Origin: Primula veris
Taxonomy: Eukaryota; Streptophyta; Magnoliopsida; Ericales; Primulaceae
Length of the DNA stretch: 64,000 nucleotides
Assembly: GCA_963682055.1 (NCBI GenBank)
Contig: OY821750.1
Span: 11,348,501-11,412,500, forward strand
Direction: 5' to 3'
Below the pieces are notes generated by a model, which was not told where the DNA came from, ran no database searches, and saw only the letters and a list, made by a program, of their open reading frames with translations. Shown here in pieces: positions 1 through 64,000 of the stretch. The number at the start of each line of letters is the position of its first letter. Positions within the stretch are counted from its first letter, which is position 1. A program made the position numbers and the translations under genes.

Positions 1-548
1 TACAAAAGCACCATATGGTGTTTGGTACTTTTTTTTTTGTAATTATCAAAAGTATGGATTTTGATATTTCTCGAGGCAAAGTACATTTGTCACCTATGTA
101 GCACGATACCCCAATTTTATTTTATTTGAAGTATTGGATCCGGATATGTGGGGAATATGCCGATACTCTTATCGATACGCAAAATAGAGTATTGTTGACT
201 TTTTTAAGTGTGTGACTAATCCGATACTGGATATGGCACCGATACGTTCCGGGATATGTGGAGGTCAATATCATTTTTTTTCTGAAATTTGTTTTTTTTT
301 TGTTATAGTTACTATAAATCATATGCCTAACATTTAAAACTTAGAAAATTTCCATCAACTTTCTCCATAAATATGTAATACATACATAGATATTTTATAT
401 AACAGCTACATGATAACCAAAGAGTTCTTTTATCCAGCCCGATTATCTTTCAGTTTTTCTTCAAGTGTTTTGTAGCTTAATAATTTGTAGCCAGTAAGAA
501 CAATTTATAGCTAGTTTTGGCCAAGTTGTAGTTACTCTTGCTAAATTA

Positions 549-574
549 CACACACACACACACACACACACACA
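549..574 (+). repeat. (CA)13 microsatellite
   Basis: Uninterrupted CA dinucleotides, followed by short CATA/CGTACATA repeats up to about 595. Likely length-polymorphic. Confidence 0.95.
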
Positions 575-934
575 ATACGTACATACATACATACACAGAT
601 ATTATGACTTGCGTTGCGTGTCATTGCCGTATCGTAAATTTTTAAACTTTACCGTATCTCCGTATCTTGCGGACAAGGTGCAACATAGCTTGTCACCTAC
701 ATTTACACTACCATCAACTACTTTTTTCTATTCCCATAATATAAGTGACACTTATTTCTCTTTATCAAACACACATTTAGTTCTGTTTTAAAGCATACCG
801 TTTCACATCAATCAAAAAAATACACTTTTGTACTTCTAAGATACAACCAAACAACCTCATATGTATTTGGACAAGGTGCTTTTGTCTTGTATAATTTTAG
901 AGAATCTATAGTTATATATGCACGATGTTTTAAA

Positions 935-1015
935 GGACGACCTAGGCAGCAGCCTAGGCGGTGATTAGGCGCTAGGCAGGGACTAGGCGTGTAGACGTTG
1001 GGCAGACCTAGGCGG
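935..1015. repeat. CTAGGC-rich cluster
   Basis: The hexamer CTAGGC recurs about six times in 80 bases, mixed with TTAGGC variants, in a locally GC-rich patch surrounded by AT-rich DNA. Similar CCTAGGCG clusters are familiar from plant interspersed repeats, but I cannot assign a family. Confidence 0.5.
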
Positions 1016-1388
1016 GACAATAAGCGTTATATTTACTTTCTATTTTTTTCAATTTTGGCAGTCCAATTTTAATGGACATATTTTACACGAACAGGGGGCA
1101 AATCATTTAGATTCTTATCTGTTGCTCCTCCTTTAATATAAAATTTTATTCAATGTAAAATTTATAATAATGATTTCGCAAATGTAATAAAAAAAGATCC
1201 CATTAACAAAAAAATGTCGGTTCTCTTTTTGATTAGTAATTCATTGCTATTTCTGTTTGAATCTGCATTTATTGACCTCCACATTTTAAACTATGGTCCA
1301 TCAGGGGTTCTCGGAGAAAAGAATTGAATAGGTTTTTTATTCTTTATTTTTGTAGTGGTATTGATTAATTGTTTTCAATCTTGTCCAG

Positions 1389-4300
1389 CATCGTGTTGAG
1401 ACTGAGCGTGGTAGGGTACAGTTTCTGTGGAATTTTTCTAAGCCAATAAAAATGGAAAAAGATTTTGATTCCACCAGTGAAAAAGAATGTGCAGTGTGCT
1501 TTTTTGATTTGCATTTATTTGCGGTTGGGTGTCACTGTTCTCCAAATAGATACACGTGTTTATATCACACGAAACAGTTGTGTTCCTGTCCTTGGAGCGT
1601 CAAATCGTGTCTTTATCGGTACAATGTGGATGAACTAAATGTTTTTGCCGAAGCTTTGGAAGGAAAATTGAGTGCAATACACAAATGGGCGAAAGAAGAC
1701 CTTGGTTTGGTCTTGAGTTCTTATATCTCGAAAGATAAAGGGCTTATCGGTGATTCATCTCATTCATTGGAAAGACCCGAAATTGGAAAAATGTGTCAGC
1801 AACCCGCTATTTCGTCCTTGGAAGACATGGCAGGGAAAGAAGGCTCAGAAGGTAAAACGAAAGAGATGTCATGTCAGCATGCCACTGTGATAGAAAAACC
1901 AAGAGTGGCATCGCATAATATGGATAATTGTACTTCCCAGATCACCAAAGTAAAAGATGAATCTGAAGTTAAAAAGCCTTCATATCAAATAAAGGATAAT
2001 ATTATACTTTTAAGTGATGACGAGGGTGAAGAGGTCAGTGCGTCTGGTTCGGTGAGTGTTAGTGCTTCTAATAAAGACTCGAAAGCGCCCAATATTGTGA
2101 ACAATGAAACGGTAAAATGCGAAAAGGATTTAGATATGTTACCGGATGAAGAAAATAACAAAAATTCCTCTATGGTTTCTTCCAACTCGAATACATGTAA
2201 ACATGATCAAGGCTCGTCGAATATTGGTGGAGATGTAATTACAAATACTGAGAAAAGCAAGAATTCTGGAATATTACCAGGTGTACAAAATAATATTGAT
2301 AGGTGTATTCGTCAAAAGGGCCCTCGTATTGCAAAGGTAGTTCGAAGAATCAACAGCCAAGTTGAGCCTTTAGATTATGGGGCTGTGTGTTCGGGAAATT
2401 CATGGTGCAACAGTCGTGCCATTTTCCCAAAGGGTATGTTGCATTTTTCTAAAGATATTACCAAAGGATATTTCGTGTTCAAATGATTTTTAACTTTGCC
2501 ATTTTTTACCTATCTATGCAGGGTTCAAAAGTCGTGTTAGGTATATAAGTGTGTTGGATCCAACAAATATGTGTTATTATATTTCACAAATTCTTGATGC
2601 TGGGAAAGATGGACCTCTCTTTATGGTATGCTTTAATTGGTGATTAATAGATAGTTGATAGTAGTTGTTTGTTTTTAACCTATTATTATTACTTGTCCAT
2701 TAATACCTTTTTACTGTAGAAGTCTAATTATCACAATTTTAACGGAGGTGGCACTTACGATCTGCTAAAAATATTAGCAAAGACTTCTTCTGAAAAATTT
2801 AACTAATTATGAAGAACTTAAAATATTCCATATCCTCGACATGTTATTTAGTGAGCTATGCAGATGCAGTATCAATTTGAGATTGCGCAATACTTAAAAA
2901 TGAGGAGTTAATTCATTTTAATCCCCAAACTTTGGTCTTTGACTCATTTTTTTTTATTTATATACTTTTCTATTGAACCGTTTTAGTCCTTGAACTTACA
3001 AGTTATGCAACCATTGCCTCTAAACAGCCATAAAACCTAGCATCTTTAGTTTACCTTCACATTATTATTTTCTTTAATATAGCGGTAATATGTTTTCTTG
3101 CCAAACTTCATGTCTGATTTCTACTTGAAGTTGATTAATAGAAGTAATACTAATTATAATTATATATCATATTCTTTAATTTAATGTGAAAACGGCGTTA
3201 GATTTTAGGACGTATACAGTTTGTAAAGATAAGGGGCTAAGACTGTGAAGTACAAAAGTATAGGGACAAAAGTGAAAGATGGAGTTGAGTTTAAGAACTA
3301 AACTGAAATTAGCCATACTTCTGCCTTTTAACTATATAAGTTAATGGGTTTTTTTTAATGCACAAGTTGTTTGAAACAGACCTTATTATTTATGTTTTTA
3401 CTTGTTTCCAGGTTTCACTAGAGCACTGCTCAACTGAAGTATTTATTCATACATCACCTCTAAAATGCTGGGATATGGTCAGAGAGAGAGTGAACCATGA
3501 GATCGCCAAGCAACTAAAATTGGGAACAAAAAAGCTTCCGCCACTGCAGCCCCCAGGGAGCCTCGATGGGATTGAAATGTTTGGCCTTTCAACCCCCGCG
3601 ATTTTGCAGGTAAACTTGTCGCGGCAATAATATCTTATATTGTGACTAATTTTACTGGTTCATTTTGTTATAGAATCTACCATAGGATAAATTCCATGCA
3701 GTCTGTCAATTAATGGAGTCTTTCTCTTATAGAATTAGTAGGACTTCCCTTCATTCATCTGTTTTTCAAAACCGTTGAATCACTGGCACTATGCAGTGTA
3801 GTCCTTATGGTCAAATACACGCTCTTGTTTCAAATAATGAATGCTAAAATATTTTTAAAGAGAAAAAACAGCTTGAGGTTAATGTACTCGAAAGAAATGG
3901 ATATAACAAAATCCCGAATTCTTTTGCATCTTCACATATGGGGAACGTTGAATAGCTATTTTGTTTTACTGATCTTAGGTTGGTTTCCTACTCAACTGTC
4001 TACATAGTTTAGCAACTTGAGGAGTAATCTCTTCGCTCGATATATTTCATACCTTTGATTATTCTTTTTTTGCTTTATCCAAATTATCAAACAACCGAAC
4101 TCATCAGATTAGTGTGTTGTTTTGCTTATCATTGGTGCTTATACTGGAACCGTTAGATGGTTTGATTTTTTTATTTTGAGTCTGTGTATAGTATTTACTA
4201 TTACTATAAAGTGATTTTGAAAACCAGTTTAGTGGTGTCAGAAGAGAACACGATTACTTAATATATACTATAATGTGATATGCTTCTTTATGGTTTGGGC

Positions 4301-4670
4301 ATTGTAATCTTCTGTCTGTCTCCCTTAACAAAAATAGGGTCTCATTTCTTTCTCTTGCCATTTATAAATCTTCTTGAATTATGGACAGGTTATTCAGAAG
4401 ATGGACAGTGATCGAATGTGTACGGATTACTGGGAACACCTCCCCATGTCGAATTACCCACAATCTCAACCTGAGAAGAATACTACAATTCCAAAAACAG
4501 AAATTCAAAATGATCACAATGGTTTGGAATCAAATCTCAGTGGCCTTTTAAAGAAAGCAAACTTGGAAGAATTACAAGCTCTACGTTCAGTTCTAAATGG
4601 TGGCACTTCCCCAGATCGAACAGTTGTTAGCAAGCTTCTTCACCAAGAGATTAACAAGCGGTGGAGATGA
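1389..4670 (+). CDS. JmjC-type H3K4 demethylase, JMJ14/15/16/18 group, C-terminal half (partial)
   Basis: Four exons, 1389-2433, 2522-2625, 3412-3609 and 4389-4670, join in frame with GT/AG borders and give 542 residues ending at TGA 4668-4670. Residues about 30-75 form a C5HC2 zinc finger (CAVC, GCHC, CLYH, CSC). A charged linker follows with ILLSDDEGEE near 190. FYRN (VEPLDYGAVCSGNSWC) spans exons 1-2 and FYRC (VSLEHCSTEVFIHTSPLKCW) exon 3. The tail ends in a conserved-looking helix, LLKKANLEELQALRSVL. Finger plus FYRN/FYRC without PHD or ARID is the plant KDM5-like layout; in characterised members the upstream JmjC domain removes methyl groups from H3K4 in chromatin. JmjN and JmjC are not in the window, so activity cannot be judged. 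Which paralogue it is remains open. Confidence 0.92.
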
Positions 4671-5760
4671 CCAATTATCTCCTCTGCTAAATCTAGAAAT
4701 ATTTCTGTCTATATTGTCTTGACCATTTTTTGCCACTTGGTGTTGATCGTTTTTTGCCCAGTCCGGACTTGTTTTATCATGAGTTCCACAGTTGTAACTT
4801 TTATACTTGTATCCACGTTCACTGTGGATAAAAGGTAGGGAAAAAGGTACAGTAGGTTCTAGTTGTTTTTCTGTTTTGAGGGAGTTAGATAATATACTAT
4901 ACTTGTATAAATGTTGTACCCATGTGGCAGAGTACAGTGTTAATATTTCCATGAGCTATATATACTTGCTTTTCGCTGTCTGTTACAGTAGAAATTATCT
5001 ATTGCATTTGGTTGGCGAGCTTACTAGCCGAGCCTTGTTATTTTTTAGACTTGACAGATTTAGAAGTTTTAGCGGGTGAATCCGACTTTTCGGGGTCTTG
5101 AATACGTCATTTAATTTGTTTAAAAGTTGCAACAGAATCCCTTAGCCCACTACGTACTAGAAGTTGTTGAAGATTATTATTCATCTTTTTGAAAGAGGAA
5201 GTATTAATTACTTGTTTGGGAACTGGACTGGTTTCATTCGAGGAAGCTAGCAAAATGAGGCACAAACACGCTCGATCAATTTTATAACTAAGCTTTATGT
5301 AGTTATAAAAAAAAGTAATTTATTTCACCTAGTTAATAATCTAATTTGAAGTATTACATTTTTTTTTCAGGGCAATGATTCTTATTTCTCTTTCTTTTTT
5401 TCCCACGAACAGTATTCTGTTTTCAATTAGATGCAATTTCTTAAACAGCTCCTGCAGCTGCTAGCAACAAAATTGGTTGCGAAAATAGTTAATTAAAGAG
5501 TTATTTTCCAAGTCGGTAGCTTTGTCACCTGAACTCCAAAAAGCCCAACAAATAAAGTAATTGCATTTACAATAAAAAAGCGATAATAAGCTTTCTAGGA
5601 TTCTCATAAATTACAATAGTAACAATTGATACAGCAACGGAATACATCCCCCTATGGCGAAATATAAATAATAGGACTTACAAATACAAAGAATCATCAT
5701 TCTCAATGCTAAATGATGGGAGCAGGGTAAAGTATATACGAGTATAGGCCAAAAACATTT
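4671..5760. other. Convergent intergenic region
   Basis: This lies between the stop codon of the JmjC gene (+) and that of the isomerase gene (-), so it must hold both 3' UTRs and their poly(A) sites. The sequence is AT-rich and I see no coding exon. Small open frames at 4593-4952 and 4807-5079 have no recognisable domain. Confidence 0.7.
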
Positions 5761-8700
5761 TCACAAGCCGGAGGAGACCAATCCATGTAGAGTAACAATA
5801 CCAATCAATACATTTTCGTCATTAATAACAGGCAAAAACTGCACAGGAGATGGCGCTGACTCCATCTTCTGCATTGCTTCAACCGCCATTGCATCTGGAC
5901 TAATCGTCCTTGGGCTCCTGTAAATATATCAAGCAGGGTTAGCAATATATAGTTATTACTTATTATCACTAAAGAAATAAAAACTATTCAAATACAAGAA
6001 TGCAATCAAAGGGTCAGACAAATGACATTCCAAGACTGAACAATGAATGTGTCATGAAGATTAAAGATTTTCAGTCTCTTGATATTTTTTTTTCAAGTTC
6101 AATCTTCTGGGTTGATAAGCATCATGAGCACAGAAGAGTGATAACAGAAAGACAACGGAGGGTCTCGGTTAATTACAAACTCACCAAAAAGCTTTGGAAA
6201 CGCCTAGGCACTAGTGTAGCCACTAAAAATAACTTCTCGCACTCAAGGAGAGGAACAAAACAAAACCTAACACCAGTTATCCAAACACACATCAATCTCC
6301 TCTCCGGTTATAATATTTTAAACCAGCACTTGTTTTATTTCAATCCCCTGGTTATCTTGATCTTATAAAATAAAATATATGTCATGTTTGTTGAAAACAT
6401 TAGATATAATTGTCACTCTGAGGCACTATACGGCTCCAAGTTTCCAACCTCTACGAATCCATGACACAAGGTTTGGACTTTCATTCAATTATTTCCATTA
6501 GCTACAGGAGTAAACGTATTCAAAACTTCCAGCAAACTTCAAACTCAAAGGCACAAGCTCAGATTTGTGTATTTACTCAAACAACGGACAAATTTATAAA
6601 TATCACTACTAATACGGTTAACATATTCAAACTTGGCTTGACCAATGATACAAGCAAGTGGTAATTCCTGTAAAATTATAGAGCTTTTATTTAATACGTA
6701 TAAAAGAAAAATTACCTGTTGCACATCTCTCCCACGCTGAGTTTGAATATACCCTCCCCACTAGCCTTCAATGTTCGACGAAGATCACCATCAGTGAAAG
6801 TACCAATGAGGTTATAACATTCGTCTATAACGAGTAGGCACCCACATCCTTTGCTAGTTAGCTCTACTAACTGATCCATTATCATATCCCCTTCTCTGCA
6901 AACTGGAAGTTCCTCTTGCTTTTTCATTACATCCTTCACCTGCATAAACAAGAAAGAAAATAAATAAATAAATAAATATATGCATTCCAACCAATCCGAT
7001 TCGTAAGGATTTAGCTGTACTACTTATTCTTTTTCAATACTTTCCTTCAATCTCCTCTGTCTGATGCAGCTGTAATCGATTTATATATTTTTATTTTAGT
7101 TGACTGAAAGATGTCTTTATATCTAAAAAAGGTTGTCTTTAAAAGGGGTTGTGAACTGTGTCCTTTTTCAATGTATGTCGTTTAGAATTCCAAAAGTAGT
7201 GTCCTTTATATTAGACTAAGATAGAACTTCTCTGTAACATAAAAATCAGTTCAGGGTTGAAATAAATAGAGTTTGGTACTCTTTAATTTTTGAGTTACAC
7301 ATAAACACTCAAAGACCCTTCTTAGGTAAGTAAAAGATCCATCTTTGATTATGGTTAGATCTATTTTAAATTTCAAAAAAGGGTGGATTTCGAAATTTAT
7401 ATCCAACTTAAATTAGGGTTTGGCATCCTACATCACTGCTATTTTTTTTCATTCTACTAGTCTGACTCTCGTGTAATACTTAAAAGGTGATGTATAAGGT
7501 AATATAGATTAGAGAGGGAACGATTCTAAATTCATAACTGGAAAAAAGCTGAGTGTAAATCAATTGAGTTACGTCTGTTAGGAGGATATTTCTTCAGTAC
7601 CAAGTATCACGAATCTGACATTAATAGACAAACAAACACCCACACAACAATGTTAATCTACTATCTTTGGTTTGTGTATAAGGAGCAGTGTTTTCCTTCA
7701 GTTAGCAAGATAAATGAAACAGTAAAACAGACATGTCTGGCCGATCATGATTCATGAGTAGTAATCAAGATAATGTCCAAAGAAAAGTCAATTAACACCC
7801 ATCATTCTATAATGTATACATACTGAGATGTGTTAACTCTGTTATTCCTGATCAGAAACAAGAAACACATTCACAATCCATATTTAGGATCAGATACACT
7901 GTAAACTAAAGGCGAAATCTAAGGTATCTCCAGTTGATTGCCTTTTCACAATTTACTGACCAGAACCACATAAGCACTTCACTAAGTAAGTAGTACTCAG
8001 AGCAAGTTCATAACTAAAAGGCCAAAAACTGGTAAACCCATCAAAGTTGTTTAGTTTTCGTGAACGACATGACCCAAGTGATTATGGATATCACAAGTGA
8101 AAATAGAAACACAAATGCAGGAACTCAATGTATAATGACATCAAATAGATTGACAAAACTAATTCACCACTTTCATAAGCACTAGATCTATCTGAACTTT
8201 CATTAAATCTACACTAAAAACTAAAACTTCTGAAACTGCCAGCTTGCCCAGGACCACATTAAAAAAGAGATAATAAAAGTTTTAAACACTAATGTATCAT
8301 CTGAAAATTTTATTTTGTACATCAACCTAAAAAAAAAAGTAGCTATACATACCCAGAGACTACATTTTTTGGCGTTTTAGTATACTTGGCGTACCAAAAA
8401 GCAAACAGTCATAGGTTGGAAAACTGATACTTAAAAACAAAAAATTCTATACACTAATTATGAATATCTTCGCTATAGTATCACATTTTTCCTACTTCAG
8501 TATTTTATTTCCCTGTGTGGTGTGCAACAGCAAATACAATGTTAGGTAGGGCACTCATTGTTAAATTTTATAGGTTGATGTACAAAATCAAGATCTAATA
8601 ATATACTTTAGTACTATCTCACCTTGAAGATCAAGCTCTTCCCAATCCTCCCAGCAGGATGATTTGCCGCGTACTCATCCTTGGTCAGATTTCTCGCGCT

Positions 8701-11700
8701 CATCAATGCAATAGCCACGGTGTCACCAAAAACCATTTGTATCGCCGTAGAAGTTACCGGCGCTAGATCAAATGGGCATAATTCTCTCTCTAAAGGCAAA
8801 TGCACATTCAAATCGCACAGTTTCGTCAAGCAGTTCGATTCGCTTGAGGTCACCGAGATCAAATAAGCCCCTTTTGCCCTTGCACATGGAACTAGCCTCA
8901 ACAACTCCTCGGTATTTCCACTTTTACTCAAAAGAACCTGTTACGAAAAAAAGGGAAAATGGATTTGAAATGGTGTTTTTGCAATTTATATAGCCGCTAA
9001 TAGGAATCACAAATGTGCCAAGTCATTTTCAAACTGAAAGTCGTGATAAGAAATTATAAGTAAACTCCAATTATTTCCAATACCCACAAAATAAACTAAC
9101 CCAAACAAAACATTGATCATAAAGTGTTACTAGAAGACGTAACAAATGGGGTTCAAATCCTAATAAAACCCAAACATTTAACATAAAATTAGACAGTAAT
9201 AACAAATGAAGATTAATTAAAAAAAAAAACACTAAATCAATAAATTTACTATTCCCAAAGATATAATGAAAAGTGTTACGCACAATGTCATGCACACACC
9301 CATAGCATGTTCAGCTCATTTGAGGCTGAGAAAAGGCTTTGACTCGTCCATCTTAAGTTTTTTCAGGCGAACACAGCAACAAAACAATCAGTAATCTAGT
9401 TGGCAATGAATCCTATACATATATGCAACGAATACTTCCATAAATGTTTTAAACTCAGAAGTAATGCCATCAAAATTCAAAATTGGTAAAAAAAGTTACT
9501 GTCAAATCAATTACATATTTACACACATGGCCTTTTTTGGATTCAGCTTTTCAAACCCAGTTTTCTTCATATCATATTGCCTTTTTTGGTTGTAGCTTTT
9601 AGACTCAAATTTGTTGCTTAAAAGCTATGCTTTCTCATATTGAGCAGCTTTAAAGCTGAGGTTTTCTGGTTTCCTGGCCTGAAGAAAACAAGAAACTTTA
9701 AGCCCTATTAACCAAGCTCTTTTCTCAACCTCAAAAGATCCAACTTATTACTTAAAAAAACCTCCAATCAAAGAAGACCTGTAGTAGCACTCCTAAAACA
9801 ATGAGGAAAAATCATAACCCAATCCAATCTGGAAAAGACATTTCAAAATACAATAATCGAAAGATCTGGCAAAACCCAGAAGATTCTCCATCTAGCATTT
9901 TCCTAAAAATATGGGGACAAAATCATAACAAACAATAATACAAAAGCACATTCCAAAATCCAATATACTTCCAATACCGAAATGAGCATATGAGATCAAG
10001 ATCCAATATACTTCATCGATAATTTCAGAACATAAACCTTGTAGATTATCAGGCTAAAACACAGAAAAGCTCAACCTTCAGGCTTATCAAGAACATGAAT
10101 AACCAGCTTTTAGGCATAACCAGAAAACTGTGTTTAAACCTGCAACCAGACAAGACCTATATATCTACATAATCTATCATCTCCCAAAACATATGAGGAT
10201 AAATCAGAACAAAATCCAATTAGAGGAAACACATTTTAAAATCCAAGAACCGAAATGATCATACAAAGAGGATATCCGCGTCCGTACAAGTATGGACCTT
10301 TTTGTAGTATTTTTTTCTAAAAAATTGGATAAAATCATAGCAAACCCTAATAATCCAAAAACACATATAAAGCTCAAAAACTTCCATAACAGAAACGATC
10401 ATACAAAATCAAAACTCCAGTTATACCAAGACATTATCTTTCTCTAGCATTTTCCTAAAACAAACAAGTATAAAATTGTAACAAACCCCATTTATCCAAA
10501 AACACATTCTAAAGTCTAATATACTTCCTTCCAAAACCAAAAAGATAATACAAAATCAAGATCTGGTTGGTACCAATGCAGTATCTTTGTCTAGCATTTT
10601 CCTAACAGAAATGGAGACAAAACCCAATTATCCAAAAAAACACATTTCTAAATCCAATATGCTTCCATGACCGAAAAGATCATATGAAATCAAGATCGGG
10701 TTTGTCAAAGATGGCGTCTTTGTGTAGCATTTTCCTAAAACGAATGGAAACAAAATCGTAAGAAACTCCAATTATCCATGAAACACATATCAAAACCAAA
10801 ATTACCTTTAGCTAAAATGATCAGATCAAATTGAGATCTGAGTTCCTACCAAGAGTTAGTCTGTATCTAGCATTTTCCTAAAACAAATGGAGATACAAAT
10901 CGTAAAAAAAAAAACTCAATAAGTAATAATCTGAAAACACCCAAAATCCCAGTAGCTTTAGACCGACCCTATGAACCAAGCATTTGTCTCAACCTCAGAT
11001 AATCCATCTTATTTTCTTAAAAGCTGAAGCCAAACAAGCCCATAATCAAGCATTCTCTTCAACCTAATGAGATCAAATATGCAACGAAATGTAATAATCC
11101 AAACCAAAGTTTCTAAATCCAATCTACTTACAGAACTGATAAGATCATACCAAAATAAAGATATAGGTCTATCTATACCAAGACTGTGTCTTTGTCTAGC
11201 AACTTCCTAAAACAAATGGAGACAAAATCGTGGTATACCCCATTTATCCAAAAAAACTCATTTCAAAATCAATATATTTTCAAAACCAAAATGACCGTAG
11301 ACAATCAAAATCAAGTTAATACAAAGACGGTATCTTTCTCTAGCATTTTCCTCAAACAAATGGAGACAAAATTGTTACGAACCTCAATTATTCAAAAAAA
11401 AAAATCATTCTAAAGTCCAATATACTTCTAAAACCTAAAAAAAAAGATCATACGAAATCGAGATCCGGGTCCATGCCAAGATGGTGTCTTTCTCTATCAT
11501 TTTCCTACAACAAATAGGAATACAAAATCATAACAAAATCCAAAAACACCCAAAATTCTTAGAATCTTCCAGCCCTGTGAACCACCTTTTTTTCCCAACT
11601 TCAAATAACCCATCTTATTTGCATAAAACATGCAGTCAAACAAGCTAACAATCTAGCATTCTCCTAAACCTATATAGGATCAAATTGGAACGAAATGCAA

Positions 11701-13332
11701 TAATCCAAAACGACATTTCCAAATCCAATCTTCTTCCAAAACCGAATTGGTCATACAAAATCAAAATCAGGGACTATAATTACCAAGATTGTGTCTTTCT
11801 CCATAACCAAAAACAGGCCAGCTTATTTCTTAAAATCTAAAGCCAAGTAAGCCTATAATCTCGCATTCCCCTCCACCTAATTAGGATCAAATCCTTAACC
11901 CAATCATGGTAAGCACATTCCAAAAAACAATATACATCCGAAACCGAAAAGACCAAACAAAATCAAGGTCCAATTCCAAACCAAGATGGTATCTTTCTCT
12001 AGCATTTTCCTAGAACAATCGTGACAAAACGTAATAATCTAAAAGCACATTCCAAAACCCAAAATTACTTCAAAAAAACAAAATCGAGATCAGGATTCCA
12101 TACCAAGACGGTATCTTTCTATAGCAATTTCCTAAAACAAATGGTGAAAAATCGTTACGAAACCAAATAATCCAAAATCACATTCCAAAAACCAAAATTA
12201 CTACAAAAAGACGAAACCGGGATCAGGATTCCGTACCAAGACGGTATCTTTCTCAATCATTTTCCTAGAACAAATGGTGAAAAATCGTCACAAAACCTAA
12301 TAATCCAAAACCACATTCCAAAACCTAAAATTACTTCAAAAAAACAGAAACCGAGGTCAGGATTCCGTACCAAGACAGTATCTTTCTCTAGCATTTTCCT
12401 AGAACAAATGGTGAAAAATCGTTTCAAAACCTAATAATGCAAAAGGCATATTCCAAAACCCAAAATTACTTCAAAAAAACAAAATTGAGATCATGATTCG
12501 TACCAAGACAGTATCTTTCTCTAGCATTTTCCTAGAACAAATGGTGAAAAATCGTTTCAAAATCTAATAATCCAAAAGGCATATTCCAAAACCCAAAATT
12601 ACTTCAAAAAAACAAAATCGAGATCATGATTCCGTACCAACACAGTATCTTTCTCTAGCATTTTCCTAGAACAAACGAGGATAAAATCATTACAAAATCT
12701 AATAATCCAAAAGCACATTCCAAAACCCAAAATTATTTCAAAAAAAAAAAAAAACTAAACGAAGATCCGGGTCCATACCAAGACTGTATCTTTCCCTAAC
12801 ATTTTCCTAGAACAAATGGTGAAAATCCGTTACGAAACCCAATAAGCCAAAAAAAACACAAAATTACTTCAAAAAAACAGAAACCAAGATGCCGAATCCG
12901 TACCAAGACGGTGTCTTTCTCTATCATTTTCCTAACACAAAAGGTGAAAAATCATCACAAAAACCTAACATCCAAGAACACAATCCAAAACCCAAAAATA
13001 AGTAAATAAATTGCGGTGCGTACCAAGACGGTGTCCTTTTCAAGAATGCCGATATCCCCATGAAGCGCATCAACCGGCGACAAGAACCCGGACCGGATCC
13101 CAAGGGAAACCAGCGTCTGTGAGATCTTCCTTGCCACAAACCCAGATTTCCCAACACCGGAAAACACAATGGTGCCCCTCGCATTCAAGAGGGTCTGTGT
13201 GAACTCGAGAGTTTTTGGTAACGAAAGGTTTTGAAAAAAGTGGTTAATAAGGCATTGTTGGGATTTGAAAAGGGTGTTTAATGAGTTTGGATCAATGGTT
13301 TTGGGAAGAGAGAGAGGTGGGAGAGACCCCAT
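5761..13332 (-). CDS. SETH3: Arabinose-5-phosphate isomerase (SIS plus two CBS domains)
   Basis: Exons on the minus strand are 13332-13024, 8937-8623, 6939-6716 and 5917-5761. All have GT/AG borders and join in frame to a 334-residue protein, close to bacterial KdsD and plant homologues. Exon 1 carries [13 protein letters not shown] (Lys62) and [10 protein letters not shown] (His91); exon 2 carries [10 protein letters not shown] (Glu113/114) and [14 protein letters not shown] (His196). These match the Lys, His, Glu and His of the KdsD active site. Exons 3-4 encode two CBS domains (VKDVMKK..., then [11 protein letters not shown]... to [10 protein letters not shown]). The enzyme interconverts ribulose 5-phosphate and arabinose 5-phosphate, the entry to KDO needed for rhamnogalacturonan II. 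No break is seen. Intron 1 is unusually long (4,086 bp) and repeat-filled. The start is the first ATG before the conserved region. Confidence 0.93.
9780..13020 (-). repeat. Degenerate tandem array in intron 1 containing copies of the exon-1 splice donor
   Basis: Units share, on +, TACCAAGACGGTATCTTTCT, then TAGCATTTTCCTA, then AACAAATGG, AATCCAAAA and CACATTCCAAAA. The TACCAAGAC-type word occurs near 10424, 10571, 10847, 11176, 11319, 11474, 11781, 11980, 12101, 12234, 12368, 12501, 12635, 12776 and 12901, and finally at 13021, the real exon-1/intron-1 junction. Spacing is 120-141 bp (mostly 133-134) from 11980 on and looser further from the exon. Read on -, each unit holds GATACCGTCTTG followed by GTACGG, nearly identical to the true donor. 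Homogeneity falls away from the exon, suggesting the array grew at the exon end. Confidence 0.85.
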
Positions 13333-15309
13333 TGTTTTATTTAGGTTTGGAAATGATAGAGAGAAACAGACTATATATATATATCAGATATAATTATAAT
13401 GTTATACTACTATATAGTATGATATCTATATATATATATAGAGAGAGAGATTGGTAAGAAGACAAGGAACCGTTGATTCTGTTATTAGCTTTTGCTCAAT
13501 AAGCACAAACACTTTGTCACCCCCCAATCACCCGACCGACACTTCATTTTACTCGTATTATATGATGGGATGAACGTACTTCATTTTACGTGTCCGACTC
13601 TTAACGTTTTGTGTTCTTGTCATATCGATATATTGATTATACACACACTTTATGAATGCGTATTAGATACTTAGAAGTTATTAAACTTTCAAAATTTACA
13701 AAAAAAATTCTCAATAATAACCGATATACAGATAAGTAATGTAATAATTACTAAGATTTGTATGCTCAAAATAAAAAACATTATAATTTTCTTGTTTTTG
13801 TAAACAATATATATATTAATCCATATAAATGTTATATTTATTATTATTTAATCGTCATGTTCTATTTGTGTCGTGTCCTAAATTTTTCGTTTTGCCATAT
13901 CCGTGTTGTGTCGGACACACGAACCCGTGCCGTGTTACATAGCTTGTATTGTATTTTTGTGTATATGATATTATGATTTATTGACTTTCGATCAACTTAA
14001 CAATTTCACCGACACGCTTTGAACAATTTGTAAAATGTTGTGGACACGCATTGAACACTTCGCTCTTAAACTTTCAAAATTTACAACTTTTATCTCAAAA
14101 ACTAACAAAACATTGACATTAAAAATATACATTACTAAAATTTACCTGTTACAATTAATTTATCTGTAACGTGCACAACTTTGTATACATATAAATGTAA
14201 CAGATCGATAGTTATTGGAGAGAAAAAGCGAGATTTATAAGGAATTTCATACCATTTAAAAATGGACATCTTTTTTTTTCGTAAACGACTCATATATTAA
14301 GAAACAAAAGAAATGTCTTAAGCATGGAACAAAGCCTATATGACGGATTACAATTTAAAAACACTATAAGTAGCCTGGTTAAAAACTAAAATACTGTAAT
14401 ATGAGATTTATGAAGCAAATAAGGAGAAAAAAGTTAATACACAACAAAACTTGACTTTATCAATCTCAGTGACATTTTACTTCGATAGCCTTAGTCTTAC
14501 TCCTTATTGTCCTTATCCTTATGACTCGCCTACTCATAGAGCAGAAGTGATCTTAAAACTAAAGATTAAAAGCATAATATCATTGAACTCAATAAAAATC
14601 AATAAGTCAAATGTATTAGCCAAAAACCTCATCTTTCTTCTAGGAGATAAGTATATAATTTCAAATATAATAAATCATAACCAACACCCCTAAAGGAGTA
14701 GTCAAATGACGAAGGCCAACATGAGAAGCATACTAAAAATATGTTCATTCATACATCAACTTTCATGCTACCTATTACAACTTCGATACAACTATCTTCG
14801 GTAACTTCAACACACCTACAATTAATCTGAAAACCCCAGCATTAGAATGCAAATCCAGCAATAAATCACTTCTCAAGCCAGGATAAGTCAACACCAAACA
14901 CATGAATAAATTCATTATTTGATCACTCATAAGGCAATCATAAAAGTGAGAAAAAAGAAAAAAAATCCACTTCTCCAGCCATTTTTAAGTGCTATCCTAG
15001 ATGTGTGTAGTCACATCTCCAGCCACTCAAAATGCTATCATAAAAGAGAAAATAGAAAAGTTCAGCAAATTTCATCATAAGTTTAAAACTACATAAGTGA
15101 TAAGATCAAAAGTGCACCATAAGACAGTACTAGCTTCAGACCAAAATCATCATAAGCACATTTACCCACTGGCCAACCATCCAAAAATTCATTATTCAAA
15201 TAAAAAATTATTTTTTCTAAAACAAGGGGTTTCTTTTTTATCTAAATAATATATGGCTTGGATTTTTCTAGGCAAATGTGAGCCCCTGAAAAGGGTGAGA
15301 TTGTTACTA
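13333..15309. other. Promoter side of the isomerase gene and non-coding intergenic DNA
   Basis: Immediately upstream of the isomerase start (13333-13460) are AT dinucleotide runs and a GA run, as often found in plant 5' UTRs and promoters. At 13860-13940 there is a patch rich in CGTGT/ACACG words typical of decayed interspersed repeats. The rest is AT-rich without a supported gene; open frames at 13492-13976 and 14451-14693 show no domain. Confidence 0.6.
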
Positions 15310-15312
15310 TTA

Positions 15313-16052
15313 GAGCATTCTCAACTGTGTTTATAAAAACACATTAAATCTATAACTTTATACAATAACAGAAAACTGCTTATCCAACAATGTCAATATA
15401 AACCTCAAAATCATTTAACTTTAAAATATTTTACAAAAACTCTCGACATGTAGAGATAAATTGATTACTCTATAGTATGTATTTTTAATTGGGTCCCACC
15501 ACTCAAAATCATTCCGTTTTCTTTTCATTTGCACATTCTTCATTTCTCTGTCTTAAGTTTTATTATGAGGTTTTCTCCCCAATTTTGTTTCTCACTTAAT
15601 TTTCTATCACACCACAGTCAAAAATCACCTCCACCACCCACAAACCGAATTGATTTCTTTTCTGAAAAAACAACGGGTTTTTCTCCGACGAGGGCGACTC
15701 TAGTAATAACAACTCAACGGATTTTTCTGATATTGATGTTTCCTTAAAAGCTTTGATTTGATTTAGATCGACGAATTTCAATAGTTGATGTTTATTAAAG
15801 TCAATTAATAGTCTGTAAAAGTATGATGAATTTGATGTTTGTAAAGATTGCTGTGCTGTTTTTAAGATCTAATATATTTGGGAAAAAATATCAAAGAAAG
15901 AGAAAATAATATTATAAAATAAAAAGTATTATTATAATAGGTTATACTTTTATTTGTAAATAAACTGATGTGCAATCCTTTGATATTACTGTACAAGTGT
16001 GTTATAGAGCTCTTTAAACTTATATTTATATAGAGCACTGATGAGAATGCTC
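15313..16052. mobile_element. Tourist-like (PIF/Harbinger-type) non-autonomous element
   Basis: The left end GAGCATTCTCAACTGTG and the inverted right end GAGCATTCTCATCAGTG match at 14 of 17 positions. The element is flanked by TTA at 15310-15312 and TTA at 16053-16055, the three-base target duplication typical of PIF/Harbinger elements. It is 740 bp with no transposase. The inside (about 15540-15760) is richer in C and CA than the rest, as if it held a captured gene piece, but I cannot identify a source. Confidence 0.75.
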
Positions 16053-16055
16053 TTA

Positions 16056-16273
16056 GCTTCTAGCTTCGCTAGCCCATATACAGTTTGGTTTTGTTCCCTA
16101 TAAATATGAGAAAAATTAGCACAAACAATAGGCATAAGAAAACAGATATCTCTACAAAGATTGCTGAATTTTAAACCGGGTGATTTGAAATTCTTCGACC
16201 AGTTTACCACCATTTCAGAGTCTGATTCAATAAGAATATCATATAAGCCAAGAAAAAGTTCTACATATGACAT
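16056..16273 (-). pseudogene. LINE-type RNase H remnant
   Basis: The minus-strand frame reads LGLYDILIESDSEMVVNW, then ICFLMPIVCANFSHIYREQN and QTVYGLAKLEA. This is the pattern of the RNase H domain of plant non-LTR retrotransposons: an Asp in ESDS, then HIYREQNQ and a final LAKL block. Only the C-terminal part of the domain remains; no reverse transcriptase is nearby. The reading frame runs on into the neighbouring Tourist-like element, so the element joins the remnant at its 3' side. Confidence 0.7.
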
Positions 16274-17800
16274 TAGTGTATCATTCTATTATAATAAGCC
16301 AACCCAATAAAAATTGAGGCTGCTCAATTTAGCCATTTTTTTCCAAAATTACCCTCACTCTATTTTAATAATTATCAATATACATAATCTAATTAATTAA
16401 CTATTTGTCCTCAATATATTTTACTAATTACGGATGGTACCCTAAATTAATTAACAATTCGTTTTAACCTCCGTAACTATAATAAATTATACAAAATCTG
16501 AATATTATGTTAAAAATAAAATATATTACGAGATTTATGTCATTACGCGTCTCACACGCAACGCGTGGGCAACTTTTGCTAGTATAAATATATTCCATAT
16601 GTTTCCAATTAATTATCTATTACGAAAGTACGTGTAATTTTGATCAGTCAATAACTTGTATCAAAATTGTCGGAATAAATTTTTTTAAAAGTTAATCATA
16701 TAGTTCAAAATTTAAATTATATGATTTACTTTTAAATTTTTTTTATTTCGATAATTTTGATACATGCAGGAGCGAAGCCAGGATGTGTAAATGGGAGGTG
16801 CCAAAATATATGTACAAGTAACATATTTTTATGGGGGTGCCAAATCTACACCTAAAAAGAAATTGTACTAAAAAAAAATTGCGTCACTTGGGATTTCTAA
16901 AATTATGGGGGGTGTCGTGGCACCCGATCGTCCCCACTTAGCTTCCCCCCTGGATACATGTAACATAGCCCGGTTAAAATTGAACGTAATTTCGTAAATG
17001 ACAATTAATTGGGAACGAATAGAATATATAAATAAAAGAAAATATAAGTTATCAATTCTTGTTTTCAAACGGTGTGGTATGCTAAATTTTAAAAAGGTGC
17101 AATATAGTGTCGGACACAATAAACCTTGTCGGTGCTACTTAAGCATTGATTTATAGAGAGGGTGGCCTATTAATATCAACGGGACAGATGTTGCACAAGA
17201 TACGAGTCATATTTTAATTGCACTTTACAACGACACGTCTCATAACAACTACTATATTTTAAAGTCCGATTTCTATTTTAAAAAATTATTAGGGTCTATT
17301 ACTTTTTCATTGTAGACGTAGTCTTTCGGTGAACTGATAAATACTCATATCTTTATTATTTGATAACTTCTTAGTTTCTGAACTGTAAGAAAAAATGTCA
17401 TTGATTGTGTAAACAAGTAAATAAATTCAATTTTTATACGTATGTACATATCAGATAGCTTCATAACAATCCCTGAATCTATATTTTACCATACATTAGA
17501 AAAAATAGCAATGGCAATATCAACTAATATTGCGGTGAACAAACGTAGAAAAAATATACATATAGACCGCAATAAAAAAATAAAATAAATAAGGCTCATC
17601 GTGAATGAAATGAATATATTCAGAAAATACAGAGCTCGCAAATGTTGTTGAGATAAAAAAATGAGAGATAGAGGGAAAGAGATTGGCGTGAATAAGTAAG
17701 TTCCCAAAAGAGTGGGGAAATTGACATTCTAATGATATTGGAGGAACAAATATTTCAAAAATATTCATAATTATATTTCTTACTTTATTTATAAACTCTA
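16274..17800. other. Non-coding AT-rich DNA with a short dispersed repeat
   Basis: No gene is supported. At about 16765-16970 lies a piece beginning GGAGCGAAGCCAGGATG and including GGGGGGTGTCGTGGCACCC, a kind of sequence that recurs in plant genomes as a small dispersed repeat; its class is uncertain. The minus-strand frames at 17486-17807 are hydrophobic low-complexity translations of AT-rich DNA. Confidence 0.5.
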
Positions 17801-17809
17801 CTGCCAAAT
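17801..17809 (+). repeat. Left 9-bp target site duplication of the Mutator-like element
   Basis: CTGCCAAAT directly abuts the left terminal inverted repeat; the identical nine bases abut the right end at 26391-26399. Nine bases is the usual Mutator-superfamily length. Confidence 0.92.
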
Positions 17810-17935
17810 GAGGATGGACTTTTAAACTCTTTATTTTTTGAAAAAACGCTGAGAACGTAGATTTAATCTACGGTCTACAGTGGTTCACTGTAAACCGTAA
17901 ATTAAATCTACGGTTTACAGTGTTTTCACATAAAT
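17810..17935 (+). repeat. Left terminal inverted repeat with palindromes
   Basis: The outer 45 bases match the inverted right end. Inside lie two palindromes: CGTAGATTTAATCTACG (17856-17872) and one with 14-base arms, CACTGTAAACCGTA against TACGGTTTACAGTG (17886-17922). The same palindrome words recur in the right end and upstream of the transposase. Confidence 0.88.
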
Positions 17936-18503
17936 TTTAAAATTAAAAATTAAAATTAAAATTCTAATAATTAAAATTAAAATACTGAATATTTTTTTCA
18001 AATTAAACATGATTTTTTTTTTTAATAAAAAAACTAAATGACTTATTTTTAAAATTTTACATATTATAAATTACCAATGTTCTAACAAACTCTCAAAATA
18101 AACACAAAATTTACACAAAATTTACACAAAATTTACACAAATTTACACAAAAAAGTTGATTTGATAAATTTTATGTTTTTGGTTCATGTTATATTTTTGT
18201 CAAGTGTATAAGTTGATATTTATTGAATCATTAACTAAATCGTAAATTTTTGTGAAGTTTGTTTGGTTTGTTTTTAACACTTGTATAACGCAATATGAAA
18301 CATTAAATAAGTCGTCAATTTGGTGTCAATCGACAATTTTTTTGAATGAAACAATCATAAATTATATAAAAGAAATTAACTCAATATGCAAACATGAACT
18401 AAATTTCATAAAACAAATTTATTAAACATTTGTTTACATCATATAAATTTACAACAACTTGGAAAAAATAGTAATTTACATAAAATTAAAAATAAAAAAC
18501 TGA

Positions 18504-21203
18504 TTATGGACTTAGGTCTATAGCTTCTTCTTCATTTGCTTTTTGCTTTCCCGATTGCTTTTCCAGCGCCATATATAACTTGAAATTTGGTCGGAAAAGT
18601 TCCTTCCATGACGCAGCTGCCTCAGTGCGTGTTTGTTCCCACCGTGCTATAATTCCTGGCATTGAGAAGATCCCTTCTTCTTTAGGAATAACCTGAGCAT
18701 AGTGACAACTGTTGACGAACACCATTACAGTCGGGATGTAATATGTCGTTCCCTGAGTCGGATCAGTATAAAGAGGTAAAAAAGTACTGTTCCACACGTT
18801 TACCCCTCCATCATTATTTTGCCATAAGAACAACAATACAATTGGAATATTGTAATGAGAAGCAATTAAAAACCCATAAGACGGAAATCTCATCCATTTG
18901 TCAGTAGGTGCGGGATTTGTAGCATGATAAAAATTTAAACTTGATAAAATATAATCAAACCGGTAAGCTTCAAAGCCAAGATTCTCAAACAGCTCATTAT
19001 AAACACCTTTCATTTGCTGCAGCTCTTGAAACAACTCACATCTTACCGCGTACCAATCATCTTCCCCATGCTGTTTACCCGTCGCATTTGCAAGTACCTG
19101 GAACCCACAGTTACCATCCCCACACACATCATAAACCGTTTCGATGTAACTATGTAACATGACCCATATTTGGTCACTGTACAGGAAGGTTGGCCTATTG
19201 GGGGTGGGTTTAGGGTTCTGGTTTTGCGGCCTCCTAGTTGGGTTTACCCTTACCTCCGGTGTTTCATCCGCCTTACCTTTGCCATTGTCCCTACTAGCAC
19301 CAACACTCTGTTCCTCCACATACTCCCATCCCGACTTATCTCTCTTACTAGATTTGTCTCCTTTTGTAGGTCTCCCCCTATTTACTCTCACTTCGGGGTC
19401 ACTGATGGATGTTCTGGCTGGTACGGTTATCTCTCGGAGTTGTGTTTTCATATGCCGTTTTTCAACATTAGTTTTGCTAGCATAAACACTTTTAAACTCT
19501 TCTAGATCACCCTCTACCCCATAATCATCGGTGTTCCCATTATCATCAATTACGTCTAATTTTTTTCATAATGGATGAATATATTATAGAGGAAGAGGCT
19601 TCCCGAATAAAATATGTTCACTCATAATATGATGACAAGGTAAACCGTGAGACAATTTGAAACCGCAAGAACAATTCTCATCAGCCTGGCCACTACATTT
19701 TTTGTGTTCTTGAAATAATAAATCAAAGGCATAGTGTGTGATATACGACCTAAGATTTATAAATAGAGGTGTTCGTTCAGAATATGGAAAATAAGACTTG
19801 CATTTATCCAACTTCATCTTAATATCCTCAAACTGTTTTTCTAGAATTCTATTCACCTCTACCCAAACAGTTTCAAGCGTTCCAGTATTTGTGGAAAGGG
19901 ATCTTTTCAGCTTAGCATGTTGTTGTTCGGCTCGATTGCTAGTTCTGTTACCTAGATGTGTTGTATGGTTGGTATAGCATGCAACAAACTTTTCAGCATA
20001 ATCATTTAAAAGCTTGTCTACATACTTAATCACAGCAGGGTACGATTTATAAGAGGAATTGAAATAAGTTCGGTTATGATTGTACTCCTCTATCGACTCA
20101 GAATCAACCAATAAACCCCAATCATCTAGAAACGTTTGCCACTCCTCGTCAGGGATCTTTTTACGGCAGTTTTTCAAAACATTTTTTGCAATATGAAAAG
20201 TGCACAAAATATGATGAGAATCGGGAAAAACAACGGATAAAGCATTTGATAAGGCCATTTCCCTGTCGGTTATAAACACCCTAGGTAGTATACACCCCTC
20301 CAATGTAACTTTAAAATTTTCCAATGCCCATATATAACTTTCCTTTGTCTCGTCACTCATGAAAACAAAACCTAAACAATATGTTTGGTTCGTTGATGTC
20401 ATTCCTACGACTTCTAGAAATGACATATTAAAACGGTTTGTTCTATATGTACAATCCATTAACAAGACATCAGGAAAAGCTTTGAACATTCTTATAGAAT
20501 CGGGGTGTGCAAAAAACAAGTTCTCAAGGCAATGGGTTGATGGGTTCATATTATAGTAGAATGTGTAGCGATGGCTATCCAACAAATTAAACAGTTCCTG
20601 TATCGGGTTTCTACCATCTCGTTCTTTAAATTTCAGTCCAGCCAAAAAATTATGTATCGTTTTAGTGTTTGATACATTGTCAGGATTTCGGTTTTTTATG
20701 GCCTCTAATATTGCACCAACTTTAAAACTACTTTGCCTTAAAGTTTTAACAATTTCTTTTTCATCTTGGGTTAAACGAGCACGTCGTGCTTGCCCTTGGA
20801 GGTAAGTTGGAGGTGGGTGGTTATGTTGTCCATTTTCTACGTGACACATCCATTCACCATTAACTACGTAACCTTTAATGAAAAATGGACAATCTTTTTT
20901 CTTTGTACCTGAATTTACGGAAGATGGTTTCTTTTTTTCGTAAACCCCCGATTTATCACACACAATATCAACATACGGTGTTCTGCTCCCATTACCCCCT
21001 CCAGACCTACCAATCGTAAGAATGAAACCCCAATTTCCAACCACATCAGCAAGATCAGCAAGCATTTCATCCCTTGTTTCCCAAGTCAATTCATCAACTT
21101 TAAAGTTCTCTGAATAATCAGTTAGCTCATCGTTTGAGCCACTGGATGAATTCGCATTGTTGTTATTCCATTGGTTATTGTCATAACCATAGTTGTAATT
21201 CAT
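18504..21203 (-). pseudogene. Mutator transposase fused to an OTU cysteine protease, broken by two stops
   Basis: The frame is 900 codons, in register from ATG 21203-21201 to the stop at 18504-18506, interrupted only by TAA (19584-19586) and a TGA six codons later. The first 539 residues are a MULE transposase: an N-terminal FAR1/WRKY-GCM1-like zinc-binding part (CPFFIKG...HVENGQHNH), a DDE core (LLMDCTYRTN; FITDREMALSNA; SNRAEQQHAKLK) with CTFHIAKNV, and a SWIM finger (CSCGFKLSHGLPCHHI). After a basic linker comes an OTU domain with the Asp-Cys motif VCGDGNCGF and a C-terminal His in CHYAQVIPK. Catalytic residues of both domains are present. OTU enzymes cleave ubiquitin-like conjugates; its role in a transposon is unknown. 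Whether the stops are recent decay or split the protein in two is open, but the OTU half has no good start of its own nearby. Confidence 0.9.
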
Positions 21204-21336
21204 TTTCGAAAAGTGTTTGTTTATATATTTTTTTGGGGAGAAATGAGTATTTTTTTAGAGATTTCTGAAATGTGTTTGTGTTTGATTTTAGGGTTTGTTA
21301 GAATTGGCAAAATTGAGCCATATTTATAGTGTTAAT

Positions 21337-21735
21337 TTACACTACAAACCGTAGATTACTTTTACGGTTTGTAGTGTTTTTTTTGGTGTAGTTATTTCCA
21401 AACTTTAATAATGCATTCAGTAGTCATTTTCGGATAGGGTTGTCAAATCATAATAATTCAAAAGTGATAAGGTGTTGTCGGAATTATTTTGATAGATATG
21501 GTATCCAATGTCATTTACACTACAAACCGTAGATTACTTTTACGGTTTGTAGTGTTTTTTTTGGTGTAGTAATTTCCAAACTTTAAAAATGCATTGAGTA
21601 GTCATTTTAGGATAGGGTTGTCAAATCATAATAATTCAAAAGTGATAAAGTCTTGTCAGAATTATTTTGATAGATATGGTATCTAATGTCATTTACACTA
21701 CAAAACGTAGATTATTTTTACGGTTTGTAGTTTTT
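21337..21735. repeat. 177-bp direct repeat with palindromes upstream of the transposase
   Basis: TTTACACTACAAACCGTAG starts at 21337 and 21514 and, with one change, at 21691, a 177-bp period with two full units and the start of a third. Each unit opens with a hairpin, CACTACAAACCGTA against TACGGTTTGTAGTG. It lies 135 bp upstream of the transposase ATG and may contain its promoter. Confidence 0.88.
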
Positions 21736-21804
21736 TTTTTTTTTACGTTATTAACGTGATTCAGTGCAAAAAGTACATTCGTAAAATGAAGCTGCTTAAA
21801 TCAG

Positions 21805-21920
21805 AGGTACAAACCGTACATTTATTTTACGGTTTGCACAGAATACATGCAAACCGTACATTTAATGTACGGTTTGTATGAAATCTGTACAAACCGTACA
21901 TTAAATGTACGGTTTGTATG
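21805..21920. repeat. Cluster of AAACCGTA/TACGGTTT hairpins
   Basis: Three hairpins in a row, each with arms like ACAAACCGTACATT and AATGTACGGTTTGT. The core AAACCGTA...TACGGTTT is the same word as in the element's terminal repeats, with a different centre (ACATTTAATGT instead of GATTAAATC). Confidence 0.85.
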
Positions 21921-21934
21921 TATATTTCAGAATA

Positions 21935-22291
21935 TTTAGGGTTTAGGGTTTAGGATTTAGGGTTTAGGGTTTGTAATTTAGGGTTTCTAATTTGTAATTT
22001 AGGGTTTAGGGTTTAGGGTTTAGGATTTAGGGTTTAGGGTTTGTAATTTAGGGTTTAAGGTTTAGGGTTTGTAATTTTGGGTATAGGGTTTGTAATATAG
22101 GGTTTAGGGTTTAGGGTTTGTAATTTAGGGTTTAGGGTTTAGGGTATAGGGTTTAGAGTTTAGGGTTTAGGATTTGTAATTTAGGGTTTAGGGTTTGTAA
22201 TTTGGGTATAGAGTTTGTAATTTAGGGGTTAGGGTTTAGGGTTTTGGGTATAGGGTTTAGGGTTTGTAATTTAGGGTTTAGGGTTTGTAAA
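21935..22291 (+). repeat. Interstitial telomere-like (TTTAGGG) array
   Basis: About 355 bp of TTTAGGG repeats interrupted by TTTGTAA, GGTATAG and GATTTAG variants. On the minus strand, the coding strand of this element, it reads AAACCCTAAACCCTA, the plant telo-box motif, upstream of the transposase and downstream of the mobile-domain gene. It sits inside the transposon, so it is not a chromosome end. Confidence 0.92.
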
Positions 22292-22471
22292 AACTCAATA
22301 TTGGTCATATCAATTAAAATACAGAATATTTTTTAGAAACATACAAATCAAACATACGACTCAAATTAAACTTACGAATTTATAATATTCCAACTCAGCT
22401 AAGAATAAAACTTACAAATCAAACATAGAAATCAAATACAAAAAACATTTACAAAAAACACAAATGTGCAT

Positions 22472-24830
22472 TTATTTTTTTTTGTAACGACTAAATGATT
22501 TGAAGTTGGACGTAGAGAGCATCTTTCCCGCCGATGTTAATCTATCCGATGACGGCTCAACAGACTCTTCGATTTCGTTTAGCTCCGTACGCCGTCTCTG
22601 TCGATGCTGCGATTCTGGATACGGAGCACGCTCGTGGGATGTAAGTGCTAATCCGCGACTCCAACTGTCGGTTGAATGCTGACTATGATAATCGAACAGA
22701 ACATCATCCTGAACGTACTCCGACCCAGCAAAAGAAGCACGACGACCATGACCGCTTAAACTCGGACCCGGACCCTGATCTGTAGTCGGGGGTCGACCTC
22801 CAGTCGATCTTCTACCCCTGCTACGCCCGCCGCTACTAGATTCGCCTTCCCCTCTGCCTCTTTCGTCAGGACGCTGACAACTTGAAGCCCTAGTGTAAGT
22901 TATTGGGTCATAACGTAGGTCGTCATCACCATCGTCGTCGTAGTCGTCATCGTCATCCTCCTCATCCGGCTGTTCATCAGCTGACCCATACGGATTCATT
23001 CCCATTTCAGCGAAGTCCTTTCATAGTAAGTCCACTTCCGTTTTCATTTTCGCCCGTTTGAACGATTTGAAATTACGGCGCAATACCACTTTCTGAAAAA
23101 AAAAACCAATAAAAAACGATTTATAAGTATTGAAATATACAAACAGAAAAATAACAATCAAATATTAATGAACTTTAATTAGTTGTTACCATTTTATTGA
23201 ACAACCCCGTATGCTCCCGGAAACCGTGAGATGGCGGGGCAAGTTCAGATGGGTTTATGAAGATGCGGGTCCTCTCTCTATACCATCTCATGTAATCCGG
23301 TGACGTCCCCGTGCCAAATTTGCCGTTAATAAGACGGTTGTGGCGGTCATTCCACACGGTTATAAACTCTTCAAAAAGCAAAGGCCAGTCGTGTTTTTGC
23401 CCAATCCCATATCTTCTATCCTTGCCGTGACCCTTTCTGGGTTTCCAAATATAAGTAGGGACCCGCTGAACAAAACCGAACTGTCTCATGAACCTGTCCG
23501 CGGGGTGGAACTCAATCTTCTCATTACAAATGTCTCAGAGGCACAGAACAATGCCACATATAACGGCCCCGCGTACAGTATTCCGGATACTGATTGAGAT
23601 TCCCGTAAGGTTGCCACACTATCTGTAATCAGCAAAATTATAATATATAAACAAGGGTTTAAAAATACTAGTAATAAATTCTGCGAACATAAGACCAATG
23701 CAAACATATACAACATATAATACGTAAGTTACATATAATACGAAAGTTAAAATTTACCTGTTCAGGCGACATATTGTCAAACTGGTCATGTATGTGGACC
23801 ATATTATGTCCGTAGACATATGGCGTAAGGTTAGTTTGCCTCCAAATCTTCCATCTGTAATATACAAACAAAACCCGATAAACAATAAATATAACCGGCA
23901 GCTAAGTAAATGATAGATGACACAATAAAAAAAAACCACAAATCCAAGATAAAAACTAAATAATATCATACCTGTAACTGAGGGGGAACCTAGGCCAGCC
24001 CTCAGGTGGCTCGATATCTTCCGGCAGCTCTTCACATGGTCTAACCGGCAGTAGTCTGGTAATCGCCCACATATCCAGAAACATCACCGCCCCGCTTACT
24101 CCGTTTGCCTTACAACGTACCAACCTGCATAGATTAGCCTCTAACCAGGCCAGAAGAGCTGATCCCCAACTATACTCAGCACACGTGTCAAAATCCTCCA
24201 GAAATGGCAGAGGCCAGAGTGGAATCTGATCACTGCTCTTATCTGAAAATACATATGCCCCCAGTAATAACAACATGGCAGCCCTAGACTGATATAGCAA
24301 ACGCTCCTCACTAGGATTGGGGGGTAATTCACCAAACGTGTGTAACATCCAATCAAGTCTAACTGTCAGACAGTTTGTATCCACTTGATTGTCAGCCGGT
24401 CTAACACCCAACAAACTCTCTACCATATCTAACCTGCTCGCCCTGTTATCATTCCGCTCCGACCGGGTAACAGCAAGACCATCCACCGTGAGACCAAGCA
24501 TAATCTCTACATCCTGTAAAGATATCCCCATTCTCCACCGACAAAATGGAACGTGTGCGACTCATCACGCCACCTATCAACTAAGGCTGTAAGCAAGCCT
24601 CGGTCTACGGTATAATTACCTATACTGTGAATACCGTAAAAACCAGCCCTAATCATATTTTGAACTACCCTTTCAGGCGTCGGTATCTGCCAACTATAAT
24701 TATAAACCCTAATCTTATTGGCATCTCCTCTACCCGCTTCTCTTCCAGCATCCCAAGTCTGATTAGAAATGTGACCGGTCTGTCGTAAAATACCCAACCT
24801 GCCTTTAATATGTGGACCTGGATCTGTCAT
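22472..24830 (-). pseudogene. Plant mobile domain (MAIN-like) gene in the transposon, frameshifted
   Basis: Minus-strand exons are 24830-23972, 23854-23758, 23622-23190 and 23092-22472, with GT/AG borders and matching phases. The product starts MTDPGPHIKGRLGILR and has the plant-mobile-domain pattern: RWRDESHTFHF, GISLQDVEIMLGLTVDG, AWLEANLCRL, then RWKIWRQTN, VWQPYGN, RFMRQFGFVQRVP and PDYMRWYRERTRIF. The last exon is acidic and then Arg/Ser/Gly-rich low complexity, ending FSRYKKK. Damage: one base lost near 24530 (between HFVGGE and GISLQDV), a second frame change near 23530, and TGA at 23021-23023. The domain is shared by host proteins such as MAIN/MAIL1, which act in silencing and development, and by transposons; its role in elements is unknown. 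The ATG at 24830 is chosen over one at 24947 because the extra upstream residues are repeat translation. Confidence 0.85.
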
Positions 24831-24839
24831 TCTAATTGT

Positions 24840-25620
24840 GATAACCAAATATAACTCGGTTAATGATAACCAAACAATGATAAAATAACCAATTAATAAC
24901 CAATTAATGATAACCAAACAATGATAAAATAACCAATTAATAACCAATTAATGATAACCAAACAATGATAACCAATTAATGATAACCAAACAATGATAAC
25001 TCAATTATAACCAATTAATGATAACCAAACAATCATAACCAAACACATTTAATCATAAACCAAACAATAATAACTCAATTTTTTAATCATAACCAAACAC
25101 ACATTTAATCATAAACCAAACAATAATAACTCAATTTTTTAATCATAACCAAACACACATTTAATCATAAACCAAACAATAATAACTCAATTTTTTAATC
25201 ATAAGCAAACACACATTTAATCATAAACCAAACAATAATAACTCAATTTTTTAATCATAACCAAACACACATTTAATCATAAACCAAACAATAATAACTC
25301 AAATTTTTAATCATAACCAAACACACATTTAATCATAAACCAAACAATAATAACTCAATTTTTTAATCATAACCAAACACACATTTAATCATAAACCAAA
25401 CAATAATAACTCAATTTTTTAATCATAACCAAACACACATTTAATCATAAACCAAACAATAATAACTCAATTTTTTAATCATAACCAAACACACATTTAA
25501 TCATAAACCAAACAATAATAACTCAATTTTTTAATCATAACCAAACACATTTAATCATAAACCAAACAATCATAACTCAATTTTTTAATCATAACCAAAC
25601 ACATTATCAACAATTATCAA
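24840..25620. repeat. Minisatellite upstream of the mobile-domain gene, 56-bp unit
   Basis: About ten near-identical 56-bp units start at 25085, 25141, 25197, 25253, 25309, 25365, 25421, 25477, 25533 and 25587 (AATCATAACCAAACACACAT...). Before them, from 24840, are shorter and less regular ACCAATTAATGATAACCAAAC repeats. All share the word ATAACCAA. The array is immediately 5' of the gene's start on the minus strand. Confidence 0.95.
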
Positions 25621-25649
25621 CAATTGAAATTAACCAAACACATAAAAAA

Positions 25650-25943
25650 AAAATAATGCAAAAATGGGACAAATATCAACAATTATTATAATTAATATAA
25701 ACAAACAAAAAAAAATTATATATAGCTAAGTGAATTATCCATTTGCATATTTTATATATTTTTTCCTATTTTACAAATTGAAATTACAAAAAAAAAAAAA
25801 TAATGCAAAAATGGGACAAATATCAACAATTATTATAATTAATATAAACAAACAACAAACAATTATATATAGCTAAGTGAATAATCAATTTGCATATTTT
25901 ATATATTTTTTCCTATTTTACAAATTGAAATTACACAAAATAA
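25650..25943. repeat. Two tandem copies of a 147-bp unit
   Basis: TAATGCAAAAATGGGACAAA begins at 25654 and again at 25801, and the next 140 bases are nearly the same. It lies between the minisatellite and the right terminal repeat. Confidence 0.9.
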
Positions 25944-26264
25944 ATAATAAATTAGAGAATAAAAGATATACCCTTGAATTATGGATAAATTTGATTGATG
26001 ATTTGGGGTTTTTTGTTAAGAAATTTGATAGGTAATGTGTTTGATTGATTTGGGTGGTTTTTTTGGATGAAAATTGGGGGTTTTTGAGAGAAAGAGAGAG
26101 AATGTAGTATAAAAATTATTATTTTTTTAATAAAAACGTAAGTTTTTGTTTTTCAGGGACCTGCTATGTAATTTTTGCGCAGGGACTGACTGTGTAATTT
26201 CTGAAAATAGGGACTGACTGTGTAATTTCTGCAGAAATTACACAGACCGTAGATTTAATCTACG

Positions 26265-26390
26265 GTTTGAATTAAATTAATACAAACCGTAGATTAAATC
26301 TACGGTTTACAGTGAATCACTGTAAACCGTAGATTTAATCTACGGTTACAGCGTTTTTACAAATAAAATCCAGTTTAAAAAGTCAATCTC
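26265..26390 (-). repeat. Right terminal inverted repeat of the Mutator-like element
   Basis: Inverted, it matches the left end over about 120 bp with roughly 80-85% identity by eye. Palindromes of CCGTAGATTTAATCTACGG type occur at about 26247-26267, 26283-26308 and 26318-26347. The end at 26390 is fixed by the CTGCCAAAT duplication. Confidence 0.88.
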
Positions 26391-26399
26391 CTGCCAAAT
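26391..26399 (+). repeat. Right 9-bp target site duplication
   Basis: CTGCCAAAT, identical to 17801-17809. Confidence 0.92.
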
Positions 26400-27505
26400 A
26401 AGCAGCGGGACTGGGAGTGGGACTTTTTGTAATTTTATTGGTATATCGATATGGATGAGTTAGGATCGGAAACCAACCCATAAATATTCGTATCTCAACC
26501 TGATAAATTTTTAAAGTGAAAAAAAATAATCTCAACCCCGACCCGATAAAAATCGGGACCCGGCTTTTTTTCGGATCCGAATTTTTGGGATCTCATAGGG
26601 TCGGGATAAATTTATCCCGAATCTCCCGACCTATCTTTTTTATTTTGCGACAATTTTATTTTTTAATAACAATTTTCATTTGACAACTCTAAACATGTTA
26701 TTAACACGAAACATAATCCTATTTTGAAAATAACACTACTAATAAATGTAAAAAGAAATTAATTAGTAGAAAAAATAATGTAAAACTATAAATAATTGAG
26801 CAGATAAAAAAATTGATACGTTTTTTTATCAGATTATTTTAGTATTTAGTTTTATTCACACAAACAACAATTATCATACTAAATGAGATACATTATCATT
26901 ATAATTTTTATAATCGAAAAATAATTATCATTTATCTTTTTTGAAGTAATAATATAATTTTTTTAATTTAAGTATATTTTTTATTTTAATAGTTTCATAT
27001 ATTCAAAACTATAAATTTATATTATACTTATTTAATTATAAATAATATATGAAACAAAAAGATTTGTAGCTCATATGGTAGAGTTTTTACATTACATGCT
27101 AGATGTACACTTTTCGATTCTCATCACTTGCATTTGATATAAATTAATTTATATTTTATTGTTGAAATAAAAAAATCATATTATATAATATAAAATAAAA
27201 AATTAATTAAAAATTCAGGTTGGGTCGGCACAGCCGACGAAATCAAAATTGTCATCCGATCCTGAAATTTGTCGGGTCGGAAAATTTCGAATAGAATGCG
27301 GGATGGAACACGAATCGAGTCAGAATTTCGGGATTTTCCCCCAACCCTATATATCCATAAAGATCAATTGTTAATTGGAACACATATTTTTTTTTCTTTT
27401 CGAAATGGGAGGCCAAACTCCCTTTATCAAAAGTAGTACTCAGACTCCAATATTATGAGCCGTTGAATGATTATATAAAATATCAAATCATTATTATATA
27501 ATATA
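26400..27505. other. Non-coding DNA, possible small terminal-inverted-repeat element
   Basis: No gene. Starting near 26449 is TATGGATGAGTTAGGATCGG, and near 27330-27360 the inverted sequence reads TATGGATATATAGGGTTGGG. Both ends are followed inward by CGACCCG/CGGGTCGG-rich patches (26550-26630; 27220-27310). This looks like a degenerate non-autonomous element of about 0.9 kb, but no target duplication is convincing. Confidence 0.4.
27062..27128 (+). ncRNA. tRNA-like fragment (SINE head or tRNA pseudogene)
   Basis: TAGCTCATATGGTAGAG resembles the tRNA A box and D arm, and TTTCGATTCTC, 35-40 bases on, resembles the B box (GGTTCGANTCC). A stable acceptor stem is not visible, so a functional tRNA is unlikely; a tRNA-derived SINE head is possible. 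Confidence 0.4.
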
Positions 27506-27510
27506 GTATC
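27506..27510 (+). repeat. Target duplication GTATC of Copia-type copy 1
   Basis: GTATC precedes the left LTR here and follows the right LTR at 34309-34313. Confidence 0.93.
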
Positions 27511-27725
27511 TGTTGTAGAATATTATCGGACTATTGGGCTTGTACTTTATGGGCCCAAGTGGGCTTATAACCCTACCCCTCTATCTATATAAATAGGGTT
27601 AGAGGTCTTATATTTTACATTCATTCATATACATTCTGATTAATAAAGACCCTGTTGTTGTCTCTCTCTATATTCTCTCTCTATATCTATATACATATAT
27701 ATGTGAGCTAATATGTCACACAACA
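27511..27725 (+). repeat. Left LTR, Copia-type copy 1
   Basis: 215 bp, TGTTGTAG...CACACAACA, containing a TATA-like CTATATAAATAGGG (about 27588) and a polyadenylation-like AATAAAG near 27642. Near-identical partner at 34094-34308. Confidence 0.92.
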
Positions 27726-28941
27726 CGTTATCGGCACTTTGCTCGCAGAGAATAGGATATACGCTCGTGGATATTGGACATTTTTGGTAAACGCACGGAT
27801 ATTGGGTATTTATAAACCTTGAGGTTTATCCGTGTTTTTTTAGGGTTTTGCTATATCGACCTTCACCAACATACCGTACGTAAGGTACCGAATTCAAAAC
27901 TTAATTTATTCCATATATGTGATCGTACGTATTATTTTATGGATAAATAAAGCATGATAAATATACCGTAATATATAATTCACGTGTAAAAGCTAAACTG
28001 CATATTAGGAATAAAATCACACTACATGATAAATTATTCCTTATTGTCTAACATGATCTATCTTGCATGAATTAATCCATGTTAATACACATATGGACCG
28101 TGTGGATAGAAACAGTCTAGTAAATTGTTTGTATGTAAAACGAAATACACCAACATATGATTATGACTTGCCAGATTATTTTTTTTCTTAAAAGATGATG
28201 TTTAATAATATTACCATCTCTGAAATATTCTATTACGGAAAATCATGTGAATTTTTTTATTGATTATGAAACTTGCATGCTAAAACTACCATGTATAGAA
28301 TTATTAATATGGCGATAAACATAGATAATTGATTGATATCTTGTTAGCATAATCATATCTTTTTGATATTATCATATATATAAATATCACATATGCCAGT
28401 AAATTATTGGATTAGATCTAATTGATAATCTTAAATTGATTTGATTTGATATGTTAGAATCTTTATGCATTGATTGATAATCTTAAATTGATTTGATTTG
28501 ATATATTAGAATCTTTATGGATTGATTGATAATCTTAAATTGATTTGTTTATAACATCAAATCTACTGCATGATTAGATATATCCTAAAATATATTTACT
28601 ACCTGTTTATATATATGTGGTTAATCTAGATAGATATTGTCTATATTGTTATTATTATTGTCATATATAAAAAGCGAAAATCGTATATATTCACATTTAA
28701 GTTGGAAAAATTATGAATCTTCCCCAAATAGGCTCACCTATTTGGATACGATGTCTAGGAAAGATAAAGGCGGAAGTCGTTCTCCTAATGAGGTCGGTTT
28801 TTAAGAGGCATTCGTGCCCACCCCCCTCACCGTCTTTCCTGGTCGTGTTCAAATAGAGCTACCGAAAGGGGTTGACTAAATAATAATTTCCCCGAGTGTG
28901 TTTATATAGTGATGTATGTTTCACTGAATTGGTGTTTCAGT

Positions 28942-31900
28942 ATCGACCCGTCATTCGATCAATGAGAACCGATTCACATGAAAAGCAAAACTAATGTTTT
29001 CGAACCTGTCGTTTCGAAAAAAAGTTTGTGCTTGTGCAAACCATAAAATTATAAACCAGTCGTTTTATATGATAAATAATCCGGAACTCCCAACACATGT
29101 TGGATGCCATCTATGATGAGAAAAATCGTAAAACATACTTGCGAAATGGCTGTTTAAATGTTGATTTCAATCCGTCACCACATGTTACTCACCATGATGT
29201 GTGAAAATGTGATGCCCCATTTTTTTTGGATGCCATCTTTGATGAGTAAAACACAAATTTGTTGTTACCATCAGGATGAATGCTAAGGCATTGATTTTAT
29301 TCCGCCGCCACATTTGAGACGTGATGACGTCTATGGTGAACAAATGTCTGAAATTGACATATTGGAGCAATCCTTCACAAAAATACTAGCTTGGAAATTG
29401 CATTCCATAAGCAGTATCGTGAATTTATATTCACCATGTTCCTTTATCGCCAATCTGTTATTGGATAAGAAAATTACCCCGGTGAGTAGTTTTATTGGGT
29501 CAATGGCGAATTGTTTGCCTGATATTAATGCTCTTCGTGTATATTTTTTTTCCACGAATCGAGAACCGAGACAAGTGTTATTTGTCTCGAACTGTCGTGA
29601 TCCTGATGAATCGCCTAGCCAAGCGAGATTTTCGACAATAGTCAAAATCGAAAACTTGTGGCTGTAAGACAGTAATTGAAAGGAACAATATGGCCCGTTG
29701 TCACAAAGCAAGAGATAATGCTCAATGAGGCAACTCTATGCTATAAAGACAAAGGTCATGCACGGTTACTCCTTAAATAGTTCACAACTATTATAAAGGT
29801 GAAAAAAACCGATGCTAATGTGGTTAAAGCTAACTGAAAGGAAACTCTTGAGACCCTCGATTTTGTGGCTCAAATGAGTTAGATATCTTTCTTTATTGAT
29901 TTTGATAAATCATTGAGCCATTTTTTCGCTCATCTGGATTATGTTTTCCATTTGGATTATGATTTTTCCATTTGGACATACTTTTGGATTATGGTTTGCC
30001 TGTTTACGAAATTTCTCGAAATAATTTAAAGTGTTTTGGGCAAATTACTTTGACAAATGTGACCAAATTTTAAATTATGAAATTTTAGGCAATACTTGTG
30101 GGGTAGTTGTTTTTTTTGAAAATAGTGGGTAACAGTGTACCACATAATTTCACCAACTACTCGCCTAAAAGAGTACTCAGTGACAACGATTCTGGACCTG
30201 TCGTTCCAAATCGAAATCTTTGGTAAAGCCAAATTGATTTGTCAAATATGAGGCGTTATACTCCTATAGGTCCTGTCGTACCTTGTTGAGTTATAAAATA
30301 TTCGAGAAAACCAGTGTTATCTGGTAATAGCTCATAAAAGAATTGAAATTTCTTTACATAGCCTCCATTCAATACGACTAAAAGCGTATTTTAGAGGAGT
30401 TGAAATGTCTTTCAAGTGGTTGCTACCACATTCTTTAAAGCATTTAAAGTTACCTTATCATTTCGCCTGTCGTCGAAATGATAAATGTTTAGATGCTAAG
30501 ACATGATTGTCTATACTATCATTCGCCTGTCGTCGATTGATAAGAGCATTTTGATATTGTGGCATTGACCGGATGAGATATTCTCGGGTCAAAAGACGAT
30601 GCTTGATTTATAATCGCATCGTATTTGGATTCTCTTTGAGAATATATTTCGTGATTAATCCGAAATTCATGCCACTAATGCTCACTTTGAAAGACTAATA
30701 TGTGTAAAATCATGAAATGAACTCGTAGAATTCTTGTAAAGAATTGAAGGAGTTATTGTGGACATATCCAACCATAAGACGGACCATAAATATAAATGGT
30801 TATGGTTGATGCATCGACAATATGGTCACATTTTGATGTTGTCCACATAAATGCAGCACTTTCCAAACTTTTAGCCCTATCATTAAGTTGATGGCTCATG
30901 ATCCGGATTATCCTGAAAAGTCTAGTCGACTTGATAATTCCAAAGAGTAAGAATCGAAAATTCGATTTGAATTACTTGAGTTTGGAAATTGAAATTGAAC
31001 ATCCTGTCGATTATGTTCAGACCCAAATGGACTCACGGAAAGTTTGATAATGCGACTGCAAATGGTTGCATGCACTTCTTGGTCTTGCGCACCAAGATTT
31101 ATATTTCTGTGTGGGTTCATGCTATTTTTGCTGCATTGGTCCGTCTGAGGCCATAGTCACTCAAAACACCATATGCGTACCAGCTGGTTACTGGTTATGA
31201 GCCAGAAGTCTCATATTAACGCGTGTTTGGAGTACTTAATTAATATTTTGATTGAGCCGCTATAGCGTTCAAAATATGGACCTCTGAAGGGGACATAAGT
31301 CGATTATGAATCCCATACCTATCATTTTATAGAGTAACCTTGGCAAGCGATCTCTTTACCGCATGATATGCGAAAGTGACATCGCTAAGACTGTTCTCCC
31401 CGTCGTTAGGGGGAGATTTGCACGTTACCGTTGATAAGAAATGACGTGAATTAACGTGGCATAACCCACTCGGTCTTAGCTTGATCCCCAAAACTGCACT
31501 TAGTGATAAGTAAGTGCATAGACTCCCTCAAGTCTAACTAAATGCCAGACGCATTTAATGACTTTATGAGATGTCACGAGATCATTTATACCTGCTACAA
31601 AATGCTTGCAAGGATAGACGTCCATGTCGGACACCGTGTTCCTGTCGTAACACGTTGCTTTGGCCGAACCCGCCAAGCAAAGGACGCTGCCGTCGGCCGT
31701 CAGTCTGTCGTCCTTCCCAAGATACGAGAAAGTTGACCGGTTTCAAATTCGTTCAGCCCCAGAGGTGGTGAACTGAAACTCGTTTGTCGCACGAGATTAT
31801 AAAGGATCTAGGAGATGTGTGATTCCTCCTCATCCTAAGAATCTCGAAATATCTGTCGATCATGATTATCTTAGACGATATTGAAGCGAAACGAGACTGT

Positions 31901-33725
31901 CATTGATTACTTGTTCATATATTCGGTGATGACTGATAATATGAGCAAATTATGACAGAGAACCATGTACCGTTGCCTGAAGTTAACGGAGAATAGACTG
32001 GACTAATGGAAACTTGTATTCCAACTAGGCTCATTAGCGAAAGTGTGTTCAGACCTATAGCTCTAACACCACCAATGTTAAACGAGTTCGTTTATTTGGT
32101 TATTCGTAAGGAAAAGTGATGAGAATAATGAGATTGTAGAATGTTCACCTAGTAGCGCAAGGCTTCTCTCACACCTTGGAATTGATTACGAGATGGTTGA
32201 TTTCCTCGTAATGGACGTCATAACGGTCCCCTACTTTATCAGTTTATTAGTTTTCGAAAAACTGATTATGCAGCATGTGATTGTGGTCACTGTTTTATCT
32301 CTATGAGAATTTAGACAAAGAGATATAGATGAAGGTCCCTGTGTGACTTCATATGCTTTAATCAAGTAGTTCCTGACCACGGAACACGATCTCAATTGAC
32401 TGAGACGTTCACTATATAGATTAATATAATCCGAGGGATGTGGTATACCGCCTAAGTGAGTACTTGATCAGCTTGGGATACTTGAACAAGTATTATGCCC
32501 TTGCGTGTTTTATTATGCAATCCACTTTTTGATTTGCCTTCGAGATGAAGGATCTTGGGAAAGAACGGTAGTGACTCGGCCTGATGATCGAGTCCCATAA
32601 AGATTGAATCTAAGTTCATGATTCAGACTACACCAAGAAGGTGTTATGACGTTTTAGTCATCATGACGCTAAGTCGTCAGATTCTCCCATGATCGTTCGA
32701 TCACTAGACATTGATATAGACCCAATCCGTCCCTGGTGAGATGATGAAGATATATTGAACCATCATGTTCATATCTAAGTACAATAAGCGCATCATTGTA
32801 CTTGGTCTAATGTACTAGGACGAACATCTTGTATGTTGTGAATGATATAGCTCGACACAACATTGCGCTAACACGCTGCCATCGAAATGGCATAAAAGAC
32901 ATTTTCCCATTACCTTAAGGTAACTGTGGATGAGGGCTTGTCTTATCCCATTTTGCGTCATCGAGTGTACCTACCCCATTCGGTACTCGAATTAACGCAA
33001 CCCTTTTTTTGGTTATACCGATGCTGGTTACTTATCAGACCCGCATAAGGGATATTCCTAACATGGTCTGTCTTTACCATTAGGAATAAGGTAATATCTT
33101 GGAGGTCTTGGAATGACTCCAAACGAATCACTCTGGTCTACTCGTGCTCTATGAGACGACTAGAGAGTTTATATGGTTTCGAGCTCGTATTAGCCATATT
33201 TGAATTACATATGCTCTGTCTCACGATTTAGATAAAACACTTGCCTTATTTGAGGACAACTTGTTGTTATCGATCAAGAGCGACATGACTAGATTATGCT
33301 ATTTAGCATTTCTTGCCAAAATAAATCTTCACATATGAAGTTTAAGAGCATCCTGTCGAATGCTCGTTTTATTTCACGTTATATTTTATTGCATACAGTC
33401 GTGTGCAAGGAAATGAAGCATCCAGTCGAATGCTCGTACTCTTTCTTGAAATATGAAATCCTTGCACCTCGTCGTGTGCAAGTGAGGTGGAGCATCCAGG
33501 TGAATGCTTATTGCACTAATTACTACTTAGTCGAAATCCTCGCACCCTGTCGTGTGCAAGTGAGGGGGAGTATCCAGTCGCATGCTCGTGTACTCTTTTT
33601 GTCCTTAGACCAAGGTTTTTTCCCACTGGGTTTTCCTTGGCAAGGTTTTTAGCGAGACGCGTTCCCATTATATCTCACTTAAAATTGCCGAAATTAGGGG
33701 GAGTATCCTGTTGTATACTTCTTAC
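28942..33725 (+). other. Set of hairpins with unlike stems and a shared eight-base loop
   Basis: At least fifteen perfect or near-perfect hairpins have loops CCTGTCGT, CCTGTCGA, CCAGTCGT, CCAGTCGA or close variants. Examples: 28997-29020, stem TTTTCGAA; 29050-29069, TATAAA; 30455-30484, TTATCATTTCG (11 bp); 30517-30542, one mismatch; 31635-31654, CGTGTT; 33346-33365, GAGCAT; 33417-33434, AGCAT; 33461-33482, CTTGCAC. Shorter ones are at 30193-30208 (TGGA) and 30268-30283 (AGGT). Stems are unrelated to each other; loops are not. The same sites are present in copy 2. No known structural or regulatory family explains this that I can name. Confidence 0.8.
31541..33290 (+). pseudogene. Copia polyprotein remnants, copy 1
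   Basis: Around 31545-31640 a short frame reads PDAFNDF, then EIIYT and ARIDV, matching the region just before reverse transcriptase in plant Copia polyproteins. At 33018-33052 DAGYLSDPHKGYS matches the RNase H region, followed by VISWRS at about 33091. Between them no catalytic motif of reverse transcriptase or integrase survives in any frame that I could find. Confidence 0.6.
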
Positions 33726-34093
33726 CACTGTGTACTCTTTTGTCCTTCGACTAGAGGTTTTTCCCACTGGGTTTACTCTAGCAAGGTTTTGATGAGGCAC
33801 CTGTTTTGTGGTTGATTCCCTACTACTACCACTGTTGCACTCTTTTTCCTTCGATCAGAGATTTTCCCATTGGGTTTGCTCCGGCAAGGTTTTGATGAGG
33901 CACACTGTTTTGTGGTTAGTTAATTACATAGAATTTCGGCCTATATCATTCGGCTACACAGTTTCTCCTAGGTACCGGTTTTGTCCCACACTGGGTTTTC
34001 CGTCCCTAAGGTTTTTATGTGTTTAGCATTGCGAATGAACTCGACTCAGATCGACTGCATGAAGACGAAGAATTCAAGACGTCCAAGTGGGAG

Positions 34094-34308
34094 TGTTGTA
34101 GGATATTATTGGACTATTGGGCTTGTACTTTATGGGCCCAAGTGGGCTTATAACCCTACCCCTCTATCTATATAAAGAGGGTTAGGGGTCTTGCATTTTA
34201 CATTCATTCATATACATTCTGATTAATAAAGACCCTATTGTTGTCTCTCTATATATTCTCTCTCTATATCTATATACATATATATGTGAGCTAATATGTC
34301 ACACAACA
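34094..34308 (+). repeat. Right LTR, Copia-type copy 1
   Basis: 215 bp partner of 27511-27725, preceded by AAGTGGGAG and followed by the GTATC duplication at 34309-34313. Confidence 0.92.
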
Positions 34309-34356
34309 GTATCATAAAAATAGAAAACACTAGATCAAAACCTTTTTCCCCCTTTA

Positions 34357-34820
34357 ATGTCAATCGGATTCTTCCGCTGCGTAATCCCTTTATATATAAT
34401 TTAAACATAAATCAATCGTTACATATTGCCTTGTTTTATTTTCTAATTCTTTTAAAAAATATGTGAAATTTATAAAGTTTTTTATTTAAATTTAAAATAG
34501 TCTCAACTTGGTTTATATATTTTTATTTGGGTTTTATTGTGTTGGGAATGTAGTTTTTAAGTTTACTAAATCATAATTTGTTTTTTATGTAAAATCTTTT
34601 TTTTTATGTAACTTCCGAAGAAAAAAATGTTAGATTTAACTCTCTGCATAATTAAATATAACAAATTAATTTGTTAAACCCTTGTTCATTTATGTCATTT
34701 TTTCTTTAGTTTTAGTCTTTTAGTGTATTTTATATCCATCGTTTGATACTTTGTTGATATATTCAATGGATTCTAAACAAGTAGTCTGGGCACTCTCTTT
34801 ATAAAGGGCCGGGAGTCTGG
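34357..34820 (+). repeat. Segmental duplication arm A, left piece
   Basis: From TGTCAATCGGATTCTTCC on, this parallels 44901-45160 and 46115-46340 (shared TAATTCTTTTAAAAA, TGAAATTTATAAAGTTT, GAAAAAAATGTTAGATTTAA and TATAAAGGG). The Ty3-type element is inserted at its right end after GAGTCTGG. No gene is recognised. Confidence 0.85.
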
Positions 34821-35504
34821 TGACGAGAGAATTTCGGGATCCCTTTGTCCGGGCTCTTAACATCCCCAAAACGGGTTATCCGGGCCTCTGCCAATCAGCA
34901 TTTGACATGCCACCCCGGACCTTAAGAGGCCGAACTGTGTCTACTCCGGCCCAGAGAAGCGTATCGAGTACGCTTCTCTAATTAATGTTGTTACTCCCTT
35001 GGGGGACCCCTCAGGATTTCATCGACGTGGCCCAATCACAAGCCATCAACTGTGGGTCCCGGAAAAGGATTGTACCCTTGTCAGAGTCATAAATGACCTA
35101 ATGCCGTTGGATTAGTACTTGACAATACAGTGATCTAAGGGCTAAGAGATATCTGGATCACACTATAAATACCCCCACTAATACTACTTAGAGGGGGACA
35201 CAGAAAAAGAGCGAGAAGAGAGAGAAAGCTGAAACAACCCGGACTACCCGAACACGACCTGTCATATTCAATACCACGCTTCGTAACCGGAACGACCCCT
35301 CTTACCTTTCAACTACATATTCATCTCTAGTCACCTCCATACTGACTTGATCGTTGGAGAGGGAAAACCTAGTATCGACCCCGGGCCCCTGTTTGTTCCT
35401 TGTCCAGGCACGAGGAGAATCCCGTCACCGAAGCTGACCACCCTGTATGGAGCCGACGCGTGCTGTTAAATAAGCCGAGCCTAGGAAGAAAATTAGGCTC
35501 GCTA
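34821..35504 (+). repeat. Left LTR, Ty3/Tat element
   Basis: 684 bp. It holds a perfect 11-bp-stem hairpin, AGAGAAGCGTA against TACGCTTCTCT (34953-34979), a TATA-like CTATAAATACCCCC near 35163, and near its 3' end a hairpin of CGAGCCTA against TAGGCTCG (35476-35501). Both hairpins are kept in the right LTR. Confidence 0.92.
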
Positions 35505-35524
35505 ATTGGCGCCGTCTGTAGGAA
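35505..35524 (+). promoter_or_regulatory. Primer binding site
   Basis: ATTGGCGCCGTCTGTAGGAA directly follows the left LTR. The TGGCGCC start is the usual primer-site form in plant Tat-type elements and complements the 3' end of a plant tRNA (Asp-like for the first bases). Confidence 0.75.
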
Positions 35525-35570
35525 ACGTGTAGAGAACGCGTTAGCTCTAACAATCCGTCTCAGAGAGACA

Positions 35571-37162
35571 ATGTCTGATAATAACCAGTACGACACCCCG
35601 TCGTCCTGACATACTCTGGTATTTGGGATGCCAATGACCCTATCTCTCGACACCCCTCTGAGAACTACGCCCGTTAGGCAACCAAACCCTCTAACGGCAG
35701 TGCCCGAAACACCCCGGTTACGCGATGAGCTGGCTCGCATGATGCTTGAGATCCACGAGAAGGAGCTCGTTGCGTTAGTGGCACAAAGAGCATGATGCTT
35801 GAGAACCAAACCCGTCACGAGCGGTGCAGCACGATCAGAGCCCGTTCCCGCCAAAAGCGTGATGTCACGCTTGGGACCTCCAAGATGCCCCCCCCCTAGA
35901 TGCTCCTGAGGAGCCATCTAGGGGAGAGGAGTCGAGGCGCTCCTACGAAGGGAACTCCCGCCATGGTGATGTGCGAAGTGTACACTCGCGGCTCCGTTGG
36001 CCGGATGACAATCACGACTCACGACCGGGATCGAGTCGTGCACGAATTGACAAACCTCCTTGAACGCGAAGGCGTGGCCGTCGTGCTGGCCGAAACGAAG
36101 CAGCCGACGAGGCAGCATTAAAAATCGTGGCCTCCACCCGCAGCACCCCATTCTCGGACGAGATCGAGTACAATACCCCCCCCCCCCCCAGGAAACTTCA
36201 TCACAGACTCTGACCCGGAGGCTCATCTCTGACACTATCGATACCAGATGAACCACTGGTCCCACCTTGGCCAACTAATGTGCAGATACTTTCCCGCCAG
36301 CCTGGGAAGACTGGCTAGTAAATGGTTCCAGTCCCTGTTCGCTAACTCCATCCACTGTTGGGACGACCTAGCCTACGACTTTGCACATCGGTTCATAAAC
36401 TTGAAAGAAAGAGTTACTCAACCGGAGCAGCTCTATCAAGTGAGGGTCCAATCCAAAGAAACCCTCGAGAGTTATGATAATCGGTTCTGGCTGAAACACG
36501 CGGAGTGTGCGGACTGTCCCGATTCTACCACCATAGCTTCTTTCAGAAAAAACATGGTCATGGGCAGCAGAATCCGTAACAAAATGATAGTGACCCCTCC
36601 TAGCATGGTTCCTCAGCTCAGATCACTGATAAAGCAGCATGTCGATATTGAGAAGGACATGAGATCTGCCGGGGCAATCCGTTTAGTCGCCAGCATCGAA
36701 CAGCCCCATGAAAGGACCGTTATTAGGAGCCCCCGAAGAAGCCGGCCCATATCGAAAAGAATGGAACAGCCCCGAACGGGAAGGAATCCACAACCGGCCC
36801 CCAAAAGAAGAAGAGAAGACCCCCGTCGGACTGACCCTTCGGACCCGGGAACTGCCTACTCCACCACCTTTCGCCTTCCACTGATCGACCTCCTTGGCAA
36901 AATAGAAAATGAGCCTTTCTTCTCCTGGCCTCTCCCATTCCGAAACGAACCGGCCCATGGGCCCAACGATAAAATCTGTGAGTATCACAGAGGCCGTGGC
37001 CATCATACCAACGAATGTCACGGTCTGAAGGCGAGGCTCGAAGGATGGGTCCGAGATGGTCTGATGGATAAATACATCAGGTCACGAAGGGACTCAGATC
37101 GAGGTAGAGAAGGGGCCGACGAAAGGCAACCAGAGCTCCCCCCACCGGTGATGACCTGTTAG
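35571..37162 (+). pseudogene. Gag of the Ty3/Tat element
   Basis: An ATG at 35571 begins MSDNNQYDTPSS but stops after 12 codons, and further gag-like residues (RLRDELARMMLEIHEKEL) continue in another frame up to a C run at 36177-36189. From 36248 a 304-codon frame carries the gag core, FPASLGRLASKWFQSL and CWDDLAYDFAHRFINL, an Arg/Pro-rich linker and a zinc knuckle-like CEYHRGRGHHTNEC. It packages element RNA in intact relatives. TAG at 37160-37162 ends the frame, which then continues in register into the protease remnant. Confidence 0.88.
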
Positions 37163-37684
37163 GTTATTCACTGTGGACCAAAGAAACCCAACCCTAATGG
37201 AGCAGAGAGGACTGAGGCTGTTCAGCCCAGAGGGAACATAACCTTGCCCATTAAAATGGGAACCAAGGTTATGAGTGTGGAGTTCACGGTGGTGGATGTC
37301 CCCTCCGTTTATAATATCATACTAGGGCATGCATGGCTTCATAAGATAGAAGGCGTCTCCTCTACTCTGCATCAAAAGGTCAAGTACCCAACTATGTCTG
37401 GGGTAGAGACCATCTCGGGGAACCAAAAAGCCTCGCGAAGCTGTGCCATGGCCTTGTACTCCGGAGAAAAAGTGGTGCCATGTCCCGCTCCGGTCCAGAG
37501 TGCCATGAATATAGAAATAGAGGAACCTAAATTACTGAGGGAACTGAAGAAAAAGATGTGGCCAGAGGCTGAGGACAAGGTGGAAGGAGGGCTACTAAAG
37601 ATCCAGATTCCCGGATTGGAAAAGGACCACTTTTTTATGGTAGGCGTGAAGCTAGGCGAGCCCGAGATAACCGATCTCGTTTAG
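37163..37684 (+). pseudogene. Aspartic protease remnant lacking its active site
   Basis: In the gag frame after TAG, the sequence reads NITLPIKMGTKVMSVEFTVV and VPSVYNIILGHAWLH, the C-terminal half of a retroviral-type protease. The Asp-Thr/Ser-Gly active-site block expected about 50-70 residues earlier is missing between roughly 37195 and 37230, consistent with an internal deletion. The frame ends at TAG 37682-37684. Confidence 0.8.
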
Positions 37685-37729
37685 CTCCTACTCCAGTACC
37701 TCGACAACTTTGCATGGACCCCGAGCAAA

Positions 37730-39013
37730 ATGCCGGGTATCAGTCCCGACCTCGCCTGCTATAAATTAAACGTCAACCCGGATACGGAGCCTGTGATGCA
37801 AAAGGGGCGCCGCGTCAGTCCAGAACATTCTGATGCCATCAACAAGGAAGTACAAAAGATTCTGTTGGCTGGAGCCATCAGGGAAATCTATTACCCCAGA
37901 TGGCTCGCTAACCCCGTGGTGGTTCCCAAAAATAACAGAAAGCTGCGAGTGTGCATAGACTACACGAGCCTGAACCGGGCCTGCCTAAAGGATCCTTTCC
38001 CTTTGCCCAAAATTGATCAAATAGTGGACTCCACGGCCGGAGCCGCCAGAATGAGCTTCCTGGATGCCTACTCCGGCTATCATCAAATACCCATGTCGGA
38101 GGCTGACCAAGAAAAAACTGCCTTCATAACCCCAAGGGGAAATTACTGTTACAAAGTGATGCCATTCGGGCTCAAGAACGCCAGGGCAACGTATCAGAGA
38201 ATGGTCACCAAGATATTCTCTAAGAATATAGGCCGGACCATGGAGGTCTATATTGACGACATGGTGGTGAAAAGCGTCCGAGAGGAGGACCACATGTCCG
38301 ACCTAAGAGAGGTGTTCGAAACAATCCGAAGGCATAGCCTGAAGCTGAATGCTTACAAGTGCGCCTTCGGGGTAGGGGCTGGCAAGTTCCTAGGGTTCAT
38401 GGTAACCCATCGAGGCATAGAGGCAAACCCGGATCAAATCTCTGCCTTAAAGAACTTGAGAACCCCTGAAAAAAGAAGGGACATACAAAAACTAGTCGGG
38501 ATGGCTGCCGCCCTGAACCGGTTCATTGCCCGGTTCAGGGACCGTTGCAAGCCATTCTTTACGGCTCTGAAGGCTCAGAAAAAGTTCGAATGGAACGACG
38601 TATGCCGGAACGCATTCACAGAGCTCGCGGACTACCTTGGCAGCACGCCCCTATTGATGAAGCCAGACACCAGCGATGTCCTTGCCCTATATCTTGTCGT
38701 GTCCGAGATAGCTGTCAGCGCCGTCCTCATCAAGGAGCTTGGCAGGGAGCAAAGGCCCGTCTATTACGTGACCAAGACCCTCCTCGACGCTGAGACTAGG
38801 TATATGCCCTTGGAAAAGCTCGTCCTAGCCCTCGTTATGGCCTCGCGAAAGCTAGCTCACTACTTCTCGGCACACAGCATCGTGGTGTATACCGATCAGC
38901 CCGTTCGAGAAATTCTCCAAAAGGGGGATCTCTCTCGACGAATGAATAAGTGGGCCTGTCATTTAAACGCTTACGACATCCGCTATGAGCCACGAACGTC
39001 CGTCAAGGGGTAG
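37730..39013 (+). pseudogene. Reverse transcriptase and RNase H of the Ty3/Tat element
   Basis: A 427-codon frame. Reverse transcriptase motifs are LRVCIDYTSLNRACLKDPFP, MSFLDAYSGYHQI, MPFGLKNARATYQR and the catalytic YIDDM, then FLGFMVTHRGIEANP. The connection and RNase H region follow (ALYLVVSEIAVSAVLI, PVYYVTKTL, VVYTDQPV). The domain itself looks intact. It ends at TAG 39011-39013, and the frame continues beyond in register, so this is an acquired stop in a longer polyprotein. Confidence 0.92.
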
Positions 39014-39679
39014 GCCCTGGTCGACTTTGTGGCAGAATTCACCATAGCGGACAGAACAACCCTATGTCCCGGCACTGCGGAGCGTGCCCTAGAGACGTCG
39101 ACCTTGCATGCATATGGAGTCGCCAATAAAAAAGGATCCGGCCTCGGCGTCGTACTCCGGTCTCCCTAAGGTGATGTGATCGAGAAGTCAATCCAGGTTG
39201 GCTTCCGAGCCACTAATAACGAGGCCGAATACGAGGCCGTGATCGCCGACTTGAAAATGGCACAGAGCCTCGGGATCCGGAAAATACTGGTGAACACCGA
39301 CTCCCAATTATTCAGTAGCCAAATTAGTAGGGAGTTCCAGAAGAAGGATGAGAGGATGGCGAGCTACGTGGCCATCGCTTCTGGAATACTCCAAACATTC
39401 GACTACCAAGAAGTCATCAAAATCAATAGGAACGAGAACTCTCACGCCGATGCACTAGCGACCCTGGCCTCAGCCATAAGTGATAAAACAGATAGAGTCA
39501 TCACCATAGAGTATGTCCCCTCGCCTAGCATCGACGCTAAGGCAAAGATCAACATGGTGACCGACCTCCCGCCCGAGCCAAGTTGGATGGACGCTATAAT
39601 CAAATACCACCGCTTCGGAGACCTGCCTGACGATAAAAAAGAGGCTGAGAAAATAAGGAGAAAGGCATTGGGATTCTAG
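39014..39679 (+). pseudogene. Second (archaeal-like) RNase H
   Basis: In register after the stop, ALVDFVAEF leads to YGVANKKGSGLGVVL, FRATNNEAEYEAVIADL, LVNTDSQLF and ENSHADALATLAS, the Asp-Glu-Asp-Asp pattern of an RNase H domain. TAA at about 39167 and TAG at 39677-39679 break it. A second RNase H after the normal one is a known trait of plant Tat elements. Confidence 0.82.
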
Positions 39680-39706
39680 CTAGCTCCCAACAACAAGATT
39701 TATAAA

Positions 39707-40791
39707 ATGTCGTTCTCTGGGCCTTACCTGCTCTCTGTTCACCCCGATGTGGTGGTAAGGGTCATGGAAGAAATACAGGAAGGGACATGTGGAAGCCACA
39801 CCGGGGGCAGATCATTGGCGAACCGGGCCTTGACCCACGGGTATTGGTGGCCCCTCATGCAAAAAGACTCGAAAACGTTCGTGCTCAAGTGTGAGAAATG
39901 CCAGAAGTACGTGCCCATACCTCGGGCCCTGGCGCAAAAAATGAGCAGCGTGACCTCGCCTTGGCCATTTGCACAATGGGGCATGGACATCGTTGGACCA
40001 TTCCCTAGCGCCCCGGGGGGGGGAAAAATTCATCTTCATGGTCACTGACTACTTCTCAAAATGGGTGGAGGCCGTGGCGTTAGCGAAGATAACGGAGGCC
40101 AAGGTGATCAGGTTCATATGGAGAGACGTGATCACAAGATTTGGGATCCCTTACTCGATAGTTGAAAGCGATGTATGCTAAGTATCACATCAAGAACTAT
40201 TACTCGACCCCATCGTACCCCCAATGCAACGGACAAGCCAAAGTGTCGAATAAAACCGTGCTCGACGGGATCAATAAGAGGTTAGATGGGTCCAAAGGAC
40301 GATGGGCCGAGGAACTACAGCACGTCCTGTGGGCCTACCGAACGACGAGAAGACAGGGCACTCAACAGACGCCCTATAGCCTAACCTACGGGGTGGAAGC
40401 TATCATCCCGTTAGAAATCGAGCTCCCCTCCCTAAAAACAGACATGGTGGAGAATGGTCTGAACGAAAGAATGATGGGTCTCGAGCTCGATTATGCTGAA
40501 GAAAAAAGAGAAGTTGCGGCCATCCGTAACGCCGAGTACAAGAACGAACTGGGCCGTTCCTACAAAAAAAGAGTGAACGCTAGACGTTTTCAAGATGAAG
40601 ACTTCGTGCTACGGAAAGTGAACAACAACTCGAGAGTACAGTCTGACGGTAAGCTAGGCCCCAACTGGGAAGGCCCCTATCGAATCCTCGGTGTAATAGG
40701 GAACGGGGCCTATCTGTTGGGTCGCCTTCCCGATGATGTCCTGGTGGATCGACCTTGGAACGTCAACAACCTTAGGAAGTACTATCAGTAG
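39707..40791 (+). pseudogene. Integrase, frameshifted and catalytically altered
   Basis: The N-terminal zinc finger is visible (His in GSHTGG and THGYWWP, then CEKCQKY), followed by the first catalytic Asp in WGMDIVGPF. A G run at about 40012-40023 shifts the frame; the next frame continues FMVTDYFSKWVEAV. The second catalytic Asp block is truncated (YSIVESD then a stop near 40180). The third frame continues with YAKYHIKNYYSTPSYPQ and NGQAKVSNKT, where Lys stands in place of the usual catalytic Glu. The C-terminal part (LRKVNNN, LGPNWEGPYRI, LRKYYQ) ends at TAG 40789-40791. Confidence 0.88.
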
Positions 40792-40869
40792 AATGACTTG
40801 ACTTCCGTGTTTTGATGTAAATATGCCTAAGGGGCTTATGAATAAAACTGTTGTTCTTTCAGAATTAGC

Positions 40870-41110
40870 TCAGTTTAATTTTTTGTAATTTTCTAAGTGT
40901 TTCAGAACACCCGAGCCTATACGGCACCCCGGTTTAAATTTCTGTAATTTTCTACGTGTTTCAGAACACCCGAGCCTATACGACACCCGGGTTTAGATTT
41001 CTGTAATTTTCCAAGTATTTCAGAACACCTGAGCCTATACGGCACCCCGTTTTAAATTCCTATTAATTCTAAGTGTTTACAGAACACCCGAGCCTGAAGG
41101 GCATCCGTCC
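40870..41110 (+). repeat. Four-copy tandem repeat of about 60 bp
   Basis: TTTCAGAACACCCGAGCCTA and following CGGCACCCC recur four times from about 40888, with TTTCTGTAATTTTC between. It lies between the integrase and the antisense ORF, where Tat elements carry a non-coding spacer. The next 300 bases to 41455 hold no gene; 41380-41455 is rich in CCTCCT. Confidence 0.9.
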
Positions 41111-41455
41111 GTCCCAAGAGGGTTTCGGCCCTCCAAGGACCCCGTTTGAATTCAGATTATATGTGTTAATTGAAAGGAGTGGACCCTATGACGAAGCATA
41201 ATGATCCACTCATTTGGAGCACACCGGAAACACAATAAAAAGACTGTAAAAATAAAAAACACAAGTCCAAAGACAAAACTGTTCTTTCATTTCATTCCAC
41301 AAAAAAGCTATTACAAGCTAAGCAGATAAAAGAAATTACATCAAAAATAGAGAAACACGACCCAAGCCCTAATTGGCCTCGTCCTCATCTACCTCCTCCT
41401 CCGCCGCAACAACCTCCTCCCCCTCGGTGGCATCCCCTTCCACCCCAACGCCCCC

Positions 41456-42881
41456 TTATTCTTCGGCATCCTCCCCATCCTCCTCATCAGAACGGACCAC
41501 CTATATAGTCGGAATCCACATAAACAGGAGTTAGAAAAATTCAAACAAAATTCAGCTAAGTGTCAAACTAAAAATCAAAGGAAAACAAAAGGTGACTTAC
41601 CCTGGTCCGCAAGATGCCCAGGTTCGGCCCGGTAGGGTGTGCCTCGGGTGAGCTATCCTCTAAGAGAAGAAGGCTCCTCACGTCGGGCTCTCTGGAGCTC
41701 AGGGAAAGGACCTCTGACAGAGGTTTCCCCCACTGATCAATGTAGTTGCGGGTACCGTCCAGCCCCTCCATGTAGTGGAGGACGGTACCATCCGGCCGGG
41801 TCTCGAAGAAAACTCCGGCCGTCGCAGCAGCAAAATTGTCTCTCCTCAGCGCGGCCTTCGCCCTGCTGCTCGACTTCGGCTTTGCTGTCTTCACCACCCT
41901 CTCAGAAGGCCCCACAACGGCCTCAGCTTCTTTGACCACCTTGGGAGGGAGGGTGGACTCCAGACCCTTCTCCTTCTCCCACTTGTCCCGGGAGTATCCC
42001 ACAGGACAGAAGGTCCTATGGGGCCACATGAAATCATTCCCCTTGCAAGTGGTAGCGGAACCGCAAGTCAGTAGGCGCTCCGCATCGTGCACGCCGGCAT
42101 CGGTCCTGTCCAGACCCCACCAATTGAGGGCCACTTCCAGTGACCCGACGTTGGCCTCACCAAGGCCCCTCAGCTTCGAGGCCACTGTGGCCTTGTTTTT
42201 CTTGGTGCTAAGCACCCTCCCCAGCCTGGTTGGGAGAACCAGGTCATCTCGGTGGAGCTAGTTGCCCTCCACCACGACCATATCTTGTGTGTAACCCCGA
42301 TTCAAATCAGAGTTACCTGTGATCAGTTGGTTGTAGGCCCGGCACCGCAGATAGGGTTTCCTGCTTTTGGCCTGAGAGCTTGGCTCGCTCTGCAGAAACT
42401 TGTAGCAGGCCAAAACCTCCTTTAGCCCTAATGGTTCTGACAGGGCTGAGCCCAATAGAACGTTGAGGGCCTCCATTCCGGCACAGACGCGGTGCGCCTG
42501 CAACGGCCACTGGCAGGGGAGAGTCTGCGTCCAGGCGCACAACTCTGCCAGCAGCTCCGGAATGAGGAGGTCGGTACCCCCATACAAGAGAGTAGAGAGG
42601 GATAGGGTCACCATGTTCTTAGGATCGGCTACGATCCCGTTCACCTCATCGGTGCTCTCACATTTTCGAAGTCGGAAATCTTTCCCGATCCCACAAAGCT
42701 GTCGAAACTCGTCTAGATCAGGCCCATGCAGCCTCACCATAATACTGTTATCATTGACGGCCACGGACAGGGCCGGGTTAATGACCATGGCCCGAAATGG
42801 CAGGGCATTCGCCATCACGGCCAGGCACCGTGGTTGAGGAGCAACCATCGGGCCTTTTCCAGCTCCGTGAGTAATAACCAT
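41456..42881 (-). pseudogene. Antisense ORF of the Ty3/Tat element, spliced, with one stop
   Basis: A minus-strand frame runs in register from ATG 42881-42879 (MVITHGAGKGP) to 41601, broken only by TAG at 42258-42260. At 41600-41595 is a strong donor GTAAGT and at 41501 an acceptor after a pyrimidine-rich tract, leading to a short acidic exon 41500-41456 (VVRSDEEDGEDAEE, then stop). The product, about 440 residues, has FRQLCGIGKDFRLRK, an Ala/Lys/Arg-rich middle and PHRTFCPVGYSRDKWEKEKG; I recognise no enzyme. Antisense ORFs in this place are known in some Tat elements (Retand, Grande types) with unknown function. Splicing is inference. Confidence 0.78.
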
Positions 42882-43397
42882 TTTGGCTAAGTGATTGCTG
42901 TATTTACTAAGTATGGGGGAGAGAGAGAGAAAGTGGTTTGCTGTAAAGTTCTAGAGAGAGAAGAAGAGAGTGTAAATGAAATTTTCACTGTGGGTATTTA
43001 TAGACCCCCACCAGAAGGTGAAAAGACATTTACCAGAAGATGAAAAGACAGTAACGACCCACTGCACGAACTCCCACATGAAACCGCCACCACACAATTG
43101 ACGTGCTCTACGTGTACAGCAGGCAGAGACCATCTTCCAAGTGTCACTCAGCAGCCATTTGACTTTAATGGCATTAATGACATTGATGGCATCGAAGAGA
43201 CAGAGACGGCGCCTCATAAAAGCGAGTTAGGCATGCTCCACGTGTAAGAAATCTGCCCCGGTAGGACACGCATCACAAGACGGGCCATGCGGGGGCATCA
43301 CGTACCTCAGGAAGGTTGAAAATGACCGGAGCCCCCGTAAAGAATGAAGACCCTTGCCGACCTCGTCCTTTAACGACGACTCCGGACAGGGAGCTGT
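42882..43397. other. Region between antisense ORF and right LTR
   Basis: On the minus strand this is upstream of the antisense ORF: a GA-rich stretch (42915-42970) and TATTTATAG near 42996 would suit a 5' UTR and TATA box for it, in the opposite direction to the element. On the plus strand it leads into the purine tract GGACAGGGAG before the right LTR. Confidence 0.55.
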
Positions 43398-44081
43398 TGA
43401 TGAGGGAATTTCGGGGTCCCTTTGTCCGGGGCCTTAACATCCCCAAAACGGGTTATCCGGGCCTCTGCCAATCAGCATTTGACATGCCACCCCGGACCTT
43501 AAGAGGCCGAGCTGTGTCTACTCCGGCCCAGAGAAGCGTATCGAGTACGCTTCTCTAATTAATGATGTTGCTCCCTTGGGGGACCCCTCAGGGTTTCATC
43601 GACGTGGCCCAATCACAAGCCATCAACTGTGGGTCCCGGAAAATAACTGTACCCTTGTCAGAGTCATAAATGACCTAACGCCGTTGGATTAGTAGTTGAC
43701 AGTACAGTGATCTAAGGGCTAAGAAACATCTGGATCATACTATAAATACTCCCACTAATACTACTTATAGTGGGACACAGAAAAAGAGCGAGAAGAGAGA
43801 GAAAGCTGAAACAACCCGGACTACCCGAACACGACCTGTCAAATCCGATACCACGCTTCATAACCGGAACGACCCCTCTTACCCTTCAACTACATATTCA
43901 TCTCTAGTCACCTCCATACTGACTTGATCGTTGGAGAGGGAAAACCTAATATCGACCCCGGGCCCCTGTTTGTTCCTTGTGCAGGCACGAGGAGAATCCC
44001 GTCACCGAAGCTGACCACCCTGTACGAATCCGACGCGTGCTGTTAAATAAGCCGAGCCTAAAAAGAAAATTAGGCTCGCCA
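43398..44081 (+). repeat. Right LTR, Ty3/Tat element
   Basis: 684 bp, TGATGAGGG...GGCTCGCCA, partner of 34821-35504 with about 37 differences by eye. Confidence 0.92.
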
Positions 44082-44562
44082 TCTGACACGCTCTATATTT
44101 TTTGTTGCTTAAGAATGAGTTGTAACATGTTTTTAATGTTTTTGAAAATGAGAAATATATTGTGTTGGATGCCAAAGTGGGATATTATGCACCGACATTA
44201 CATCAAAATTTATTATAATAGTTATGAAAACATGTACTGGCATGAAAAGTCCCTCTCTTTTCTATCTGTCATGACTAATGTTATTCATCGAAGGCCACAA
44301 ATATAGAGGAGGGTGTATATGGGAAGAAAATTAAAAATCTTCCCTTTAAAAGGAAAGTGGACCACAATTTTGTAACAAATTACAAAAATTTAAAATGGTG
44401 GGTTAGAAAACCGAAAATGACTAATGTTATTCATCGAAGGCCACAAATATAGAGGAGGGTGTATATGGGAAGAAAATTAAAAATCTTCCCTTTAAAAGGA
44501 AAGTGGACCACAATTTTGTAACAAATTACAAAAATTTAAAATGGTGGGTTAGAAAACCGAAA
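44082..44562 (+). repeat. Segmental duplication arm A, right piece, with an internal 146-bp tandem duplication
   Basis: TTTTTTGTTGCTTAAGAATG to ATGACTAATG parallels 46344-46617. ATGACTAATGTTATTCATCG then repeats at 44271 and 44417, so a 146-bp unit is doubled here but single in arm B. Nothing codes convincingly. Confidence 0.9.
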
Positions 44563-44900
44563 AATGTCACCAAAAGAAAAAGAAAAAGAAAGTAAAATCA
44601 AGAAAGATGAAATTGAAATCATTTTCCGCTAATGTGTTTGAAATGTTAAAAAATGAAAAGAAAAGAAAAGAAAAAAAAAAGAGTAGAGAAAGAGGTAGTC
44701 ACAATTTTTCCATTTGTTTTTATTTTATTACCAATTTTGCAAGAAAAATGATTTCTCTCATTATATACATAAAATTTTCCTTCATTTTGTTTTGTTTTAT
44801 TTTCCATTGATTTTCCTACGCAATCAAACACAAACAAATGTTATCTCGGGAAATCATTTTTATTTTTTCATAAATTTTCCAGGTTACAATCACACCCTCT
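44563..44900. other. Low-complexity spacer
   Basis: An A/G-rich stretch (44570-44700, AGAAAAAGAAAAAG) followed by AT-rich DNA. I see no gene or element end. Confidence 0.6.
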
Positions 44901-46617
44901 GTCAATCGGATTCTTCCCCTGTGTAAGGCCCTTCATATATTTAAACACAAAACAATAGTTACATGTTGTCTTGTTTTATTTTCTAATTCTTTTAAAAACA
45001 TATGTGAAATTTATAAAGTTTTTATTTAAATTAATATTTAAATTTAGAATAATCTCAACTTGGGTTCTATATTTTTATTTGAGTTTTATTGTATTGGAAA
45101 TGTAGTTTTTAAGTTTATTAAATCATAATTTGTTTTTTTTATGTAAAATCTTTTTCTTTAAGGATAAATTAACCGAACATGCTACTTTTGAAACTAAATT
45201 AACAAAAACATACCCAAAAATTTCTAATTAACAAAAATATAACCAAAAGTTCATACGTATATTTCATACACTTATTACAAAAATTCATACACTTATTTCA
45301 AAAGTTCATACCCTAATTTGTATTTTTCATACCCTTATTTCAAAAGTTCATACCCTAATTTGTATTTTTCATACCCTTATTTCAAAAGTTTATACTTATT
45401 TCAAAAGTTCATACTCTAAATTGTTTTTTTCATACCATTATTCCAAAAGTTTATATTGATTCGTAGAGTTCACCATTATTTTCAAAATTGATATCCCAAT
45501 TTACATAATTCTTATAATTACCTACATAATTCATATACATAATTTTCAACTACATACCCTTAATTCACGTAATTCATACACTTATTTTTCAATATTATAC
45601 ACTAATTAACAAATTCAACTTTTACCCGTACTCCGATCTCGGACTATCTTGTCGTCGTCGTGTGTCTCTCCTTCAACGACCGCATCTATGTCGACATCAA
45701 CCTGAAGTTTTCGACATCGATCTACACCCTCGCCTCTCATTCTGAGAGATGTGTCCGTTTCAATCTCCACGGAATAGAGAGATCAGAGAGAAAAGAATGA
45801 GAATAAAAATATCGAAAAAATAGAGTAAGCATGAGCAGAGAGATCGAAAAAAGAGAGTAATGATGAGAGATCGGATAGAGTGAGAAGGAAGAGGAGAGAT
45901 ATCGGAGGAATAGAGAATGAGAAGAGGGAGATTGAATAGATGGTGAAAGAAGGAGGGAGTGAAATGAGGAGAGAGAGAGAAAAAATTGGGAGCGATAAAT
46001 CAATTTTTTTGTTTTTTTATTAATTATTAATTAAAAATATGTTTTTGATAATTTAATTTTAAGGTTATGTTTTTGTTAATATAATAGGTGTTGAATATGT
46101 TTATATTAATTGCCCATTTTTTTAATGTAATTTCTGAAGAAAAAAATGTTAGATTTAACTCTCTCCATAATTAAATATAACAAATTAATTTACTGAACCC
46201 TTGTTCATTTATGTCCTTTTTTCTTTAGCTTTAGTCTTTTAGAGTATTTTATATCCATCGTTTGATATTTTGTTGATATATTTTATGTCTTGTAAACAAG
46301 GAGTCTGAGGACTCTCCTTATAAAGGGGAAGTCTCTGGCACTTTTTTGTTGCTTAAGAATGAGTTGTAACATGTTTTTAATGTCTTTTAATATGAGAAAT
46401 ATATTGTGTTGGATGCCAAAGTGGGATATTATGCACCGACGTTACATCAAAAGTTATGAAAACATGTACTGGCATGAAAAGTCGCTCTCTTTTCTATCTG
46501 TCATGACTAATGTTATTCATGCAGACCACAAATATAGAGGAAGGTGTATCTGGGGAGAAAATTAAAAACCTTCCTTTTACAAGGAAAGTGGACCACAATT
46601 TTGTAACAAATTAAAAT
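44901..46617 (+). repeat. Segmental duplication arm B
   Basis: This parallels arm A (34357-34820 plus 44082-44410). At about 46330-46345, AAGTCTCTGGCACTTTTTTG is the uninterrupted form of the site where the Ty3/Tat element sits in arm A. Arm B itself is split by a different insertion at 45161-46113. Confidence 0.87.
45161..46113. mobile_element. Insertion in arm B with similar inverted ends
   Basis: It is absent from arm A, where TAAAATCTTTTTTTTTATG is continuous. The left end GGATAAATTAACCGAACATG and the inverted right end GGGCAATTAATATAAACATA are similar, and both continue inward to ATTAACAAAAACATA. It is flanked by TTTCTTTAA and TTTTTTTAA, a possible 9-bp duplication, so it may be a non-autonomous Mutator-like element. 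At 45620-45780 a GC-richer stretch (GATCTCGG, GTCGTCGTCG, CTCCACGG) differs in composition and may be captured sequence. Confidence 0.65.
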
Positions 46618-47662
46618 GGACCATTTTTTATGAGGCATAAAAGTAAAAGAGAGTTACCGGTATCATTCGTTGCTATGTACAAAGTAACTTCAAAGTATAT
46701 GCAACTTGGTGAAGATGCAGCAGGCAAGTAAAAATGTGAAATGTGACCATTAAGTCATATTTGTACAAGTGAGTATTATTTGATATATTAACTCAAGTAT
46801 ATAATAGTATGTTTTGTTAAACTACACTCTTGTAGAAACGAAACAAAAGACCTTAAACTTCAGTTATTTCAATCACAATGCATCAATTTAGAAGAGACTA
46901 GTCACATTGGTTGCATTGTACACCATGGATACGTCGACGTCGTTTTTCAACAGCCTAACTCAGTGGTTAATGCATATGTTCATACTTCATCCCAATGAAT
47001 TAGCCATAAGCTTCGAGTTCGGCACTTTTCAGTTTTCTTAACCTCTCCCAACATCACTTCCACCGTTCCACGTTATCTAGATTCTACATTACAACTTTGA
47101 AAATAATCAGACATCGTAAAGAGTCTAATTTCAGTTCATGTACATTCTTCTTCGTTCAAATAACATATTTGTCCAGGAGAAGGATTAAAAGAGAAAAACT
47201 CAGTCAGCAATTTCTCTAAAACGAAGTAAGATATTTCTTTCCATGTGATAGCTTACTCCTTTTGTAGGGATGCAAAAATAAAATGCGATGTAGAAGAAAA
47301 ATATGATAGATTCGTTTAGCTGAACATTTTAACAAATAAAAAAAAAATGTTCGACACTCGCAGCTTCAATATTTCTCCTACAGTATCGTTTTTTTGTTCT
47401 TTAGGCTCTTATTAAGCAATTACCATTTGACAATATCGTTTTAAGTTCACCTACAAGATAAGGAAAATATGAGGGAAAAAGGTAAACATATAGGAGTAGA
47501 TAGCAATTAATATTGATGTTAAAATATATATAACGTAGAGGGATATTGTAGAAAAGCAGTAGTATTATTGAATATTATTGTGGTGTTGTATATTACAATT
47601 AAACGCGCCTTCTATAGGCAAATATTGAGTACACAACAAGTAATATTCAAACCAAATTAATC
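46618..47662. other. Non-coding DNA between duplication and Copia-type copy 2
   Basis: I found no domain, element end or RNA gene. The sequence is AT-rich with balanced strands and short frames only. Confidence 0.6.
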
Positions 47663-47667
47663 GTGTA
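47663..47667 (+). repeat. Target duplication GTGTA of Copia-type copy 2
   Basis: GTGTA precedes the left LTR and recurs at 53996-54000 after the right LTR. Confidence 0.92.
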
Positions 47668-47871
47668 TGTTGTATAATATTATTGGACTCTCGGGCTTGT
47701 ACCTTATGGGCCAAGTGAGCTTGTAACGCTACCCCTCTATAGATGGTTATGGGTCTTGTATTTCACATTCATTCATATACATTCTGATTAATAAAAACTA
47801 TGTTGTTGTTTCTCTTTATATTCTCTCTATATCTATATACATATATATGTGAGCTAATATGTCACACAACA
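47668..47871 (+). repeat. Left LTR, Copia-type copy 2
   Basis: TGTTGTATAATATT...CACACAACA. It is shorter than its partner through small deletions, for example in the CTCTATCTATATAAAG region. Confidence 0.9.
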
Positions 47872-49297
47872 CGTTATCAGCACGATGTTCGCGGAGAATA
47901 GGATATACGCTCGCGGATATTGAAGATTTTTGGTAAACGCAATGATATTGGGTATTTATAAACTTTGATGTTTATCCGGTTTTTTAGAGTTTTGCTATAT
48001 CGACCTTCACCAACATACCGTACGTAAGGTACCGAATTCAAAACTTAATTTATTCAATATATGTGATCGCACGTATTATTTTATGGATAACTAAAACATG
48101 ATCAAACTGTCTATAAAAGCCTATTGATATGTAATATGTATCGTGTACTGTAAAATTGTATTTTTATACCCAAAAAAAAATCAGTAAAAGACATATAATC
48201 GGGTTGTAAATCGGAAATCATGTAATTGTAAAACATGTATTAATCTGTGGGATTAAATCTGTAACAAACTGAAAACCGTAGGACTATTTTGTAATTCGCT
48301 GAAACTATTGACTGCGCATGTTAATTACTAAATGACTAAACTGAAACTTGTCTGAAATTATGGACTGAAGCTGTAATAATGCTGTAAATAGATATATAAT
48401 TTGCTGAAATTACACGGATAGTCCATGTAGTATATTACATGTATAAAAGTCAATATTCGGTCTAAATATCCACTCACAAGCATATATATTTATTAAAAAG
48501 GCAAGTGAATAAAAAAATTGCATGTTAATTGAATAAATTGATATGTTTTCATATAAATTTAATTCATCATATTGCATGATTTAGTTACCATGTATAAAAC
48601 TTACACATAAAAGCAATATATTTGTATAATATTAATTTATATCTTGCTAGTATGAAATTGGTAAATAAAATATATTACTAGCATGCATGATTTAGTTACC
48701 ATGAATAAAAATCTACACATATAGCAGTATAATAATAATATATTGTGTTAGATATTTCTGGTATAACTTTGGTAAATACTAATATAGATTGATTACATTA
48801 ATTTGAATTCCTTATTAGGAAATATGTACTGCCATGTTAGTTAATCGTGAAACAGGTACAATCTATATAATTGATCACTGCCATGTAATATTTATTTACT
48901 GCCATGTGTAAAATATAGTAATTTTCGAAATCATATATTTTCACATTTAAGTTGGAAAAATTATGAACCTTCCCCAAGTAGGCTCACCTATTTGGATACG
49001 ATGTCTAGGAAAGATATAGGCGGAAGTCGATATCCTAATGAGGTCGGGTTTTAAGTGGCATTCGTGCCCTCCACCCTCACCGTCTTTCCTAGTCGTTTTT
49101 CAAGTAGAGCTACCGAAAGGGGTTGACTAAATAATAATTTCCCCGAGTGTGTTTATATAGTGATGTATGTTTCGCCAAATTGGTATTTCAGTATTGACCC
49201 GTCGTTCGATCAATGAGAACCGATTCACATGAGAAGCAAAACTAATGTTTTCGAACCTGTCATTTCGAAAAAAACGTTTGTGCTTGTGCAAACCATA

Positions 49298-49325
49298 AAC
49301 ATATAAACCAGCCGTTTTATATGTT
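49298..49325 (+). other. Hairpin with 10-bp stem and CCAGCCGT loop, copy 2
   Basis: AACATATAAA, loop CCAGCCGT, TTTATATGTT: a perfect 10-bp stem, longer than the 6 bp left at the same site in copy 1 (29050-29069). In copy 2 the sites at 50712-50741 (one G-U pair) and 51615-51636 (TCTCCCCG stem, loop TCGTTA) also fold. Confidence 0.85.
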
Positions 49326-52300
49326 AAATAATCCAGAACTCCCAACACATGTTGGATGCCATCTATGATGAGAAAAATCGTAAAACATACTTGCAAAATG
49401 ATTGTTTAAACGTTGATTTCAATCCGTCACCACATGTTACTCACCCTGATGTGTGAAAATGTGATGCCAAATTTTTTTTTTGGATGCCATCTTTGATGAG
49501 TAAAACACGAGTTTGTTGTTACCCTCAGAATGAATGCTAAGGCATTGATTTTATTCCGCCGCCACATTTGAGACGTGATGACGTCTATGGTGAACAAATG
49601 TCTGAAATTGACATATTGGAGCAATCCTTCACCAAAATACTAGCTTGGAAATTGTATTCCATAAGTAGTATCGTGAATTTATATTTACCATGTTCCTTTA
49701 TCGCCCATCTGTTATTGGATAAGAAAATTTCCCCGGTGAGTAGTTTTAATCCTATTGGGACAATGGCGAATAGTTTGCCTGATATTAATGCTCTTCGTGT
49801 ATATTTTTTTTCCACGAATCGATAACCGAGACAAGTGTTATTTTTCTTGAACTGTCGCGATCCCGATGAATCTCCTAGCCAAGCGAGATTTTAGACAATC
49901 GTCAAAATCAAAAACCTGTAGCTCCAAGACAGTAATTGAAAGGAACAATATGGCCCGTTGTCACAAAGCAAGAGATAATGCTCAAGGAGCCAACTCTATG
50001 CTATAAAGACAAAGGTCATGCACGGTTACTCCTTAAATAGTTCACAACTACTATAAAGGTGGAAAAACCGATGCTAATGTGGTTAAAGTTAATTGAAAGG
50101 AAACTCTTGAGACCCCCGATTTTGTAGCTCAAATGAGTTTGATACATTTCTTTATTGATTTTGATAAATCATTGAGCCATTTTTTCGCTCATCTGGATTA
50201 TGTTTTTCCATTTGGATTATGATTTTTCCATTTGGACATACTTTTGGATTATGGTTTGTCTGTTTACGAAATTTCTCGAAATAATTTAAAGTGTTTTGAG
50301 CAAATTGCTTTGACAAATGTGACCAACTTTAAATTATGAAATTTTAGGCAATACTTGTGGGGTAGTTGATTTTTTTAGAAATAGTGGGTAACAGCGTACC
50401 ACATAATTTCATCAACTATTTTCCTAAAATAGTACTCAGTGAAAACGATTTTGGACCTGTCGTTCCAAATCAAAATCTTTGGTAAAACCAAATAGATTTG
50501 TCAAATATGAGGTCTTATAGTCATGTAGGTCCTGCCGTACCTTATTGAGTTAATAAAATATTCGAGAAAACCAGTGTTATCTGGTAATAGCTCATGAAAA
50601 AATTAAAATTTCTTTACATAGCCTCTATTCAATACGACCAAAAACGTATTTTAGAGGAGTTGAAATGTCTTTCAAGTGGTGCTACCACATTCCTCAAAGC
50701 ATTTAAAGTTACCTTATCATTTTGCCTGTCGTCGAAATGATAAATGATTTAGATGCTAAGACATGATTGTCTATACTATCATTCGCCTGTCTTCGATTGA
50801 TAAGAGCATTTTGATATTGTGGCATTGACCGGATGAGATATTCCCGAGTCAAAAGACGATGCTTGATTTATAATCGCATCGCATTTGGATTCTCTTTGAG
50901 GATATATTTCGTGATTAATCCGAAATTCATGCCACTAATGCTCACCTTGAAAGACTAGTATGTGTAAAGATCACGAAAAGTACTCGTAGAATTCTTATAA
51001 AGAATTGAAAGAGTTGTTGTGGACTTATCCAACCATAAGACGGACCATAAATATAAATAGTTATGGTTGATGCATCGACAATAAGGTCACATGATTATTG
51101 TAGTCCACAGAAATGCAGTATTTCCCAAACTTTTAGCCCTATCATTAAGTTGATGGCTCATGATCCTGATTATCCTGAAAAGTCTAGTCAGCTTGATAAC
51201 TTGAGTTTGGAAATTGAATTTGAACATCATGTCGATTATGTTCAGACCCAAATGGACTCACGGAAAGTTTGATGATGCGACTGCAAATGGTTGCACGCAC
51301 TTCTTGGTCTTGCGCATCAAGATTTATATTTTCGGATGGGGTCATGCTATTTTGCTGTATTTGTCCGTCTGAGGCCCATAGTCACTCAAAACACTAAATG
51401 CGTACCAGTTGGTTACTGGTTATGAGCCAGACGCCTCATATGAACGCGTGTTTGAGTGCTTAATATTTTGATTGAGCCTCTATAGCGTTCAAAATATGGA
51501 CCTCTGAAGGGGACATAAGTTGATTATGAATCCCCTGCCTATCATTTGATAGAGTAACCTTGGCAAGCGATCTCTTTACCGCATGATATGCGAAAGTGAC
51601 ATCGCTAAGACTATTCTCCCCGTCGTTACGGGGAGATTTTCACGTTACCGTTGATAAGAAACGACGTGAAGTAACATGGCATAACCCACTCAGTCTTAGC
51701 TTGATCCCCAAAACTGCACTTAGTGATAAGTAAGTGCATAGACTCCCTCAAGTCTAACTAAATGCCAAATGCATTTAATGACTTTATGAGATGTCACGAG
51801 ATCATTTATACCTGCTGCAAAATGCTTGCAAGGATAGACGTCCCTGTCGGACGCCGTGCTCCTGTCGTAACACGTTGCTTTGGCCGAACCCGCCAAGCAA
51901 AGGACGCTGCCGTCGGCCGTCGGCCGTCATTCTGTCGTCCTTTCCAAGATATGAGGAAGTTGACCGGTTGTTAATTCGTTCAGCCCCAGAGGTGGTGAAC
52001 TGAAACTCGTTCGTCGTACGAGATTATAAAGGATCTAGGAGATGTGTTATTCCTCTTCATCCTGAGAATCTTGAAATATCTGTCGATCATGATATCTTAG
52101 AGGATATTAAAGCGAAACGAGAATGTCAGTGATTACTTGTTCATATAATCGGTGACGACTGATAATATGAACAAATTATGACAGAGAACCATGTACCGTT
52201 GCCTGAAATCAATGTAGAATAGACTGGACTAATGGAAACTTGCAATCCAAGTAGACTCCTTAGCGAAAGTGTGTTCGGACCTATAGCTCCAACACCATCA

Positions 52301-53773
52301 ATGTTAAACAACTTCGTTTATTTGGTTATTCGTAAGGAAAAGTGATGAGAAAAATTGAGATTGTAGAATGCTCGCCTAGTAGCGCAACCCTGATATAGAC
52401 CCAGTCCGTCCCTGATTAGACGATGAAGAGATATTGAACCATGATGTTCATATCTAAGTACAATAAGCGCATCATTGTACTTGGTCTAATGTGCTAGGAC
52501 GAACATCTTGTCTGCTGTGAATGGTATAGCTCGACACAGCATCGCGCTAACACGCTGCCATCGAAATGGCATAAAAGACATTTTCCCATTACCTTAAGGT
52601 AACTGTGGATGAGGGCTTGTCTTATCCCATTTTGTATCATCGAGTGTACCTACCCCATTCGGTACTCGAATTAACGCAACCCTTTTTCGGTTATACCGAT
52701 ACTGGTTACTTATCAGACCCGCATAAAGGATATTCCTAACATGGTCCGTCTTTACCATTAGGAATAAGGCAATATCTTGGAGGTCTTGGAATGACTCCAA
52801 ACGAATAACTCTGATCTACTCATGCTCTATGAGACGACTAGAGAGTGTATATGGCTTCAAGCTCGTATTAGCCATATTTGAATTACATATGCTTTGTCTC
52901 ACGATCCAGATAAAACACTTGCCTTATTTGAGGACAACTTGTTGTTATCGATCAAGAGCGACATGACTAGATTATGCTATTTAGCATTTCTTGCCAAAAT
53001 AAATCTTCACATATGAAGTTTAAGAGCATCCTGTCGAATGCTCGTTTTATTTCATGTTATATTTTCTTGCATACAGTCGTGTGCAAGGAAATGAAGCATC
53101 CAGTCGAATGCTCGTACTCTTTCTTGAAATATGAAATCCTTACACCTCGTCGTGTGCAAGTGAGGTGGAGCATCCAGGTGAATGCTTATTGCACTAATTA
53201 CTACTTAGTCGAAATCCTCGCACCCTGTCGTGTGCAAGTGAGGGGGAGCATCCAGTCTCATGCTCGTGTACTCTTTTTTTCCTTAGACCAAGGTTTTTTT
53301 CCCAAGTGGGTTTTCCTTGGCAAGGTTTTTAGCGAGACACGTTTCCATTATATCTCACTTAAGATTGCCGAAATTAGGGGGAGTATCCTGTTGTATAATT
53401 CTTACCACTATGTACTCTTTTGTCCTTCGACTAGAGGTTTTTCCCACTGGATTTACTCTAGCAAGGTTTTGATGAGACACCTGTTTTGTGGTTGATCCCT
53501 ACTACTACCATTGTTGCACTCTTTTTCCTTCGATCGGAGATTTTCCCATTGGGTTTGCTCTGACAAGGTTTTAATGAGACACACTGTTTTATGGTTAGTT
53601 ACTTACATGATATTTCGGCTTATATCATTCGGCTACACAGTTTCTCTTAGGTACCGGTTTTGTTCCACACTGAGTTTTTCGGCCCTAAGATTTTTATGTG
53701 TTTAGCACTGCGAATGAACTCGACTCAGATCTATTGCATGAAGACGAAGAATTCAAGACGTCCAAATGGGGAG

Positions 53774-53995
53774 TGTTGTATGATATTATTAGACTCTTGG
53801 GCTTGTATTTTATGGGTCCAAGTGGGCTTGTAACCCTACCCCTCTATCTATATAAAGATGGTTAGGGGTCTTGTATTTCACATTCATTCATATACATTCT
53901 GACTAATAAAGACGCTGTTGTTGTCTCTCTCTATATTCTCCCTCTACATCTATATACATATATATATGAGCTAATATGTCACACAACACACAACA
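53774..53995 (+). repeat. Right LTR, Copia-type copy 2
   Basis: 222 bp, preceded by AAATGGGGAG. The end carries an extra ACACAACA unit (CACACAACACACAACA) before the GTGTA duplication. Confidence 0.9.
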
Positions 53996-54000
53996 GTGTA

Positions 54001-54706
54001 TAATTTATTATATATTCTTATCAAATCAAATCTAATATATTTTCTTCATGTATAGTTCCATGATGTGTACTGTTATACCTAATCCGAATCATTTTTTTTT
54101 GCTGACTTATATCAAATGGAAATACATGTTAAAAAAAATTCTACACTTTCTTAAATCTATAGTGCAATAAATGTTCCTTTTGGCTTATGGAACTCGAATT
54201 TCTTTGCTCTTATGGCAAAAATACAAAATTTTATAAATGTTATATATGGTTGTTAAACTTCCCCGCAATATTGCAATAATTTTCAATTTGCAACTTATAA
54301 TTGGATAGCTGAATCATTGTTATCTTATAAGAAAATAGCATAAGTTGCACATAAAACTTTAACCAAACAAGCCATCTAAGGTTGCATAAAGCTGAATTAA
54401 ATTAATAGAACTCGAAGATATCAAGATAAAAGAATTGAAAGCTTATATATATTAGCATATTTTAATTGCACATCTATCTACCAACATTCACAATTTATAC
54501 TTCTAATATAATTAATTTTATTAAAATTGGATAAATCCGTTGATTTAATTGTACATAAGTTACTCACAGGCAAGTCATATGCAATACATGTGCAAGACAT
54601 GTGTATTGCTAGTGGTAATATGATCATTTCATTTGATTTGATTCATGTTTAATACAACAAACTATTATTTTATAGTTATTTGTATACTAACCAACCCCGA
54701 TTTCTT

Positions 54707-54746
<40 letters not shown>

Positions 54747-57700
54747 CGAACACATCTTCTTTTCCTTTTATTGCTAAATTGTTACTAAATTTAACAGATA
54801 CTCATTTTACCATCAGTTTAGTAACAGAGGCTCTGATTGTAAGCTGACATTTGTTTTTTATAGTGCGAAACTTTTGGAAGAATTGAAGTTGTTGTTATAG
54901 TCGTGGGTACACCTGAATGTTTTGGTGAGGCTTTGTCTTATCCACACGAAGTCTCATTATGAGACACTCTGGTGACAAGGGCATGAATATAAGCAGAATG
55001 AATAAAATCTAAGGAATCAATGTAACATCCTATATTTTATAATAATAAAACATACTTTTGAGTGTTAGTAAAAATAAAAAACTATTTCTTTACGGAGACA
55101 TGTTTATCATTCGGTTATAATGGCTGGATATGCCTTGCGAAATAAAGTTTATCTTGTGTTATTTTTCATCTTTTAACTTCATATTACACTTACACGTGTT
55201 ACAGCTATTTGCAAGAGTGACGGGTTGTGTTTGTTTAGAGGGAACGTATTTACCTCAAAAAAATATTTTTGAGTAAAATTATTTTCCTATAAATTCTTTC
55301 TCCTCTAATCGTTTATTAATTTTTGTTTATTAATTGTCTGGTAATATTTGTATTTTTCATAATTTTTTTTTTTACTAATAACGCGTTTGGCATCGACTTT
55401 TATAATAACAAAATTGATTCTACAATGAGAAGAAAACTTACTCAAAATAAGTTGTTTTTAAAAAATAATGAGAATATTAGTTGACTAAAATAAGTCACTT
55501 GTAACTTCTTTACCTATAAACGACTTATAACTTCATTTTGTTAATAAGTAATTTTTCACTTATACTAACTTATTGGCGACTTAGAAATATACAAAATAAC
55601 CGAATTGGAAAATTTTAACTTTTGTTGATTTTGATGTGTAAAAAGCTAAAAAGTTCCCTAATTCCAACTTATCTAATTTAGAGTTTTTTACGGGAAAGCT
55701 AACTTTTAAAATGTTAAAAAAGCCAATATATAAAAACCCATAATTTTTTTTAATTAAAAAAATATATATATATATATAAAGAGGATAAAGGATATATATT
55801 CGTGAAAAAAGTTATATTTTCTCTCAGCTAGTAAAATGTTTTCCGCCCATTTTTTGGTTCAATCAATTTCCCTTGTTTTACTAAAGAAATGGAAAATATT
55901 TTCATTTATATTTTTGTATTTTACTATCAACCAATCAACCATAAAATCCATTTTCCCGAAAAAAAAGTTCTTTTACTATTTTTCCTTAAAAACAAACAGA
56001 GCCTAAGCTATTAACCATTCCTCATTAGTTATTACTTATTAGTATAAAATAAATGGTTATACATTTAACTTTATATAATTTGCACTTCGTGGTTCCTATG
56101 TAAAAACAATAGTCAGACTTATGTGGGTTGTAATTATCTCTTTTCTTGTTTTCAACCTTAGTCTGTGGCATAGAGGAAGGGTTTATAATACTTCGACCGA
56201 ACTATATTGGACAACTTTGACTGTTGTTTTGTTTATAATTTAGTAGGTATGGTTATCATAACGGGTTTCTATTGTCTATTTTTATTCGATATCATTTATC
56301 ATTCGTATTCGATTTAATATCCGTATCCGTTTGATTATGATATTTTTTTATCATCGTTGTTATAACATGAGGTGCTTTTGGTTACAAACGGACGTGTATT
56401 TGTTCAGGACCGGATCAGGCTCGGTAACTGGTACGAGTTTCTCCCTGATATAATGTCATGCGTGACTATGCTGAAAACTAGTACAGTTAGGACATACTTA
56501 TATACGGGCATATACAGACTTTTATTAAAATAGCGGTTGTGCTATTTGTTTATTTATTAGTATCATTTCGTATTTTTATCGTGTAATGGATATATCGTTT
56601 ACTGAGTCTCCCGGACTCACCCTAAACATTTTGATTGTGTGCAGGTACAATTTATTAGGAGATGGTAGACAGACGATGTCCTAGAACCGACCCTGACAAA
56701 CCTTTTTGGTTTATTTGTTGTTTTTAAAAAATTCGTCTTGTAATCCATATTTTGTTATAAAATTTATTATAATTTCTTTTTATTTTAATTTATAGCAGTT
56801 CGATTAACGGGCTGTTACAAAGGAAGCTGGCCAACAAAAGAATAAATAATAAGTTGACTGACCATTCGTAAAAAAGAAGAAACCCCAAGAATTGACCGAG
56901 TCTTAAGGAGACCTCCGGTAGGAGAAGACCTACTCCTATTTGAGGGGACATCTCGTCCGTATACAGAGGGAGGATGTTGTGTCTCATACCGAACGTCAAT
57001 AATAGCCACATGATGGCTACTGACAGATCGCTCGGAAACAAAACCATTACCTGGCCCGATTTTAGGTTAAGGCTCAATTGGCCTAAGCCTACACTTTCTA
57101 AAAAGCCTATTTTTTTAGAGCCCCAAATTTATATATGAATTTACTATTCTACCATTCATATTTATTAATAAAAATTAATAACAAGTAATAAAATGTACTT
57201 CATACACACCGCATACAATATTCGTGAATAGTACAAATTATACCATTTACAAATCGTACGAGTGCAATACAATAGTCTGTAGAAAAATAGAGAAATAAGA
57301 AAGAAAAAAGATGAACTAAGAAACAAGAAAGAAAAAAGAAAAATCCAGGTGTTTTTCCAATTATCAATCTTTTATCCCTTCAATTGATAACAGAGTTCTG
57401 TCTCTTTCACATATAACCGATTCAAATAATTATTTATAGTTAGAATCACATGTTTATCTCATATTTTTATTGTATTTTCAACTATATTTTACTTAATTAG
57501 AAAACTAATTGCTGAATTTTATCTTATTTGCCTAGTGACTTGTGTTTTGTACTTTTGTTTTTTGAAATAACTTTGTATTTGTTTATTGTTTGATTTGATG
57601 TAAATGACCAAATTGTAGGATTAAAAAAACCTGTCTTTCGATCATTGGAATTGCCAGTTTTTATTTGATTGGAATTTCCCGTATTTGAGAACTAATTTAC

Positions 57701-57806
57701 TTTTGAATGTTTGAGATTTATGTTATCTTATGGTATTGTTTTTCCTACACCAGAACCACGTGCCTTGTTTTTTGTTAGGTTTTTTTGTGAAAAGTCAAAA
57801 TCATGC
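54001..57806. other. Non-coding DNA with a possible solo LTR
   Basis: This is AT-rich. A TGTAACATCC at 55021 and GGGCTGTTACA ending at 56819 resemble the two ends of a Ty3-type LTR with inverted termini, and the GACTCACCC motif at 56615 fits. No adjacent target duplication is seen, so it is only a candidate. Minus-strand frames at 56790-57077 show no domain. Confidence 0.45.
54710..54744. repeat. (TA)n microsatellite
   Basis: About 17 uninterrupted TA units. Confidence 0.95.
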
Positions 57807-59139
57807 ATGAAGAGAAAGAGAATTTATAAGTCGGGAGCTCAAAAGAAGAAAGAAAAAGATCAATGCGATAAGCTTCAGAAATCTTTGATGGGAACCATAG
57901 ATAAGTTTCTAAAACCTTTAATTGGTTCCGATTCTTGAAACTAGTAGTAGCGCCAAGCTTGATACAAATATGACTAATGAGTTTAATATAGAAAATGTAG
58001 AAGTAATTAATGAGGATACGAATGAGAATGAGAACGAGAACGAGAAAATTGAAGATAATAATAATGAACTGAAAGAAAGCCAGAATAATAATAAAGAGAT
58101 GGACAAGAAAGACGAAAATCATGATGAAAAGAATAATAATGTGATGGGGATGGATAGGATGGAGAATGGTAATGAAAAAGAGAATAACAACGATATACTT
58201 TTTGGTGACAATGTGCCTCTTACTGAAAATATGAATGATTTGTATGATCCAGAAAATTGGGAGGGCCGTATATATCTCAAAAATTAAGGGACCTATTAGT
58301 TGAAAGAGGTCCAACAAGAGTTACAAATTTAGAATATCTGAAAACTCTTATTTGTAAGAGGCTTAGAAGTTTCAGTGATAAACATTATTCTCGAACTTTG
58401 TCAAGCGGGAAAAAAAATGACATGTCATGGCTAGTATATTCTAAAAAAAAGGATAAAGTGTTTTGCTTTTGTTGTGTGTTGTTCTGTAAAGGTTTGCCAA
58501 CTCTTTTAAGTGATGTAATTTCAGGGTTAAATGATTAAAAAAATATTCATAATAGGCTTCGATAATGGAAACTTTTTAAGTTTTATCAAGATGATTGCTG
58601 AATTTGATCCGATAATGGGAGAACATTTTAAACCTATTTGGACTAAAATTAATAAATGTGTCCATTATCTTAGTCATGATATCTAAAATGAGTTGATATT
58701 ATTGATGGCAGATGAGGTTAAAAGAAAAATTATTGAAATTGTAAAAGTTGCACAATTTTTTCCCGTAATTCTTGATTGTACACCTGACATTAGTCACTAA
58801 GAGAAAATGTCTCTCATATTAAGGTGTGTTGATGTCTCCTCCTCTCCAATAAAAGTTGAAGAATTTTTTGTTGGATTTTTCAAAGCGGTTCAAACAACTG
58901 GAGAAGCACTTTTTTATGAATTTAAAGACGCTTTGGAAATTCTTGAACTTGATTTGAATGATGTGAGAGGGCAAGGCTATGATAATGGATCTAATATGAA
59001 AGGAAAATATAAAGGTATAAGAACTCGAGTATTAAGCGAATATCCTAGGGCATTTTATACTTCATGTGGTTGCTATTATCTTAATTTCTCTCTTTGTGAT
59101 ATGGCCATGAGTGTCGCTAAAACTTTTTTAGCAGGTTTT
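57807..59139 (+). pseudogene. hAT-type transposase with TTF zinc finger, 5' part
   Basis: The start MKRKRIYKSGAQKKKEK is typical of the TTF-type/ZMYM1-like hAT transposases of plants. An Asn/Glu-rich stretch follows in a second frame, then DPENWEGR and, in a third frame, LRDLLVERGP and the TTF finger (WLVYSKKKDKVFCFCCVLF). After stops at about 58533 and 58552, the DUF4371 region has FFVGFFKAVQTTGEALFYEF, VRGQGYDNGSNMKGKYKGI and YPRAFYTSCGCYYLNFSLCD. There are at least two frameshifts and several stops, so it is dead. The gene is cut by an insertion just after AMSVAKTF. Confidence 0.85.
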
Positions 59140-62100
59140 AACAGGTTGTTGCTCAAAAGAAAATGATAAGGGTACTTGGCTAATTCCTATGTTGGGTTTG
59201 ATAATTGCTAATTTCCCTTCATCCAAAGATCCGACTCTCTTAGGCGGTATGACCATCACCTCCTCCATTCCATTTTTACCAATGTCACATACCTTATTTT
59301 CATTTAAATTCAATCTAGTTACAATGAATAGTTCATTAGATTCAATTTCAGGTTGTGTGATCATCGCTTCCTCCATGTTCTGTTCACCAATATCACACAC
59401 CTCAATTTTGGGTGGTGTGACTATCACCTCCTCCTTTCTTTCCTTACTAACGTTACTAACCTCAGTTTTATTACCACCCATCTTATCGTTTAGTTTTATC
59501 TTATGGGATCTTTTATGAGGCGGAGTGAAAGCATTTGTTGCTTTATAGAGGGTGATTGTTTGTGGTTTAGCCTCTAAGTTTTGCTGAAGATTGGGCTCTA
59601 CCCTAAGCGACGATATCCCATAAGCTACCCATTCATTTTTTGAATCACTATCAGTTTCCGATGATGATTCACTAGTTTCTATGATACTTGGATTTGAGGT
59701 ACCGATATGCTCGGCTAAGAATGCGTTTTACGGAATTTCGTTTGCCTAGGTTTAGCCAAAAGGTCTTCGAAATACTTCGCTACCCAAGGAATTTCCTTAA
59801 TGTCTTTTTCCAATGGGACTTGGATGATCATTTCCTCTACCCTTGTTTTAATTAACTCTTCTTGAGCTTGGTTTTTAGGCTTACCTAAAAGTTGCAGAAA
59901 ATGAGCTGAGACTATTATCTTAGGATTTTGATCATTATCATTCTCTTCATCTTTTTCATCCTCAATAGGGTTAGCAATCCCCGTCATGTTAGTTTGTTGA
60001 TGTTGTGCTCTTTTAGGGTCATGAGTAGACTGACTGGGATTTCGGCCACTTCTTAGATTAATAGCAAATGTTTCACTGAGTTTTTGTTTAATCCATTTTT
60101 TCTTATTTTTTATCCCATTTTTTCTTATCTTTCCTATTTCTCTTTTTAATAGGTTTAGTATCTATTGTTCTGCAAAACAAGCAATATACTATTTCACAGT
60201 TTGAGCAGGTTCTCTCATCCAAGTTTTTGTTGTAGTTATTTTCTTTGGATTCATCATTTACCTTATGGGTTAAATTACTTGGTTCAGGGTTAAGAGGTGA
60301 GGAAGATATTCGATTAGTTTTGATGTTTGGTTTTTCATGGACTTGAGTGATTGATTCTTTTGGTTTTTTAGGTTCATTTGGCTGCTCCCAACTTGGGCTC
60401 ATTTCAGCGATTAAGCCTAACTTTTCAACTCTTTCACTTAGAATTAGAGAGGTAAGCTGACCTAGGGTGAAGGTATCTACCATTTTTTTTCATTCCGGTT
60501 TAATAGAGGTATAAAAGATTCTTAGCATCATTCCCAGAGGAAATCCATGCGAAGGACAATCTCTAATGAGTTTATTAAATCTATAAAATGCTTCATGATA
60601 CGCTTCAAAAGGTTCATGAATGAAGTTTTGGATTTTGTTATGAGCATCGGCTAGACGAGATGATGGGTAGAAGTACTTAAGAAAGAATTCTATCATAGCA
60701 TTCTAAGATCTAATCGAATTATTTGGTAGATTTTTGTACCATTCTAAGACATTTTCTTTCAGGGAAAATCGGAACAACTTAAGTTGTATCCGATCAAACG
60801 GAATTCGGCCGTTATACACCAGGTGGCATGTATCGGCGAAATTCTCGAGATATGAGTAGGGCTCTCACTATTCAAACCAGAAAATTTTGGCAGAATTTTT
60901 AGAAAGTGAGAGTCGTGCAAAACGAATTGGTCCTGGCCGGGGTCAAATACAATGCAAGACAACTCGACCGACACAAAAGGATTTAAGCATTGCTCAATTA
61001 TTTCTTCATTTTCGGTTGCACGCCATAGTTCCATTTAGAACAAACAGATAGAAGTATTTGGATGGTGTCGGAGTTTTTTTTTTTCAATTAATTAATATTT
61101 AATAATTAATTAAAAATAATTTGTAAATTTTTTTTTTATTTTTAAAATCAGATTCTTCACATCATAAAAATAATTTTGGAAATTTCAATTTTTTTAATTA
61201 ATTAATTAATAATTAGATTTTTTTTTTTCGTTTTTTTAATAAATTATCCCGATTCTTTAAATCAGTGAAAAAGTTTTTATCAATTAAAAATTAATTAATT
61301 TTGAATTATCTATTAATATTAATTAATAATGTTTTAATTCCAAAAATTAATTAAATTTTTAATATTCTGAAATCTTATCTATTCTTTTAAGATTTGGCTA
61401 GTTGGTGAGATAAAATTTGTTGGGATCTTTTTTATCCAATTTTGTTAGAAAAAGATTTGATAGATTTTGAATATTTTATCCTTATTTATTTTAACCAACT
61501 TTCCACTTTAAAATCTTTTATTTATTAATTTTTGGAATTTATATTAATGAATTCCAAATTTTTTTTTATTGATTCTTTAAAATCCGAAAAGGATTTTTTT
61601 TTAAATATATAATTAAGTAATTGGGATTTTAACAAGAATAATTATAACAAAATTAAAAATCATAATTTTATTAGGCCTGAGCGGTCAGATTGACCGGTCA
61701 GGTCTGCGATTTATTTGAAGGCTTTTGATGGATTTTTAACCCAATTTCCAGGTTCGTTTTGGTAACTAATATCAAGCTAAAATTAATTTCTCGGTATCGG
61801 TGCCAAAATATTGATTGCTCCTTTTACATGTAAATTTTACACACAAAAAAGCCTCGCAAGAGTACACATGCAATTGCAATATAATTCTCAGAATTACGAG
61901 TTCGTCACAATTATTATAGATCCTAGAATTACGAGTTCGTCACAATTACTACCTCTAATCATGCAAGAGTTGTCAATCCTAACATTTTTAATCTAGCAAA
62001 TTCTGGTTTGGTGTTCAATTAAGAGAGTTTTTCTAACATTATAAATCATACAATTCAGAAGTTGTCAATTGCTAAGCATGCAATGATTGACAAAGTAGTA

Positions 62101-62645
62101 CTTGCTAAAATAAATATCATAAAAAGCATTTAGCTTACAAGCGTTGAAGGTGAAAATCGAAAAATATATGTAAAAGTGGAAATATTTAGAGAGAGAGGTG
62201 TTATGAGCCTAAGGAGCCTATGGGAAAATGAAAATACAAAAAGATGTGTTTTAAAATTCGGAGTTTTAAGGGAGGTATTTATCCCAAGAACCTAACAAAT
62301 TTATCTAATACAATTTTAAATTCTAATCTGACTTAACCAGTCAAGTTGACCGGTCAGGTGAGCTTCTAAAATGTTCATTTGACTCTATCTTGACTTGGTT
62401 CCGTATTGCAACTTATTGGGGCTGATTTTAATGTCCTTCAACTTCCGGTTTCTTCTCTTTTGGTCCGTTTTTGTGCTAATTTCATGTTTTTTCCTGTAAA
62501 AATGTAAAACAATGCAATTAAATCAGGAAAATGCAGAAAAACACAAAACATTGCTTAAACAAACCGAAATGTCAACGAAACAACGCTAATACATATCGTT
62601 TTTACACATAAAAATAACCACTTCGTTATCTAATCAGCTATACGA
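59140..62645 (-). mobile_element. Truncated Ty3-type retroelement nested in the hAT gene
   Basis: On the minus strand, fragments at 61034-60759 and 60696-60490 together show a Ty3-type gag core, the clearest part being FLKYFYPSSRLADAHNKI and FYRFNKLIRDCPSHGFPLGM. Downstream, 60483-59170 is a Lys/Asn/Glu-rich tail in broken frames with a C-x2-C...C-x2-C pair (CSNCEIVYCLFC). No protease or polymerase motif is seen. Upstream (61810-62640) the sequence has TATA-like GGGATAAATACCTCC and TTTTGGCACCGATACC near 61795, as expected for a 5' LTR and primer site. Borders are approximate; the second LTR is missing. Confidence 0.7.
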
Positions 62646-62657
62646 TATGGCTTACAT

Positions 62658-63670
62658 TAAAATCATGGTCGGATACCCATTGGGAAAGCCGTTTTGCAGC
62701 TGTTAAAGCTGTCAGATTTCAAACTTCCAAAATAAGAGATGCATTACTTGATACATGGGAAAATGGAGATTCAACTGCATCAAGTAATGCTAAAGCTCTG
62801 GTAAAACTTGATTTTGAGAGTTTTGATTTTATTATTGGTATGATTATTTGGTATGAAATCTTAGAGAAGGTGAATAAAGTAAGTAAGGTACTCCAAGGTA
62901 AAGAAATGGATACTGAAGCCGTAATAAATCTTTTGAACGGTCTAATTCTTTTTTTTGAAGAATACAAGGATAATGGACTTGGAACAGCGAAAAATGAAGC
63001 TGAAAAAATTGCTTCTGAGATGGAGGTTGAAGCTAAATTTACTGAGGTTCATTTGCAAAAGAAAAAGAAGTTTTGTGATGAAAATGTTAGCTATGAATCC
63101 ACTGTTATATCGTGTGGAGATTCTTTTCAAATTAATATTTTCTTACCAATTATTGACAGTGTTATTTCTTCGCTCAAAACTAGATTTGAACAATTTCAAA
63201 TATATGAGGAAACTTTTGGGTTCTTGTTTAACTTGAACAAGTTAAGAAATTCAAGTGTTGTAGATTTGAGGAGTTCATGCGATGCGCTTGAGTATTTTTT
63301 TGAGAAAAGGGAATACTTCAGATGTGGATGCACAAGAGTTATTTTCAGAGTTGCAGGTTTTGAGAAAAGCTTTACAAGATAAAATAGTCAAATCTATTGA
63401 AATCCTTGAGTTTCTCAAAGATATACAATTGGGTTATCCTAATGCATGGGTAGCTTATAGAATTAGATTGATTATATCAGTTACAGTGGCAACTGCGGAA
63501 ATAATTTTTTCGAAGCTCAAATTAATAAAAAAACCTATCTTCGATCGACTATAACACAAAGTAGGTTAAATGGTCTAGCCGTGCTATCTATCGAGAAAAA
63601 ATTGGTCGCTCGACTTGATTGTAGCAATTTAGTCACCGAGTTTGCTAATCGGAAAGTAAGAAGGATATAA
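62658..63670 (+). pseudogene. hAT-type transposase, 3' part with dimerisation domain
   Basis: The hAT frame resumes with TLKSWSDTHWESR and AAVKAVRFQTSKIRDALLDT, continues through IIGMIIWYEILEKVNKVSKV and the QINIFLPIIDSVISSL region, shifts frame near 63310, and reaches the C-terminal hAT dimerisation block (YPNAWVAYRIRLIISVTVAT, then FSKLKLIKK). A last frame change near 63535 precedes ATKSR-like residues and the end FANRKVRRI with TAA at 63668-63670. Order and spacing show that this and 57807-59139 were one gene. Confidence 0.85.
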
Positions 63671-64000
63671 TATTTTTTTCTGTTTAGTTTTGTACTTTTT
63701 TGTCCTATCGTTGTGAAACACTTTACATTGTAGTTAAATTTGTCGTTTTTGTGTGCTATTTTGCTTTTTATGATTTTTGTTTGACTTTTTACTATATTCG
63801 ATAGAGGAAAAAAATCTCTCAATTTTCTGGTGGCCTACAGCCCTCGAAAGTTTGGAAACGGTCCTGACCATTACATATAAACATATCACATGCATGTTTG
63901 TTGTCAAGACGGATGTAAATTCAAGACCGATCCAAATGGAAAATGATCTTGGCATCAAACCATACTACAAAAGGTGATATTAGACTCGTTGCAACTAAAA
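63671..64000. other. 3' flank of the hAT pseudogene
   Basis: AT-rich, then a stretch with TGGTGGCCTACAGCCCTCG (63820) and short frames on both strands. I cannot place the element's right end. Confidence 0.5.

Follow-up and report, generated by a model that had tools for sequence, protein, structure and literature searches.

The interior of a large LTR retrotransposon from a 64,000-nucleotide stretch of the Primula veris genome (the window) contains 22 small hairpins (h1–h22) that carry one type of loop, with the consensus CCNGNYGW, on stems that mostly differ from site to site. The pairing around the loop is confined to the sense strand, and on those branches of the family tree that represent replicating lineages, the stems and the invariant loop positions have changed less often than expected. 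We tentatively propose, at somewhat less than an even chance, that selection has acted on the sense RNA to present one recognition loop many times over, the likeliest reader being a Gag protein supplied in trans.

A retrotransposon family without recognised coding capacity

Copy 1 of the element (27511..34308, + strand; located by self-BLAST, with the ends read from the sequence) is a complete LTR retrotransposon flanked on either side by the 5-bp target duplication GTATC. Its 5' LTR (27511..27725, +) and 3' LTR (34094..34308, +), both delimited by self-BLAST, are 96.3% identical; a primer-binding-site region, CGTTATCGGCAC (27726..27737, +), is named from its position directly 3' of the 5' LTR, and a purine-rich tract, read in the sequence, precedes the 3' LTR (34081..34093, +). 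Copy 2 (47668..53989, +; self-BLAST), with the target duplication GTGTA, belongs to the same family and retains the hairpin set of copy 1 in a more decayed state. The family is abundant, with 1,717 matches to the LTR end plus primer site in the plant genome at no more than two mismatches.

Both copies have LTR pairs with TG...CA ends and a 5-bp target duplication, and a long internal domain without recognised coding capacity, so that the element is LARD-like. The longest stop-free piece comprises 134 amino acids in copy 1 and 174 in copy 2. Among the 50 stop-free pieces of at least 55 amino acids in the two copies, 10 were scanned and none reached the Pfam cut-off, three giving weak matches (E 0.017–0.89); a coding remnant was therefore rejected as a reading of the interior. 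An element of this kind should depend on proteins made elsewhere. Assignment to TRIMs was rejected because the internal domain is not nearly absent (the element is 6.8 kb long, with 215-bp LTRs), and retrozymes, which have a hammerhead ribozyme in the LTRs, as well as other known RNA families were rejected because no Rfam family reaches the gathering score within the window.

An array of hairpins with one loop

The sequence-only reading had reported fifteen or more hairpins with a shared octamer loop; the catalogue of the copy 1 interior extends this to 22, all on the + strand and each present in 30 or 31 of the 31 aligned copies, and the loop is better written as CCNGNYGW. The array starts with h1 (28942..28959; loop CCCGTCGT in most copies), h2 (28997..29020; loop CCTGTCGT, stem of 8 bp), h3 (29049..29070; loop CCAGTCGT, with a perfect 6 bp in copy 1 at 29050–29069) and h4 (29597..29614; loop CCCGATGA or CCTGATGA, with C-G/U-G alternation within the stem). 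Runs of 4 bp are found in h5 (30193..30208; loop CCTGTCGT) and h6 (30268..30283; loop CCTGTCGT or CCTGCCGT). The longest stem, 11 bp, belongs to h7 (30455..30484; loop CCTGTCGT) and is related to that of h8 (30517..30542; loop CCTGTCGT), which spans nine positions with one T-T mismatch. Then follow h9 (30996..31019), where CCTGTCGA and TT stand ahead of the right arm, h10 (31196..31215; loop CCAGAAGT or CCAGACGC), h11 (31395..31416; a 7-bp stem with CCCGTCGT placed off-centre), h12 (31539..31557; loop CCAGACG), h13 (31635..31654; loop CCTGTCGT) and h14 (32573..32594; loop CCTGATGA, closed by a G-U pair). Within h15–h21 (33346..33587), two hairpin types recur, one with GAGCAT-like stems (at 33346, 33417, 33490 and 33568) and one with TTGCAC-like stems (at 33389, 33462 and 33540, with a C-A mismatch in the stem at 33540); h22 (33701..33720; loop CCTGTTGT or CCGGTTGT) closes the array.

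The five stems singled out at the outset are all present with the lengths given then: 11 bp at 30455–30484, 8 bp at 28997–29020, 7 bp at 33461–33482, and 6 bp at 31635–31654 and 33346–33365. The claim that the stems are unrelated holds for about 15 of them by eye, the remainder being apparent duplicates (h7/h8; h15/17/19/21/22; h16/18/20). Nor is the pairing perfect throughout: the T-T mismatch of h8 is found in 31 of 31 copies and the C-A mismatch of h20 in 30 of 31, and one right-arm base of h7 is absent in 12 of 31 aligned copies.

Pairing follows the motif and the sense strand

The exact octamer CCWGTCGW occurs at 11 sites on the + strand of the copy 1 interior, 10 of which are flanked by a Watson-Crick run of at least 4 bp and seven by a run of at least 5 bp (register shift of up to 2 permitted). 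Of the 88 arm positions at these sites, 65 are paired, compared with a mean of 26.7 and a maximum of 53 in 2000 rounds in which the right arms were re-dealt, so the expectation that the flanks pair better than randomised arms is borne out. With at most one mismatch to the octamer, there are 19 + strand sites in the copy 1 interior, 12 with a run of at least 4 bp, and five on the − strand, none with such a run; the respective numbers for copy 2 are 19 with 11, and four with none. For CCNGNYGN, arms of at least 4 bp accompany 16 of 23 sense-strand sites in copy 1 (0/3 on the opposite strand) and 11 of 22 in copy 2 (0/1), as against 2 of 120 sites in other sequence; the motif is thus not equally paired in unrelated DNA. 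Likewise, the octamer with at most one mismatch and a stem of at least 4 bp, counted on both strands, was found at 10/24 and 7/23 sites in the two copies and at 0/32, 0/36 and 0/48 sites elsewhere, in 36, 42 and 51 kb. The packaged strand of LTR elements is the sense strand, and it is in this strand that the many stem-loops with one loop motif are found, as in dispersed packaging signals.

When loops of any kind on 5-bp stems are grouped by similarity, the largest group numbers 10 in copy 1 and 7 in copy 2, and did not exceed 4 in 200 dinucleotide shuffles per copy; in five control stretches left unshuffled, it numbered 3, 6, 5, 2 and 13, the last consisting of AAATAT loops in the AT-rich 54000–60400 region, so that set size alone is not unique to the copies. 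Perfect stems of at least 7 bp with any loop number 19 in the copy 1 interior, compared with a shuffle mean of 5.7. The raw density of such stems in copy 1, 15 in 28001–32000, is matched elsewhere in the window, with 15 in 24001–28000 and 24 in 52001–56000. The fold-energy scan yields only a moderate signal in the copies, present on both strands, with mean z between −0.98 and −1.22, compared with 0.08 to −1.15 in other window parts.

Substitutions in replicating lineages

Substitutions were mapped on a tree of 30 copies, those nearest to copy 1, and the numbers are small; internal branches represent replicating lineages and terminal branches represent changes after insertion. Expected counts were matched for base and methylation context, and indels, including the shared 1-base deletion in h7, were left out. 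L020 was excluded as a duplicate of L018. L031 and L032 were considered as an 89% subfamily for covariation between subfamilies and rejected: their flanks align, which makes them one old insertion, duplicated. The differences between these two, taken as neutral decay, amount to 0.076 per column in motif loops, 0.035 in motif stems and 0.048 outside, none significant, and both were excluded from later counts.

On internal branches, the stems of h1–h14 have accumulated 8 changes compared with 20.5 expected (P = 0.015–0.021), and those of h5–h13, in 35 copies, 3 compared with 15.3 (P = 0.003–0.004). Whole loops are not conserved; position 3 has changed many times and positions 1, 2, 4 and 7 few times. 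For these four positions, a class picked after the loops had been seen, there are 8 internal changes compared with 17.8 expected (P about 0.04), and for the remaining loop positions, 22 compared with 8.9; stems and positions 1, 2, 4 and 7 together show 26 compared with 50 (P about 0.01). An unmatched loop-position test (P = 0.0004) was set aside in favour of these context-matched tests, as it is confounded by the faster change of C and G after insertion.

The kind of change points in the same direction. Inner-stem changes kept or broke sense-strand pairing in a ratio of 9/2 on internal branches and 39/53 on terminal ones (P = 0.022), and C>T changes, which give G-U in the sense strand, outnumber G>A by 7:0 internally, compared with 26:25 terminally (P = 0.016). 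Random tie-breaking left the tree results unaltered; with a neighbour-joining tree, the C>T:G>A ratio is 8:0 (P = 0.016) and the test of kept versus broken pairing falls to P = 0.09. When shared variants are counted without a tree, the strand bias is absent (C>T 10, G>A 7).

The depletion is not uniform along the array. It is absent from the stems of h15–h22 (10/38 vs 517/2022) and, for all 22 hairpins, marginal on the ratio (P = 0.07–0.08; P = 0.21 with the neighbour-joining tree). With stems selected by rule across the entire element, the Fisher test is not significant (39/205 vs 545/2225, P = 0.18), and shift tests give P of 0.11 and 0.011. Because stems with other loops are also low on internal branches (12 changes compared with 24.8 expected; ratio P 0.08–0.26), and motif stems are low after insertion (112 compared with 140.5 in matched columns), part of the deficit may reflect the choice of stems. 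Of the two explanations offered by the sequence-only reading, selection of the RNA to display a repeated loop gains support from the deficit in stems and invariant loop positions and from the C>T bias without G>A.

Candidate readers of the loop

Under the proposed explanation, the sense transcript would expose about 22 small hairpins, in which the sole role of the stem would be to keep the loop open, leaving the stem sequence free. One protein would read CCNGNYGW at C1, C2, G4 and G7; this reader would probably be Gag from an autonomous Copia element, in which case the many sites would jointly favour the parasite RNA in packaging into virus-like particles. The broader evolutionary scenario, a non-coding retrotransposon interior that evolved into more than 20 recognition hairpins of mostly independent origin and serves as a packaging cassette outcompeting its helper for Gag, is possible and more speculative.

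A sample of 20 primer sites, drawn from contig C1 and confined to the CAG variant, revealed no autonomous element: 18 run into family sequence, and the other two into a host-like gene (by reading) and an opposite-strand Copia. Twelve RVT_2 elements, of 150 listed from 6658 candidates, were rejected as partners, their best match to the family 3' end being an AT-rich piece of 37 bp with E 0.009. A tandem gag-bearing unit (L073) was rejected as well, because its primer site differs and it lacks hairpins of this type. A query with a diverged copy yielded only family members among the matches listed (31 scored of 4644 candidates), and a pattern scan of viral contigs gave no match.

The same array might be read not by Gag but by a host protein, whether one involved in RNA export or stability or a silencing or decay factor that the array would sequester as a decoy. 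All results on the array fit this explanation equally well, the RNA of the plant Copia element Evade is reportedly stabilised by RNA structure (PMC12501189), and the decoy principle is seen in bacterial Csr/Rsm RNAs (PMC4005645). The data indicate no particular host protein, and more than 20 sites would seem a high number if the role lay in export or stability; we consider a host reader rather unlikely.

A purely mutational origin, in which fold-back or template switching during reverse transcription repeatedly placed the octamer together with an inverted left flank, is improbable. One loop in one orientation on unrelated stems fits strand-specific copying, and other perfect hairpins likewise exceed shuffles, but this origin predicts neither the depletion of changes on replicating branches, nor the 7:0 excess of C>T over G>A, nor the variable loop position 3 next to stable positions 1, 2, 4 and 7. 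Insertion of this type, the first of the two explanations offered at the outset, may still be how the hairpins arose, each being present in 30 or 31 of 31 aligned copies and no older relative with an empty site, devoid of octamer and right arm, having been found. It does not itself predict that the hairpins stay intact.

Action of the hairpins in single-stranded plus-strand cDNA, during reverse transcription or integration, appears quite improbable: this cDNA has the same sequence as the RNA and allows G-T wobble, so that the present data do not separate the two, but its single-stranded phase is brief, and we know of no cDNA step that needs more than 20 sites. Chance folding of an AT-rich repeat would fit the moderate fold energies of the copies, the large similar-loop set in an AT-rich control and a raw hairpin density no higher than in some other window parts, but has a minimal probability, being largely refuted by the shuffle, re-deal, strand and outside-sequence controls on the CCNGNYGW-type loop.

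Comparison with known systems

The initial claim that no feature of this form has been described stands for retrotransposons, among which no comparable hairpin array was found in the matches listed from the literature searched; it does not extend to RNA viruses and Csr/Rsm RNAs, where stem-loops with a shared motif are described. LARDs, such as Sukkula, resemble the element in having LTRs, a protein-less core and an assumed reliance on foreign proteins; the accessible parts of the literature searched mention a repeated one-loop hairpin for none of them. The 215-bp LTRs of the element are unlike those of LARDs, which are much longer. BARE2 of barley is a Copia element that produces no Gag of its own, its RNA being packaged in BARE1 particles; it is BARE1-like save for a gag deletion, and the portion of the source available does not mention a hairpin array (PMC3735527).

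Dispersed stem-loops with a common coat-protein recognition motif are described, in the excerpts available, for MS2 and hepatitis B pregenomic RNA (PMC6281560), and multiple stem-loops with a coat-protein motif for STNV-1, where their in vivo role is disputed (PMC6475782). These packaging signals share with the element many stem-loops along one RNA with a common motif, but belong to viral genomes, whereas the element is a non-coding parasite RNA with a stricter loop, known here from sequence. CsrB/RsmZ-type RNAs also display one motif several times on a single RNA, optimally in an ANGGAX hexaloop borne by a stem, and bind one protein (PMC4005645). They are bacterial regulatory RNAs with a GGA motif, another purpose and no common descent with the element, whose membership among them was rejected because CCNGNYGW contains no GGA.

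Implications

Little is understood of how LTR elements that encode no protein come to be chosen for packaging, and even for yeast Ty1, the mechanism of RNA selection by Gag is said to be unclear (PMC8396678); the present array bears on this question. With about 22 loops per element in a family with some 1,700 primer-site matches, it offers a concrete bait for the reader protein, and every copy is a natural record of the hairpin changes tolerated in a replicating lineage. If the proposed explanation is true, this would be, as far as the literature searched shows, the first retrotransposon described with a genome of the dispersed-packaging-signal type, and a non-viral case of dispersed hairpin signals in which binding and evolutionary constraint would be directly comparable.

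An LTR element family lacking long reading frames

Copy 1 (27511–34308, + strand) is flanked by GTATC on both sides and carries LTRs at 27511–27725 (5') and 34094–34308 (3') that are 96.3% identical. The primer-site region CGTTATCGGCAC lies directly 3' of the 5' LTR, and just upstream of the 3' LTR there is a purine tract. Copy 2 (47668–53989, GTGTA at both flanks) is 92–95% identical to copy 1 over the aligned interior parts. The longest stop-free pieces span 134 aa (copy 1) and 174 aa (copy 2); none of the 10 stop-free pieces scanned (out of 50) reaches the Pfam cut-off, with weak matches in three, and no Rfam family reaches the gathering score within the window. Across the genome (436.5 Mb in 34 contigs), the LTR end plus primer site, with at most two mismatches, yields 1,717 matches, compared with 0 for the reversed-pattern control. 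In a sample of 20 such sites, all from contig C1 and all of the CAG variant of the primer site, family sequence appears within the 400 bases read at 17 and further in at one more; the remaining two correspond to an opposite-strand Copia element and a gene read as host-like. The family is high-copy and LARD-like (large retrotransposon derivative). The 5' part of the copy 1 interior (27962–28677) does not align to the matching part of copy 2, sampled family copies have differing 5' parts upstream of one common core, and ~550 bp of copy 1 (32161–32711) lack a counterpart in copy 2.

Several other features were noted in the window and the genome. A 692-bp direct repeat (34811–35502 and 43389–44079, 94.9% identity) borders the GC-rich stretch at 36–44 kb, which together probably make up another LTR element just past copy 1. 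A degenerate, telomere-like interstitial TTTAGGG array lies at 21935–22290, and three separate 40-bp tandem arrays (17856–17934, 21807–21920 and 26235–26347) have related-looking, partly palindromic units with CGTA/TACG. At G000 C1:2541875–2543375, a family primer site lies ~2–3 kb from an exon of what we take to be a biotin-carboxyl-carrier-protein-like gene. Many open frames of ~680–790 aa with a gag domain are found at G000 C3:23713490–23721216 and similar places, some in tandem with a spacing of 3,601 bp; one gag-bearing tandem unit (L073) has a TGGTATCAGAGC primer site and no hairpin of the copy 1/copy 2 type.

One loop on many stems

The copy 1 interior contains 19 perfect stems of at least 7 bp (loops 3–12), where 40 shuffles average 5.7 and never exceed 11, and 28942–31720 contains 13 versus an average of 2.0; the raw density of perfect stems is equalled elsewhere in the window. 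Look-alike loops on stems of at least 5 bp form sets of up to 10 in copy 1 and 7 in copy 2, against a maximum of 4 in 200 shuffles of each copy; an AT-rich control stretch has a larger set, 13 AAATAT loops. Exact CCWGTCGW occurs 11 times on the sense strand of copy 1, and at 10 of these the arms form a stem run of at least 4. When one mismatch is allowed, 12 of 19 sense-strand sites are paired, compared with 0 of 5 on the opposite strand. Among the commonest loops of the 22 hairpins (h1–h22) in 30 copies, with h11 entered one base off, C1 is found in 21, C2 in 22, G4 in 21 and G7 in 21, and position 3 can be T, A, C or G, hence the consensus CCNGNYGW; a C2–G7 pair could form, leaving a four-base tip. 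CCNGNYGN has arms of at least 4 (Watson–Crick plus G-U) at 16 of 23 sense-strand sites and 0 of 3 opposite-strand sites of copy 1 (28678–33725), 11 of 22 and 0 of 1 in copy 2, 2 of 65 in the rest of the window and 0 of 55 in other loci (78 kb). Among the seven short-armed sites of copy 1, three are solitary and four (30526, 31003, 31399 and 31545) fall within h8, h9, h11 and h12, where the pairing is shifted in register or interrupted by a mismatch. The octamer is therefore enriched as a hairpin loop and hardly in any other setting.

The INDEPENDENCE of the stems was judged by eye: h7 is related to h8, GAGCAT/GAGTAT-type stems are common to h15, h17, h19, h21 and h22, and TTGCAC-type stems to h16, h18 and h20, most of h15–h22 lying inside a 78-bp tandem array. 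Removing related stems leaves ~15 without mutual resemblance. Of 31 aligned copies, 30 or all 31 contain any given hairpin. A T-T mismatch is fixed in h8, 30 copies share a C-A mismatch in h20, and in 12 copies the right arm of h7 is one base short.

Constraint on replicating branches

Selection was assessed on the copies nearest to copy 1 (best 35 of 5142 candidates, 92–97% identical to it), which are young, so that most differences postdate insertion. Base substitutions, the class of change covered here and in the strand tests, were split by parsimony into internal (while the lineage replicated) and terminal (after insertion) on a tree of 30 (copy 1, copy 2 and 28 loci), leaving out L020, L031 and L032 as duplicates; the flanks align within the pairs L031/L032 and L018/L020, which are segmental duplications, not independent insertions. 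Because methylated C/G sites change far more after insertion, target columns were matched to outside columns by base and CG/CHG/CHH context.

Internal changes at the invariant loop positions (1, 2, 4 and 7) number 8 versus 17.8 expected (P about 0.04), and positions 3, 5, 6 and 8 show an excess (22 versus 8.9). Internal stem changes number 8 versus 20.5 in h1–h14 (P 0.015–0.021) and 18 versus 32.3 in h1–h22 overall (P 0.03 by count, 0.08 by ratio); invariant positions and all stems combined give 26 versus 50.4 (P 0.0016 by count, 0.0076 by ratio; 0.009–0.014 in repeats that broke ties at random or used a neighbour-joining tree). For h5–h13, tested on 35 copies (the 30 plus five more), the stems have 3 internal changes versus 15.3 (P 0.003–0.004), all at the outer base of h8, with one extra inner change, in a column tallied under the h12 loop, turning G-C into G-U; the invariant loop positions of h5–h13 alone are not significant (5 versus 10.0, P 0.11–0.17). 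Taken by themselves, the h15–h22 stems are not depleted of changes (10 internal/38 terminal versus 517/2022 outside), and rule-chosen stems across the element give Fisher P = 0.18 (shift tests, P 0.11 by ratio, 0.011 by count). Stems with other loops, including the long perfect hairpins at 29567–29589, 31495–31518, 32185–32212 and 32777–32803, have 12 internal changes versus 24.8 (ratio P 0.08–0.26, not significant). Terminal changes in motif stems are also somewhat fewer than in matched columns (112 versus 140.5), which may reflect the way the stems were picked. The evidence for constraint on the hairpins, the strand tests below included, is consistent but of moderate strength.

At inner stem positions, internal changes keep sense-strand pairing in 9 cases and break it in 2, compared with 39 and 53 among terminal changes (P = 0.022; 0.09 with the neighbour-joining tree). 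In the sense strand, C>T yields G-U, which pairs, and G>A yields A-C, which does not; the C>T:G>A ratio is 7:0 internally versus 26:25 terminally (P = 0.016), and 8:0 internally with the neighbour-joining tree (P = 0.016). In hairpins carrying other loops the ratio is not significantly skewed (4:2 versus 14:18, P = 0.40). A plain tally of shared stem variants (C>T 10, G>A 7) counts against selection for the hairpins, as do the Fisher result for rule-chosen stems and the shortfall of terminal changes in motif stems.

A possible recognition array

Repeated shared-loop hairpins are otherwise familiar from viruses and bacterial regulatory RNAs. No retrotransposon with such hairpins is among the matches listed in the open PMC literature, a body outside which most subscription papers and all preprints lie. 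Dispersed stem-loops with a common coat-protein motif are a proposed assembly mode of several RNA viruses (PMC6281560), which, like this family, present one motif on many stem-loops; for STNV-1, the in vivo weight of such signals has been disputed (PMC6475782).

Free stems, fixed loop letters, restriction to the sense strand and many sites are the features expected if a single binding protein recognises the hairpins. A host protein could be the reader instead of an element-derived one, a less likely alternative, and action of the hairpins in plus-strand cDNA would be less likely again. For recognition by an element-derived protein, the putative binder would be the Gag of a helper element, the obvious candidate for an LTR element that lacks its own proteins. 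Packaging by the Gag of its relative is reported for the Gag-less Copia element BARE2 (PMC3735527). What the analysis shows is the structure read from sequence, the loop consensus and the constraint; binding by a protein, the identity of that protein as Gag and a gain in packaging are inferred from these. The proposed benefit of the hairpins to the family would be an advantage in packaging.
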